The position numbers were made by a program, and so were the translations under genes. 64,000 nucleotides of DNA. It comes from Dugong dugon. Taxonomy: Eukaryota; Chordata; Mammalia; Sirenia; Dugongidae. The stretch's first letter is position 1, and each line of letters starts with the position of its first letter. Under the pieces are notes generated by a model, which made no database searches, was not told the origin of the DNA, and saw nothing but the letters and a program-made list of their open reading frames with translations. Below are positions 1-64,000 of this stretch, one piece after another. The stretch spans positions 567,501-631,500 of the forward strand of contig CM057475.1 in NCBI GenBank assembly GCA_030035585.1. Reading direction: 5' to 3'.

Positions 1-40
1 AGGGTTAGGGTTAGGGTTAGGGTTAGGGTTAGGGTTAGGG

Positions 41-60
41 TTTAATAAAAAACACATATT
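41..60 (+). repeat. AT-rich spacer 1 in the telomeric array
   Basis: A 20-bp insert, TTTAATAAAAAACACATATT, lies between GGG at 38-40 and GGG at 61-63, where a normal array would have TTA. It is identical to spacer 3. Confidence 0.95.
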
Positions 61-207
61 GGGTTAGGGTTAGGGTTAGGGTTAGGGTTAGGGTTAGGGT
101 TAGGGTTAGGGTTAGGGTTAGGGTTAGGGTTAGGGTTAGGGTTAGGGTTAGGGTTAGGGTTAGGGTTAGGGTTAGGGTTAGGGTTAGGGTTAGGGTTAGG
201 GTTAGGG

Positions 208-226
208 TTAATAAAAAACACATATT
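208..226 (+). repeat. AT-rich spacer 2 in the telomeric array
   Basis: A 19-bp version of the spacer. It begins TTAATA rather than TTTAATA, so it is one T shorter at the left end than spacers 1 and 3. Confidence 0.95.
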
Positions 227-373
227 GGGTTAGGGTTAGGGTTAGGGTTAGGGTTAGGGTTAGGGTTAGGGTTAGGGTTAGGGTTAGGGTTAGGGTTAGG
301 GTTAGGGTTAGGGTTAGGGTTAGGGTTAGGGTTAGGGTTAGGGTTAGGGTTAGGGTTAGGGTTAGGGTTAGGG

Positions 374-393
374 TTTAATAAAAAACACATATT
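374..393 (+). repeat. AT-rich spacer 3 in the telomeric array
   Basis: A 20-bp spacer identical to spacer 1. It is followed by GGG at 394-396. Confidence 0.95.
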
Positions 394-540
394 GGGTTAG
401 GGTTAGGGTTAGGGTTAGGGTTAGGGTTAGGGTTAGGGTTAGGGTTAGGGTTAGGGTTAGGGTTAGGGTTAGGGTTAGGGTTAGGGTTAGGGTTAGGGTT
501 AGGGTTAGGGTTAGGGTTAGGGTTAGGGTTAGGGTTAGGG

Positions 541-559
541 TTTAATAAAAACACATATT
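541..559 (+). repeat. AT-rich spacer 4, the last before pure TTAGGG
   Basis: A 19-bp version with one fewer A in the A-run (TTTAATAAAAACACATATT). The array to its right contains no further spacer up to the gap. Confidence 0.95.
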
Positions 560-958
560 GGGTTAGGGTTAGGGTTAGGGTTAGGGTTAGGGTTAGGGTT
601 AGGGTTAGGGTTAGGGTTAGGGTTAGGGTTAGGGTTAGGGTTAGGGTTAGGGTTAGGGTTAGGGTTAGGGTTAGGGTTAGGGTTAGGGTTAGGGTTAGGG
701 TTAGGGTTAGGGTTAGGGTTAGGGTTAGGGTTAGGGTTAGGGTTAGGGTTAGGGTTAGGGTTAGGGTTAGGGTTAGGGTTAGGGTTAGGGTTAGGGTTAG
801 GGTTAGGGTTAGGGTTAGGGTTAGGGTTAGGGTTAGGGTTAGGGTTAGGGTTAGGGTTAGGGTTAGGGTTAGGGTTAGGGTTAGGGTTAGGGTTAGGGTT
901 AGGGTTAGGGTTAGGGTTAGGGTTAGGGTTAGGGTTAGGGTTAGGGTTAGGGTTAGGG

Positions 959-963
959 TTAGG
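959..963 (+). other. Single-base deletion in the telomere array (TTAGG)
   Basis: One G is missing, giving ...GGGTTAGGTTAGGG... This shifts the phase of the array by one base. It may be a real variant or a consensus error. Confidence 0.85.
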
Positions 964-1929
964 TTAGGGTTAGGGTTAGGGTTAGGGTTAGGGTTAGGGT
1001 TAGGGTTAGGGTTAGGGTTAGGGTTAGGGTTAGGGTTAGGGTTAGGGTTAGGGTTAGGGTTAGGGTTAGGGTTAGGGTTAGGGTTAGGGTTAGGGTTAGG
1101 GTTAGGGTTAGGGTTAGGGTTAGGGTTAGGGTTAGGGTTAGGGTTAGGGTTAGGGTTAGGGTTAGGGTTAGGGTTAGGGTTAGGGTTAGGGTTAGGGTTA
1201 GGGTTAGGGTTAGGGTTAGGGTTAGGGTTAGGGTTAGGGTTAGGGTTAGGGTTAGGGTTAGGGTTAGGGTTAGGGTTAGGGTTAGGGTTAGGGTTAGGGT
1301 TAGGGTTAGGGTTAGGGTTAGGGTTAGGGTTAGGGTTAGGGTTAGGGTTAGGGTTAGGGTTAGGGTTAGGGTTAGGGTTAGGGTTAGGGTTAGGGTTAGG
1401 GTTAGGGTTAGGGTTAGGGTTAGGGTTAGGGTTAGGGTTAGGGTTAGGGTTAGGGTTAGGGTTAGGGTTAGGGTTAGGGTTAGGGTTAGGGTTAGGGTTA
1501 GGGTTAGGGTTAGGGTTAGGGTTAGGGTTAGGGTTAGGGTTAGGGTTAGGGTTAGGGTTAGGGTTAGGGTTAGGGTTAGGGTTAGGGTTAGGGTTAGGGT
1601 TAGGGTTAGGGTTAGGGTTAGGGTTAGGGTTAGGGTTAGGGTTAGGGTTAGGGTTAGGGTTAGGGTTAGGGTTAGGGTTAGGGTTAGGGTTAGGGTTAGG
1701 GTTAGGGTTAGGGTTAGGGTTAGGGTTAGGGTTAGGGTTAGGGTTAGGGTTAGGGTTAGGGTTAGGGTTAGGGTTAGGGTTAGGGTTAGGGTTAGGGTTA
1801 GGGTTAGGGTTAGGGTTAGGGTTAGGGTTAGGGTTAGGGTTAGGGTTAGGGTTAGGGTTAGGGTTAGGGTTAGGGTTAGGGTTAGGGTTAGGGTTAGGGT
1901 TAGGGTTAGGGTTAGGGTTAGGGTTAGGG

Positions 1930-1933
1930 TATA
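1930..1933 (+). other. Single-base insertion in the telomere array (TATAGGG)
   Basis: GGG-TATA-GGG replaces GGG-TTA-GGG, an extra A within the TT. With the TTAGG at 959-963 it is one of only two deviations in about 7.2 kb. Both lie in the left third, nearer the spacer-bearing end. Confidence 0.85.
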
Positions 1934-4900
1934 GGGTTAGGGTTAGGGTTAGGGTTAGGGTTAGGGTTAGGGTTAGGGTTAGGGTTAGGGTTAGGGTTAG
2001 GGTTAGGGTTAGGGTTAGGGTTAGGGTTAGGGTTAGGGTTAGGGTTAGGGTTAGGGTTAGGGTTAGGGTTAGGGTTAGGGTTAGGGTTAGGGTTAGGGTT
2101 AGGGTTAGGGTTAGGGTTAGGGTTAGGGTTAGGGTTAGGGTTAGGGTTAGGGTTAGGGTTAGGGTTAGGGTTAGGGTTAGGGTTAGGGTTAGGGTTAGGG
2201 TTAGGGTTAGGGTTAGGGTTAGGGTTAGGGTTAGGGTTAGGGTTAGGGTTAGGGTTAGGGTTAGGGTTAGGGTTAGGGTTAGGGTTAGGGTTAGGGTTAG
2301 GGTTAGGGTTAGGGTTAGGGTTAGGGTTAGGGTTAGGGTTAGGGTTAGGGTTAGGGTTAGGGTTAGGGTTAGGGTTAGGGTTAGGGTTAGGGTTAGGGTT
2401 AGGGTTAGGGTTAGGGTTAGGGTTAGGGTTAGGGTTAGGGTTAGGGTTAGGGTTAGGGTTAGGGTTAGGGTTAGGGTTAGGGTTAGGGTTAGGGTTAGGG
2501 TTAGGGTTAGGGTTAGGGTTAGGGTTAGGGTTAGGGTTAGGGTTAGGGTTAGGGTTAGGGTTAGGGTTAGGGTTAGGGTTAGGGTTAGGGTTAGGGTTAG
2601 GGTTAGGGTTAGGGTTAGGGTTAGGGTTAGGGTTAGGGTTAGGGTTAGGGTTAGGGTTAGGGTTAGGGTTAGGGTTAGGGTTAGGGTTAGGGTTAGGGTT
2701 AGGGTTAGGGTTAGGGTTAGGGTTAGGGTTAGGGTTAGGGTTAGGGTTAGGGTTAGGGTTAGGGTTAGGGTTAGGGTTAGGGTTAGGGTTAGGGTTAGGG
2801 TTAGGGTTAGGGTTAGGGTTAGGGTTAGGGTTAGGGTTAGGGTTAGGGTTAGGGTTAGGGTTAGGGTTAGGGTTAGGGTTAGGGTTAGGGTTAGGGTTAG
2901 GGTTAGGGTTAGGGTTAGGGTTAGGGTTAGGGTTAGGGTTAGGGTTAGGGTTAGGGTTAGGGTTAGGGTTAGGGTTAGGGTTAGGGTTAGGGTTAGGGTT
3001 AGGGTTAGGGTTAGGGTTAGGGTTAGGGTTAGGGTTAGGGTTAGGGTTAGGGTTAGGGTTAGGGTTAGGGTTAGGGTTAGGGTTAGGGTTAGGGTTAGGG
3101 TTAGGGTTAGGGTTAGGGTTAGGGTTAGGGTTAGGGTTAGGGTTAGGGTTAGGGTTAGGGTTAGGGTTAGGGTTAGGGTTAGGGTTAGGGTTAGGGTTAG
3201 GGTTAGGGTTAGGGTTAGGGTTAGGGTTAGGGTTAGGGTTAGGGTTAGGGTTAGGGTTAGGGTTAGGGTTAGGGTTAGGGTTAGGGTTAGGGTTAGGGTT
3301 AGGGTTAGGGTTAGGGTTAGGGTTAGGGTTAGGGTTAGGGTTAGGGTTAGGGTTAGGGTTAGGGTTAGGGTTAGGGTTAGGGTTAGGGTTAGGGTTAGGG
3401 TTAGGGTTAGGGTTAGGGTTAGGGTTAGGGTTAGGGTTAGGGTTAGGGTTAGGGTTAGGGTTAGGGTTAGGGTTAGGGTTAGGGTTAGGGTTAGGGTTAG
3501 GGTTAGGGTTAGGGTTAGGGTTAGGGTTAGGGTTAGGGTTAGGGTTAGGGTTAGGGTTAGGGTTAGGGTTAGGGTTAGGGTTAGGGTTAGGGTTAGGGTT
3601 AGGGTTAGGGTTAGGGTTAGGGTTAGGGTTAGGGTTAGGGTTAGGGTTAGGGTTAGGGTTAGGGTTAGGGTTAGGGTTAGGGTTAGGGTTAGGGTTAGGG
3701 TTAGGGTTAGGGTTAGGGTTAGGGTTAGGGTTAGGGTTAGGGTTAGGGTTAGGGTTAGGGTTAGGGTTAGGGTTAGGGTTAGGGTTAGGGTTAGGGTTAG
3801 GGTTAGGGTTAGGGTTAGGGTTAGGGTTAGGGTTAGGGTTAGGGTTAGGGTTAGGGTTAGGGTTAGGGTTAGGGTTAGGGTTAGGGTTAGGGTTAGGGTT
3901 AGGGTTAGGGTTAGGGTTAGGGTTAGGGTTAGGGTTAGGGTTAGGGTTAGGGTTAGGGTTAGGGTTAGGGTTAGGGTTAGGGTTAGGGTTAGGGTTAGGG
4001 TTAGGGTTAGGGTTAGGGTTAGGGTTAGGGTTAGGGTTAGGGTTAGGGTTAGGGTTAGGGTTAGGGTTAGGGTTAGGGTTAGGGTTAGGGTTAGGGTTAG
4101 GGTTAGGGTTAGGGTTAGGGTTAGGGTTAGGGTTAGGGTTAGGGTTAGGGTTAGGGTTAGGGTTAGGGTTAGGGTTAGGGTTAGGGTTAGGGTTAGGGTT
4201 AGGGTTAGGGTTAGGGTTAGGGTTAGGGTTAGGGTTAGGGTTAGGGTTAGGGTTAGGGTTAGGGTTAGGGTTAGGGTTAGGGTTAGGGTTAGGGTTAGGG
4301 TTAGGGTTAGGGTTAGGGTTAGGGTTAGGGTTAGGGTTAGGGTTAGGGTTAGGGTTAGGGTTAGGGTTAGGGTTAGGGTTAGGGTTAGGGTTAGGGTTAG
4401 GGTTAGGGTTAGGGTTAGGGTTAGGGTTAGGGTTAGGGTTAGGGTTAGGGTTAGGGTTAGGGTTAGGGTTAGGGTTAGGGTTAGGGTTAGGGTTAGGGTT
4501 AGGGTTAGGGTTAGGGTTAGGGTTAGGGTTAGGGTTAGGGTTAGGGTTAGGGTTAGGGTTAGGGTTAGGGTTAGGGTTAGGGTTAGGGTTAGGGTTAGGG
4601 TTAGGGTTAGGGTTAGGGTTAGGGTTAGGGTTAGGGTTAGGGTTAGGGTTAGGGTTAGGGTTAGGGTTAGGGTTAGGGTTAGGGTTAGGGTTAGGGTTAG
4701 GGTTAGGGTTAGGGTTAGGGTTAGGGTTAGGGTTAGGGTTAGGGTTAGGGTTAGGGTTAGGGTTAGGGTTAGGGTTAGGGTTAGGGTTAGGGTTAGGGTT
4801 AGGGTTAGGGTTAGGGTTAGGGTTAGGGTTAGGGTTAGGGTTAGGGTTAGGGTTAGGGTTAGGGTTAGGGTTAGGGTTAGGGTTAGGGTTAGGGTTAGGG

Positions 4901-7783
4901 TTAGGGTTAGGGTTAGGGTTAGGGTTAGGGTTAGGGTTAGGGTTAGGGTTAGGGTTAGGGTTAGGGTTAGGGTTAGGGTTAGGGTTAGGGTTAGGGTTAG
5001 GGTTAGGGTTAGGGTTAGGGTTAGGGTTAGGGTTAGGGTTAGGGTTAGGGTTAGGGTTAGGGTTAGGGTTAGGGTTAGGGTTAGGGTTAGGGTTAGGGTT
5101 AGGGTTAGGGTTAGGGTTAGGGTTAGGGTTAGGGTTAGGGTTAGGGTTAGGGTTAGGGTTAGGGTTAGGGTTAGGGTTAGGGTTAGGGTTAGGGTTAGGG
5201 TTAGGGTTAGGGTTAGGGTTAGGGTTAGGGTTAGGGTTAGGGTTAGGGTTAGGGTTAGGGTTAGGGTTAGGGTTAGGGTTAGGGTTAGGGTTAGGGTTAG
5301 GGTTAGGGTTAGGGTTAGGGTTAGGGTTAGGGTTAGGGTTAGGGTTAGGGTTAGGGTTAGGGTTAGGGTTAGGGTTAGGGTTAGGGTTAGGGTTAGGGTT
5401 AGGGTTAGGGTTAGGGTTAGGGTTAGGGTTAGGGTTAGGGTTAGGGTTAGGGTTAGGGTTAGGGTTAGGGTTAGGGTTAGGGTTAGGGTTAGGGTTAGGG
5501 TTAGGGTTAGGGTTAGGGTTAGGGTTAGGGTTAGGGTTAGGGTTAGGGTTAGGGTTAGGGTTAGGGTTAGGGTTAGGGTTAGGGTTAGGGTTAGGGTTAG
5601 GGTTAGGGTTAGGGTTAGGGTTAGGGTTAGGGTTAGGGTTAGGGTTAGGGTTAGGGTTAGGGTTAGGGTTAGGGTTAGGGTTAGGGTTAGGGTTAGGGTT
5701 AGGGTTAGGGTTAGGGTTAGGGTTAGGGTTAGGGTTAGGGTTAGGGTTAGGGTTAGGGTTAGGGTTAGGGTTAGGGTTAGGGTTAGGGTTAGGGTTAGGG
5801 TTAGGGTTAGGGTTAGGGTTAGGGTTAGGGTTAGGGTTAGGGTTAGGGTTAGGGTTAGGGTTAGGGTTAGGGTTAGGGTTAGGGTTAGGGTTAGGGTTAG
5901 GGTTAGGGTTAGGGTTAGGGTTAGGGTTAGGGTTAGGGTTAGGGTTAGGGTTAGGGTTAGGGTTAGGGTTAGGGTTAGGGTTAGGGTTAGGGTTAGGGTT
6001 AGGGTTAGGGTTAGGGTTAGGGTTAGGGTTAGGGTTAGGGTTAGGGTTAGGGTTAGGGTTAGGGTTAGGGTTAGGGTTAGGGTTAGGGTTAGGGTTAGGG
6101 TTAGGGTTAGGGTTAGGGTTAGGGTTAGGGTTAGGGTTAGGGTTAGGGTTAGGGTTAGGGTTAGGGTTAGGGTTAGGGTTAGGGTTAGGGTTAGGGTTAG
6201 GGTTAGGGTTAGGGTTAGGGTTAGGGTTAGGGTTAGGGTTAGGGTTAGGGTTAGGGTTAGGGTTAGGGTTAGGGTTAGGGTTAGGGTTAGGGTTAGGGTT
6301 AGGGTTAGGGTTAGGGTTAGGGTTAGGGTTAGGGTTAGGGTTAGGGTTAGGGTTAGGGTTAGGGTTAGGGTTAGGGTTAGGGTTAGGGTTAGGGTTAGGG
6401 TTAGGGTTAGGGTTAGGGTTAGGGTTAGGGTTAGGGTTAGGGTTAGGGTTAGGGTTAGGGTTAGGGTTAGGGTTAGGGTTAGGGTTAGGGTTAGGGTTAG
6501 GGTTAGGGTTAGGGTTAGGGTTAGGGTTAGGGTTAGGGTTAGGGTTAGGGTTAGGGTTAGGGTTAGGGTTAGGGTTAGGGTTAGGGTTAGGGTTAGGGTT
6601 AGGGTTAGGGTTAGGGTTAGGGTTAGGGTTAGGGTTAGGGTTAGGGTTAGGGTTAGGGTTAGGGTTAGGGTTAGGGTTAGGGTTAGGGTTAGGGTTAGGG
6701 TTAGGGTTAGGGTTAGGGTTAGGGTTAGGGTTAGGGTTAGGGTTAGGGTTAGGGTTAGGGTTAGGGTTAGGGTTAGGGTTAGGGTTAGGGTTAGGGTTAG
6801 GGTTAGGGTTAGGGTTAGGGTTAGGGTTAGGGTTAGGGTTAGGGTTAGGGTTAGGGTTAGGGTTAGGGTTAGGGTTAGGGTTAGGGTTAGGGTTAGGGTT
6901 AGGGTTAGGGTTAGGGTTAGGGTTAGGGTTAGGGTTAGGGTTAGGGTTAGGGTTAGGGTTAGGGTTAGGGTTAGGGTTAGGGTTAGGGTTAGGGTTAGGG
7001 TTAGGGTTAGGGTTAGGGTTAGGGTTAGGGTTAGGGTTAGGGTTAGGGTTAGGGTTAGGGTTAGGGTTAGGGTTAGGGTTAGGGTTAGGGTTAGGGTTAG
7101 GGTTAGGGTTAGGGTTAGGGTTAGGGTTAGGGTTAGGGTTAGGGTTAGGGTTAGGGTTAGGGTTAGGGTTAGGGTTAGGGTTAGGGTTAGGGTTAGGGTT
7201 AGGGTTAGGGTTAGGGTTAGGGTTAGGGTTAGGGTTAGGGTTAGGGTTAGGGTTAGGGTTAGGGTTAGGGTTAGGGTTAGGGTTAGGGTTAGGGTTAGGG
7301 TTAGGGTTAGGGTTAGGGTTAGGGTTAGGGTTAGGGTTAGGGTTAGGGTTAGGGTTAGGGTTAGGGTTAGGGTTAGGGTTAGGGTTAGGGTTAGGGTTAG
7401 GGTTAGGGTTAGGGTTAGGGTTAGGGTTAGGGTTAGGGTTAGGGTTAGGGTTAGGGTTAGGGTTAGGGTTAGGGTTAGGGTTAGGGTTAGGGTTAGGGTT
7501 AGGGTTAGGGTTAGGGTTAGGGTTAGGGTTAGGGTTAGGGTTAGGGTTAGGGTTAGGGTTAGGGTTAGGGTTAGGGTTAGGGTTAGGGTTAGGGTTAGGG
7601 TTAGGGTTAGGGTTAGGGTTAGGGTTAGGGTTAGGGTTAGGGTTAGGGTTAGGGTTAGGGTTAGGGTTAGGGTTAGGGTTAGGGTTAGGGTTAGGGTTAG
7701 GGTTAGGGTTAGGGTTAGGGTTAGGGTTAGGGTTAGGGTTAGGGTTAGGGTTAGGGTTAGGGTTAGGGTTAGGGTTAGGGTTA

Positions 7784-7983
7784 NNNNNNNNNNNNNNNNN
7801 NNNNNNNNNNNNNNNNNNNNNNNNNNNNNNNNNNNNNNNNNNNNNNNNNNNNNNNNNNNNNNNNNNNNNNNNNNNNNNNNNNNNNNNNNNNNNNNNNNNN
7901 NNNNNNNNNNNNNNNNNNNNNNNNNNNNNNNNNNNNNNNNNNNNNNNNNNNNNNNNNNNNNNNNNNNNNNNNNNNNNNNNNNN
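7784..7983. other. Assembly gap, 200 N
   Basis: A run of exactly 200 N. A round number like this is a conventional scaffold-join placeholder, not a measured distance. The true order, orientation and distance between the telomere contig and the satellite contig are therefore unknown. Confidence 0.99.
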
Positions 7984-8664
7984 GCTTTAGTCAGCAAAAC
8001 CAACATCTTTTGCTATCCTCTAGCTGAAGGCAGACAATCTACCTGTTTGGCTTTGAAAGCCACTAGGACCTTCTTTCCTGATAGGCAAAATTCCCTTTGA
8101 AAACCAGGGGATTCAAATACTTGCTAGGCCTGCACTCTCCAGCCTTTTCCCAAGCAGGGAACATTGGAGATAGCAGCTTGTGCTGGCCGGACACTTTCTT
8201 CTAACAAAACTGAAAACTTAAGTAGATTCAGTTAAGCAGCTTGAGGGAAACGCTAAGTTTTGGTTTCTCTTTCATATTGTTAAAGGGGAACTTAAACCTA
8301 CTGCTAACAAAGTTTTTACTCAGGAGAACTAGGGTTTTGCCTCCTTCGCGTTCCAGAACGGGAGAAAGGCGGTTTCTCTTCTCCTCCGGCGATACCGTCT
8401 GTAAAGCCCTATTCTCAGCTACGCAGCACAGAATGCCACCCGGAATGCTGGAAAGCCTGAACGGCTTCAACTAGTTGAAAGGGAAAAAAGTCTTAGGCTG
8501 TATCCAGGTAGACAATGCACAGGCAACGTTCTTAGGCATGTAACACAGAGGGACTCTCAAACACAGAAAGTGAATCGTGCTCCGTTCATCCCCAGGCTGA
8601 GAGCAACAAGCTCATGCATTCTCTTGCAGGCAGGGAAGAAGCTACATGCTGGTATTAAGCACAC
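7984..8664. repeat. First satellite monomer after the gap, hybrid A-type
   Basis: It starts two bases inside the monomer (GCTTTAG, lacking the leading AA of the HindIII site). Its left part carries variants of the unusual A monomers at 23021 and 31907: CCAACATCTTTTGC near the start, and GAAAGGCGG where other classes have GAAACGCGG or GAAACACGG. From about 8421 it carries standard A-type variants (CTACGCAGC, GCCACCCGG). It is therefore a mosaic with a switch between about 8394 and 8421. Confidence 0.85.
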
Positions 8665-10714
8665 AAGCTTTAGTTACCAAAACTGAACCTATTCTGCTGT
8701 CCTCTAGCTGAAGGCAGACAATCTACCAGTTTGACTTTGAAAGCCACTAGTACCTTCTTTCCTGATAGGCAAAATTCCCTTTGAAAACCAGGGGATTCAA
8801 ATACTTGCTAGGCCTGCACTCTCCAGCCTTCTCCCAAGCAGGGAAGATTGGAGATAGCAGCTTGTGCTGGCCGGACACTTTCTTCTAACAAAACTGAAAA
8901 CTTAAGTAGATTCAGTTAAGCAGCTTGAGGGAAACGCTAAGTTTTGGTTTCTCTTTCATATTGTTAAAGGGGAACTTAAACCTACTGCTAACAAAGTTTT
9001 TACTCAGGAGAACTAGGCTTTTGCCTCCCTCGCGTTGCAGAATGGGAGAAACGCGGTTTCTCTTCTCCTTTAGCGATACCGTTGTAAAGCCCTATTCTCA
9101 ACTACGCAGCACAGAATACATCCCGGAATGCTAGAAAGCCTGAACGGCTTCAACTAGTTGAAAGGGAAAAAAGTCTTAGGCTTTATCCAGGTAGACAATG
9201 CACAGGCAACGTTCTTAGGCATGTAACAGAGAGGGACTTTCAAACACAGAAAGTGAATCGTGCTCCGTTCATCCCCAGGCTGACAGCAACAAGCTCATGC
9301 TTTCTCTTTCAGGCAGGGAAGAAGCTACATGCTCGTGTTAAGCACAAAAGCTTTAGTCAGCAAAACCGAACCTCGTCTGCTGTCCTCTAGCTGAAGGCAG
9401 ACAATCTACCTGTTTGGCTTTGAAAGCCACTAGGACCTTCTTTCCTGATAGGCAAAATTCCCTTTGAAAACCAGGGGATTCAAATACTTGCTAGGCCTGC
9501 ACTCTCCAGCCTTCTCCCAAGCAGGGAACATTGGAGAAAGCAGCTTGTGCTGGCCGGACACTCTCTTCTAACAAAACTGAAAACTTAAGTAGATTCAGTT
9601 AAGCAGCTTGAGGGAAACGCTAAGTTTTGGTTTCTCTTTCATCTTGTGAAAGGGGAACTTATACCTACTGCTAACAAATTTTCTACTCAGGAGAACTAGG
9701 GTTTTGCCTCCTTCGCGTTCCAGAACGGGAGAAACGCGGTTTGTCTTCTCCTTTGGCGATACCGTCTGTAAAGCGGTAATCTCAGCCGCGCAGCCCAGAA
9801 TACCTCCCGGAATGCTAGAAAGCCTCACCGGCTTCAACTGCTTGAAAGGGAGAAACGTCATACGCTTTATCAAAGTAGACAATGCACAGGATCTGTCTTA
9901 GGCATGTAACACAGAAGGACTTTCAAACACAGAATGTGAATCGTGCCCCGTTCATCCCCAGACTGAGAGCAACAAGCTCATGCTTTCTCTTTCAGGCAGG
10001 GAAGAAGCTACATGCTCGTGTTAAGCACGAAAGCTTTAGTCAGCAAAACCGAACCTCTTCTGCTGTCCTCTAGCTGAAGGCAGACAATCTACCTGTTTGG
10101 CTTTGAAAGCCAATACTACCTTCATTCCTGGTAGGCAAACTTCCCTTTGAAAACCAGGGGATTCAAATACGTGCTAGGCCTGCACTCTCCAGCCTTCTCC
10201 CAAGCAGGGAACATTGGAGAAAGGAGCTTGTGCTGGGCGGACACTTTCTCCTAACAAAACTGAAAACTTAAGTAGATTCAGTTAAGCAGCTTGACGGAGA
10301 ACGCTGTCGTTTGCTTTCTCTTTCATATGGTGAATAGGGAACTTAAACCTACTGCTACCAAAACTTTTACTCAGGGGAACTACGGTTTTGCCTCCCTCGC
10401 GTTGCAGAATGGGAGAAACGCGGTTTCTCTTCTCCTTTAGCGATACCGTTGTAAAGCCCTATTCTCAACTACGCAGCACAGAATACATCCCGGAATGCTA
10501 GAAAGCCTGAACGGCTTCAACTAGTTGAAAGGGAAAAAAGTCTTAGGCTTTATCCAGGTAGACAATGCACAGGCAACGTTCTTAGGCATGTAACACAGAG
10601 GGACTTTCAAACACAGAAAGTGAATCGTGCTCCGTTCATCCCCAGGCTGAGAGCAACAAGCTCATGCTTTCTCTTTCAGGCAGGGAAGAAGCTACATGCT
10701 GGTGTTAAGCACAC
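7984..10714. repeat. HOR unit, hybrid-A B C D
   Basis: Monomers 7984-8664 (hybrid A), 8665-9347 (B), 9348-10030 (C) and 10031-10714 (D). The unit follows the 2734-bp plan but its first two bases are lost at the gap and its first monomer is one base shorter than standard A. Confidence 0.9.
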
Positions 10715-13448
10715 AAGCTTTAGTCAGCAAAACCTAACCTCTTCTGCTATCCTCTAGCTGAAGGCAGACAATCTACCTGTTTGGCTTTGAAAGCCACTAG
10801 TACCTTCTTTCCTGATAGGCAAAATTCCCTTTGAAAACCAGGGGATTCAAATACTTGCTAGGCCTGCACTCTCCAGCCTTTTCCCAAGCAGGGAACATTG
10901 GAGATAGCAGCTTGTGCTGGCCGGACACTTTCTTCTAACAAAACTGAAAACTTAAGAAGATTCAGTTAAGCAGCTTGAGGGAAACGCTAAGTTTTGGTTT
11001 CTCTTTCATGTTGTGAAAGGGGAACTTAAACCTACTGCTAACAAAGATTTTACTCAGGAGAACTAGGGTTTTGCCTCCTTCGCGTTCCAGAACGGGAGAA
11101 ACACGGTTTATCTTCTCCTTCGGCGATATCGTCTGTAAAGCCCTATTCTCAGCTACGCAGCACAGAATGCCACCCGGAATGCTGGAAAGCCTGAACGGCT
11201 TCAACTAGTTGAAAGGGAAAAAAGTCTTAGGCTGTATCCAGGTAGACAATGCACAGGCAACGTTCTTAGGCATGTAACACAGAGGGACTCTCAAACACAG
11301 AAAGTGAATCGTGCTCCGTTCATCCCCAGGCTGAGAGCAACAAGCTCATGCATTCTCTTGCAGGCAGGGAAGAAGCTACATGCTGGTATTAAGCACACAA
11401 GCTTTAGTTACCAAAACTGAACCTATTCTGCTGTCCTCTAGCTGAAGGCAGACAATCTACCAGTTTGACTTTGAAAGCCACTAGTACCTTCTTTCCTGAT
11501 AGGCAAAATTCCCTTTGAAAACCAGGGGATTCAAATACTTGCTAGGCCTGCACTCTCCAGCCTTCTCCCAAGCAGGGAAGATTGGAGATAGCAGCTTGTG
11601 CTGGCCGGACACTTTCTTCTAACAAAACTGAAAACTTAAGTAGATTCAGTTAAGCAGCTTGAGGGAAACGCTAAGTTTTGGTTTCTCTTTCATATTGTTA
11701 AAGGGGAACTTAAACCTACTGCTAACAAAGTTTTTACTCAGGAGAACTAGGCTTTTGCCTCCCTCGCGTTGCAGAATGGGAGAAACGCGGTTTCTCTTCT
11801 CCTTTAGCGATACCGTTGTAAAGCCCTATTCTCAACTACGCAGCACAGAATACATCCCGGAATGCTAGAAAGCCTGAACGGCTTCAACTAGTTGAAAGGG
11901 AAAAAAGTCTTAGGCTTTATCCAGGTAGACAATGCACAGGCAACGTTCTTAGGCATGTAACAGAGAGGGACTTTCAAACACAGAAAGTGAATCGTGCTCC
12001 GTTCATCCCCAGGCTGACAGCAACAAGCTCATGCTTTCTCTTTCAGGCAGGGAAGAAGCTACATGCTCGTGTTAAGCACAAAAGCTTTAGTCAGCAAAAC
12101 CGAACCTCGTCTGCTGTCCTCTAGCTGAAGGCAGACAATCTACCTGTTTGGCTTTGAAAGCCACTAGGACCTTCTTTCCTGATAGGCAAAATTCCCTTTG
12201 AAAACCAGGGGATTCAAATACTTGCTAGGCCTGCACTCTCCAGCCTTCTCCCAAGCAGGGAACATTGGAGAAAGCAGCTTGTGCTGGCCGGACACTCTCT
12301 TCTAACAAAACTGAAAACTTAAGTAGATTCAGTTAAGCAGCTTGAGGGAAACGCTAAGTTTTGGTTTCTCTTTCATCTTGTGAAAGGGGAACTTATACCT
12401 ACTGCTAACAAATTTTCTACTCAGGAGAACTACGGTTTTGCCTCCTTCGCGTTCCAGAACGGGAGAAACGCGGTTTGTCTTCTCCTTTGGCGATACCGTC
12501 TGTAAAGCGGTAATCTCAGCCGCGCAGCCCAGAATACCTCCCGGAATGCTAGAAAGCCTCACCGGCTTCAACTGCTTGAAAGGGAGAAACGTCATACGCT
12601 TTATCAAAGTAGACAATGCACAGGATCTGTCTTAGGCATGTAACACAGAAGGACTTTCAAACACAGAATGTGAATCGTGCCCCGTTCATCCCCAGACTGA
12701 GAGCAACAAGCTCATGCTTTCTCTTTCAGGCAGGGAAGAAGCTACATGCTCGTGTTAAGCACGAAAGCTTTAGTCAGCAAAACCGAACCTCTTCTGCTGT
12801 CCTCTAGCTGAAGGCAGACAATCTACCTGTTTGGCTTTGAAAGCCAATACTACCTTCATTCCTGGTAGGCAAACTTCCCTTTGAAAACCAGGGGATTCAA
12901 ATACGTGCTAGGCCTGCACTCTCCAGCCTTCTCCCAAGCAGGGAACATTGGAGAAAGGAGCTTGTGCTGGGCGGACACTTTCTCCTAACAAAACTGAAAA
13001 CTTAAGTAGATTCAGTTAAGCAGCTTGACGGAGAACGCTGTCGTTTGCTTTCTCTTTCATATGGTGAATAGGGAACTTAAACCTACTGCTACCAAAACTT
13101 TTACTCAGGGGAACTACGGTTTTGCCTCCCTCGCGTTGCAGAATGGGAGAAACGCGGTTTCTCTTCTCCTTTAGCGATACCGTTGTAAAGCCCTATTCTC
13201 AACTACGCAGCACAGAATACATCCCGGAATGCTAGAAAGCCTGAACGGCTTCAACTAGTTGAAAGGGAAAAAAGTCTTAGGCTTTATCCAGGTAGACAAT
13301 GCACAGGCAACGTTCTTAGGCATGTAACACAGAGGGACTTTCAAACACAGAAAGTGAATCGTGCTCCGTTCATCCCCAGGCTGAGAGCAACAAGCTCATG
13401 CTTTCTCTTTCAGGCAGGGAAGAAGCTACATGCTGGTGGTAAGCATAC
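10715..13448. repeat. HOR unit, A B C D, 2734 bp
   Basis: Monomers start at 10715, 11399, 12082 and 12765. The A monomer has the rare base A at 11110 (GGTTTATCTTC), seen again only at 37769. The D monomer ends with the variant GGTGGTAAGCATAC, also seen just before 18918. Confidence 0.93.
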
Positions 13449-15499
13449 AAGCTTTAGTCAGCAAAACCTAACCTCTTCTGCTATCCTCTAGCTGAAGGCA
13501 GACAATCTACCTGTTTGGCTTTGAAAGCCACTAGTACCTTCTTTCCTGATAGGCAAAATTCCCTTTGAAAACCAGGGGATTCAAATACTTGCTAGGCCTG
13601 CACTCTCCAGCCTTTTCCCAAGCAGGGAACATTGGAGATAGCAGCTTGTGCTGGCCGGACACTTTCTTCTAACAAAACTGAAAACTTAAGAAGATTCAGT
13701 TAAGCAGCTTGAGGGAAACGCTAAGTTTTGGTTTGTCTTTCATATTGTTAAAGGGGAACTTAAACCTACTGCTAACAAAGTTTTTACTCAGGAGAACTAG
13801 GGTTTTGCCTCCTTCGCGTTCCAGAACGGGAGAAACGCGGTTTCTCTTCTCCTCCGGCGATACCGTCTGTAAAGCCCTATTCTCAGCTTCGCAGCACAGA
13901 ATGCCTCCCGGAATACTGGAAAGCCAGAACGGCTTCAAGTAGTTGAAAGGGAAAAAAGTCTTAGGCTTTATCCAGGTAGACAATGCACAGGCAACGTTCT
14001 TAGGCATGAAACACAGAGAGACTTTCAAACACAGAAAGTGAATCGTGCTCCGTTCATCCCCAGGCTGAGAGCAACAAGCTCATGCTTTCTCTTGCAGGCA
14101 GGGAAGAAGCTACATGCTGATGTTAAGCACACAAGCTTGAGTTACAAAAACTGAACCTATTCTGCTGTCCTCTAGCTGAAGGCAGACAATCTACCTGTTT
14201 GGCTTTGAAAGCCAATACTACCTTCATTCCTGGTAGGCAAACTTCCCTTTGAAAACCAGGGGATTCAAATACGTGCTAGGCCTGCACTCTCCAGCCTTCT
14301 CCCAAGCAGGGAACATTGGAGAAAGCAGCTTGTGCTGGGCGGACACTTTCTCCTAACAAAACTGAAAACTTAAGTAGATTCAGTTAAGCAGCTTGACGGA
14401 GAACGCTAAGTTTTGGTTTCTCTTTCATCTTGTGAAAGGGGAACTTAAACCTACTGCTAACAAAGTTTTTACTCAGGAGAACTAGGCTTTTGCCTCCCTC
14501 GCGTTCCAGAATGGGAGAAACGCGGTTTCTCTTCTCCTTTAGCGATACCGTTGTAAAGCCCTATTCTCAACTACGCAGCACAGAATACATCCCGGAATGC
14601 TAGAAAGCCTGAACGGCTTCAACTAGTTGAAAGGGAAAAAAGTCTTAGGCTGTATCCAGGTAGACAATGCACAGGCAACGTTCTTAGGCATGTAACAGAG
14701 AGGGACTTTCAAACACAGAAAGTGAATCGTGCTCCGTTCATCCCCAGGCTGACAGCAACAAGCTCATGCTTTCTCTTTCAGGCAGGGAAGAAGCTACATG
14801 CTCGTGTTAAGCACAAAAGCTTTAGTCAGCAAAACCGAACCTCGTCTGCTGTCCTCTAGCTGAAGGCAGACAATCTACCTGTTTGGCTTTGAAAGCCACT
14901 AGGACCTTCTTTCCTGATAGGGAAAATTCCATTTGAAAACCAGGGGATTCAAATACGTGCTAGGCCTGCACTCTCCAGCCTTCTTCCAAGCAGGGAACAT
15001 TGGAGAAAGGAGCTTGTGCTGGGCGGACACATTCTCCTAACAAAACTGAAAACTTAAGTAGATTCAGTTAAGCAGCTTGAGGGAAACGCTAAGTTTTGGT
15101 TTCTCTTTCATCTTGTGAAAGGGGAACTTATACCTACTGCTAACAAATTTTCTACTCAGGAGAACTACGGTTTTGCCTCCTTCGCGTTCCAGAACGGGAG
15201 AAACGCGGTTTGTCTTCTCCTTTGGCGATACCGTCTGTAAAGCGGTAATCTCAGCCGCGCAGCCCAGAATACCTCCCGGAATGCTAGAAAGCCTCACCGG
15301 CTTCAACTGCTTGAAAGGGAGAAACGTCATACGCTTTATCAAAGTAGACAATGCACAGGATCTGTCTTAGGCATGTAACACAGAAGGACTTTCAAACACA
15401 GAATGTGAATCGTGCCCCGTTCATCCCCAGACTGAGAGCAACAAGCTCATGCTTTCTCTTTCAGGCAGGGAAGAAGCTACATGCTCGTGTTAAGCACGA
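13449..15499. repeat. Irregular satellite block: A2, D/B hybrid, recombinant monomer
   Basis: Three monomers break the ABCD order. 13449-14132 is a variant A (A2), with CTTCGCAGC and GGAATACTGG. 14133-14816 is D-like in its left half (GCCAATACTACC, GACGGAGAACGCT) and B-like in its right half (CTAGGCTTTTGCC). 14817-15499 begins like the monomer at 20286 (GATAGGGAAAATTCCATTTG) and changes to C type at the duplication junction near 15038-15065. Confidence 0.88.
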
Positions 15500-16183
15500 A
15501 AGCTTTAGTCAGCAAAACCGAACCTCTTCTGCTGTCCTCTAGCTGAAGGCAGACAATCTACCTGTTTGGCTTTGAAAGCCAATACTACCTTCATTCCTGG
15601 TAGGCAAACTTCCCTTTGAAAACCAGGGGATTCAAATACGTGCTAGGCCTGCACTCTCCAGCCTTCTCCCAAGCAGGGAACATTGGAGAAAGGAGCTTGT
15701 GCTGGGCGGACACTTTCTCCTAACAAAACTGAAAACTTAAGTAGATTCAGTTAAGCAGCTTGACGGAGAACGCTGTCGTTTGCTTTCTCTTTCATATGGT
15801 GAATAGGGAACTTAAACCTACTGCTACCAAAACTTTTACTCAGGGGAACTACGGTTTTGCCTCCCTCGCGTTGCAGAATGGGAGAAACGCGGTTTCTCTT
15901 CTCCTTTAGCGATACCGTTGTAAAGCCCTATTCTCAACTACGCAGCACAGAATACATCCCGGAATGCTAGAAAGCCTGAACGGCTTCAACTAGTTGAAAG
16001 GGAAAAAAGTCTTAGGCTTTATCCAGGTAGACAATGCACAGGCAACGTTCTTAGGCATGTAACACAGAGGGACTTTCAAACACAGAAAGTGAATCGTGCT
16101 CCGTTCATCCCCAGGCTGAGAGCAACAAGCTCATGCTTTCTCTTTCAGGCAGGGAAGAAGCTACATGCTGGTGTTAAGCACAC
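15500..16183. repeat. Solitary D monomer following the duplication junction
   Basis: A standard D monomer (GTCGTTTGCTTTC, CATATGGTGAATAGGG, CAGGGGAACTACGG). It stands outside a full ABCD unit because its upstream neighbour is the recombinant monomer. Confidence 0.9.
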
Positions 16184-18917
16184 AAGCTTTAGTCAGCAAA
16201 ACCTAACCTCTTCTGCTATCCTCTAGCTGAAGGCAGACAATCTACCTGTTTGGCTTTGAAAGCCACTAGTACCTTCTTTCCTGATAGGCAAAATTCCCTT
16301 TGAAAACCAGGGGATTCAAATACTTGCTAGGCCTGCACTCTCCAGCCTTTTCCCAAGCAGGGAACATTGGAGATAGCAGCTTGTGCTGGCCGGACACTTT
16401 CTTCTAACAAAACTGAAAACTTAAGAAGATTCAGTTAAGCAGCTTGAGGGAAACGCTAAGTTTTGGTTTCTCTTTCATGTTGTGAAAGGGGAACTTAAAC
16501 CTACTGCTAACAAAGATTTTACTCAGGAGAACTAGGGTTTTGCCTCCTTCGCGTTCCAGAACGGGAGAAACACGGTTTCTCTTCTCCTTCGGCGATATCG
16601 TCTGTAAAGCCCTATTCTCAGCTACGCAGCACAGAATGCCACCCGGAATGCTGGAAAGCCTGAACGGCTTCAACTAGTTGAAAGGGAAAAAAGTCTTAGG
16701 CTGTATCCAGGTAGACAATGCACAGGCAACGTTCTTAGGCATGTAACACAGAGGGACTCTCAAACACAGAAAGTGAATCGTGCTCCGTTCATCCCCAGGC
16801 TGAGAGCAACAAGCTCATGCATTCTCTTGCAGGCAGGGAAGAAGCTACATGCTGGTATTAAGCACACAAGCTTTAGTTATCAAAACTGAACCTATTCTGC
16901 TGTCCTCTAGCTGAAGGCAGACAATCTACCAGTTTGACTTTGAAAGCCACTAGTACCTTCTTTCCTGATAGGCAAAATTCCCTTTGAAAACCAGGGGATT
17001 CAAATACTTGCTAGGCCTGCACTCTCCAGCCTTCTCCCAAGCAGGGAAGATTGGAGATAGCAGCTTGTGCTGGCCGGACACTTTCTTCTAACAAAACTGA
17101 AAACTTAAGTAGATTCAGTTAAGCAGCTTGAGGGAAACGCTAAGTTTTGGTTTCTCTTTCATATTGTTAAAGGGGAACTTAAACCTACTGCTAACAAAGT
17201 TTTTACTCAGGAGAACTAGGCTTTTGCCTCCCTCGCGTTGCAGAATGGGAGAAACGCGGTTTCTCTTCTCCTTTAGCGATACCGTTGTAAAGCCCTATTC
17301 TCAACTACGCAGCACAGAATACATCCCGGAATGCTAGAAAGCCTGAACGGCTTCAACTAGTTGAAAGGGAAAAAAGTCTTAGGCTTTATCCAGGTAGACA
17401 ATGCACAGGCAACGTTCTTAGGCATGTAACAGAGAGGGACTTTCAAACACAGAAAGTGAATCGTGCTCCGTTCATCCCCAGGCTGACAGCAACAAGCTCA
17501 TGCTTTCTCTTTCAGGCAGGGAAGAAGCTACATGCTCGTGTTAAGCACAAAAGCTTTAGTCAGCAAAACCGAACCTCGTCTGCTGTCCTCTAGCTGAAGG
17601 CAGACAATCTACCTGTTTGGCTTTGAAAGCCACTAGGACCTTCTTTCCTGATAGGCAAAATTCCCTTTGAAAACCAGGGGATTCAAATACTTGCTAGGCC
17701 TGCACTCTCCAGCCTTCTCCCAAGCAGGGAACATTGGAGAAAGCAGCTTGTGCTGGCCGGACACTCTCTTCTAACAAAACTGAAAACTTAAGTAGATTCA
17801 GTTAAGCAGCTTGAGGGAAACGCTAAGTTTTGGTTTCTCTTTCATCTTGTGAAAGGGGAACTTATACCTACTGCTAACAAATTTTCTACTCAGGAGAACT
17901 ACGGTTTTGCCTCCTTCGCGTTCCAGAACGGGAGAAACGCGGTTTGTCTTCTCCTTTGGCGATACCGTCTGTAAAGCGGTAATCTCAGCCGCGCAGCCCA
18001 GAATACCTCCCGGAATGCTAGAAAGCCTCACCGGCTTCAACTGCTTGAAAGGGAGAAACGTCATACGCTTTATCAAAGTAGACAATGCACAGGATCTGTC
18101 TTAGGCATGTAACACAGAAGGACTTTCAAACACAGAATGTGAATCGTGCCCCGTTCATCCCCAGACTGAGAGCAACAAGCTCATGCTTTCTCTTTCAGGC
18201 AGGGAAGAAGCTACATGCTCGTGTTAAGCACGAAAGCTTTAGTCAGCAAAACCGAACCTCTTCTGCTGTCCTCTAGCTGAAGGCAGACAATCTACCTGTT
18301 TGGCTTTGAAAGCCAATACTACCTTCATTCCTGGTAGGCAAACTTCCCTTTGAAAACCAGGGGATTCAAATACGTGCTAGGCCTGCACTCTCCAGCCTTC
18401 TCCCAAGCAGGGAACATTGGAGAAAGGAGCTTGTGCTGGGCGGACACTTTCTCCTAACAAAACTGAAAACTTAAGTAGATTCAGTTAAGCAGCTTGACGG
18501 AGAACGCTGTCGTTTGCTTTCTCTTTCATATGGTGAATAGGGAACTTAAACCTACTGCTACCAAAACTTTTACTCAGGGGAACTACGGTTTTGCCTCCCT
18601 CGCGTTGCAGAATGGGAGAAACGCGGTTTCTCTTCTCCTTTAGCGATACCGTTGTAAAGCCCTATTCTCAACTACGCAGCACAGAATACATCCCGGAATG
18701 CTAGAAAGCCTGAACGGCTTCAACTAGTTGAAAGGGAAAAAAGTCTTAGGCTTTATCCAGGTAGACAATGCACAGGCAACGTTCTTAGGCATGTAACACA
18801 GAGGGACTTTCAAACACAGAAAGTGAATCGTGCTCCGTTCATCCCCAGGCTGAGAGCAACAAGCTCATGCTTTCTCTTTCAGGCAGGGAAGAATCTACAT
18901 GCTGGTGGTAAGCATAC
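16184..18917. repeat. HOR unit, A B C D, 2734 bp
   Basis: Monomers start at 16184, 16868, 17551 and 18234. It is the 5469-bp-shifted copy of the unit at 10715. It differs by a few bases, for example C instead of A at the site matching 11110, TTATCAAA instead of TTACCAAA near 16877, and GAATCTAC instead of GAAGCTAC near 18893. Confidence 0.93.
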
Positions 18918-19601
18918 AAGCTTTAGTCAGCAAAACCTAACCTCTTCAGCTATCCTCTAGCTGAAGGCAGACAATCTACCTGTTTGGCTTTGAAAGCCAC
19001 TAGTACCTTCTTTCCTGATAGGCAAAATTCCCTTTGAAAACCAGGGGATTCAAATACTTGCTAGGCCTGCACTCTCCAGCCTTTTCCCAAGCAGGGAACA
19101 TTGGAGATAGCAGCTTGTGCTGGCCGGACACTTTCTTCTAACAAAACTGAAAACTTAAGAAGATTCAGTTAAGCAGCTTGAGGGAAACGCTAAGTTTTGG
19201 TTTGTCTTTCATATTGTTAAAGGGGAACTTAAACCTACTGCTAACAAAGTTTTTACTCAGGAGAACTAGGGTTTTGCCTCCTTCGCGTTCCAGAACGGGA
19301 GAAACGCGGTTTCTCTTCTCCTCCGGCGATACCGTCTGTAAAGCCCTATTCTCAGCTTCGCAGCACAGAATGCCTCCCGGAATACTGGAAAGCCAGAACG
19401 GCTTCAAGTAGTTGAAAGGGAAAAAAGTCTTAGGCTTTATCCAGGTAGACAATGCACAGGCAACGTTCTTAGGCATGAAACACAGAGAGACTTTCAAACA
19501 CAGAAAGTGAATCGTGCTCCGTTCATCCCCAGGCTGAGAGCAACAAGCTCATGCTTTCTCTTGCAGGCAGGGAAGAAGCTACATGCTGATGTTAAGCACA
19601 C

Positions 19602-20285
19602 AAGCTTGAGTTACAAAAACTGAACCTATTCTGCTGTCCTCTAGCTGAAGGCAGACAATCTACCTGTTTGGCTTTGAAAGCCAATACTACCTTCATTCCT
19701 GGTAGGCAAACTTCCCTTTGAAAACCAGGGGATTCAAATACGTGCTAGGCCTGCACTCTCCAGCCTTCTCCCAAGCAGGGAACATTGGAGAAAGCAGCTT
19801 GTGCTGGGCGGACACTTTCTCCTAACAAAACTGAAAACTTAAGTAGATTCAGTTAAGCAGCTTGACGGAGAACGCTAAGTTTTGGTTTCTCTTTCATCTT
19901 GTGAAAGGGGAACTTAAACCTACTGCTAACAAAGTTTTTACTCAGGAGAACTAGGCTTTTGCCTCCCTCGCGTTCCAGAATGGGAGAAACGCGGTTTCTC
20001 TTCTCCTTTAGCGATACCGTTGTAAAGCCCTATTCTCAACTACGCAGCACAGAATACATCCGGGAATGCTAGAAAGCCTGAACGGCTTCAACTAGTTGAA
20101 AGGGAAAAAAGTCTTAGGCTGTATCCAGGTAGACAATGCACAGGCAACGTTCTTAGGCATGTAACAGAGAGGGACTTTCAAACACAGAAAGTGAATCGTG
20201 CTCCGTTCATCCCCAGGCTGACAGCAACAAGCTCATGCTTTCTCTTTCAGGCAGGGAAGAAGCTACATGCTCGTGTTAAGCACAA
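19602..20285. repeat. Representative D/B hybrid monomer (X)
   Basis: It starts AAGCTTGAGTTAC instead of AAGCTTTAGTCAGC. The left half follows class D up to GACGGAGAACGCT; from TAAGTTTTGG onward it follows class B. It carries TACATCCGGGAATG at 20055-20068, a variant shared only with its duplicate at 28941. Confidence 0.88.
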
Positions 20286-20969
20286 AAGCTTTAGTCAGCA
20301 AAACCGAACCTCGTCTGCTGTCCTCTAGCTGAAGGCAGACAATCTACCTGTTTGGCTTTGAAAGCCACTAGGACCTTCTTTCCTGATAGGGAAAATTCCA
20401 TTTGAAAACCAGGGGATTCAAATACGTGCTAGGCCTGCACTCTCCAGCCTTCTTCCAAGCAGGGAACATTGGAGAAAGGAGCTTGTGCTGGGCGGACACA
20501 TTCTCCTAACAAAACTGAAAACTTAAGTAGATTCTGTTAAGCAGCTTGAAGGAGAACGCTGTCGTTTGCTTTCTCTTTCATATGGTGAATAGGGAACTTA
20601 AACCTACTGCTACCAAAATTTTTACTCAGGGCAACTAAGGTTTTGCCTCCCTCGCGTTCCAGAATGGGAGAAACGCGGTTTCTCTTCTCCTTTAGCGATA
20701 CCGTTGTAAAGCCCTATTCTCAACTACGCAGCACGGAATGCCTCCTGGAATGCTAGAAAGCCTGAACGGCTTCAACTAGTTGAAAGGGAAAAAAGTCTTA
20801 GGCTTTATCCAGGTAGACAATGCACAGGCAACGTTCTTAGGCATGTAACACAGAGGGACTTTCAAACACAGAAAGTGAATCGTGCTCCGTTCATCCCCAG
20901 GCTGAGAGCAACAAGCTCATGCTTTCTCTATCAGGCAGGGAAGAAGCTACATGCTCGTGTTAAGCACGA
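20286..20969. repeat. Representative Y monomer, intact
   Basis: The left half resembles C (CCTCGTCTGC, CACTAGGACC) with private changes GATAGGGAAAATTCC and CCTTCTTCC. The right half resembles D (GAACGCTGTCG, CATATGGTGAATAGGG) with private changes GATTCTGTTAAG and GGGCAACTAAGG. The monomer at 14817 shares only the left half, which locates the 5469-bp duplication junction. Confidence 0.85.
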
Positions 20970-23020
20970 AAGCTTTAGTCAGCAAAACCGAACCTCTTCT
21001 GCTGTCCTCTAGCTGAAGGCAGACAATCTACCTGTTTAGCTTTGAAAGCCAATACTACCTTCATTCCTGGTAGGCAAACTTCCCTTTGAAAACCAGGGGA
21101 TTCAAATACGTGCTAGGCCTGCACTCTCCGGCCTTCTCCCAAGCAGGGAACATTGGAGAAAGGAGCTTGTGCTGGGCAGACACTTTCTCCTAACAAAACT
21201 GAAAACTTAAGTAGATTCAGTTAAGCAGCTTGAGGGAAACGCTAAGTTTTGGTTTCTCTTTCATCTTGTGAAAGGGGAACTTATACCTACTGCTAACAAA
21301 TTTTCTACTCAGGAGAACTACGGTTTTGCCTCCTTCGCGTTCCAGAACGGGAGAAACGCGGTTTGTCTTCTCCTTTGGCGATACCGTCTGTAAAGCGGTA
21401 TTCTCAGCCGCGTAGCCCAGAATACCTCCCGGAATGCTAGAAAGCCTCACCGGCTTCAGCTGCTTGAAAGGGAGAAACGTCATACACTTTATCAAAGTAG
21501 ACAATGCACAGGATCTGTCTTAGGCATGTAACGCAGAGGGACTTTCAAACACAGAAAGTGAATCGTGCCCCGTTCATCCCCAGACTGAGAGCAACAAGCT
21601 CATGCTTTCTCTATCAGGCAGGGAAGAAGCTACATGCTCGTGTTAAGCACGAAAGCTTTAGTCAGCAAAACCGAACCTCTTCTGCTGTCCTCTAGCTGAA
21701 GGCAGACAATCTACCTGTTTAGCTTTGAAAGCCAATACTACCTTCATTCCTGGTAGGCAAACTTCCCTTTGAAAACCAGGGGATTCAAATACGTGCTATG
21801 CCTGCACTCTCCAGCCTTCTCCCAAGCAGGGAACATTGGAGAAAGGAGCTTGTGCTGGGCAGACACTTTCTCCTAACAAAACTGAAAACTTAAGTAGATT
21901 CAGTTAAGCAGCTTGAGGGAAAAGCTAAGTTTTGGTTTCTCTTTCATATTGTTAAAGGGGAACTTAAACCTACTGCTAACAAAGTTTTTACTCAGGAGAA
22001 CTAGGGTTTTGCCTCCTTCGCGTTCCAGAACGGGAGAAACGCGGTTTCTCTTCTCCTCCGGCGATACCGTCTGTAAAGCCCTATTCTCAGCTTCGCAGCA
22101 CAGAATGCCTCCCGGAATACTGGAAAGCCAGAACGGCTTCAAGTAGTTGAAAGGGAAAAAAGTCTTAGGCTTTATCCAGGTAGACAATGCACAGGCAACG
22201 TTCTTAGGCATGAAACACAGAGAGACTTTCAAACACAGAAAGTGAATCGTGCTCCGTTCATCCCCAGGCTGAGAGCAACAAGCTCATGCTTTCTCTTGCA
22301 GGCAGGGAAGAAGCTACATGCTGATGTTAAGCACACAAGCTTGAGTTACAAAAACTGAACCTATTCTGCTGTCCTCTAGCTGAAGGCAGACAATCTACCT
22401 GTTTGGCTTTGAAAGCCAATACTACCTTCATTCCTGGTAGGCAAACTTCCCTTTGAAAACCAGGGGATTCAAATACGTGCTAGGCCTGCACTCTCCAGCC
22501 TTCTCCCAAGCAGGGAACATTGGAGAAAGCAGCTTGTGCTGGGCGGACACTTTCTCCTAACAAAACTGAAAACTTAAGTAGATTCAGTTAAGCAGCTTGA
22601 CGGAGAACGCTAAGTTTTGGTTTCTCTTTCATATTGTTAAAGGGGAACTTAAACCTACTGCTAACAAAGTTTTTACTCAGGAGAACTAGGCTTTTGCCTC
22701 CCTCGCGTTCCAGAATGGGAGAAACGCGGTTTCTCTTCTCCTTTAGCGATACCGTTGTAAAGCCCTATTCTCAACTACGCAGCACAGAATGCCTCCCGGA
22801 ATGCTAGAAAGCCTGAACGGCTTCAACTAGTTGAAAGGGAAAAAAGTCTTAGGCTTTATCCAGGTAGACAATGCACAGGCAACGTTCTTAGGCATGTAAC
22901 ACAGAGGGACTTTCAAACACAGAAAGTGAATCGTGCTCCGTTCATCACCAGGCTGAGAGCAACAAGCTCATGCTTTCTCTTTCAGGCAGGGAAGAAGCTA
23001 CATGCTGGTGTTAAGCAAAC

Positions 23021-25753
23021 AAGCTTTAGTCAGCAAAACCAACATCTTTTGCTATCCTCTAGCTGAAGGCAGACAATCTACCTGTTTGGCTTTGAAAGCC
23101 ACTAGGACCTTCTTTCCTGATAGGCAAAATTCCCTTTGAAAACCAGGGGATTCAAATACTTGCTAGGCCTGCACTCTCCAGCCTTTTCCCAAGCAGGGAA
23201 CATTGGAGATAGCAGCTTGTGCTGGCCGGACACTTTCTTCTAACAAAACTGAAAACTTAAGTAGATTCAGTTAAGCAGCTTGAGGGAAACGCTAAGTTTT
23301 GGTTTCTCTTTCATATTGTTAAAGGGGAACTTAAACCTACTGCTAACAAAGTTTTTACTCAGGAGAACTAGGGTTTTGCCTCCTTCGCGTTCCAGAACGG
23401 GAGAAAGGCGGTTTCTCTTCTCCTCCGGCGATACCGTCTGTAAAGCCCTATTCTCAGCTTCGCAGCACAGAATGCCTCCCGGAATGCTTGAAAGCCTGAA
23501 CGGCTTCAAGTAGTTGAAAGGGTAAAAAGTCTTAGGCTGTATCCAGGTAGACAATGCACAGGCAACGTTCTTAGGCATGTAACACAGAGGGACTTTCAAA
23601 CACAGAAAGTGAATCGTGCTCCGTTCATCCCCAGGCTGAGAGCAACAAGCTCATGCATTCTCTTGCAGGCAGGGAAGAAGCTACATGCTGGTATTAAGCA
23701 CACAAGCTTTAGTTACCAAAACTGAACCTATTCTGCTGTCCTCTAGCTGAAGGCAGACAATCTACCAGTTTGACTTTGAAAGCCACTAGTACCTTCTTTC
23801 CTGATAGGCAAAATTCCCTTTGAAAACCAGGGGATTCAAATACTTGCTAGGCCTGCACTCTCCAGCCTTCTCCCAAGCAGGGAAGATTGGAGATAGCAGC
23901 TTGTGCTGGCCGGACACTTTCTTCTAACAAAACTGAAAACTTAAGTAGATTCAGTTAAGCAGCTTGAGGGAAACGCTAAGTTTTGGTTTCTCTTTCATAT
24001 TGTTAAAGGGGAACTTAAACCTACTGCTAACAAAGTTTTTACTCAGGAGAACTAGGCTTTTGCCTCCCTCGCGTTGCAGAATGGGAGAAACGCGGTTTCT
24101 CTTCTCCTTTAGCGATACCGTTGTAAAGCCCTATTCTCAACTACGCAGCACAGAATACATCCCGGAATGCTAGAAAGCCTGAACGGCTTCAACTAGTTGA
24201 AAGGGAAAAAAGTCTTAGGCTTTATCCAGGTAGACAATGCACAGGCAACGTTCTTAGGCATGTAACAGAGAGGGACTTTCAAACACAGAAAGTGAATCGT
24301 GCTCCGTTCATCCCCAGGCTGACAGCAACAAGCTCATGCTTTCTCTTTCAGGCAGGGAAGAAGCTACATGCTCGTGTTAAGCACAAAAGCTTTAGTCAGC
24401 AAAACCGAACCTCGTCTGCTGTCCTCTAGCTGAAGGCAGACAATCTACCTGTTTGGCTTTGAAAGCCACTAGGACCTTCTTTCCTGATAGGCAAAATTCC
24501 CTTTGAAAACCAGGGGATTCAAATACTTGCTAGGCCTGCACTCTCCAGCCTTCTCCCAAGCAGGGAACATTGGAGAAAGCAGCTTGTGCTGGCCGGACAC
24601 TCTCTTCTAACAAAACTGAAAACTTAAGTAGATTCAGTTAAGCAGCTTGAGGGAAACGCTAAGTTTTGGTTTCTCTTTCATCTTGTGAAAGGGGAACTTA
24701 TACCTACTGCTAACAAATTTTCTACTCAGGAGAACTAGGGTTTTGCCTCCTTCGCGTTCCAGAACGGGAGAAACGCGGTTTGTCTTCTCCTTTGGCGATA
24801 CCGTCTGTAAAGCGGTAATCTCAGCCGCGCAGCCCAGAATACCTCCCGGAATGCTAGAAAGCCTCACCGGCTTCAACTGCTTGAAAGGGAGAAACGTCAT
24901 ACGCTTTATCAAAGTAGACAATGCACAGGATCTGTCTTAGGCATGTAACACAGAAGGACTTTCAAACACAGAATGTGAATCGTGCCCCGTTCATCCCCAG
25001 ACTGAGAGCAACAAGCTCATGCTTTCTCTTTCAGGCAGGGAAGAAGCTACATGCTCGTGTTAAGCACGAAAGCTTTAGTCAGCAAAACCGAACCTCTTCT
25101 GCTGTCCTCTAGCTGAAGGCAGACAATCTACCTGTTTGGCTTTGAAAGCCAATACTACCTTCATTCCTGGTAGGCAAACTTCCCTTTGAAAACCAGGGGA
25201 TTCAAATACGTGCTAGGCCTGCACTCTCCAGCCTTCTCCCAAGCAGGGAACATTGGAGAAAGGAGCTTGTGCTGGGCGGACACTTTCTCCTAACAAAACT
25301 GAAAACTTAAGTAGATTCAGTTAAGCAGCTTGACGGAGAACGCTGTCGTTTGCTTTCTCTTTCATATGGTGAATAGGGAACTTAAACCTACTGCTACCAA
25401 AACTTTTACTCAGGGGAACTACGGTTTTGCCTCCCTCGCGTTGCAGAATGGGAGAAACGCGGTTTCTCTTCTCCTTTAGCGATACCGTTGTAAAGCCCTA
25501 TTCTCAACTACGCAGCACAGAATACATCCCGGAATGCTAGAAAGCCTGAACGGCTTCAACTAGTTGAAAGGGAAAAAAGTCTTAGGCTTTATCCAGGTAG
25601 ACAATGCACAGGCAACGTTCTTAGGCATGTAACACAGAGGGACTTTCAAACACAGAAAGTGAATCGTGCTCCGTTCATCCCCAGGCTGAGAGCAACAAGC
25701 TCATGCTTTCTCTTTCAGGCAGGGAAGAAGCTACATGCTGGTGTTAAGCACAC
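23021..25753. repeat. HOR unit, variant A (A3) B C D, 2733 bp
   Basis: Monomers start at 23021, 23704, 24387 and 25070. The A3 monomer is 683 bp because ACCAACATCTTTTGC replaces ACCTAACCTCTTCTGC. It also carries GAAAGGCGG and GGGTAAAAAG. Confidence 0.92.
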
Positions 25754-28487
25754 AAGCTTTAGTCAGCAAAACCTAACCTCTTCTGCTATCCTCTAGCTGA
25801 AGGCAGACAATCTACCTGTTTGGCTTTGAAAGCCACTAGTACCTTCTTTCCTGATAGGCAAAATTCCCTTTGAAAACCAGGGGATTCAAATACTTGCTAG
25901 GCCTGCACTCTCCAGCCTTTTCCCAAGCAGGGAACATTGGAGATAGCAGCTTGTGCTGGCCGGACACTTTCTTCTAACAAAACTGAAAACTTAAGAAGAT
26001 TCAGTTAAGCAGCTTGAGGGAAACGCTAAGTTTTGGTTTCTCTTTCATGTTGTGAAAGGGGAACTTAAACCTACTGCTAACAAAGATTTTACTCAGGAGA
26101 ACTAGGGTTTTGCCTCCTTCGCGTTCCAGAACGGGAGAAACACGGTTTCTCTTCTCCTTCGGCGATATCGTCTGTAAAGCCCTATTCTCAGCTACGCAGC
26201 ACAGAATGCCACCCGGAATGCTGGAAAGCCTGAACGGCTTCAACTAGTTGAAAGGGAAAAAAGTCTTAGGCTGTATCCAGGTAGACAATGCACAGGCAAC
26301 GTTCTTAGGCATGTAACACAGAGGGACTCTCAAACACAGAAAGTGAATCGTGCTCCGTTCATCCCCAGGCTGAGAGCAACAAGCTCATGCATTCTCTTGC
26401 AGGCAGGGAAGAAGCTACATGCTGGTATTAAGCACACAAGCTTTAGTTACCAAAACTGAACCTATTCTGCTGTCCTCTAGCTGAAGGCAGACAATCTACC
26501 AGTTTGACTTTGAAAGCCACTAGTACCTTCTTTCCTGATAGGCAAAATTCCCTTTGAAAACCAGGGGATTCAAATACTTGCTAGGCCTGCACTCTCCAGC
26601 CTTCTCCCAAGCAGGGAAGATTGGAGATAGCAGCTTGTGCTGGCCGGACACTTTCTTCTAACAAAACTGAAAACTTAAGTAGATTCAGTTAAGCAGCTTG
26701 AGGGAAACGCTAAGTTTTGGTTTCTCTTTCATATTGTTAAAGGGGAACTTAAACCTACTGCTAACAAAGTTTTTACTCAGGAGAACTAGGCTTTTGCCTC
26801 CCTCGCGTTGCAGAATGGGAGAAACGCGGTTTCTCTTCTCCTTTAGCGATACCGTTGTAAAGCCCTATTCTCAACTACGCAGCACAGAATACATCCCGGA
26901 ATGCTAGAAAGCCTGAACGGCTTCAACTAGTTGAAAGGGAAAAAAGTCTTAGGCTTTATCCAGGTAGACAATGCACAGGCAACGTTCTTAGGCATGTAAC
27001 AGAGAGGGACTTTCAAACACAGAAAGTGAATCGTGCTCCGTTCATCCCCAGGCTGACAGCAACAAGCTCATGCTTTCTCTTTCAGGCAGGGAAGAAGCTA
27101 CATGCTCGTGTTAAGCACAAAAGCTTTAGTCAGCAAAACCGAACCTCGTCTGCTGTCCTCTAGCTGAAGGCAGACAATCTACCTGTTTGGCTTTGAAAGC
27201 CACTAGGACCTTCTTTCCTGATAGGCAAAATTCCCTTTGAAAACCAGGGGATTCAAATACTTGCTAGGCCTGCACTCTCCAGCCTTCTCCCAAGCAGGGA
27301 ACATTGGAGAAAGCAGCTTGTGCTGGCCGGACACTCTCTTCTAACAAAACTGAAAACTTAAGTAGATTCAGTTAAGCAGCTTGAGGGAAACGCTAAGTTT
27401 TGGTTTCTCTTTCATCTTGTGAAAGGGGAACTTATACCTACTGCTAACAAATTTTCTACTCAGGAGAACTACGGTTTTGCCTCCTTCGCGTTCCAGAACG
27501 GGAGAAACGCGGTTTGTCTTCTCCTTTGGCGATACCGTCTGTAAAGCGGTAATCTCAGCCGCGCAGCCCAGAATACCTCCCGGAATGCTAGAAAGCCTCA
27601 CCGGCTTCAACTGCTTGAAAGGGAGAAACGTCATACGCTTTATCAAAGTAGACAATGCACAGGATCTGTCTTAGGCATGTAACACAGAAGGACTTTCAAA
27701 CACAGAATGTGAATCGTGCCCCGTTCATCCCCAGACTGAGAGCAACAAGCTCATGCTTTCTCTTTCAGGCAGGGAAGAAGCTACATGCTCGTGTTAAGCA
27801 CGAAAGCTTTAGTCAGCAAAACCGAACCTCTTCTGCTGTCCTCTAGCTGAAGGCAGACAATCTACCTGTTTGGCTTTGAAAGCCAATACTACCTTCATTC
27901 CTGGTAGGCAAACTTCCCTTTGAAAACCAGGGGATTCAAATACGTGCTAGGCCTGCACTCTCCAGCCTTCTCCCAAGCAGGGAACATTGGAGAAAGGAGC
28001 TTGTGCTGGGCGGACACTTTCTCCTAACAAAACTGAAAACTTAAGTAGATTCAGTTAAGCAGCTTGACGGAGAACGCTGTCGTTTGCTTTCTCTTTCATA
28101 TGGTGAATAGGGAACTTAAACCTACTGCTACCAAAACTTTTACTCAGGGGAACTACGGTTTTGCCTCCCTCGCGTTGCAGAATGGGAGAAACGCGGTTTC
28201 TCTTCTCCTTTAGCGATACCGTTGTAAAGCCCTATTCTCAACTACGCAGCACAGAATACATCCCGGAATGCTAGAAAGCCTGAACGGCTTCAACTAGTTG
28301 AAAGGGAAAAAAGTCTTAGGCTTTATCCAGGTAGACAATGCACAGGCAACGTTCTTAGGCATGTAACACAGAGGGACTTTCAAACACAGAAAGTGAATCG
28401 TGCTCCGTTCATCCCCAGGCTGAGAGCAACAAGCTCATGCTTTCTCTTTCAGGCAGGGAAGAAGCTACATGCTGGTGTTAAGCACAC
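25754..28487. repeat. HOR unit, A B C D, 2734 bp
   Basis: Monomers start at 25754, 26438, 27121 and 27804. The last D monomer ends directly in an X-type monomer (CTTGAG) instead of A. This marks the novel junction of the 8886-bp duplication. Confidence 0.93.
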
Positions 28488-31400
28488 AAGCTTGAGTTAC
28501 AAAAACTGAACCTATTCTGCTGTCCTCTAGCTGAAGGCAGACAATCTACCTGTTTGGCTTTGAAAGCCAATACTACCTTCATTCCTGGTAGGCAAACTTC
28601 CCTTTGAAAACCAGGGGATTCAAATACGTGCTAGGCCTGCACTCTCCAGCCTTCTCCCAAGCAGGGAACATTGGAGAAAGCAGCTTGTGCTGGGCGGACA
28701 CTTTCTCCTAACAAAACTGAAAACTTAAGTAGATTCAGTTAAGCAGCTTGACGGAGAACGCTAAGTTTTGGTTTCTCTTTCATCTTGTGAAAGGGGAACT
28801 TAAACCTACTGCTAACAAAGTTTTTACTCAGGAGAACTAGGCTTTTGCCTCCCTCGCGTTCCAGAATGGGAGAAACGCGGTTTCTCTTCTCCTTTAGCGA
28901 TACCGTTGTAAAGCCCTATTCTCAACTACGCAGCACAGAATACATCCGGGAATGCTAGAAAGCCTGAACGGCTTCAACTAGTTGAAAGGGAAAAAAGTCT
29001 TAGGCTGTATCCAGGTAGACAATGCACAGGCAACGTTCTTAGGCATGTAACAGAGAGGGACTTTCAAACACAGAAAGTGAATCGTGCTCCGTTCATCCCC
29101 AGGCTGACAGCAACAAGCTCATGCTTTCTCTTTCAGGCAGGGAAGAAGCTACATGCTCGTGTTAAGCACAAAAGCTTTAGTCAGCAAAACCGAACCTCGT
29201 CTGCTGTCCTCTAGCTGAAGGCAGACAATCTACCTGTTTGGCTTTGAAAGCCACTAGGACCTTCTTTCCTGATAGGGAAAATTCCATTTGAAAACCAGGG
29301 GATTCAAATACGTGCTAGGCCTGCACTCTCCAGCCTTCTTCCAAGCAGGGAACATTGGAGAAAGGAGCTTGTGCTGGGCGGACACATTCTCCTAACAAAA
29401 CTGAAAACTTAAGTAGATTCTGTTAAGCAGCTTGAAGGAGAACGCTGTCGTTTGCTTTCTCTTTCATATGGTGAATAGGGAACTTAAACCTACTGCTACC
29501 AAAATTTTTACTCAGGGCAACTAAGGTTTTGCCTCCCTCGCGTTCCAGAATGGGAGAAACGCGGTTTCTCTTCTCCTTTAGCGATACCGTTGTAAAGCCC
29601 TATTCTCAACTACGCAGCACGGAATGCCTCCTGGAATGCTAGAAAGCCTGAACGGCTTCAACTAGTTGAAAGGGAAAAAAGTCTTAGGCTTTATCCAGGT
29701 AGACAATGCACAGGCAACGTTCTTAGGCATGTAACACAGAGGGACTTTCAAACACAGAAAGTGAATCGTGCTCCGTTCATCCCCAGGCTGAGAGCAACAA
29801 GCTCATGCTTTCTCTATCAGGCAGGGAAGAAGCTACATGCTCGTGTTAAGCACGAAAGCTTTAGTCAGCAAAACCGAACCTCTTCTGCTGTCCTCTAGCT
29901 GAAGGCAGACAATCTACCTGTTTAGCTTTGAAAGCCAATACTACCTTCATTCCTGGTAGGCAAACTTCCCTTTGAAAACCAGGGGATTCAAATACGTGCT
30001 AGGCCTGCACTCTCCGGCCTTCTCCCAAGCAGGGAACATTGGAGAAAGGAGCTTGTGCTGGGCAGACACTTTCTCCTAACAAAACTGAAAACTTAAGTAG
30101 ATTCAGTTAAGCAGCTTGAGGGAAACGCTAAGTTTTGGTTTCTCTTTCATCTTGTGAAAGGGGAACTTATACCTACTGCTAACAAATTTTCTACTCAGGA
30201 GAACTACGGTTTTGCCTCCTTCGCGTTCCAGAACGGGAGAAACGCGGTTTGTCTTCTCCTTTGGCGATACCGTCTGTAAAGCGGTATTCTCAGCCGCGTA
30301 GCCCAGAATACCTCCCGGAATGCTAGAAAGCCTCACCGGCTTCAGCTGCTTGAAAGGGAGAAACGTCATACACTTTATCAAAGTAGACAATGCACAGGAT
30401 CTGTCTTAGGCATGTAACGCAGAGGGACTTTCAAACACAGAAAGTGAATCGTGCCCCGTTCATCCCCAGACTGAGAGCAACAAGCTCATGCTTTCTCTAT
30501 CAGGCAGGGAAGAAGCTACATGCTCGTGTTAAGCACGAAAGCTTTAGTCAGCAAAACCGAACCTCTTCTGCTGTCCTCTAGCTGAAGGCAGACAATCTAC
30601 CTGTTTAGCTTTGAAAGCCAATACTACCTTCATTCCTGGTAGGCAAACTTCCCTTTGAAAACCAGGGGATTCAAATACGTGCTATGCCTGCACTCTCCAG
30701 CCTTCTCCCAAGCAGGGAACATTGGAGAAAGGAGCTTGTGCTGGGCAGACACTTTCTCCTAACAAAACTGAAAACTTAAGTAGATTCAGTTAAGCAGCTT
30801 GAGGGAAAAGCTAAGTTTTGGTTTCTCTTTCATATTGTTAAAGGGGAACTTAAACCTACTGCTAACAAAGTTTTTACTCAGGAGAACTAGGGTTTTGCCT
30901 CCTTCGCGTTCCAGAACGGGAGAAACGCGGTTTCTCTTCTCCTCCGGCGATACCGTCTGTAAAGCCCTATTCTCAGCTTCGCAGCACAGAATGCCTCCCG
31001 GAATACTGGAAAGCCAGAACGGCTTCAAGTAGTTGAAAGGGAAAAAAGTCTTAGGCTTTATCCAGGTAGACAATGCACAGGCAACGTTCTTAGGCATGAA
31101 ACACAGAGAGACTTTCAAACACAGAAAGTGAATCGTGCTCCGTTCATCCCCAGGCTGAGAGCAACAAGCTCATGCTTTCTCTTGCAGGCAGGGAAGAAGC
31201 TACATGCTGATGTTAAGCACACAAGCTTGAGTTACAAAAACTGAACCTATTCTGCTGTCCTCTAGCTGAAGGCAGACAATCTACCTGTTTGGCTTTGAAA
31301 GCCAATACTACCTTCATTCCTGGTAGGCAAACTTCCCTTTGAAAACCAGGGGATTCAAATACGTGCTAGGCCTGCACTCTCCAGCCTTCTCCCAAGCAGG

Positions 31401-31906
31401 GAACATTGGAGAAAGCAGCTTGTGCTGGGCGGACACTTTCTCCTAACAAAACTGAAAACTTAAGTAGATTCAGTTAAGCAGCTTGACGGAGAACGCTAAG
31501 TTTTGGTTTCTCTTTCATATTGTTAAAGGGGAACTTAAACCTACTGCTAACAAAGTTTTTACTCAGGAGAACTAGGCTTTTGCCTCCCTCGCGTTCCAGA
31601 ATGGGAGAAACGCGGTTTCTCTTCTCCTTTAGCGATACCGTTGTAAAGCCCTATTCTCAACTACGCAGCACAGAATGCCTCCCGGAATGCTAGAAAGCCT
31701 GAACGGCTTCAACTAGTTGAAAGGGAAAAAAGTCTTAGGCTTTATCCAGGTAGACAATGCACAGGCAACGTTCTTAGGCATGTAACACAGAGGGACTTTC
31801 AAACACAGAAAGTGAATCGTGCTCCGTTCATCACCAGGCTGAGAGCAACAAGCTCATGCTTTCTCTTTCAGGCAGGGAAGAAGCTACATGCTGGTGTTAA
31901 GCAAAC
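28488..31906. repeat. Irregular satellite block, second copy
   Basis: Monomers start at 28488, 29172, 29856, 30539 and 31223. Each lies exactly 8886 bp after its counterpart at 19602, 20286, 20970, 21653 and 22337. Shared private variants include CATCCGGG at 28943, GCTATGCCTG near 30682 and TTCATCACCAGG near 31829. Confidence 0.93.
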
Positions 31907-34639
31907 AAGCTTTAGTCAGCAAAACCAACATCTTTTGCTATCCTCTAGCTGAAGGCAGACAATCTACCTGTTTGGCTTTGAAAGCCACTAGGACCTTCTT
32001 TCCTGATAGGCAAAATTCCCTTTGAAAACCAGGGGATTCAAATACTTGCTAGGCCTGCACTCTCCAGCCTTTTCCCAAGCAGGGAACATTGGAGATAGCA
32101 GCTTGTGCTGGCCGGACACTTTCTTCTAACAAAACTGAAAACTTAAGTAGATTCAGTTAAGCAGCTTGAGGGAAACGCTAAGTTTTGGTTTCTCTTTCAT
32201 ATTGTTAAAGGGGAACTTAAACCTACTGCTAACAAAGTTTTTACTCAGGAGAACTAGGGTTTTGCCTCCTTCGCGTTCCAGAACGGGAGAAAGGCGGTTT
32301 CTCTTCTCCTCCGGCGATACCGTCTGTAAAGCCCTATTCTCAGCTTCGCAGCACAGAATGCCTCCCGGAATGCTTGAAAGCCTGAACGGCTTCAAGTAGT
32401 TGAAAGGGTAAAAAGTCTTAGGCTGTATCCAGGTAGACAATGCACAGGCAACGTTCTTAGGCATGTAACACAGAGGGACTTTCAAACACAGAAAGTGAAT
32501 CGTGCTCCGTTCATCCCCAGGCTGAGAGCAACAAGCTCATGCATTCTCTTGCAGGCAGGGAAGAAGCTACATGCTGGTATTAAGCACACAAGCTTTAGTT
32601 ACCAAAACTGAACCTATTCTGCTGTCCTCTAGCTGAAGGCAGACAATCTACCAGTTTGACTTTGAAAGCCACTAGTACCTTCTTTCCTGATAGGCAAAAT
32701 TCCCTTTGAAAACCAGGGGATTCAAATACTTGCTAGGCCTGCACTCTCCAGCCTTCTCCCAAGCAGGGAAGATTGGAGATAGCAGCTTGTGCTGGCCGGA
32801 CACTTTCTTCTAACAAAACTGAAAACTTAAGTAGATTCAGTTAAGCAGCTTGAGGGAAACGCTAAGTTTTGGTTTCTCTTTCATATTGTTAAAGGGGAAC
32901 TTAAACCTACTGCTAACAAAGTTTTTACTCAGGAGAACTAGGCTTTTGCCTCCCTCGCGTTGCAGAATGGGAGAAACGCGGTTTCTCTTCTCCTTTAGCG
33001 ATACCGTTGTAAAGCCCTATTCTCAACTACGCAGCACAGAATACATCCCGGAATGCTAGAAAGCCTGAACGGCTTCAACTAGTTGAAAGGGAAAAAAGTC
33101 TTAGGCTTTATCCAGGTAGACAATGCACAGGCAACGTTCTTAGGCATGTAACAGAGAGGGACTTTCAAACACAGAAAGTGAATCGTGCTCCGTTCATCCC
33201 CAGGCTGACAGCAACAAGCTCATGCTTTCTCTTTCAGGCAGGGAAGAAGCTACATGCTCGTGTTAAGCACAAAAGCTTTAGTCAGCAAAACCGAACCTCG
33301 TCTGCTGTCCTCTAGCTGAAGGCAGACAATCTACCTGTTTGGCTTTGAAAGCCACTAGGACCTTCTTTCCTGATAGGCAAAATTCCCTTTGAAAACCAGG
33401 GGATTCAAATACTTGCTAGGCCTGCACTCTCCAGCCTTCTCCCAAGCAGGGAACATTGGAGAAAGCAGCTTGTGCTGGCCGGACACTCTCTTCTAACAAA
33501 ACTGAAAACTTAAGTAGATTCAGTTAAGCAGCTTGAGGGAAACGCTAAGTTTTGGTTTCTCTTTCATCTTGTGAAAGGGGAACTTATACCTACTGCTAAC
33601 AAATTTTCTACTCAGGAGAACTAGGGTTTTGCCTCCTTCGCGTTCCAGAACGGGAGAAACGCGGTTTGTCTTCTCCTTTGGCGATACCGTCTGTAAAGCG
33701 GTAATCTCAGCCGCGCAGCCCAGAATACCTCCCGGAATGCTAGAAAGCCTCACCGGCTTCAACTGCTTGAAAGGGAGAAACGTCATACGCTTTATCAAAG
33801 TAGACAATGCACAGGATCTGTCTTAGGCATGTAACACAGAAGGACTTTCAAACACAGAATGTGAATCGTGCCCCGTTCATCCCCAGACTGAGAGCAACAA
33901 GCTCATGCTTTCTCTTTCAGGCAGGGAAGAAGCTACATGCTCGTGTTAAGCACGAAAGCTTTAGTCAGCAAAACCGAACCTCTTCTGCTGTCCTCTAGCT
34001 GAAGGCAGACAATCTACCTGTTTGGCTTTGAAAGCCAATACTACCTTCATTCCTGGTAGGCAAACTTCCCTTTGAAAACCAGGGGATTCAAATACGTGCT
34101 AGGCCTGCACTCTCCAGCCTTCTCCCAAGCAGGGAACATTGGAGAAAGGAGCTTGTGCTGGGCGGACACTTTCTCCTAACAAAACTGAAAACTTAAGTAG
34201 ATTCAGTTAAGCAGCTTGACGGAGAACGCTGTCGTTTGCTTTCTCTTTCATATGGTGAATAGGGAACTTAAACCTACTGCTACCAAAACTTTTACTCAGG
34301 GGAACTACGGTTTTGCCTCCCTCGCGTTGCAGAATGGGAGAAACGCGGTTTCTCTTCTCCTTTAGCGATACCGTTGTAAAGCCCTATTCTCAACTACGCA
34401 GCACAGAATACATCCCGGAATGCTAGAAAGCCTGAACGGCTTCAACTAGTTGAAAGGGAAAAAAGTCTTAGGCTTTATCCAGGTAGACAATGCACAGGCA
34501 ACGTTCTTAGGCATGTAACACAGAGGGACTTTCAAACACAGAAAGTGAATCGTGCTCCGTTCATCCCCAGGCTGAGAGCAACAAGCTCATGCTTTCTCTT
34601 TCAGGCAGGGAAGAAGCTACATGCTGGTGTTAAGCACAC
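31907..34639. repeat. HOR unit, variant A (A3) B C D, second copy, 2733 bp
   Basis: Monomers start at 31907, 32590, 33273 and 33956, 8886 bp after the unit at 23021. It has the same A3 marks: CCAACATCTTTTGC, GAAAGGCGG and GGGTAAAAAG. Confidence 0.93.
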
Positions 34640-35323
34640 AAGCTTTAGTCAGCAAAACCTAACCTCTTCTGCTATCCTCTAGCTGAAGGCAGACAATCTA
34701 CCTGTTTGGCTTTGAAAGCCACTAGTACCTTCTTTCCTGATAGGCAAAATTCCCTTTGAAAACCAGGGGATTCAAATACTTGCTAGGCCTGCACTCTCCA
34801 GCCTTTTCCCAAGCAGGGAACATTGGAGATAGCAGCTTGTGCTGGCCGGACACTTTCTTCTAACAAAACTGAAAACTTAAGAAGATTCAGTTAAGCAGCT
34901 TGAGGGAAACGCTAAGTTTTGGTTTCTCTTTCATGTTGTGAAAGGGGAACTTAAACCTACTGCTAACAAAGATTTTACTCAGGAGAACTAGGGTTTTGCC
35001 TCCTTCGCGTTCCAGAACGGGAGAAACACGGTTTCTCTTCTCCTTCGGCGATATCGTCTGTAAAGCCCTATTCTCAGCTACGCAGCACAGAATGCCACCC
35101 GGAATGCTGGAAAGCCTGAACGGCTTCAACTAGTTGAAAGGGAAAAAAGTCTTAGGCTGTATCCAGGTAGACAATGCACAGGCAACGTTCTTAGGCATGT
35201 AACACAGAGGGACTCTCAAACACAGAAAGTGAATCGTGCTCCGTTCATCCCCAGGCTGAGAGCAACAAGCTCATGCATTCTCTTGCAGGCAGGGAAGAAG
35301 CTACATGCTGGTATTAAGCACAC
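34640..35323. repeat. Class A monomer, reference copy (684 bp)
   Basis: Diagnostic variants: AACCTAACCTCTTCTGC near the start, AAGAAGATTCAG, CATGTTGTGAAAGG, AAAGATTTTACTC, GAAACACGG, TTCGGCGATATCG, GCCACCCGGAATGCTGG and GCATTCTCTTGCAGG. Confidence 0.93.
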
Positions 35324-36006
35324 AAGCTTTAGTTACCAAAACTGAACCTATTCTGCTGTCCTCTAGCTGAAGGCAGACAATCTACCAGTTTGACTTTGAA
35401 AGCCACTAGTACCTTCTTTCCTGATAGGCAAAATTCCCTTTGAAAACCAGGGGATTCAAATACTTGCTAGGCCTGCACTCTCCAGCCTTCTCCCAAGCAG
35501 GGAAGATTGGAGATAGCAGCTTGTGCTGGCCGGACACTTTCTTCTAACAAAACTGAAAACTTAAGTAGATTCAGTTAAGCAGCTTGAGGGAAACGCTAAG
35601 TTTTGGTTTCTCTTTCATATTGTTAAAGGGGAACTTAAACCTACTGCTAACAAAGTTTTTACTCAGGAGAACTAGGCTTTTGCCTCCCTCGCGTTGCAGA
35701 ATGGGAGAAACGCGGTTTCTCTTCTCCTTTAGCGATACCGTTGTAAAGCCCTATTCTCAACTACGCAGCACAGAATACATCCCGGAATGCTAGAAAGCCT
35801 GAACGGCTTCAACTAGTTGAAAGGGAAAAAAGTCTTAGGCTTTATCCAGGTAGACAATGCACAGGCAACGTTCTTAGGCATGTAACAGAGAGGGACTTTC
35901 AAACACAGAAAGTGAATCGTGCTCCGTTCATCCCCAGGCTGACAGCAACAAGCTCATGCTTTCTCTTTCAGGCAGGGAAGAAGCTACATGGTCGTGTTAA
36001 GCACAA
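35324..36006. repeat. Class B monomer, reference copy (683 bp)
   Basis: Diagnostic variants: TTAGTTACCAAAACTG at the start, CCAGTTTGACTTTG, GGGAAGATTGG, CATATTGTTAAAGG, CTAGGCTTTTGCC, GTTGCAGAATGGG, AACAGAGAGGG and CTGACAGCAAC. This copy also has the variant G at 35991 (CATGGTCG). Confidence 0.93.
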
Positions 36007-36689
36007 AAGCTTTAGTCAGCAAAACCGAACCTCGTCTGCTGTCCTCTAGCTGAAGGCAGACAATCTACCTGTTTGGCTTTGAAAGCCACTAGGACCTTCT
36101 TTCCTGATAGGCAAAATTCCCTTTGAAAACCAGGGGATTCAAATACTTGCTAGGCCTGCACTCTCCAGCCTTCTCCCAAGCAGGGAACATTGGAGAAAGC
36201 AGCTTGTGCTGGCCGGACACTCTCTTCTAACAAAACTGAAAACTTAAGTAGATTCAGTTAAGCAGCTTGAGGGAAACGCTAAGTTTTGGTTTCTCTTTCA
36301 TCTTGTGAAAGGGGAACTTATACCTACTGCTAACAAATTTTCTACTCAGGAGAACTACGGTTTTGCCTCCTTCGCGTTCCAGAACGGGAGAAACGCGGTT
36401 TGTCTTCTCCTTTGGCGATACCGTCTGTAAAGCGGTAATCTCAGCCGCGCAGCCCAGAATACCTCCCGGAATGCTAGAAAGCCTCACCGGCTTCAACTGC
36501 TTGAAAGGGAGAAACGTCATACGCTTTATCAAAGTAGACAATGCACAGGATCTGTCTTAGGCATGTAACACAGAAGGACTTTCAAACACAGAATGTGAAT
36601 CGTGCCCCGTTCATCCCCAGACTGAGAGCAACAAGCTCATGCTTTCTCTTTCAGGCAGGGAAGAAGCTACATGCTCGTGTTAAGCACGA
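36007..36689. repeat. Class C monomer, reference copy (683 bp)
   Basis: Diagnostic variants: CCTCGTCTGC, ACACTCTCTTC, CATCTTGTGAAAGG, AACTTATACC, AATTTTCTACTC, GGTTTGTCTTC, GCGGTAATCTCAGCCGCG, CTCACCGGC and CTGCTTGAAAGGGAG. It is the most diverged class in its right half. Confidence 0.93.
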
Positions 36690-36757
36690 AAGCTTTAGTC
36701 AGCAAAACCGAACCTCTTCTGCTGTCCTCTAGCTGAAGGCAGACAATCTACCTGTTT

Positions 36758-36770
36758 GGCTTTGAAAGCC
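36758..36770. other. 13-bp inverted repeat GGCTTT-G-AAAGCC (example copy)
   Basis: Six-base complementary arms around one base, present in most monomers. It is broken in class B (GACTTTGAAAGCC) and in the monomers at 20970, 21653 and their duplicates (AGCTTTGAAAGCC). Confidence 0.85.
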
Positions 36771-36804
36771 AATACTACCTTCATTCCTGGTAGGCAAACT
36801 TCCC

Positions 36805-36826
36805 TTTGAAAACCAGGGGATTCAAA
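36805..36826. other. Inverted repeat TTTGAA / TTCAAA with 10-bp loop (example copy)
   Basis: Complementary 6-bp arms at 36805-36810 and 36821-36826, retained in essentially every monomer. At this size it could arise by chance and then be copied by homogenisation. Confidence 0.7.
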
Positions 36827-37056
36827 TACGTGCTAGGCCTGCACTCTCCAGCCTTCTCCCAAGCAGGGAACATTGGAGAAAGGAGCTTGTGCTGGGCGGA
36901 CACTTTCTCCTAACAAAACTGAAAACTTAAGTAGATTCAGTTAAGCAGCTTGACGGAGAACGCTGTCGTTTGCTTTCTCTTTCATATGGTGAATAGGGAA
37001 CTTAAACCTACTGCTACCAAAACTTTTACTCAGGGGAACTACGGTTTTGCCTCCCT

Positions 37057-37081
37057 CGCGTTGCAGAATGGGAGAAACGCG
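37057..37081. other. CpG-rich inverted repeat CGCGTT / AACGCG (example copy)
   Basis: Arms at 37057-37062 and 37076-37081 flank a 13-bp loop. This is the centre of the CpG-dense part of the monomer. In A and C monomers and some hybrids the loop itself holds CGTTC-CA-GAACG, so two hairpins would compete. Class A has AACACG in the right arm, which breaks the longer hairpin. Confidence 0.75.
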
Positions 37082-37174
37082 GTTTCTCTTCTCCTTTAGC
37101 GATACCGTTGTAAAGCCCTATTCTCAACTACGCAGCACAGAATACATCCCGGAATGCTAGAAAGCCTGAACGGC

Positions 37175-37188
37175 TTCAACTAGTTGAA
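37175..37188. other. 14-bp perfect palindrome repeated in most monomers (example copy)
   Basis: TTCAACTAGTTGAA is a perfect palindrome with SpeI (ACTAGT) at its centre. It recurs in A, B and D monomers. In class C the centre is CTGC, leaving only the arms TTCAA and TTGAA. In A2 and A3 it is TTCAAGTAGTTGAA. Whether any protein binds it is unknown. Confidence 0.85.
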
Positions 37189-37373
37189 AGGGAAAAAAGT
37201 CTTAGGCTTTATCCAGGTAGACAATGCACAGGCAACGTTCTTAGGCATGTAACACAGAGGGACTTTCAAACACAGAAAGTGAATCGTGCTCCGTTCATCC
37301 CCAGGCTGAGAGCAACAAGCTCATGCTTTCTCTTTCAGGCAGGGAAGAAGCTACATGCTGGTGTTAAGCACAC

Positions 37374-40107
37374 AAGCTTTAGTCAGCAAAACCTAACCTC
37401 TTCTGCTATCCTCTAGCTGAAGGCAGACAATCTACCTGTTTGGCTTTGAAAGCCACTAGTACCTTCTTTCCTGATAGGCAAAATTCCCTTTGAAAACCAG
37501 GGGATTCAAATACTTGCTAGGCCTGCACTCTCCAGCCTTTTCCCAAGCAGGGAACATTGGAGATAGCAGCTTGTGCTGGCCGGACACTTTCTTCTAACAA
37601 AACTGAAAACTTAAGAAGATTCAGTTAAGCAGCTTGAGGGAAACGCTAAGTTTTGGTTTCTCTTTCATGTTGTGAAAGGGGAACTTAAACCTACTGCTAA
37701 CAAAGATTTTACTCAGGAGAACTAGGGTTTTGCCTCCTTCGCGTTCCAGAACGGGAGAAACACGGTTTATCTTCTCCTTCGGCGATATCGTCTGTAAAGC
37801 CCTATTCTCAGCTACGCAGCACAGAATGCCACCCGGAATGCTGGAAAGCCTGAACGGCTTCAACTAGTTGAAAGGGAAAAAAGTCTTAGGCTGTATCCAG
37901 GTAGACAATGCACAGGCAACGTTCTTAGGCATGTAACACAGAGGGACTCTCAAACACAGAAAGTGAATCGTGCTCCGTTCATCCCCAGGCTGAGAGCAAC
38001 AAGCTCATGCATTCTCTTGCAGGCAGGGAAGAAGCTACATGCTGGTATTAAGCACACAAGCTTTAGTTACCAAAACTGAACCTATTCTGCTGTCCTCTAG
38101 CTGAAGGCAGACAATCTACCAGTTTGACTTTGAAAGCCACTAGTACCTTCTTTCCTGATAGGCAAAATTCCCTTTGAAAACCAGGGGATTCAAATACTTG
38201 CTAGGCCTGCACTCTCCAGCCTTCTCCCAAGCAGGGAAGATTGGAGATAGCAGCTTGTGCTGGCCGGACACTTTCTTCTAACAAAACTGAAAACTTAAGT
38301 AGATTCAGTTAAGCAGCTTGAGGGAAACGCTAAGTTTTGGTTTCTCTTTCATATTGTTAAAGGGGAACTTAAACCTACTGCTAACAAAGTTTTTACTCAG
38401 GAGAACTAGGCTTTTGCCTCCCTCGCGTTGCAGAATGGGAGAAACGCGGTTTCTCTTCTCCTTTAGCGATACCGTTGTAAAGCCCTATTCTCAACTACGC
38501 AGCACAGAATACATCCCGGAATGCTAGAAAGCCTGAACGGCTTCAACTAGTTGAAAGGGAAAAAAGTCTTAGGCTTTATCCAGGTAGACAATGCACAGGC
38601 AACGTTCTTAGGCATGTAACAGAGAGGGACTTTCAAACACAGAAAGTGAATCGTGCTCCGTTCATCCCCAGGCTGACAGCAACAAGCTCATGCTTTCTCT
38701 TTCAGGCAGGGAAGAAGCTACATGCTCGTGTTAAGCACAAAAGCTTTAGTCAGCAAAACCGAACCTCGTCTGCTGTCCTCTAGCTGAAGGCAGACAATCT
38801 ACCTGTTTGGCTTTGAAAGCCACTAGGACCTTCTTTCCTGATAGGCAAAATTCCCTTTGAAAACCAGGGGATTCAAATACTTGCTAGGCCTGCACTCTCC
38901 AGCCTTCTCCCAAGCAGGGAACATTGGAGAAAGCAGCTTGTGCTGGCCGGACACTCTCTTCTAACAAAACTGAAAACTTAAGTAGATTCAGTTAAGCAGC
39001 TTGAGGGAAACGCTAAGTTTTGGTTTCTCTTTCATCTTGTGAAAGGGGAACTTATACCTACTGCTAACAAATTTTCTACTCAGGAGAACTACGGTTTTGC
39101 CTCCTTCGCGTTCCAGAACGGGAGAAACGCGGTTTGTCTTCTCCTTTGGCGATACCGTCTGTAAAGCGGTAATCTCAGCCGCGCAGCCCAGAATACCTCC
39201 CGGAATGCTAGAAAGCCTCACCGGCTTCAACTGCTTGAAAGGGAGAAACGTCATACGCTTTATCAAAGTAGACAATGCACAGGATCTGTCTTAGGCATGT
39301 AACACAGAAGGACTTTCAAACACAGAATGTGAATCGTGCCCCGTTCATCCCCAGACTGAGAGCAACAAGCTCATGCTTTCTCTTTCAGGCAGGGAAGAAG
39401 CTACATGCTCGTGTTAAGCACGAAAGCTTTAGTCAGCAAAACCGAACCTCTTCTGCTGTCCTCTAGCTGAAGGCAGACAATCTACCTGTTTGGCTTTGAA
39501 AGCCAATACTACCTTCATTCCTGGTAGGCAAACTTCCCTTTGAAAACCAGGGGATTCAAATACGTGCTAGGCCTGCACTCTCCAGCCTTCTCCCAAGCAG
39601 GGAACATTGGAGAAAGGAGCTTGTGCTGGGCGGACACTTTCTCCTAACAAAACTGAAAACTTAAGTAGATTCAGTTAAGCAGCTTGACGGAGAACGCTGT
39701 CGTTTGCTTTCTCTTTCATATGGTGAATAGGGAACTTAAACCTACTGCTACCAAAACTTTTACTCAGGGGAACTACGGTTTTGCCTCCCTCGCGTTGCAG
39801 AATGGGAGAAACGCGGTTTCTCTTCTCCTTTAGCGATACCGTTGTAAAGCCCTATTCTCAACTACGCAGCACAGAATACATCCCGGAATGCTAGAAAGCC
39901 TGAACGGCTTCAACTAGTTGAAAGGGAAAAAAGTCTTAGGCTTTATCCAGGTAGACAATGCACAGGCAACGTTCTTAGGCATGTAACACAGAGGGACTTT
40001 CAAACACAGAAAGTGAATCGTGCTCCGTTCATCCCCAGGCTGAGAGCAACAAGCTCATGCTTTCTCTTTCAGGCAGGGAAGAAGCTACATGCTGGTGTTA
40101 AGCACAC
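37374..40107. repeat. HOR unit 2, 2734 bp
   Basis: It carries the rare A at 37769 in its A monomer (GGTTTATCTTC), otherwise seen only at 11110, and CTACGG in its C monomer. Confidence 0.95.
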
Positions 40108-42841
40108 AAGCTTTAGTCAGCAAAACCTAACCTCTTCTGCTATCCTCTAGCTGAAGGCAGACAATCTACCTGTTTGGCTTTGAAAGCCACTAGTACCTTC
40201 TTTCCTGATAGGCAAAATTCCCTTTGAAAACCAGGGGATTCAAATACTTGCTAGGCCTGCACTCTCCAGCCTTTTCCCAAGCAGGGAACATTGGAGATAG
40301 CAGCTTGTGCTGGCCGGACACTTTCTTCTAACAAAACTGAAAACTTAAGAAGATTCAGTTAAGCAGCTTGAGGGAAACGCTAAGTTTTGGTTTCTCTTTC
40401 ATGTTGTGAAAGGGGAACTTAAACCTACTGCTAACAAAGATTTTACTCAGGAGAACTAGGGTTTTGCCTCCTTCGCGTTCCAGAACGGGAGAAACACGGT
40501 TTCTCTTCTCCTTCGGCGATATCGTCTGTAAAGCCCTATTCTCAGCTACGCAGCACAGAATGCCACCCGGAATGCTGGAAAGCCTGAACGGCTTCAACTA
40601 GTTGAAAGGGAAAAAAGTCTTAGGCTGTATCCAGGTAGACAATGCACAGGCAACGTTCTTAGGCATGTAACACAGAGGGACTCTCAAACACAGAAAGTGA
40701 ATCGTGCTCCGTTCATCCCCAGGCTGAGAGCAACAAGCTCATGCATTCTCTTGCAGGCAGGGAAGAAGCTACATGCTGGTATTAAGCACACAAGCTTTAG
40801 TTACCAAAACTGAACCTATTCTGCTGTCCTCTAGCTGAAGGCAGACAATCTACCAGTTTGACTTTGAAAGCCACTAGTACCTTCTTTCCTGATAGGCAAA
40901 ATTCCCTTTGAAAACCAGGGGATTCAAATACTTGCTAGGCCTGCACTCTCCAGCCTTCTCCCAAGCAGGGAAGATTGGAGATAGCAGCTTGTGCTGGCCG
41001 GACACTTTCTTCTAACAAAACTGAAAACTTAAGTAGATTCAGTTAAGCAGCTTGAGGGAAACGCTAAGTTTTGGTTTCTCTTTCATATTGTTAAAGGGGA
41101 ACTTAAACCTACTGCTAACAAAGTTTTTACTCAGGAGAACTAGGCTTTTGCCTCCCTCGCGTTGCAGAATGGGAGAAACGCGGTTTCTCTTCTCCTTTAG
41201 CGATACCGTTGTAAAGCCCTATTCTCAACTACGCAGCACAGAATACATCCCGGAATGCTAGAAAGCCTGAACGGCTTCAACTAGTTGAAAGGGAAAAAAG
41301 TCTTAGGCTTTATCCAGGTAGACAATGCACAGGCAACGTTCTTAGGCATGTAACAGAGAGGGACTTTCAAACACAGAAAGTGAATCGTGCTCCGTTCATC
41401 CCCAGGCTGACAGCAACAAGCTCATGCTTTCTCTTTCAGGCAGGGAAGAAGCTACATGCTCGTGTTAAGCACAAAAGCTTTAGTCAGCAAAACCGAACCT
41501 CGTCTGCTGTCCTCTAGCTGAAGGCAGACAATCTACCTGTTTGGCTTTGAAAGCCACTAGGACCTTCTTTCCTGATAGGCAAAATTCCCTTTGAAAACCA
41601 GGGGATTCAAATACTTGCTAGGCCTGCACTCTCCAGCCTTCTCCCAAGCAGGGAACATTGGAGAAAGCAGCTTGTGCTGGCCGGACACTCTCTTCTAACA
41701 AAACTGAAAACTTAAGTAGATTCAGTTAAGCAGCTTGAGGGAAACGCTAAGTTTTGGTTTCTCTTTCATCTTGTGAAAGGGGAACTTATACCTACTGCTA
41801 ACAAATTTTCTACTCAGGAGAACTAGGGTTTTGCCTCCTTCGCGTTCCAGAACGGGAGAAACGCGGTTTGTCTTCTCCTTTGGCGATACCGTCTGTAAAG
41901 CGGTAATCTCAGCCGCGCAGCCCAGAATACCTCCCGGAATGCTAGAAAGCCTCACCGGCTTCAACTGCTTGAAAGGGAGAAACGTCATACGCTTTATCAA
42001 AGTAGACAATGCACAGGATCTGTCTTAGGCATGTAACACAGAAGGACTTTCAAACACAGAATGTGAATCGTGCCCCGTTCATCCCCAGACTGAGAGCAAC
42101 AAGCTCATGCTTTCTCTTTCAGGCAGGGAAGAAGCTACATGCTCGTGTTAAGCACGAAAGCTTTAGTCAGCAAAACCGAACCTCTTCTGCTGTCCTCTAG
42201 CTGAAGGCAGACAATCTACCTGTTTGGCTTTGAAAGCCAATACTACCTTCATTCCTGGTAGGCAAACTTCCCTTTGAAAACCAGGGGATTCAAATACGTG
42301 CTAGGCCTGCACTCTCCAGCCTTCTCCCAAGCAGGGAACATTGGAGAAAGGAGCTTGTGCTGGGCGGACACTTTCTCCTAACAAAACTGAAAACTTAAGT
42401 AGATTCAGTTAAGCAGCTTGACGGAGAACGCTGTCGTTTGCTTTCTCTTTCATATGGTGAATAGGGAACTTAAACCTACTGCTACCAAAACTTTTACTCA
42501 GGGGAACTACGGTTTTGCCTCCCTCGCGTTGCAGAATGGGAGAAACGCGGTTTCTCTTCTCCTTTAGCGATACCGTTGTAAAGCCCTATTCTCAACTACG
42601 CAGCACAGAATACATCCCGGAATGCTAGAAAGCCTGAACGGCTTCAACTAGTTGAAAGGGAAAAAAGTCTTAGGCTTTATCCAGGTAGACAATGCACAGG
42701 CAACGTTCTTAGGCATGTAACACAGAGGGACTTTCAAACACAGAAAGTGAATCGTGCTCCGTTCATCCCCAGGCTGAGAGCAACAAGCTCATGCTTTCTC
42801 TTTCAGGCAGGGAAGAAGCTACATGCTGGTGTTAAGCACAC
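40108..42841. repeat. HOR unit 3, 2734 bp
   Basis: Its C monomer has CTAGGG near 41824 instead of the CTACGG of units 1 and 2. I noticed no other private changes. Confidence 0.95.
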
Positions 42842-45575
42842 AAGCTTTAGTCAGCAAAACCTAACCTCTTCTGCTATCCTCTAGCTGAAGGCAGACAATC
42901 TACCTGTTTGGCTTTGAAAGCCACTAGTACCTTCTTTCCTGATAGGCAAAATTCCCTTTGAAAACCAGGGGATTCAAATACTTGCTAGGCCTGCACTCTC
43001 CAGCCTTTTCCCAAGCAGGGAACATTGGAGATAGCAGCTTGTGCTGGCCGGACACTTTCTTCTAACAAAACTGAAAACTTAAGAAGATTCAGTTAAGCAG
43101 CTTGAGGGAAACGCTAAGTTTTGGTTTCTCTTTCATGTTGTGAAAGGGGAACTTAAACCTACTGCTAACAAAGATTTTACTCAGGAGAACTAGGGTTTTG
43201 CCTCCTTCGCGTTCCAGAACGGGAGAAACACGGTTTCTCTTCTCCTTCGGCGATATCGTCTGTAAAGCCCTATTCTCAGCTACGCAGCACAGAATGCCAC
43301 CCGGAATGCTGGAAAGCCTGAACGGCTTCAACTAGTTGAAAGGGAAAAAAGTCTTAGGCTGTATCCAGGTAGACAATGCACAGGCAACGTTCTTAGGCAT
43401 GTAACACAGAGGGACTCTCAAACACAGAAAGTGAATCGTGCTCCGTTCATCCCCAGGCTGAGAGCAACAAGCTCATGCATTCTCTTGCAGGCAGGGAAGA
43501 AGCTACATGCTGGTATTAAGCACACAAGCTTTAGTTACCAAAACTGAACCTATTCTGCTGTCCTCTAGCTGAAGGCAGACAATCTACCAGTTTGACTTTG
43601 AAAGCCACTAGTACCTTCTTTCCTGATAGGCAAAATTCCCTTTGAAAACCAGGGGATTCAAATACTTGCTAGGCCTGCACTCTCCAGCCTTCTCCCAAGC
43701 AGGGAAGATTGGAGATAGCAGCTTGTGCTGGCCGGACACTTTCTTCTAACAAAACTGAAAACTTAAGTAGATTCAGTTAAGCAGCTTGAGGGAAACGCTA
43801 AGTTTTGGTTTCTCTTTCATATTGTTAAAGGGGAACTTAAACCTACTGCTAACAAAGTTTTTACTCAGGAGAACTAGGCTTTTGCCTCCCTCGCGTTGCA
43901 GAATGGGAGAAACGCGGTTTCTCTTCTCCTTTAGCGATACCGTTGTAAAGCCCTATTCTCAACTACGCAGCACAGAATACATCCCGGAATGCTAGAAAGC
44001 CTGAACGGCTTCAACTAGTTGAAAGGGAAAAAAGTCTTAGGCTTTATCCAGGTAGACAATGCACAGGCAACGTTCTTAGGCATGTAACAGAGAGGGACTT
44101 TCAAACACAGAAAGTGAATCGTGCTCCGTTCATCCCCAGGCTGACAGCAACAAGCTCATGCTTTCTCTTTCAGGCAGGGAAGAAGCTACATGGTCGTGTT
44201 AAGCACAAAAGCTTTAGTCAGCAAAACCGAACCTCGTCTGCTGTCCTCTAGCTGAAGGCAGACAATCTACCTGTTTGGCTTTGAAAGCCACTAGGACCTT
44301 CTTTCCTGATAGGCAAAATTCCCTTTGAAAACCAGGGGATTCAAATACTTGCTAGGCCTGCACTCTCCAGCCTTCTCCCAAGCAGGGAACATTGGAGAAA
44401 GCAGCTTGTGCTGGCCGGACACTCTCTTCTAACAAAACTGAAAACTTAAGTAGATTCAGTTAAGCAGCTTGAGGGAAACGCTCAGTTTTGGTTTCTCTTT
44501 CATCTTGTGAAAGGGGAACTTATACCTACTGCTAACAAATTTTCTACTCAGGAGAACTAGGGTTTTGCCTCCTTCGCGTTCCAGAACGGGAGAAACGCGG
44601 TTTGTCTTCTCCTTTGGCGATACCGTCTGTAAAGCGGTAATCTCAGCCGCGCAGCCCAGAATACCTCCCGGAATGCTAGAAAGCCTCACCGGCTTCAACT
44701 GCTTGAAAGGGAGAAACGTCATACGCTTTATCAAAGTAGACAATGCACAGGATCTGTCTTAGGCATGTAACACAGAAGGACTTTCAAACACAGAATGTGA
44801 ATCGTGCCCCGTTCATCCCCAGACTGAGAGCAACAAGCTCATGCTTTCTCTTTCAGGCAGGGAAGAAGCTACATGCTCGTGTTAAGCACGAAAGCTTTAG
44901 TCAGCAAAACCGAACCTCTTCTGCTGTCCTCTAGCTGAAGGCAGACAATCTACCTGTTTGGCTTTGAAAGCCAATACTACCTTCATTCCTGGTAGGCAAA
45001 CTTCCCTTTGAAAACCAGGGGATTCAAATACGTGCTAGGCCTGCACTCTCCAGCCTTCTCCCAAGCAGGGAACATTGGAGAAAGGAGCTTGTGCTGGGCG
45101 GACACTTTCTCCTAACAAAACTGAAAACTTAAGTAGATTCAGTTAAGCAGCTTGACGGAGAACGCTGTCGTTTGCTTTCTCTTTCATATGGTGAATAGGG
45201 AACTTAAACCTACTGCTACCAAAACTTTTACTCAGGGGAACTACGGTTTTGCCTCCCTCGCGTTGCAGAATGGGAGAAACGCGGTTTCTCTTCTCCTTTA
45301 GCGATACCGTTGTAAAGCCCTATTCTCAACTACGCAGCACAGAATACATCCCGGAATGCTAGAAAGCCTGAACGGCTTCAACTAGTTGAAAGGGAAAAAA
45401 GTCTTAGGCTTTATCCAGGTAGACAATGCACAGGCAACGTTCTTAGGCATGTAACACAGAGGGACTTTCAAACACAGAAAGTGAATCGTGCTCCGTTCAT
45501 CCCCAGGCTGAGAGCAACAAGCTCATGCTTTCTCTTTCAGGCAGGGAAGAAGCTACATGCTGGTGTTAAGCACAC
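42842..45575. repeat. HOR unit 4, 2734 bp
   Basis: It carries two marks: G at 44193 (CATGGTCG, end of B) and C at 44483 (CGCTCAG, in C). Confidence 0.95.
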
Positions 45576-48309
45576 AAGCTTTAGTCAGCAAAACCTAACC
45601 TCTTCTGCTATCCTCTAGCTGAAGGCAGACAATCTACCTGTTTGGCTTTGAAAGCCACTAGTACCTTCTTTCCTGATAGGCAAAATTCCCTTTGAAAACC
45701 AGGGGATTCAAATACTTGCTAGGCCTGCACTCTCCAGCCTTTTCCCAAGCAGGGAACATTGGAGATAGCAGCTTGTGCTGGCCGGACACTTTCTTCTAAC
45801 AAAACTGAAAACTTAAGAAGATTCAGTTAAGCAGCTTGAGGGAAACGCTAAGTTTTGGTTTCTCTTTCATGTTGTGAAAGGGGAACTTAAACCTACTGCT
45901 AACAAAGATTTTACTCAGGAGAACTAGGGTTTTGCCTCCTTCGCGTTCCAGAACGGGAGAAACACGGTTTCTCTTCTCCTTCGGCGATATCGTCTGTAAA
46001 GCCCTATTCTCAGCTACGCAGCACAGAATGCCACCCGGAATGCTGGAAAGCCTGAACGGCTTCAACTAGTTGAAAGGGAAAAAAGTCTTAGGCTGTATCC
46101 AGGTAGACAATGCACAGGCAACGTTCTTAGGCATGTAACACAGAGGGACTCTCAAACACAGAAAGTGAATCGTGCTCCGTTCATCCCCAGGCTGAGAGCA
46201 ACAAGCTCATGCATTCTCTTGCAGGCAGGGAAGAAGCTACATGCTGGTATTAAGCACACAAGCTTTAGTTACCAAAACTGAACCTATTCTGCTGTCCTCT
46301 AGCTGAAGGCAGACAATCTACCAGTTTGACTTTGAAAGCCACTAGTACCTTCTTTCCTGATAGGCAAAATTCCCTTTGAAAACCAGGGGATTCAAATACT
46401 TGCTAGGCCTGCACTCTCCAGCCTTCTCCCAAGCAGGGAAGATTGGAGATAGCAGCTTGTGCTGGCCGGACACTTTCTTCTAACAAAACTGAAAACTTAA
46501 GTAGATTCAGTTAAGCAGCTTGAGGGAAACGCTAAGTTTTGGTTTCTCTTTCATATTGTTAAAGGGGAACTTAAACCTACTGCTAACAAAGTTTTTACTC
46601 AGGAGAACTAGGCTTTTGCCTCCCTCGCGTTGCAGAATGGGAGAAACGCGGTTTCTCTTCTCCTTTAGCGATACCGTTGTAAAGCCCTATTCTCAACTAC
46701 GCAGCACAGAATACATCCCGGAATGCTAGAAAGCCTGAACGGCTTCAACTAGTTGAAAGGGAAAAAAGTCTTAGGCTTTATCCAGGTAGACAATGCACAG
46801 GCAACGTTCTTAGGCATGTAACAGAGAGGGACTTTCAAACACAGAAAGTGAATCGTGCTCCGTTCATCCCCAGGCTGACAGCAACAAGCTCATGCTTTCT
46901 CTTTCAGGCAGGGAAGAAGCTACATGGTCGTGTTAAGCACAAAAGCTTTAGTCAGCAAAACCGAACCTCGTCTGCTGTCCTCTAGCTGAAGGCAGACAAT
47001 CTACCTGTTTGGCTTTGAAAGCCACTAGGACCTTCTTTCCTGATAGGCAAAATTCCCTTTGAAAACCAGGGGATTCAAATACTTGCTAGGCCTGCACTCT
47101 CCAGCCTTCTCCCAAGCAGGGAACATTGGAGAAAGCAGCTTGTGCTGGCCGGACACTCTCTTCTAACAAAACTGAAAACTTAAGTAGATTCAGTTAAGCA
47201 GCTTGAGGGAAACGCTCAGTTTTGGTTTCTCTTTCATCTTGTGAAAGGGGAACTTATACCTACTGCTAACAAATTTTCTACTCAGGAGAACTAGGGTTTT
47301 GCCTCCTTCGCGTTCCAGAACGGGAGAAACGCGGTTTGTCTTCTCCTTTGGCGATACCGTCTGTAAAGCGGTAATCTCAGCCGCGCAGCCCAGAATACCT
47401 CCCGGAATGCTAGAAAGCCTCACCGGCTTCAACTGCTTGAAAGGGAGAAACGTCATACGCTTTATCAAAGTAGACAATGCACAGGATCTGTCTTAGGCAT
47501 GTAACACAGAAGGACTTTCAAACACAGAATGTGAATCGTGCCCCGTTCATCCCCAGACTGAGAGCAACAAGCTCATGCTTTCTCTTTCAGGCAGGGAAGA
47601 AGCTACATGCTCGTGTTAAGCACGAAAGCTTTAGTCAGCAAAACCGAACCTCTTCTGCTGTCCTCTAGCTGAAGGCAGACAATCTACCTGTTTGGCTTTG
47701 AAAGCCAATACTACCTTCATTCCTGGTAGGCAAACTTCCCTTTGAAAACCAGGGGATTCAAATACGTGCTAGGCCTGCACTCTCCAGCCTTCTCCCAAGC
47801 AGGGAACATTGGAGAAAGGAGCTTGTGCTGGGCGGACACTTTCTCCTAACAAAACTGAAAACTTAAGTAGATTCAGTTAAGCAGCTTGACGGAGAACGCT
47901 GTCGTTTGCTTTCTCTTTCATATGGTGAATAGGGAACTTAAACCTACTGCTACCAAAACTTTTACTCAGGGGAACTACGGTTTTGCCTCCCTCGCGTTGC
48001 AGAATGGGAGAAACGCGGTTTCTCTTCTCCTTTAGCGATACCGTTGTAAAGCCCTATTCTCAACTACGCAGCACAGAATACATCCCGGAATGCTAGAAAG
48101 CCTGAACGGCTTCAACTAGTTGAAAGGGAAAAAAGTCTTAGGCTTTATCCAGGTAGACAATGCACAGGCAACGTTCTTAGGCATGTAACACAGAGGGACT
48201 TTCAAACACAGAAAGTGAATCGTGCTCCGTTCATCCCCAGGCTGAGAGCAACAAGCTCATGCTTTCTCTTTCAGGCAGGGAAGAAGCTACATGCTGGTGT
48301 TAAGCACAC
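45576..48309. repeat. HOR unit 5, 2734 bp
   Basis: It carries the same two marks as unit 4, at 46927 and 47217. Confidence 0.95.
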
Positions 48310-51043
48310 AAGCTTTAGTCAGCAAAACCTAACCTCTTCTGCTATCCTCTAGCTGAAGGCAGACAATCTACCTGTTTGGCTTTGAAAGCCACTAGTACCT
48401 TCTTTCCTGATAGGCAAAATTCCCTTTGAAAACCAGGGGATTCAAATACTTGCTAGGCCTGCACTCTCCAGCCTTTTCCCAAGCAGGGAACATTGGAGAT
48501 AGCAGCTTGTGCTGGCCGGACACTTTCTTCTAACAAAACTGAAAACTTAAGAAGATTCAGTTAAGCAGCTTGAGGGAAACGCTAAGTTTTGGTTTCTCTT
48601 TCATGTTGTGAAAGGGGAACTTAAACCTACTGCTAACAAAGATTTTACTCAGGAGAACTAGGGTTTTGCCTCCTTCGCGTTCCAGAACGGGAGAAACACG
48701 GTTTCTCTTCTCCTTCGGCGATATCGTCTGTAAAGCCCTATTCTCAGCTACGCAGCACAGAATGCCACCCGGAATGCTGGAAAGCCTGAACGGCTTCAAC
48801 TAGTTGAAAGGGAAAAAAGTCTTAGGCTGTATCCAGGTAGACAATGCACAGGCAACGTTCTTAGGCATGTAACACAGAGGGACTCTCAAACACAGAAAGT
48901 GAATCGTGCTCCGTTCATCCCCAGGCTGAGAGCAACAAGCTCATGCATTCTCTTGCAGGCAGGGAAGAAGCTACATGCTGGTATTAAGCACACAAGCTTT
49001 AGTTACCAAAACTGAACCTATTCTGCTGTCCTCTAGCTGAAGGCAGACAATCTACCAGTTTGACTTTGAAAGCCACTAGTACCTTCTTTCCTGATAGGCA
49101 AAATTCCCTTTGAAAACCAGGGGATTCAAATACTTGCTAGGCCTGCACTCTCCAGCCTTCTCCCAAGCAGGGAAGATTGGAGATAGCAGCTTGTGCTGGC
49201 CGGACACTTTCTTCTAACAAAACTGAAAACTTAAGTAGATTCAGTTAAGCAGCTTGAGGGAAACGCTAAGTTTTGGTTTCTCTTTCATATTGTTAAAGGG
49301 GAACTTAAACCTACTGCTAACAAAGTTTTTACTCAGGAGAACTAGGCTTTTGCCTCCCTCGCGTTGCAGAATGGGAGAAACGCGGTTTCTCTTCTCCTTT
49401 AGCGATACCGTTGTAAAGCCCTATTCTCAACTACGCAGCACAGAATACATCCCGGAATGCTAGAAAGCCTGAACGGCTTCAACTAGTTGAAAGGGAAAAA
49501 AGTCTTAGGCTTTATCCAGGTAGACAATGCACAGGCAACGTTCTTAGGCATGTAACAGAGAGGGACTTTCAAACACAGAAAGTGAATCGTGCTCCGTTCA
49601 TCCCCAGGCTGACAGCAACAAGCTCATGCTTTCTCTTTCAGGCAGGGAAGAAGCTACATGCTCGTGTTAAGCACAAAAGCTTTAGTCAGCAAAACCGAAC
49701 CTCGTCTGCTGTCCTCTAGCTGAAGGCAGACAATCTACCTGTTTGGCTTTGAAAGCCACTAGGACCTTCTTTCCTGATAGGCAAAATTCCCTTTGAAAAC
49801 CAGGGGATTCAAATACTTGCTAGGCCTGCACTCTCCAGCCTTCTCCCAAGCAGGGAACATTGGAGAAAGCAGCTTGTGCTGGCCGGACACTCTCTTCTAA
49901 CAAAACTGAAAACTTAAGTAGATTCAGTTAAGCAGCTTGAGGGAAACGCTCAGTTTTGGTTTCTCTTTCATCTTGTGAAAGGGGAACTTATACCTACTGC
50001 TAACAAATTTTCTACTCAGGAGAACTAGGGTTTTGCCTCCTTCGCGTTCCAGAACGGGAGAAACGCGGTTTGTCTTCTCCTTTGGCGATACCGTCTGTAA
50101 AGCGGTAATCTCAGCCGCGCAGCCCAGAATACCTCCCGGAATGCTAGAAAGCCTCACCGGCTTCAACTGCTTGAAAGGGAGAAACGTCATACGCTTTATC
50201 AAAGTAGACAATGCACAGGATCTGTCTTAGGCATGTAACACAGAAGGACTTTCAAACACAGAATGTGAATCGTGCCCCGTTCATCCCCAGACTGAGAGCA
50301 ACAAGCTCATGCTTTCTCTTTCAGGCAGGGAAGAAGCTACATGCTCGTGTTAAGCACGAAAGCTTTAGTCAGCAAAACCGAACCTCTTCTGCTGTCCTCT
50401 AGCTGAAGGCAGACAATCTACCTGTTTGGCTTTGAAAGCCAATACTACCTTCATTCCTGGTAGGCAAACTTCCCTTTGAAAACCAGGGGATTCAAATACG
50501 TGCTAGGCCTGCACTCTCCAGCCTTCTCCCAAGCAGGGAACATTGGAGAAAGGAGCTTGTGCTGGGCGGACACTTTCTCCTAACAAAACTGAAAACTTAA
50601 GTAGATTCAGTTAAGCAGCTTGACGGAGAACGCTGTCGTTTGCTTTCTCTTTCATATGGTGAATAGGGAACTTAAACCTACTGCTACCAAAACTTTTACT
50701 CAGGGGAACTACGGTTTTGCCTCCCTCGCGTTGCAGAATGGGAGAAACGCGGTTTCTCTTCTCCTTTAGCGATACCGTTGTAAAGCCCTATTCTCAACTA
50801 CGCAGCACAGAATACATCCCGGAATGCTAGAAAGCCTGAACGGCTTCAACTAGTTGAAAGGGAAAAAAGTCTTAGGCTTTATCCAGGTAGACAATGCACA
50901 GGCAACGTTCTTAGGCATGTAACACAGAGGGACTTTCAAACACAGAAAGTGAATCGTGCTCCGTTCATCCCCAGGCTGAGAGCAACAAGCTCATGCTTTC
51001 TCTTTCAGGCAGGGAAGAAGCTACATGCTGGTGTTAAGCACAC
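48310..51043. repeat. HOR unit 6, 2734 bp
   Basis: It has the CGCTCAG mark (49951) but not the CATGGTCG mark, unlike its neighbours on both sides. Confidence 0.95.
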
Positions 51044-53777
51044 AAGCTTTAGTCAGCAAAACCTAACCTCTTCTGCTATCCTCTAGCTGAAGGCAGACAA
51101 TCTACCTGTTTGGCTTTGAAAGCCACTAGTACCTTCTTTCCTGATAGGCAAAATTCCCTTTGAAAACCAGGGGATTCAAATACTTGCTAGGCCTGCACTC
51201 TCCAGCCTTTTCCCAAGCAGGGAACATTGGAGATAGCAGCTTGTGCTGGCCGGACACTTTCTTCTAACAAAACTGAAAACTTAAGAAGATTCAGTTAAGC
51301 AGCTTGAGGGAAACGCTAAGTTTTGGTTTCTCTTTCATGTTGTGAAAGGGGAACTTAAACCTACTGCTAACAAAGATTTTACTCAGGAGAACTAGGGTTT
51401 TGCCTCCTTCGCGTTCCAGAACGGGAGAAACACGGTTTCTCTTCTCCTTCGGCGATATCGTCTGTAAAGCCCTATTCTCAGCTACGCAGCACAGAATGCC
51501 ACCCGGAATGCTGGAAAGCCTGAACGGCTTCAACTAGTTGAAAGGGAAAAAAGTCTTAGGCTGTATCCAGGTAGACAATGCACAGGCAACGTTCTTAGGC
51601 ATGTAACACAGAGGGACTCTCAAACACAGAAAGTGAATCGTGCTCCGTTCATCCCCAGGCTGAGAGCAACAAGCTCATGCATTCTCTTGCAGGCAGGGAA
51701 GAAGCTACATGCTGGTATTAAGCACACAAGCTTTAGTTACCAAAACTGAACCTATTCTGCTGTCCTCTAGCTGAAGGCAGACAATCTACCAGTTTGACTT
51801 TGAAAGCCACTAGTACCTTCTTTCCTGATAGGCAAAATTCCCTTTGAAAACCAGGGGATTCAAATACTTGCTAGGCCTGCACTCTCCAGCCTTCTCCCAA
51901 GCAGGGAAGATTGGAGATAGCAGCTTGTGCTGGCCGGACACTTTCTTCTAACAAAACTGAAAACTTAAGTAGATTCAGTTAAGCAGCTTGAGGGAAACGC
52001 TAAGTTTTGGTTTCTCTTTCATATTGTTAAAGGGGAACTTAAACCTACTGCTAACAAAGTTTTTACTCAGGAGAACTAGGCTTTTGCCTCCCTCGCGTTG
52101 CAGAATGGGAGAAACGCGGTTTCTCTTCTCCTTTAGCGATACCGTTGTAAAGCCCTATTCTCAACTACGCAGCACAGAATACATCCCGGAATGCTAGAAA
52201 GCCTGAACGGCTTCAACTAGTTGAAAGGGAAAAAAGTCTTAGGCTTTATCCAGGTAGACAATGCACAGGCAACGTTCTTAGGCATGTAACAGAGAGGGAC
52301 TTTCAAACACAGAAAGTGAATCGTGCTCCGTTCATCCCCAGGCTGACAGCAACAAGCTCATGCTTTCTCTTTCAGGCAGGGAAGAAGCTACATGGTCGTG
52401 TTAAGCACAAAAGCTTTAGTCAGCAAAACCGAACCTCGTCTGCTGTCCTCTAGCTGAAGGCAGACAATCTACCTGTTTGGCTTTGAAAGCCACTAGGACC
52501 TTCTTTCCTGATAGGCAAAATTCCCTTTGAAAACCAGGGGATTCAAATACTTGCTAGGCCTGCACTCTCCAGCCTTCTCCCAAGCAGGGAACATTGGAGA
52601 AAGCAGCTTGTGCTGGCCGGACACTCTCTTCTAACAAAACTGAAAACTTAAGTAGATTCAGTTAAGCAGCTTGAGGGAAACGCTCAGTTTTGGTTTCTCT
52701 TTCATCTTGTGAAAGGGGAACTTATACCTACTGCTAACAAATTTTCTACTCAGGAGAACTAGGGTTTTGCCTCCTTCGCGTTCCAGAACGGGAGAAACGC
52801 GGTTTGTCTTCTCCTTTGGCGATACCGTCTGTAAAGCGGTAATCTCAGCCGCGCAGCCCAGAATACCTCCCGGAATGCTAGAAAGCCTCACCGGCTTCAA
52901 CTGCTTGAAAGGGAGAAACGTCATACGCTTTATCAAAGTAGACAATGCACAGGATCTGTCTTAGGCATGTAACACAGAAGGACTTTCAAACACAGAATGT
53001 GAATCGTGCCCCGTTCATCCCCAGACTGAGAGCAACAAGCTCATGCTTTCTCTTTCAGGCAGGGAAGAAGCTACATGCTCGTGTTAAGCACGAAAGCTTT
53101 AGTCAGCAAAACCGAACCTCTTCTGCTGTCCTCTAGCTGAAGGCAGACAATCTACCTGTTTGGCTTTGAAAGCCAATACTACCTTCATTCCTGGTAGGCA
53201 AACTTCCCTTTGAAAACCAGGGGATTCAAATACGTGCTAGGCCTGCACTCTCCAGCCTTCTCCCAAGCAGGGAACATTGGAGAAAGGAGCTTGTGCTGGG
53301 CGGACACTTTCTCCTAACAAAACTGAAAACTTAAGTAGATTCAGTTAAGCAGCTTGACGGAGAACGCTGTCGTTTGCTTTCTCTTTCATATGGTGAATAG
53401 GGAACTTAAACCTACTGCTACCAAAACTTTTACTCAGGGGAACTACGGTTTTGCCTCCCTCGCGTTGCAGAATGGGAGAAACGCGGTTTCTCTTCTCCTT
53501 TAGCGATACCGTTGTAAAGCCCTATTCTCAACTACGCAGCACAGAATACATCCCGGAATGCTAGAAAGCCTGAACGGCTTCAACTAGTTGAAAGGGAAAA
53601 AAGTCTTAGGCTTTATCCAGGTAGACAATGCACAGGCAACGTTCTTAGGCATGTAACACAGAGGGACTTTCAAACACAGAAAGTGAATCGTGCTCCGTTC
53701 ATCCCCAGGCTGAGAGCAACAAGCTCATGCTTTCTCTTTCAGGCAGGGAAGAAGCTACATGCTGGTGTTAAGCACAC
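51044..53777. repeat. HOR unit 7, 2734 bp
   Basis: It carries both marks, at 52395 and 52685. Confidence 0.95.
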
Positions 53778-56511
53778 AAGCTTTAGTCAGCAAAACCTAA
53801 CCTCTTCTGCTATCCTCTAGCTGAAGGCAGACAATCTACCTGTTTGGCTTTGAAAGCCACTAGTACCTTCTTTCCTGATAGGCAAAATTCCCTTTGAAAA
53901 CCAGGGGATTCAAATACTTGCTAGGCCTGCACTCTCCAGCCTTTTCCCAAGCAGGGAACATTGGAGATAGCAGCTTGTGCTGGCCGGACACTTTCTTCTA
54001 ACAAAACTGAAAACTTAAGAAGATTCAGTTAAGCAGCTTGAGGGAAACGCTAAGTTTTGGTTTCTCTTTCATGTTGTGAAAGGGGAACTTAAACCTACTG
54101 CTAACAAAGATTTTACTCAGGAGAACTAGGGTTTTGCCTCCTTCGCGTTCCAGAACGGGAGAAACACGGTTTCTCTTCTCCTTCGGCGATATCGTCTGTA
54201 AAGCCCTATTCTCAGCTACGCAGCACAGAATGCCACCCGGAATGCTGGAAAGCCTGAACGGCTTCAACTAGTTGAAAGGGAAAAAAGTCTTAGGCTGTAT
54301 CCAGGTAGACAATGCACAGGCAACGTTCTTAGGCATGTAACACAGAGGGACTCTCAAACACAGAAAGTGAATCGTGCTCCGTTCATCCCCAGGCTGAGAG
54401 CAACAAGCTCATGCATTCTCTTGCAGGCAGGGAAGAAGCTACATGCTGGTATTAAGCACACAAGCTTTAGTTACCAAAACTGAACCTATTCTGCTGTCCT
54501 CTAGCTGAAGGCAGACAATCTACCAGTTTGACTTTGAAAGCCACTAGTACCTTCTTTCCTGATAGGCAAAATTCCCTTTGAAAACCAGGGGATTCAAATA
54601 CTTGCTAGGCCTGCACTCTCCAGCCTTCTCCCAAGCAGGGAAGATTGGAGATAGCAGCTTGTGCTGGCCGGACACTTTCTTCTAACAAAACTGAAAACTT
54701 AAGTAGATTCAGTTAAGCAGCTTGAGGGAAACGCTAAGTTTTGGTTTCTCTTTCATATTGTTAAAGGGGAACTTAAACCTACTGCTAACAAAGTTTTTAC
54801 TCAGGAGAACTAGGCTTTTGCCTCCCTCGCGTTGCAGAATGGGAGAAACGCGGTTTCTCTTCTCCTTTAGCGATACCGTTGTAAAGCCCTATTCTCAACT
54901 ACGCAGCACAGAATACATCCCGGAATGCTAGAAAGCCTGAACGGCTTCAACTAGTTGAAAGGGAAAAAAGTCTTAGGCTTTATCCAGGTAGACAATGCAC
55001 AGGCAACGTTCTTAGGCATGTAACAGAGAGGGACTTTCAAACACAGAAAGTGAATCGTGCTCCGTTCATCCCCAGGCTGACAGCAACAAGCTCATGCTTT
55101 CTCTTTCAGGCAGGGAAGAAGCTACATGGTCGTGTTAAGCACAAAAGCTTTAGTCAGCAAAACCGAACCTCGTCTGCTGTCCTCTAGCTGAAGGCAGACA
55201 ATCTACCTGTTTGGCTTTGAAAGCCACTAGGACCTTCTTTCCTGATAGGCAAAATTCCCTTTGAAAACCAGGGGATTCAAATACTTGCTAGGCCTGCACT
55301 CTCCAGCCTTCTCCCAAGCAGGGAACATTGGAGAAAGCAGCTTGTGCTGGCCGGACACTCTCTTCTAACAAAACTGAAAACTTAAGTAGATTCAGTTAAG
55401 CAGCTTGAGGGAAACGCTCAGTTTTGGTTTCTCTTTCATCTTGTGAAAGGGGAACTTATACCTACTGCTAACAAATTTTCTACTCAGGAGAACTAGGGTT
55501 TTGCCTCCTTCGCGTTCCAGAACGGGAGAAACGCGGTTTGTCTTCTCCTTTGGCGATACCGTCTGTAAAGCGGTAATCTCAGCCGCGCAGCCCAGAATAC
55601 CTCCCGGAATGCTAGAAAGCCTCACCGGCTTCAACTGCTTGAAAGGGAGAAACGTCATACGCTTTATCAAAGTAGACAATGCACAGGATCTGTCTTAGGC
55701 ATGTAACACAGAAGGACTTTCAAACACAGAATGTGAATCGTGCCCCGTTCATCCCCAGACTGAGAGCAACAAGCTCATGCTTTCTCTTTCAGGCAGGGAA
55801 GAAGCTACATGCTCGTGTTAAGCACGAAAGCTTTAGTCAGCAAAACCGAACCTCTTCTGCTGTCCTCTAGCTGAAGGCAGACAATCTACCTGTTTGGCTT
55901 TGAAAGCCAATACTACCTTCATTCCTGGTAGGCAAACTTCCCTTTGAAAACCAGGGGATTCAAATACGTGCTAGGCCTGCACTCTCCAGCCTTCTCCCAA
56001 GCAGGGAACATTGGAGAAAGGAGCTTGTGCTGGGCGGACACTTTCTCCTAACAAAACTGAAAACTTAAGTAGATTCAGTTAAGCAGCTTGACGGAGAACG
56101 CTGTCGTTTGCTTTCTCTTTCATATGGTGAATAGGGAACTTAAACCTACTGCTACCAAAACTTTTACTCAGGGGAACTACGGTTTTGCCTCCCTCGCGTT
56201 GCAGAATGGGAGAAACGCGGTTTCTCTTCTCCTTTAGCGATACCGTTGTAAAGCCCTATTCTCAACTACGCAGCACAGAATACATCCCGGAATGCTAGAA
56301 AGCCTGAACGGCTTCAACTAGTTGAAAGGGAAAAAAGTCTTAGGCTTTATCCAGGTAGACAATGCACAGGCAACGTTCTTAGGCATGTAACAGAGAGGGA
56401 CTTTCAAACACAGAAAGTGAATCGTGCTCCGTTCATCCCCAGGCTGAGAGCAACAAGCTCATGCTTTCTCTTTCAGGCAGGGAAGAAGCTACATGCTGGT
56501 GTTAAGCACAC
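53778..56511. repeat. HOR unit 8, 2734 bp
   Basis: It carries both marks, at 55129 and 55419. Its D monomer has a private G at 56393 (AACAGAGAGGG), a base otherwise diagnostic of class B. Confidence 0.95.
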
Positions 56512-59245
56512 AAGCTTTAGTCAGCAAAACCTAACCTCTTCTGCTATCCTCTAGCTGAAGGCAGACAATCTACCTGTTTGGCTTTGAAAGCCACTAGTAC
56601 CTTCTTTCCTGATAGGCAAAATTCCCTTTGAAAACCAGGGGATTCAAATACTTGCTAGGCCTGCACTCTCCAGCCTTTTCCCAAGCAGGGAACATTGGAG
56701 ATAGCAGCTTGTGCTGGCCGGACACTTTCTTCTAACAAAACTGAAAACTTAAGAAGATTCAGTTAAGCAGCTTGAGGGAAACGCTAAGTTTTGGTTTCTC
56801 TTTCATGTTGTGAAAGGGGAACTTAAACCTACTGCTAACAAAGATTTTACTCAGGAGAACTAGGGTTTTGCCTCCTTCGCGTTCCAGAACGGGAGAAACA
56901 CGGTTTCTCTTCTCCTTCGGCGATATCGTCTGTAAAGCCCTATTCTCAGCTACGCAGCACAGAATGCCACCCGGAATGCTGGAAAGCCTGAACGGCTTCA
57001 ACTAGTTGAAAGGGAAAAAAGTCTTAGGCTGTATCCAGGTAGACAATGCACAGGCAACGTTCTTAGGCATGTAACACAGAGGGACTCTCAAACACAGAAA
57101 GTGAATCGTGCTCCGTTCATCCCCAGGCTGAGAGCAACAAGCTCATGCATTCTCTTGCAGGCAGGGAAGAAGCTACATGCTGGTATTAAGCACACAAGCT
57201 TTAGTTACCAAAACTGAACCTATTCTGCTGTCCTCTAGCTGAAGGCAGACAATCTACCAGTTTGACTTTGAAAGCCACTAGTACCTTCTTTCCTGATAGG
57301 CAAAATTCCCTTTGAAAACCAGGGGATTCAAATACTTGCTAGGCCTGCACTCTCCAGCCTTCTCCCAAGCAGGGAAGATTGGAGATAGCAGCTTGTGCTG
57401 GCCGGACACTTTCTTCTAACAAAACTGAAAACTTAAGTAGATTCAGTTAAGCAGCTTGAGGGAAACGCTAAGTTTTGGTTTCTCTTTCATATTGTTAAAG
57501 GGGAACTTAAACCTACTGCTAACAAAGTTTTTACTCAGGAGAACTAGGCTTTTGCCTCCCTCGCGTTGCAGAATGGGAGAAACGCGGTTTCTCTTCTCCT
57601 TTAGCGATACCGTTGTAAAGCCCTATTCTCAACTACGCAGCACAGAATACATCCCGGAATGCTAGAAAGCCTGAACGGCTTCAACTAGTTGAAAGGGAAA
57701 AAAGTCTTAGGCTTTATCCAGGTAGACAATGCACAGGCAACGTTCTTAGGCATGTAACAGAGAGGGACTTTCAAACACAGAAAGTGAATCGTGCTCCGTT
57801 CATCCCCAGGCTGACAGCAACAAGCTCATGCTTTCTCTTTCAGGCAGGGAAGAAGCTACATGCTCGTGTTAAGCACAAAAGCTTTAGTCAGCAAAACCGA
57901 ACCTCGTCTGCTGTCCTCTAGCTGAAGGCAGACAATCTACCTGTTTGGCTTTGAAAGCCACTAGGACCTTCTTTCCTGATAGGCAAAATTCCCTTTGAAA
58001 ACCAGGGGATTCAAATACTTGCTAGGCCTGCACTCTCCAGCCTTCTCCCAAGCAGGGAACATTGGAGAAAGCAGCTTGTGCTGGCCGGACACTCTCTTCT
58101 AACAAAACTGAAAACTTAAGTAGATTCAGTTAAGCAGCTTGAGGGAAACGCTAAGTTTTGGTTTCTCTTTCATCTTGTGAAAGGGGAACTTATACCTACT
58201 GCTAACAAATTTTCTACTCAGGAGAACTAGGGTTTTGCCTCCTTCGCGTTCCAGAACGGGAGAAACGCGGTTTGTCTTCTCCTTTGGCGATACCGTCTGT
58301 AAAGCGGTAATCTCAGCCGCGCAGCCCAGAATACCTCCCGGAATGCTAGAAAGCCTCACCGGCTTCAACTGCTTGAAAGGGAGAAACGTCATACGCTTTA
58401 TCAAAGTAGACAATGCACAGGATCTGTCTTAGGCATGTAACACAGAAGGACTTTCAAACACAGAATGTGAATCGTGCCCCGTTCATCCCCAGACTGAGAG
58501 CAACAAGCTCATGCTTTCTCTTTCAGGCAGGGAAGAAGCTACATGCTCGTGTTAAGCACGAAAGCTTTAGTCAGCAAAACCGAACCTCTTCTGCTGTCCT
58601 CTAGCTGAAGGCAGACAATCTACCTGTTTGGCTTTGAAAGCCAATACTACCTTCATTCCTGGTAGGCAAACTTCCCTTTGAAAACCAGGGGATTCAAATA
58701 CGTGCTAGGCCTGCACTCTCCAGCCTTCTCCCAAGCAGGGAACATTGGAGAAAGGAGCTTGTGCTGGGCGGACACTTTCTCCTAACAAAACTGAAAACTT
58801 AAGTAGATTCAGTTAAGCAGCTTGACGGAGAACGCTGTCGTTTGCTTTCTCTTTCATATGGTGAATAGGGAACTTAAACCTACTGCTACCAAAACTTTTA
58901 CTCAGGGGAACTACGGTTTTGCCTCCCTCGCGTTGCAGAATGGGAGAAACGCGGTTTCTCTTCTCCTTTAGCGATACCGTTGTAAAGCCCTATTCTCAAC
59001 TACGCAGCACAGAATACATCCCGGAATGCTAGAAAGCCTGAACGGCTTCAACTAGTTGAAAGGGAAAAAAGTCTTAGGCTTTATCCAGGTAGACAATGCA
59101 CAGGCAACGTTCTTAGGCATGTAACACAGAGGGACTTTCAAACACAGAAAGTGAATCGTGCTCCGTTCATCCCCAGGCTGAGAGCAACAAGCTCATGCTT
59201 TCTCTTTCAGGCAGGGAAGAAGCTACATGCTGGTGTTAAGCACAC
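56512..59245. repeat. HOR unit 9, 2734 bp
   Basis: It lacks both marks and has CTAGGG in its C monomer. I noticed no private change. Confidence 0.95.
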
Positions 59246-61979
59246 AAGCTTTAGTCAGCAAAACCTAACCTCTTCTGCTATCCTCTAGCTGAAGGCAGAC
59301 AATCTACCTGTTTGGCTTTGAAAGCCACTAGTACCTTCTTTCCTGATAGGCAAAATTCCCTTTGAAAACCAGGGGATTCAAATACTTGCTAGGCCTGCAC
59401 TCTCCAGCCTTTTCCCAAGCAGGGAACATTGGAGATAGCAGCTTGTGCTGGCCGGACACTTTCTTCTAACAAAACTGAAAACTTAAGAAGATTCAGTTAA
59501 GCAGCTTGAGGGAAACGCTAAGTTTTGGTTTCTCTTTCATGTTGTGAAAGGGGAACTTAAACCTACTGCTAACAAAGATTTTACTCAGGAGAACTAGGGT
59601 TTTGCCTCCTTCGCGTTCCAGAACGGGAGAAACACGGTTTCTCTTCTCCTTCGGCGATATCGTCTGTAAAGCCCTATTCTCAGCTACGCAGCACAGAATG
59701 CCACCCGGAATGCTGGAAAGCCTGAACGGCTTCAACTAGTTGAAAGGGAAAAAAGTCTTAGGCTGTATCCAGGTAGACAATGCACAGGCAACGTTCTTAG
59801 GCATGTAACACAGAGGGACTCTCAAACACAGAAAGTGAATCGTGCTCCGTTCATCCCCAGGCTGAGAGCAACAAGCTCATGCATTCTCTTGCAGGCAGGG
59901 AAGAAGCTACATGCTGGTATTAAGCACACAAGCTTTAGTTACCAAAACTGAACCTATTCTGCTGTCCTCTAGCTGAAGGCAGACAATCTACCAGTTTGAC
60001 TTTGAAAGCCACTAGTACCTTCTTTCCTGATAGGCAAAATTCCCTTTGAAAACCAGGGGATTCAAATACTTGCTAGGCCTGCACTCTCCAGCCTTCTCCC
60101 AAGCAGGGAAGATTGGAGATAGCAGCTTGTGCTGGCCGGACACTTTCTTCTAACAAAACTGAAAACTTAAGTAGATTCAGTTAAGCAGCTTGAGGGAAAC
60201 GCTAAGTTTTGGTTTCTCTTTCATATTGTTAAAGGGGAACTTAAACCTACTGCTAACAAAGTTTTTACTCAGGAGAACTAGGCTTTTGCCTCCCTCGCGT
60301 TGCAGAATGGGAGAAACGCGGTTTCTCTTCTCCTTTAGCGATACCGTTGTAAAGCCCTATTCTCAACTACGCAGCACAGAATACATCCCGGAATGCTAGA
60401 AAGCCTGAACGGCTTCAACTAGTTGAAAGGGAAAAAAGTCTTAGGCTTTATCCAGGTAGACAATGCACAGGCAACGTTCTTAGGCATGTAACAGAGAGGG
60501 ACTTTCAAACACAGAAAGTGAATCGTGCTCCGTTCATCCCCAGGCTGACAGCAACAAGCTCATGCTTTCTCTTTCAGGCAGGGAAGAAGCTACATGCTCG
60601 TGTTAAGCACAAAAGCTTTAGTCAGCAAAACCGAACCTCGTCTGCTGTCCTCTAGCTGAAGGCAGACAATCTACCTGTTTGGCTTTGAAAGCCACTAGGA
60701 CCTTCTTTCCTGATAGGCAAAATTCCCTTTGAAAACCAGGGGATTCAAATACTTGCTAGGCCTGCACTCTCCAGCCTTCTCCCAAGCAGGGAACATTGGA
60801 GAAAGCAGCTTGTGCTGGCCGGACACTCTCTTCTAACAAAACTGAAAACTTAAGTAGATTCAGTTAAGCAGCTTGAGGGAAACGCTAAGTTTTGGTTTCT
60901 CTTTCATCTTGTGAAAGGGGAACTTATACCTACTGCTAACAAATTTTCTACTCAGGAGAACTAGGGTTTTGCCTCCTTCGCGTTCCAGAACGGGAGAAAC
61001 GCGGTTTGTCTTCTCCTTTGGCGATACCGTCTGTAAAGCGGTAATCTCAGCCGCGCAGCCCAGAATACCTCCCGGAATGCTAGAAAGCCTCACCGGCTTC
61101 AACTGCTTGAAAGGGAGAAACGTCATACGCTTTATCAAAGTAGACAATGCACAGGATCTGTCTTAGGCATGTAACACAGAAGGACTTTCAAACACAGAAT
61201 GTGAATCGTGCCCCGTTCATCCCCAGACTGAGAGCAACAAGCTCATGCTTTCTCTTTCAGGCAGGGAAGAAGCTACATGCTCGTGTTAAGCACGAAAGCT
61301 TTAGTCAGCAAAACCGAACCTCTTCTGCTGTCCTCTAGCTGAAGGCAGACAATCTACCTGTTTGGCTTTGAAAGCCAATACTACCTTCATTCCTGGTAGG
61401 CAAACTTCCCTTTGAAAACCAGGGGATTCAAATACGTGCTAGGCCTGCACTCTCCAGCCTTCTCCCAAGCAGGGAACATTGGAGAAAGGAGCTTGTGCTG
61501 GGCGGACACTTTCTCCTAACAAAACTGAAAACTTAAGTAGATTCAGTTAAGCAGCTTGACGGAGAACGCTGTCGTTTGCTTTCTCTTTCATATGGTGAAT
61601 AGGGAACTTAAACCTACTGCTACCAAAACTTTTACTCAGGGGAACTACGGTTTTGCCTCCCTCGCGTTGCAGAATGGGAGAAACGCGGTTTCTCTTCTCC
61701 TTTAGCGATACCGTTGTAAAGCCCTATTCTCAACTACGCAGCACAGAATACATCCCGGAATGCTAGAAAGCCTGAACGGCTTCAACTAGTTGAAAGGGAA
61801 AAAAGTCTTAGGCTTTATCCAGGTAGACAATGCACAGGCAACGTTCTTAGGCATGTAACACAGAGGGACTTTCAAACACAGAAAGTGAATCGTGCTCCGT
61901 TCATCCCCAGGCTGAGAGCAACAAGCTCATGCTTTCTCTTTCAGGCAGGGAAGAAGCTACATGCTGGTGTTAAGCACAC
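59246..61979. repeat. HOR unit 10, 2734 bp
   Basis: It appears the same as unit 9 at every marker site I checked. Confidence 0.95.
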
Positions 61980-64000
61980 AAGCTTTAGTCAGCAAAACCT
62001 AACCTCTTCTGCTATCCTCTAGCTGAAGGCAGACAATCTACCTGTTTGGCTTTGAAAGCCACTAGTACCTTCTTTCCTGATAGGCAAAATTCCCTTTGAA
62101 AACCAGGGGATTCAAATACTTGCTAGGCCTGCACTCTCCAGCCTTTTCCCAAGCAGGGAACATTGGAGATAGCAGCTTGTGCTGGCCGGACACTTTCTTC
62201 TAACAAAACTGAAAACTTAAGAAGATTCAGTTAAGCAGCTTGAGGGAAACGCTAAGTTTTGGTTTCTCTTTCATGTTGTGAAAGGGGAACTTAAACCTAC
62301 TGCTAACAAAGATTTTACTCAGGAGAACTAGGGTTTTGCCTCCTTCGCGTTCCAGAACGGGAGAAACACGGTTTCTCTTCTCCTTCGGCGATATCGTCTG
62401 TAAAGCCCTATTCTCAGCTACGCAGCACAGAATGCCACCCGGAATGCTGGAAAGCCTGAACGGCTTCAACTAGTTGAAAGGGAAAAAAGTCTTAGGCTGT
62501 ATCCAGGTAGACAATGCACAGGCAACGTTCTTAGGCATGTAACACAGAGGGACTCTCAAACACAGAAAGTGAATCGTGCTCCGTTCATCCCCAGGCTGAG
62601 AGCAACAAGCTCATGCATTCTCTTGCAGGCAGGGAAGAAGCTACATGCTGGTATTAAGCACACAAGCTTTAGTTACCAAAACTGAACCTATTCTGCTGTC
62701 CTCTAGCTGAAGGCAGACAATCTACCAGTTTGACTTTGAAAGCCACTAGTACCTTCTTTCCTGATAGGCAAAATTCCCTTTGAAAACCAGGGGATTCAAA
62801 TACTTGCTAGGCCTGCACTCTCCAGCCTTCTCCCAAGCAGGGAAGATTGGAGATAGCAGCTTGTGCTGGCCGGACACTTTCTTCTAACAAAACTGAAAAC
62901 TTAAGTAGATTCAGTTAAGCAGCTTGAGGGAAACGCTAAGTTTTGGTTTCTCTTTCATATTGTTAAAGGGGAACTTAAACCTACTGCTAACAAAGTTTTT
63001 ACTCAGGAGAACTAGGCTTTTGCCTCCCTCGCGTTGCAGAATGGGAGAAACGCGGTTTCTCTTCTCCTTTAGCGATACCGTTGTAAAGCCCTATTCTCAA
63101 CTACGCAGCACAGAATACATCCCGGAATGCTAGAAAGCCTGAACGGCTTCAACTAGTTGAAAGGGAAAAAAGTCTTAGGCTTTATCCAGGTAGACAATGC
63201 ACAGGCAACGTTCTTAGGCATGTAACAGAGAGGGACTTTCAAACACAGAAAGTGAATCGTGCTCCGTTCATCCCCAGGCTGACAGCAACAAGCTCATGCT
63301 TTCTCTTTCAGGCAGGGAAGAAGCTACATGCTCGTGTTAAGCACAAAAGCTTTAGTCAGCAAAACCGAACCTCGTCTGCTGTCCTCTAGCTGAAGGCAGA
63401 CAATCTACCTGTTTGGCTTTGAAAGCCACTAGGACCTTCTTTCCTGATAGGCAAAATTCCCTTTGAAAACCAGGGGATTCAAATACTTGCTAGGCCTGCA
63501 CTCTCCAGCCTTCTCCCAAGCAGGGAACATTGGAGAAAGCAGCTTGTGCTGGCCGGACACTCTCTTCTAACAAAACTGAAAACTTAAGTAGATTCAGTTA
63601 AGCAGCTTGAGGGAAACGCTAAGTTTTGGTTTCTCTTTCATCTTGTGAAAGGGGAACTTATACCTACTGCTAACAAATTTTCTACTCAGGAGAACTACGG
63701 TTTTGCCTCCTTCGCGTTCCAGAACGGGAGAAACGCGGTTTGTCTTCTCCTTTGGCGATACCGTCTGTAAAGCGGTAATCTCAGCCGCGCAGCCCAGAAT
63801 ACCTCCCGGAATGCTAGAAAGCCTCACCGGCTTCAACTGCTTGAAAGGGAGAAACGTCATACGCTTTATCAAAGTAGACAATGCACAGGATCTGTCTTAG
63901 GCATGTAACACAGAAGGACTTTCAAACACAGAATGTGAATCGTGCCCCGTTCATCCCCAGACTGAGAGCAACAAGCTCATGCTTTCTCTTTCAGGCAGGG
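61980..64000. repeat. HOR unit 11, cut by the window edge (A, B, most of C)
   Basis: Monomers start at 61980, 62664 and 63347. The last is 654 bp of C when the window ends. Its C monomer has CTACGG, as in units 1 and 2, rather than the CTAGGG of units 3 to 10. Confidence 0.95.

Follow-up and report, generated by a model that had tools for sequence, protein, structure and literature searches.

An inward-pointing telomere array in the dugong assembly is almost certainly an assembly error involving a short-arm piece

The terminal telomere of vertebrates consists of a (TTAGGG)n array. The array analysed here resembles such a telomere, including the one on scaffold C25 of the same genome, in that it is perfect toward the tip and interrupted on the inner side. 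It differs in lying internally, at a scaffold gap, and in having a 22-23-bp spacer at regular intervals in its base. Telomeric repeats beside satellite are described at the fusion sites of the Indian muntjac (PMC2760882). As at the present locus, TTAGGG adjoins centromeric-type satellite there in one direction. In contrast, the main muntjac arrays are 168-837 bp long and were sequenced through, while the array described here is 7.8 kb long and is followed by a gap. Short-arm sequence that is near-identical on several chromosomes and lies beside satellite is known from the human acrocentric chromosomes (PMC10172130). The dugong genome shows the same arrangement, although the sequence and the species are different and the likeness is one of sequence only.

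Assembly errors of related form have also been described. According to the Vertebrate Genomes Project report (PMC8081667), homotype false duplications arise at contig boundaries and are about as long as a read. The present locus likewise has identical sequence at two contig ends, in this case over 10.2 kb, but the two copies have opposite orientations and are parted by a wedged contig. An earlier giraffe reference contained large inversion errors that were exposed by a later assembly (PMC12621783). There, as probably here, chromosome pieces had been deposited in the wrong orientation. The reversed piece in the dugong differs in being a short arm with its telomere, and its reversal was deduced without new reads.

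The DNA analysed, referred to as the window, is the 64-kb stretch C18:567501-631500. Scaffold C18 is 84.2 Mb long and belongs to a genome of 3.16 Gb in 196 pieces. The features of the window are as follows.

1..7783, + strand: terminal-type vertebrate telomere array, (TTAGGG)n, with its tip at 7783 and its inner side at 1
41..63, + strand: spacer copy 1, 23 bp, the same element as at the C25 and C162 telomeres
208..229, + strand: spacer copy 2, 22 bp, 24 TTAGGG past copy 1
374..396, + strand: spacer copy 3, 23 bp, 24 TTAGGG past copy 2
541..562, + strand: spacer copy 4, 22 bp, 24 TTAGGG past copy 3
959..963, + strand: single 5-bp variant repeat, TTAGG
1930..1936, + strand: single 7-bp variant repeat, TATAGGG
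7784..7983, no strand: 200-N scaffold gap, read as a false join (C18:575284-575483)
7984..64000, + strand: left part of a separate satellite contig (C18:575484-785399), in monomers of 683-684 bp

Every one of the 1279 exact copies of TTAGGG in the 64-kb window lies inside 1-7783, and CCCTAA is absent from the whole window. TRF reported 1-7783 as one array of period 6 with 98% matches. Neighbouring spacers are each time 144 bases apart, exactly 24 TTAGGG, and the repeat is perfect from 1937 through 7783. As in a terminal array, TTAGGG runs in tandem for several kilobases and is near-perfect at the tip end. All six interruptions fall in the left 25% of the array (P = 2e-4 under uniform placement, or P = 0.015 when the spacer cluster is counted as one event), which confirms the description in the earlier note of an array interrupted on the left and pure on the right. 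Taken alone, the pattern of interruptions inside the window is only suggestive of the polarity of the array.

The spacer was also located on other scaffolds. The genome was searched with at most 2 mismatches, a setting that overlooks any copy containing indels, the fourth spacer of the window among them. Among the eight matches listed, three were on C18 (+), one on C25 (-) and four on C162 (-). A control pattern, the spacer read backward, gave no matches in the same genome search. The sites are C25:6384 (6.4 kb) and C162:14010-14460 (14.0-14.5 kb), and both scaffolds start with CCCTAA. On C25, a scaffold of 62 Mb, the CCCTAA start is followed by the spacer at 6.4 kb, by degenerate repeats and then by ordinary sequence. 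On C162 the CCCTAA start is followed by the spacers at 14 kb, and the inner flank beyond them reads N. Since telomeres in the correct orientation (C25, and C162 as far as it is readable) carry the spacer on their inner side, the polarity of the window array is fixed. The spacers on its left side bear out the earlier proposal that TTAGGG runs rightward in 1-7783, that its tip faces the gap at 7784-7983 and that the left is the inner side. Chromosomal DNA lies further left, beyond a stretch that reads N. The starts of 19 other scaffolds comprised six with CCCTAA, eight reading N and five of other sequence, and none carried a TTAGGG array; the ends of the same 19 comprised nine with TTAGGG and ten of other sequence, and none carried a CCCTAA array.

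The run of N at 7784-7983 is exactly 200 long and is followed from 7984 by satellite, as had been noted earlier. The satellite occupies 56 kb (7984-64000) with 82 monomers of 683-684 bp on a single strand, mostly grouped in higher-order units of four monomers, about 2734 bp each. It has the form of a higher-order satellite, a long one-strand array in which monomers of ~684 bp are combined into larger units; the term ‘centromeric-type’ is used for it as a label by position and form only. A search of 7984-64000 against Rfam at gathering thresholds gave 0 matches. The literature was searched for a centromeric satellite of 684 bp; ‘684 bp’ was absent from the best 20 of 133 papers, and no published family was assigned.

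The window sits 567.5 kb inside C18 with satellite on both sides. The suggestion that it might begin a chromosome was wrong, as both satellite and a short-arm block lie to its left. We named the pieces of C18 A (1-575283), B (575484-785399) and C (785600 onward); piece B ends at a second 200-N gap (C18:785400-785599). The first 10 kb of C18 is satellite without TTAGGG or CCCTAA, and the last 2.5 kb is without a telomere array. From C18:1 to ~461 kb, satellite was present in eight of the ten stretches read or sampled, always on the + strand. The part at C18:23001-457500 is known from nine 1.5-kb samples only, and gaps there could split piece A. A non-satellite short-arm block of ~88 kb follows at C18:461-550 kb, then a stretch of N and then the window. 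Chromosomal sequence joined to the left of the array, which the earlier note had held would speak against a misoriented telomere contig, is nearly what was found: the ~88-kb block is there, with N in the stretch adjoining the window. Across these N we infer the link between array and block. The satellite is + in piece B and - immediately past the gap at 785400-785599, so that the strand flips exactly there. At 850 kb a sample again shows the - strand, in divergent form (85%), and at 900 kb satellite is absent from the sample. The strands seen in the C18 samples agree with the matches from sequence searches.

A small divergent satellite island (82-85%) in two opposite orientations lies within the short-arm block at C18:485.5-487.6 kb. 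The samples at C18:60 kb, 260 kb and 900 kb and at C9:360 kb resemble the edge of the block at C18:462-467 kb (94-99%). The inner-edge sequence of the short-arm block thus recurs within the satellite region.

The free end of A overlaps that of C. The sequence of C18:1-10245 is the reverse complement of 785600-795838 (10,239 bases) with 0 mismatches and six one-base indels, all of them in the 3.1 kb nearest the end of C, and the overlap extends to both contig ends. C18 starts with a higher-order unit of 12.3 kb, and a 700-bp piece of the overlap recurs at 100% elsewhere in the satellite array, at several places. Across the same length, the neighbouring 12.3-kb higher-order copy shows 186 mismatches; the next-best register shows 10 differing positions in 6,791. 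With the rate of this closest register, a Poisson model gives a probability of ~3e-7 for 0 mismatches in 10,239. Only the 10-kb register is special, and the end overlap stands despite the higher-order repeats. We believe that the free ends of A and C very probably represent the same place. If so, A must be turned round. The leading block, piece A, is bounded by gaps, and its reversal restores both the continuity of strand and the overlap with its neighbour.

The inward-pointing telomere is almost certainly an assembly error in which a short-arm piece was built back to front, rather than a biological oddity. Seen directly are the sequence, the two gaps, the strand flip, the overlap and the comparisons with C20, C25 and C162. 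From these we consider it highly likely that the array is an ordinary short-arm telomere, that A (C18:1-575283) was placed unreversed at the head of C18 and that B was wedged in at the join. The natural order from the centromere outward would be satellite (+), the ~88-kb short-arm block with the unread stretch, the spacer-bearing base and the TTAGGG tip, and the array would be the ordinary terminal telomere of an acrocentric-type short arm. Piece A, heading C18 unreversed, would have its tip facing inward. Its satellite end (C18:1) would then overlap the end of the long-arm contig (C18:785600) by ~10.2 kb, with the satellite-only contig 575484-785399 wedged between A and C. The wrong orientation was presumably chosen in scaffolding because contact data are ambiguous inside satellite. 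The leading block C18:1-575283, read in part only, is presumably one contig.

Piece B (C18:575484-785399, 210 kb) lies between two 200-N gaps and is satellite where seen. Its satellite is 91-95% like the free ends of A and C. A query of 650 bases from its right end came closest, among the matches listed, to A at 296-435 kb, with 98-99% identity (40 of 2556 candidates scored). As B resembles A at 296-435 kb more than it resembles the ends of A and C, it would not belong between those ends. Judged by these similarities, B is wedged between A and C, and it may come from the other haplotype or from an inner part of the array near C18:296-435 kb.

Copies of the short-arm block were found on other scaffolds. 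Ten samples from C20 comprised four of satellite (+), three reading N and three matching the block. The last, at 81.70, 81.75 and 81.78 Mb, match C18:464, 514 and 544 kb at 99.0-100%, on the same strand and collinearly. C20 ends in TTAGGG, and the cassette of satellite and block thus runs outward to a telomeric scaffold end. The end of C13 has satellite (+) and then block (+) and is cut inside the block, while the unplaced C142 has block (-) and then satellite (-), the layout expected after correction. A 500-base probe from the block gave 26 matches: 10 cover it in full with at least 98% identity, another at 100% is truncated where its scaffold ends, and 15 are weaker. The 11 strong copies fall on 11 scaffolds, five on unplaced pieces, two deep inside C8 and C10, and four within 1 Mb of the end of a large scaffold (outward on C20 and C13, inward on C18 and C9). 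On C10, four samples around the probe match gave no confirmation that the block is present. At C8:35.94-36.00 Mb there is a 97-99% copy deep in a large scaffold, seen with the probe and as collinear matches in two of four samples; none of the four contained satellite. The block (C18:461-550 kb) or the 500-base probe is 98-100% alike on C9, C13, C20, C142, C50, C59, C106 and C192. Several of the block-bearing scaffolds carry the same satellite alongside, an arrangement that resembles shared acrocentric short arms.

The earlier note had proposed a misoriented telomere contig at the 200-N join, to be corrected by reverse-complementing 1-7783. The orientation error stands, but the unit concerned would be C18:1-575283 and not the 7.8-kb array. 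A lone reversed contig of 7.8 kb would account for an array that is flush with the 200-N gap and has its tip facing the gap. However, the window lies 567 kb inside the scaffold, the same block leads in the same direction into the TTAGGG end of C20, and the first base of C18 overlaps the long-arm contig in reverse. Moreover, the inner side, judged by the spacers, is on the left, and flipping the array in place would not restore the usual order but would aim its tip at the short arm. We regard this explanation as very unlikely. It is also improbable, if slightly less so, that the short-arm piece was correctly built but comes from another chromosome or haplotype and was both misplaced and misoriented. 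As the block is shared, with strong copies of the probe on 11 scaffolds, it cannot by itself assign the piece to a chromosome. Against such an origin, the satellite end of A matches the long-arm contig of C18 over 10.2 kb with 0 mismatches, and for the right end of B all 98 matches listed lie on C18, 40 reaching at least 98%, in a search that scored 40 of 2556 candidates.

Scaffold C9 probably provides a second case. Its samples up to 540 kb, starting at base 1, are satellite (+), with the exception of one at 360 kb. From 550 to 620 kb the short-arm block was found in all eight samples at 99.3-100%, on the + strand. Past the block C9 reads N, and by 650 kb the samples are satellite (-), which continues through 1.2 Mb. 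From this layout, C9:1-650 kb is probably a second reversed short arm. No telomere is visible on C9, and the first 600 bases had no match in the opposite-strand part among the 133 matches listed (36 of 1780 candidates scored).

The similar layout of C9 could also be taken to favour a genuine centromere-telomere fusion or internal telomere, in which the telomere of a short arm is joined head-to-tail with centromeric satellite as in the Indian muntjac. A tandem fusion would have exactly the order deposited for C18: subtelomere, rightward TTAGGG and then satellite. However, the join is an N gap, so that continuous sequence does not extend on both sides of the array. Nor is the array short: it measures 7,783 bp or more and its last 5.8 kb is perfect, while the main fusion-site blocks in the muntjac are given as 168-837 bases (PMC2760882). 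The left piece, finally, has satellite and no telomere at its start, where it overlaps the long-arm contig. We find a true fusion very unlikely. The earlier view that it was less likely than misassembly has been borne out by the N-gap join, the long perfect array and the overlap of A with C.

For the misassembled short arm, the evidence asks for a correction that would reverse C18:1-575283 as a whole and move 575484-785399 elsewhere. Such a correction is useful, since an 84-Mb scaffold would be headed by ~575 kb of reversed short arm followed by a wedged 210-kb satellite contig, and it names two contig ends that probably belong together. Left uncorrected, this assembly would lead surveys of internal telomeres or of chromosome fusions to record a false fusion. 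With this reading, the biological claim of an inward telomere falls away.

The spacer, with its steps of exactly 24 repeats, is the part that might repay study. At least three telomeres have this 22-23-bp AT-rich element at their base. Exact searches for it in public viral contigs and prokaryote genomes gave no match. One tentative reading, which we think may well be wrong, is that the spacer multiplies in 167-bp steps, through unequal exchange or copying from telomeric circles, and passes between chromosome ends. Were that so, and we hold the combined proposal to be equally doubtful, the bases of telomeres in this genome would evolve like higher-order satellite. On C162 the interval between spacers is exactly 24 TTAGGG once, and then 19 and 16 repeats.
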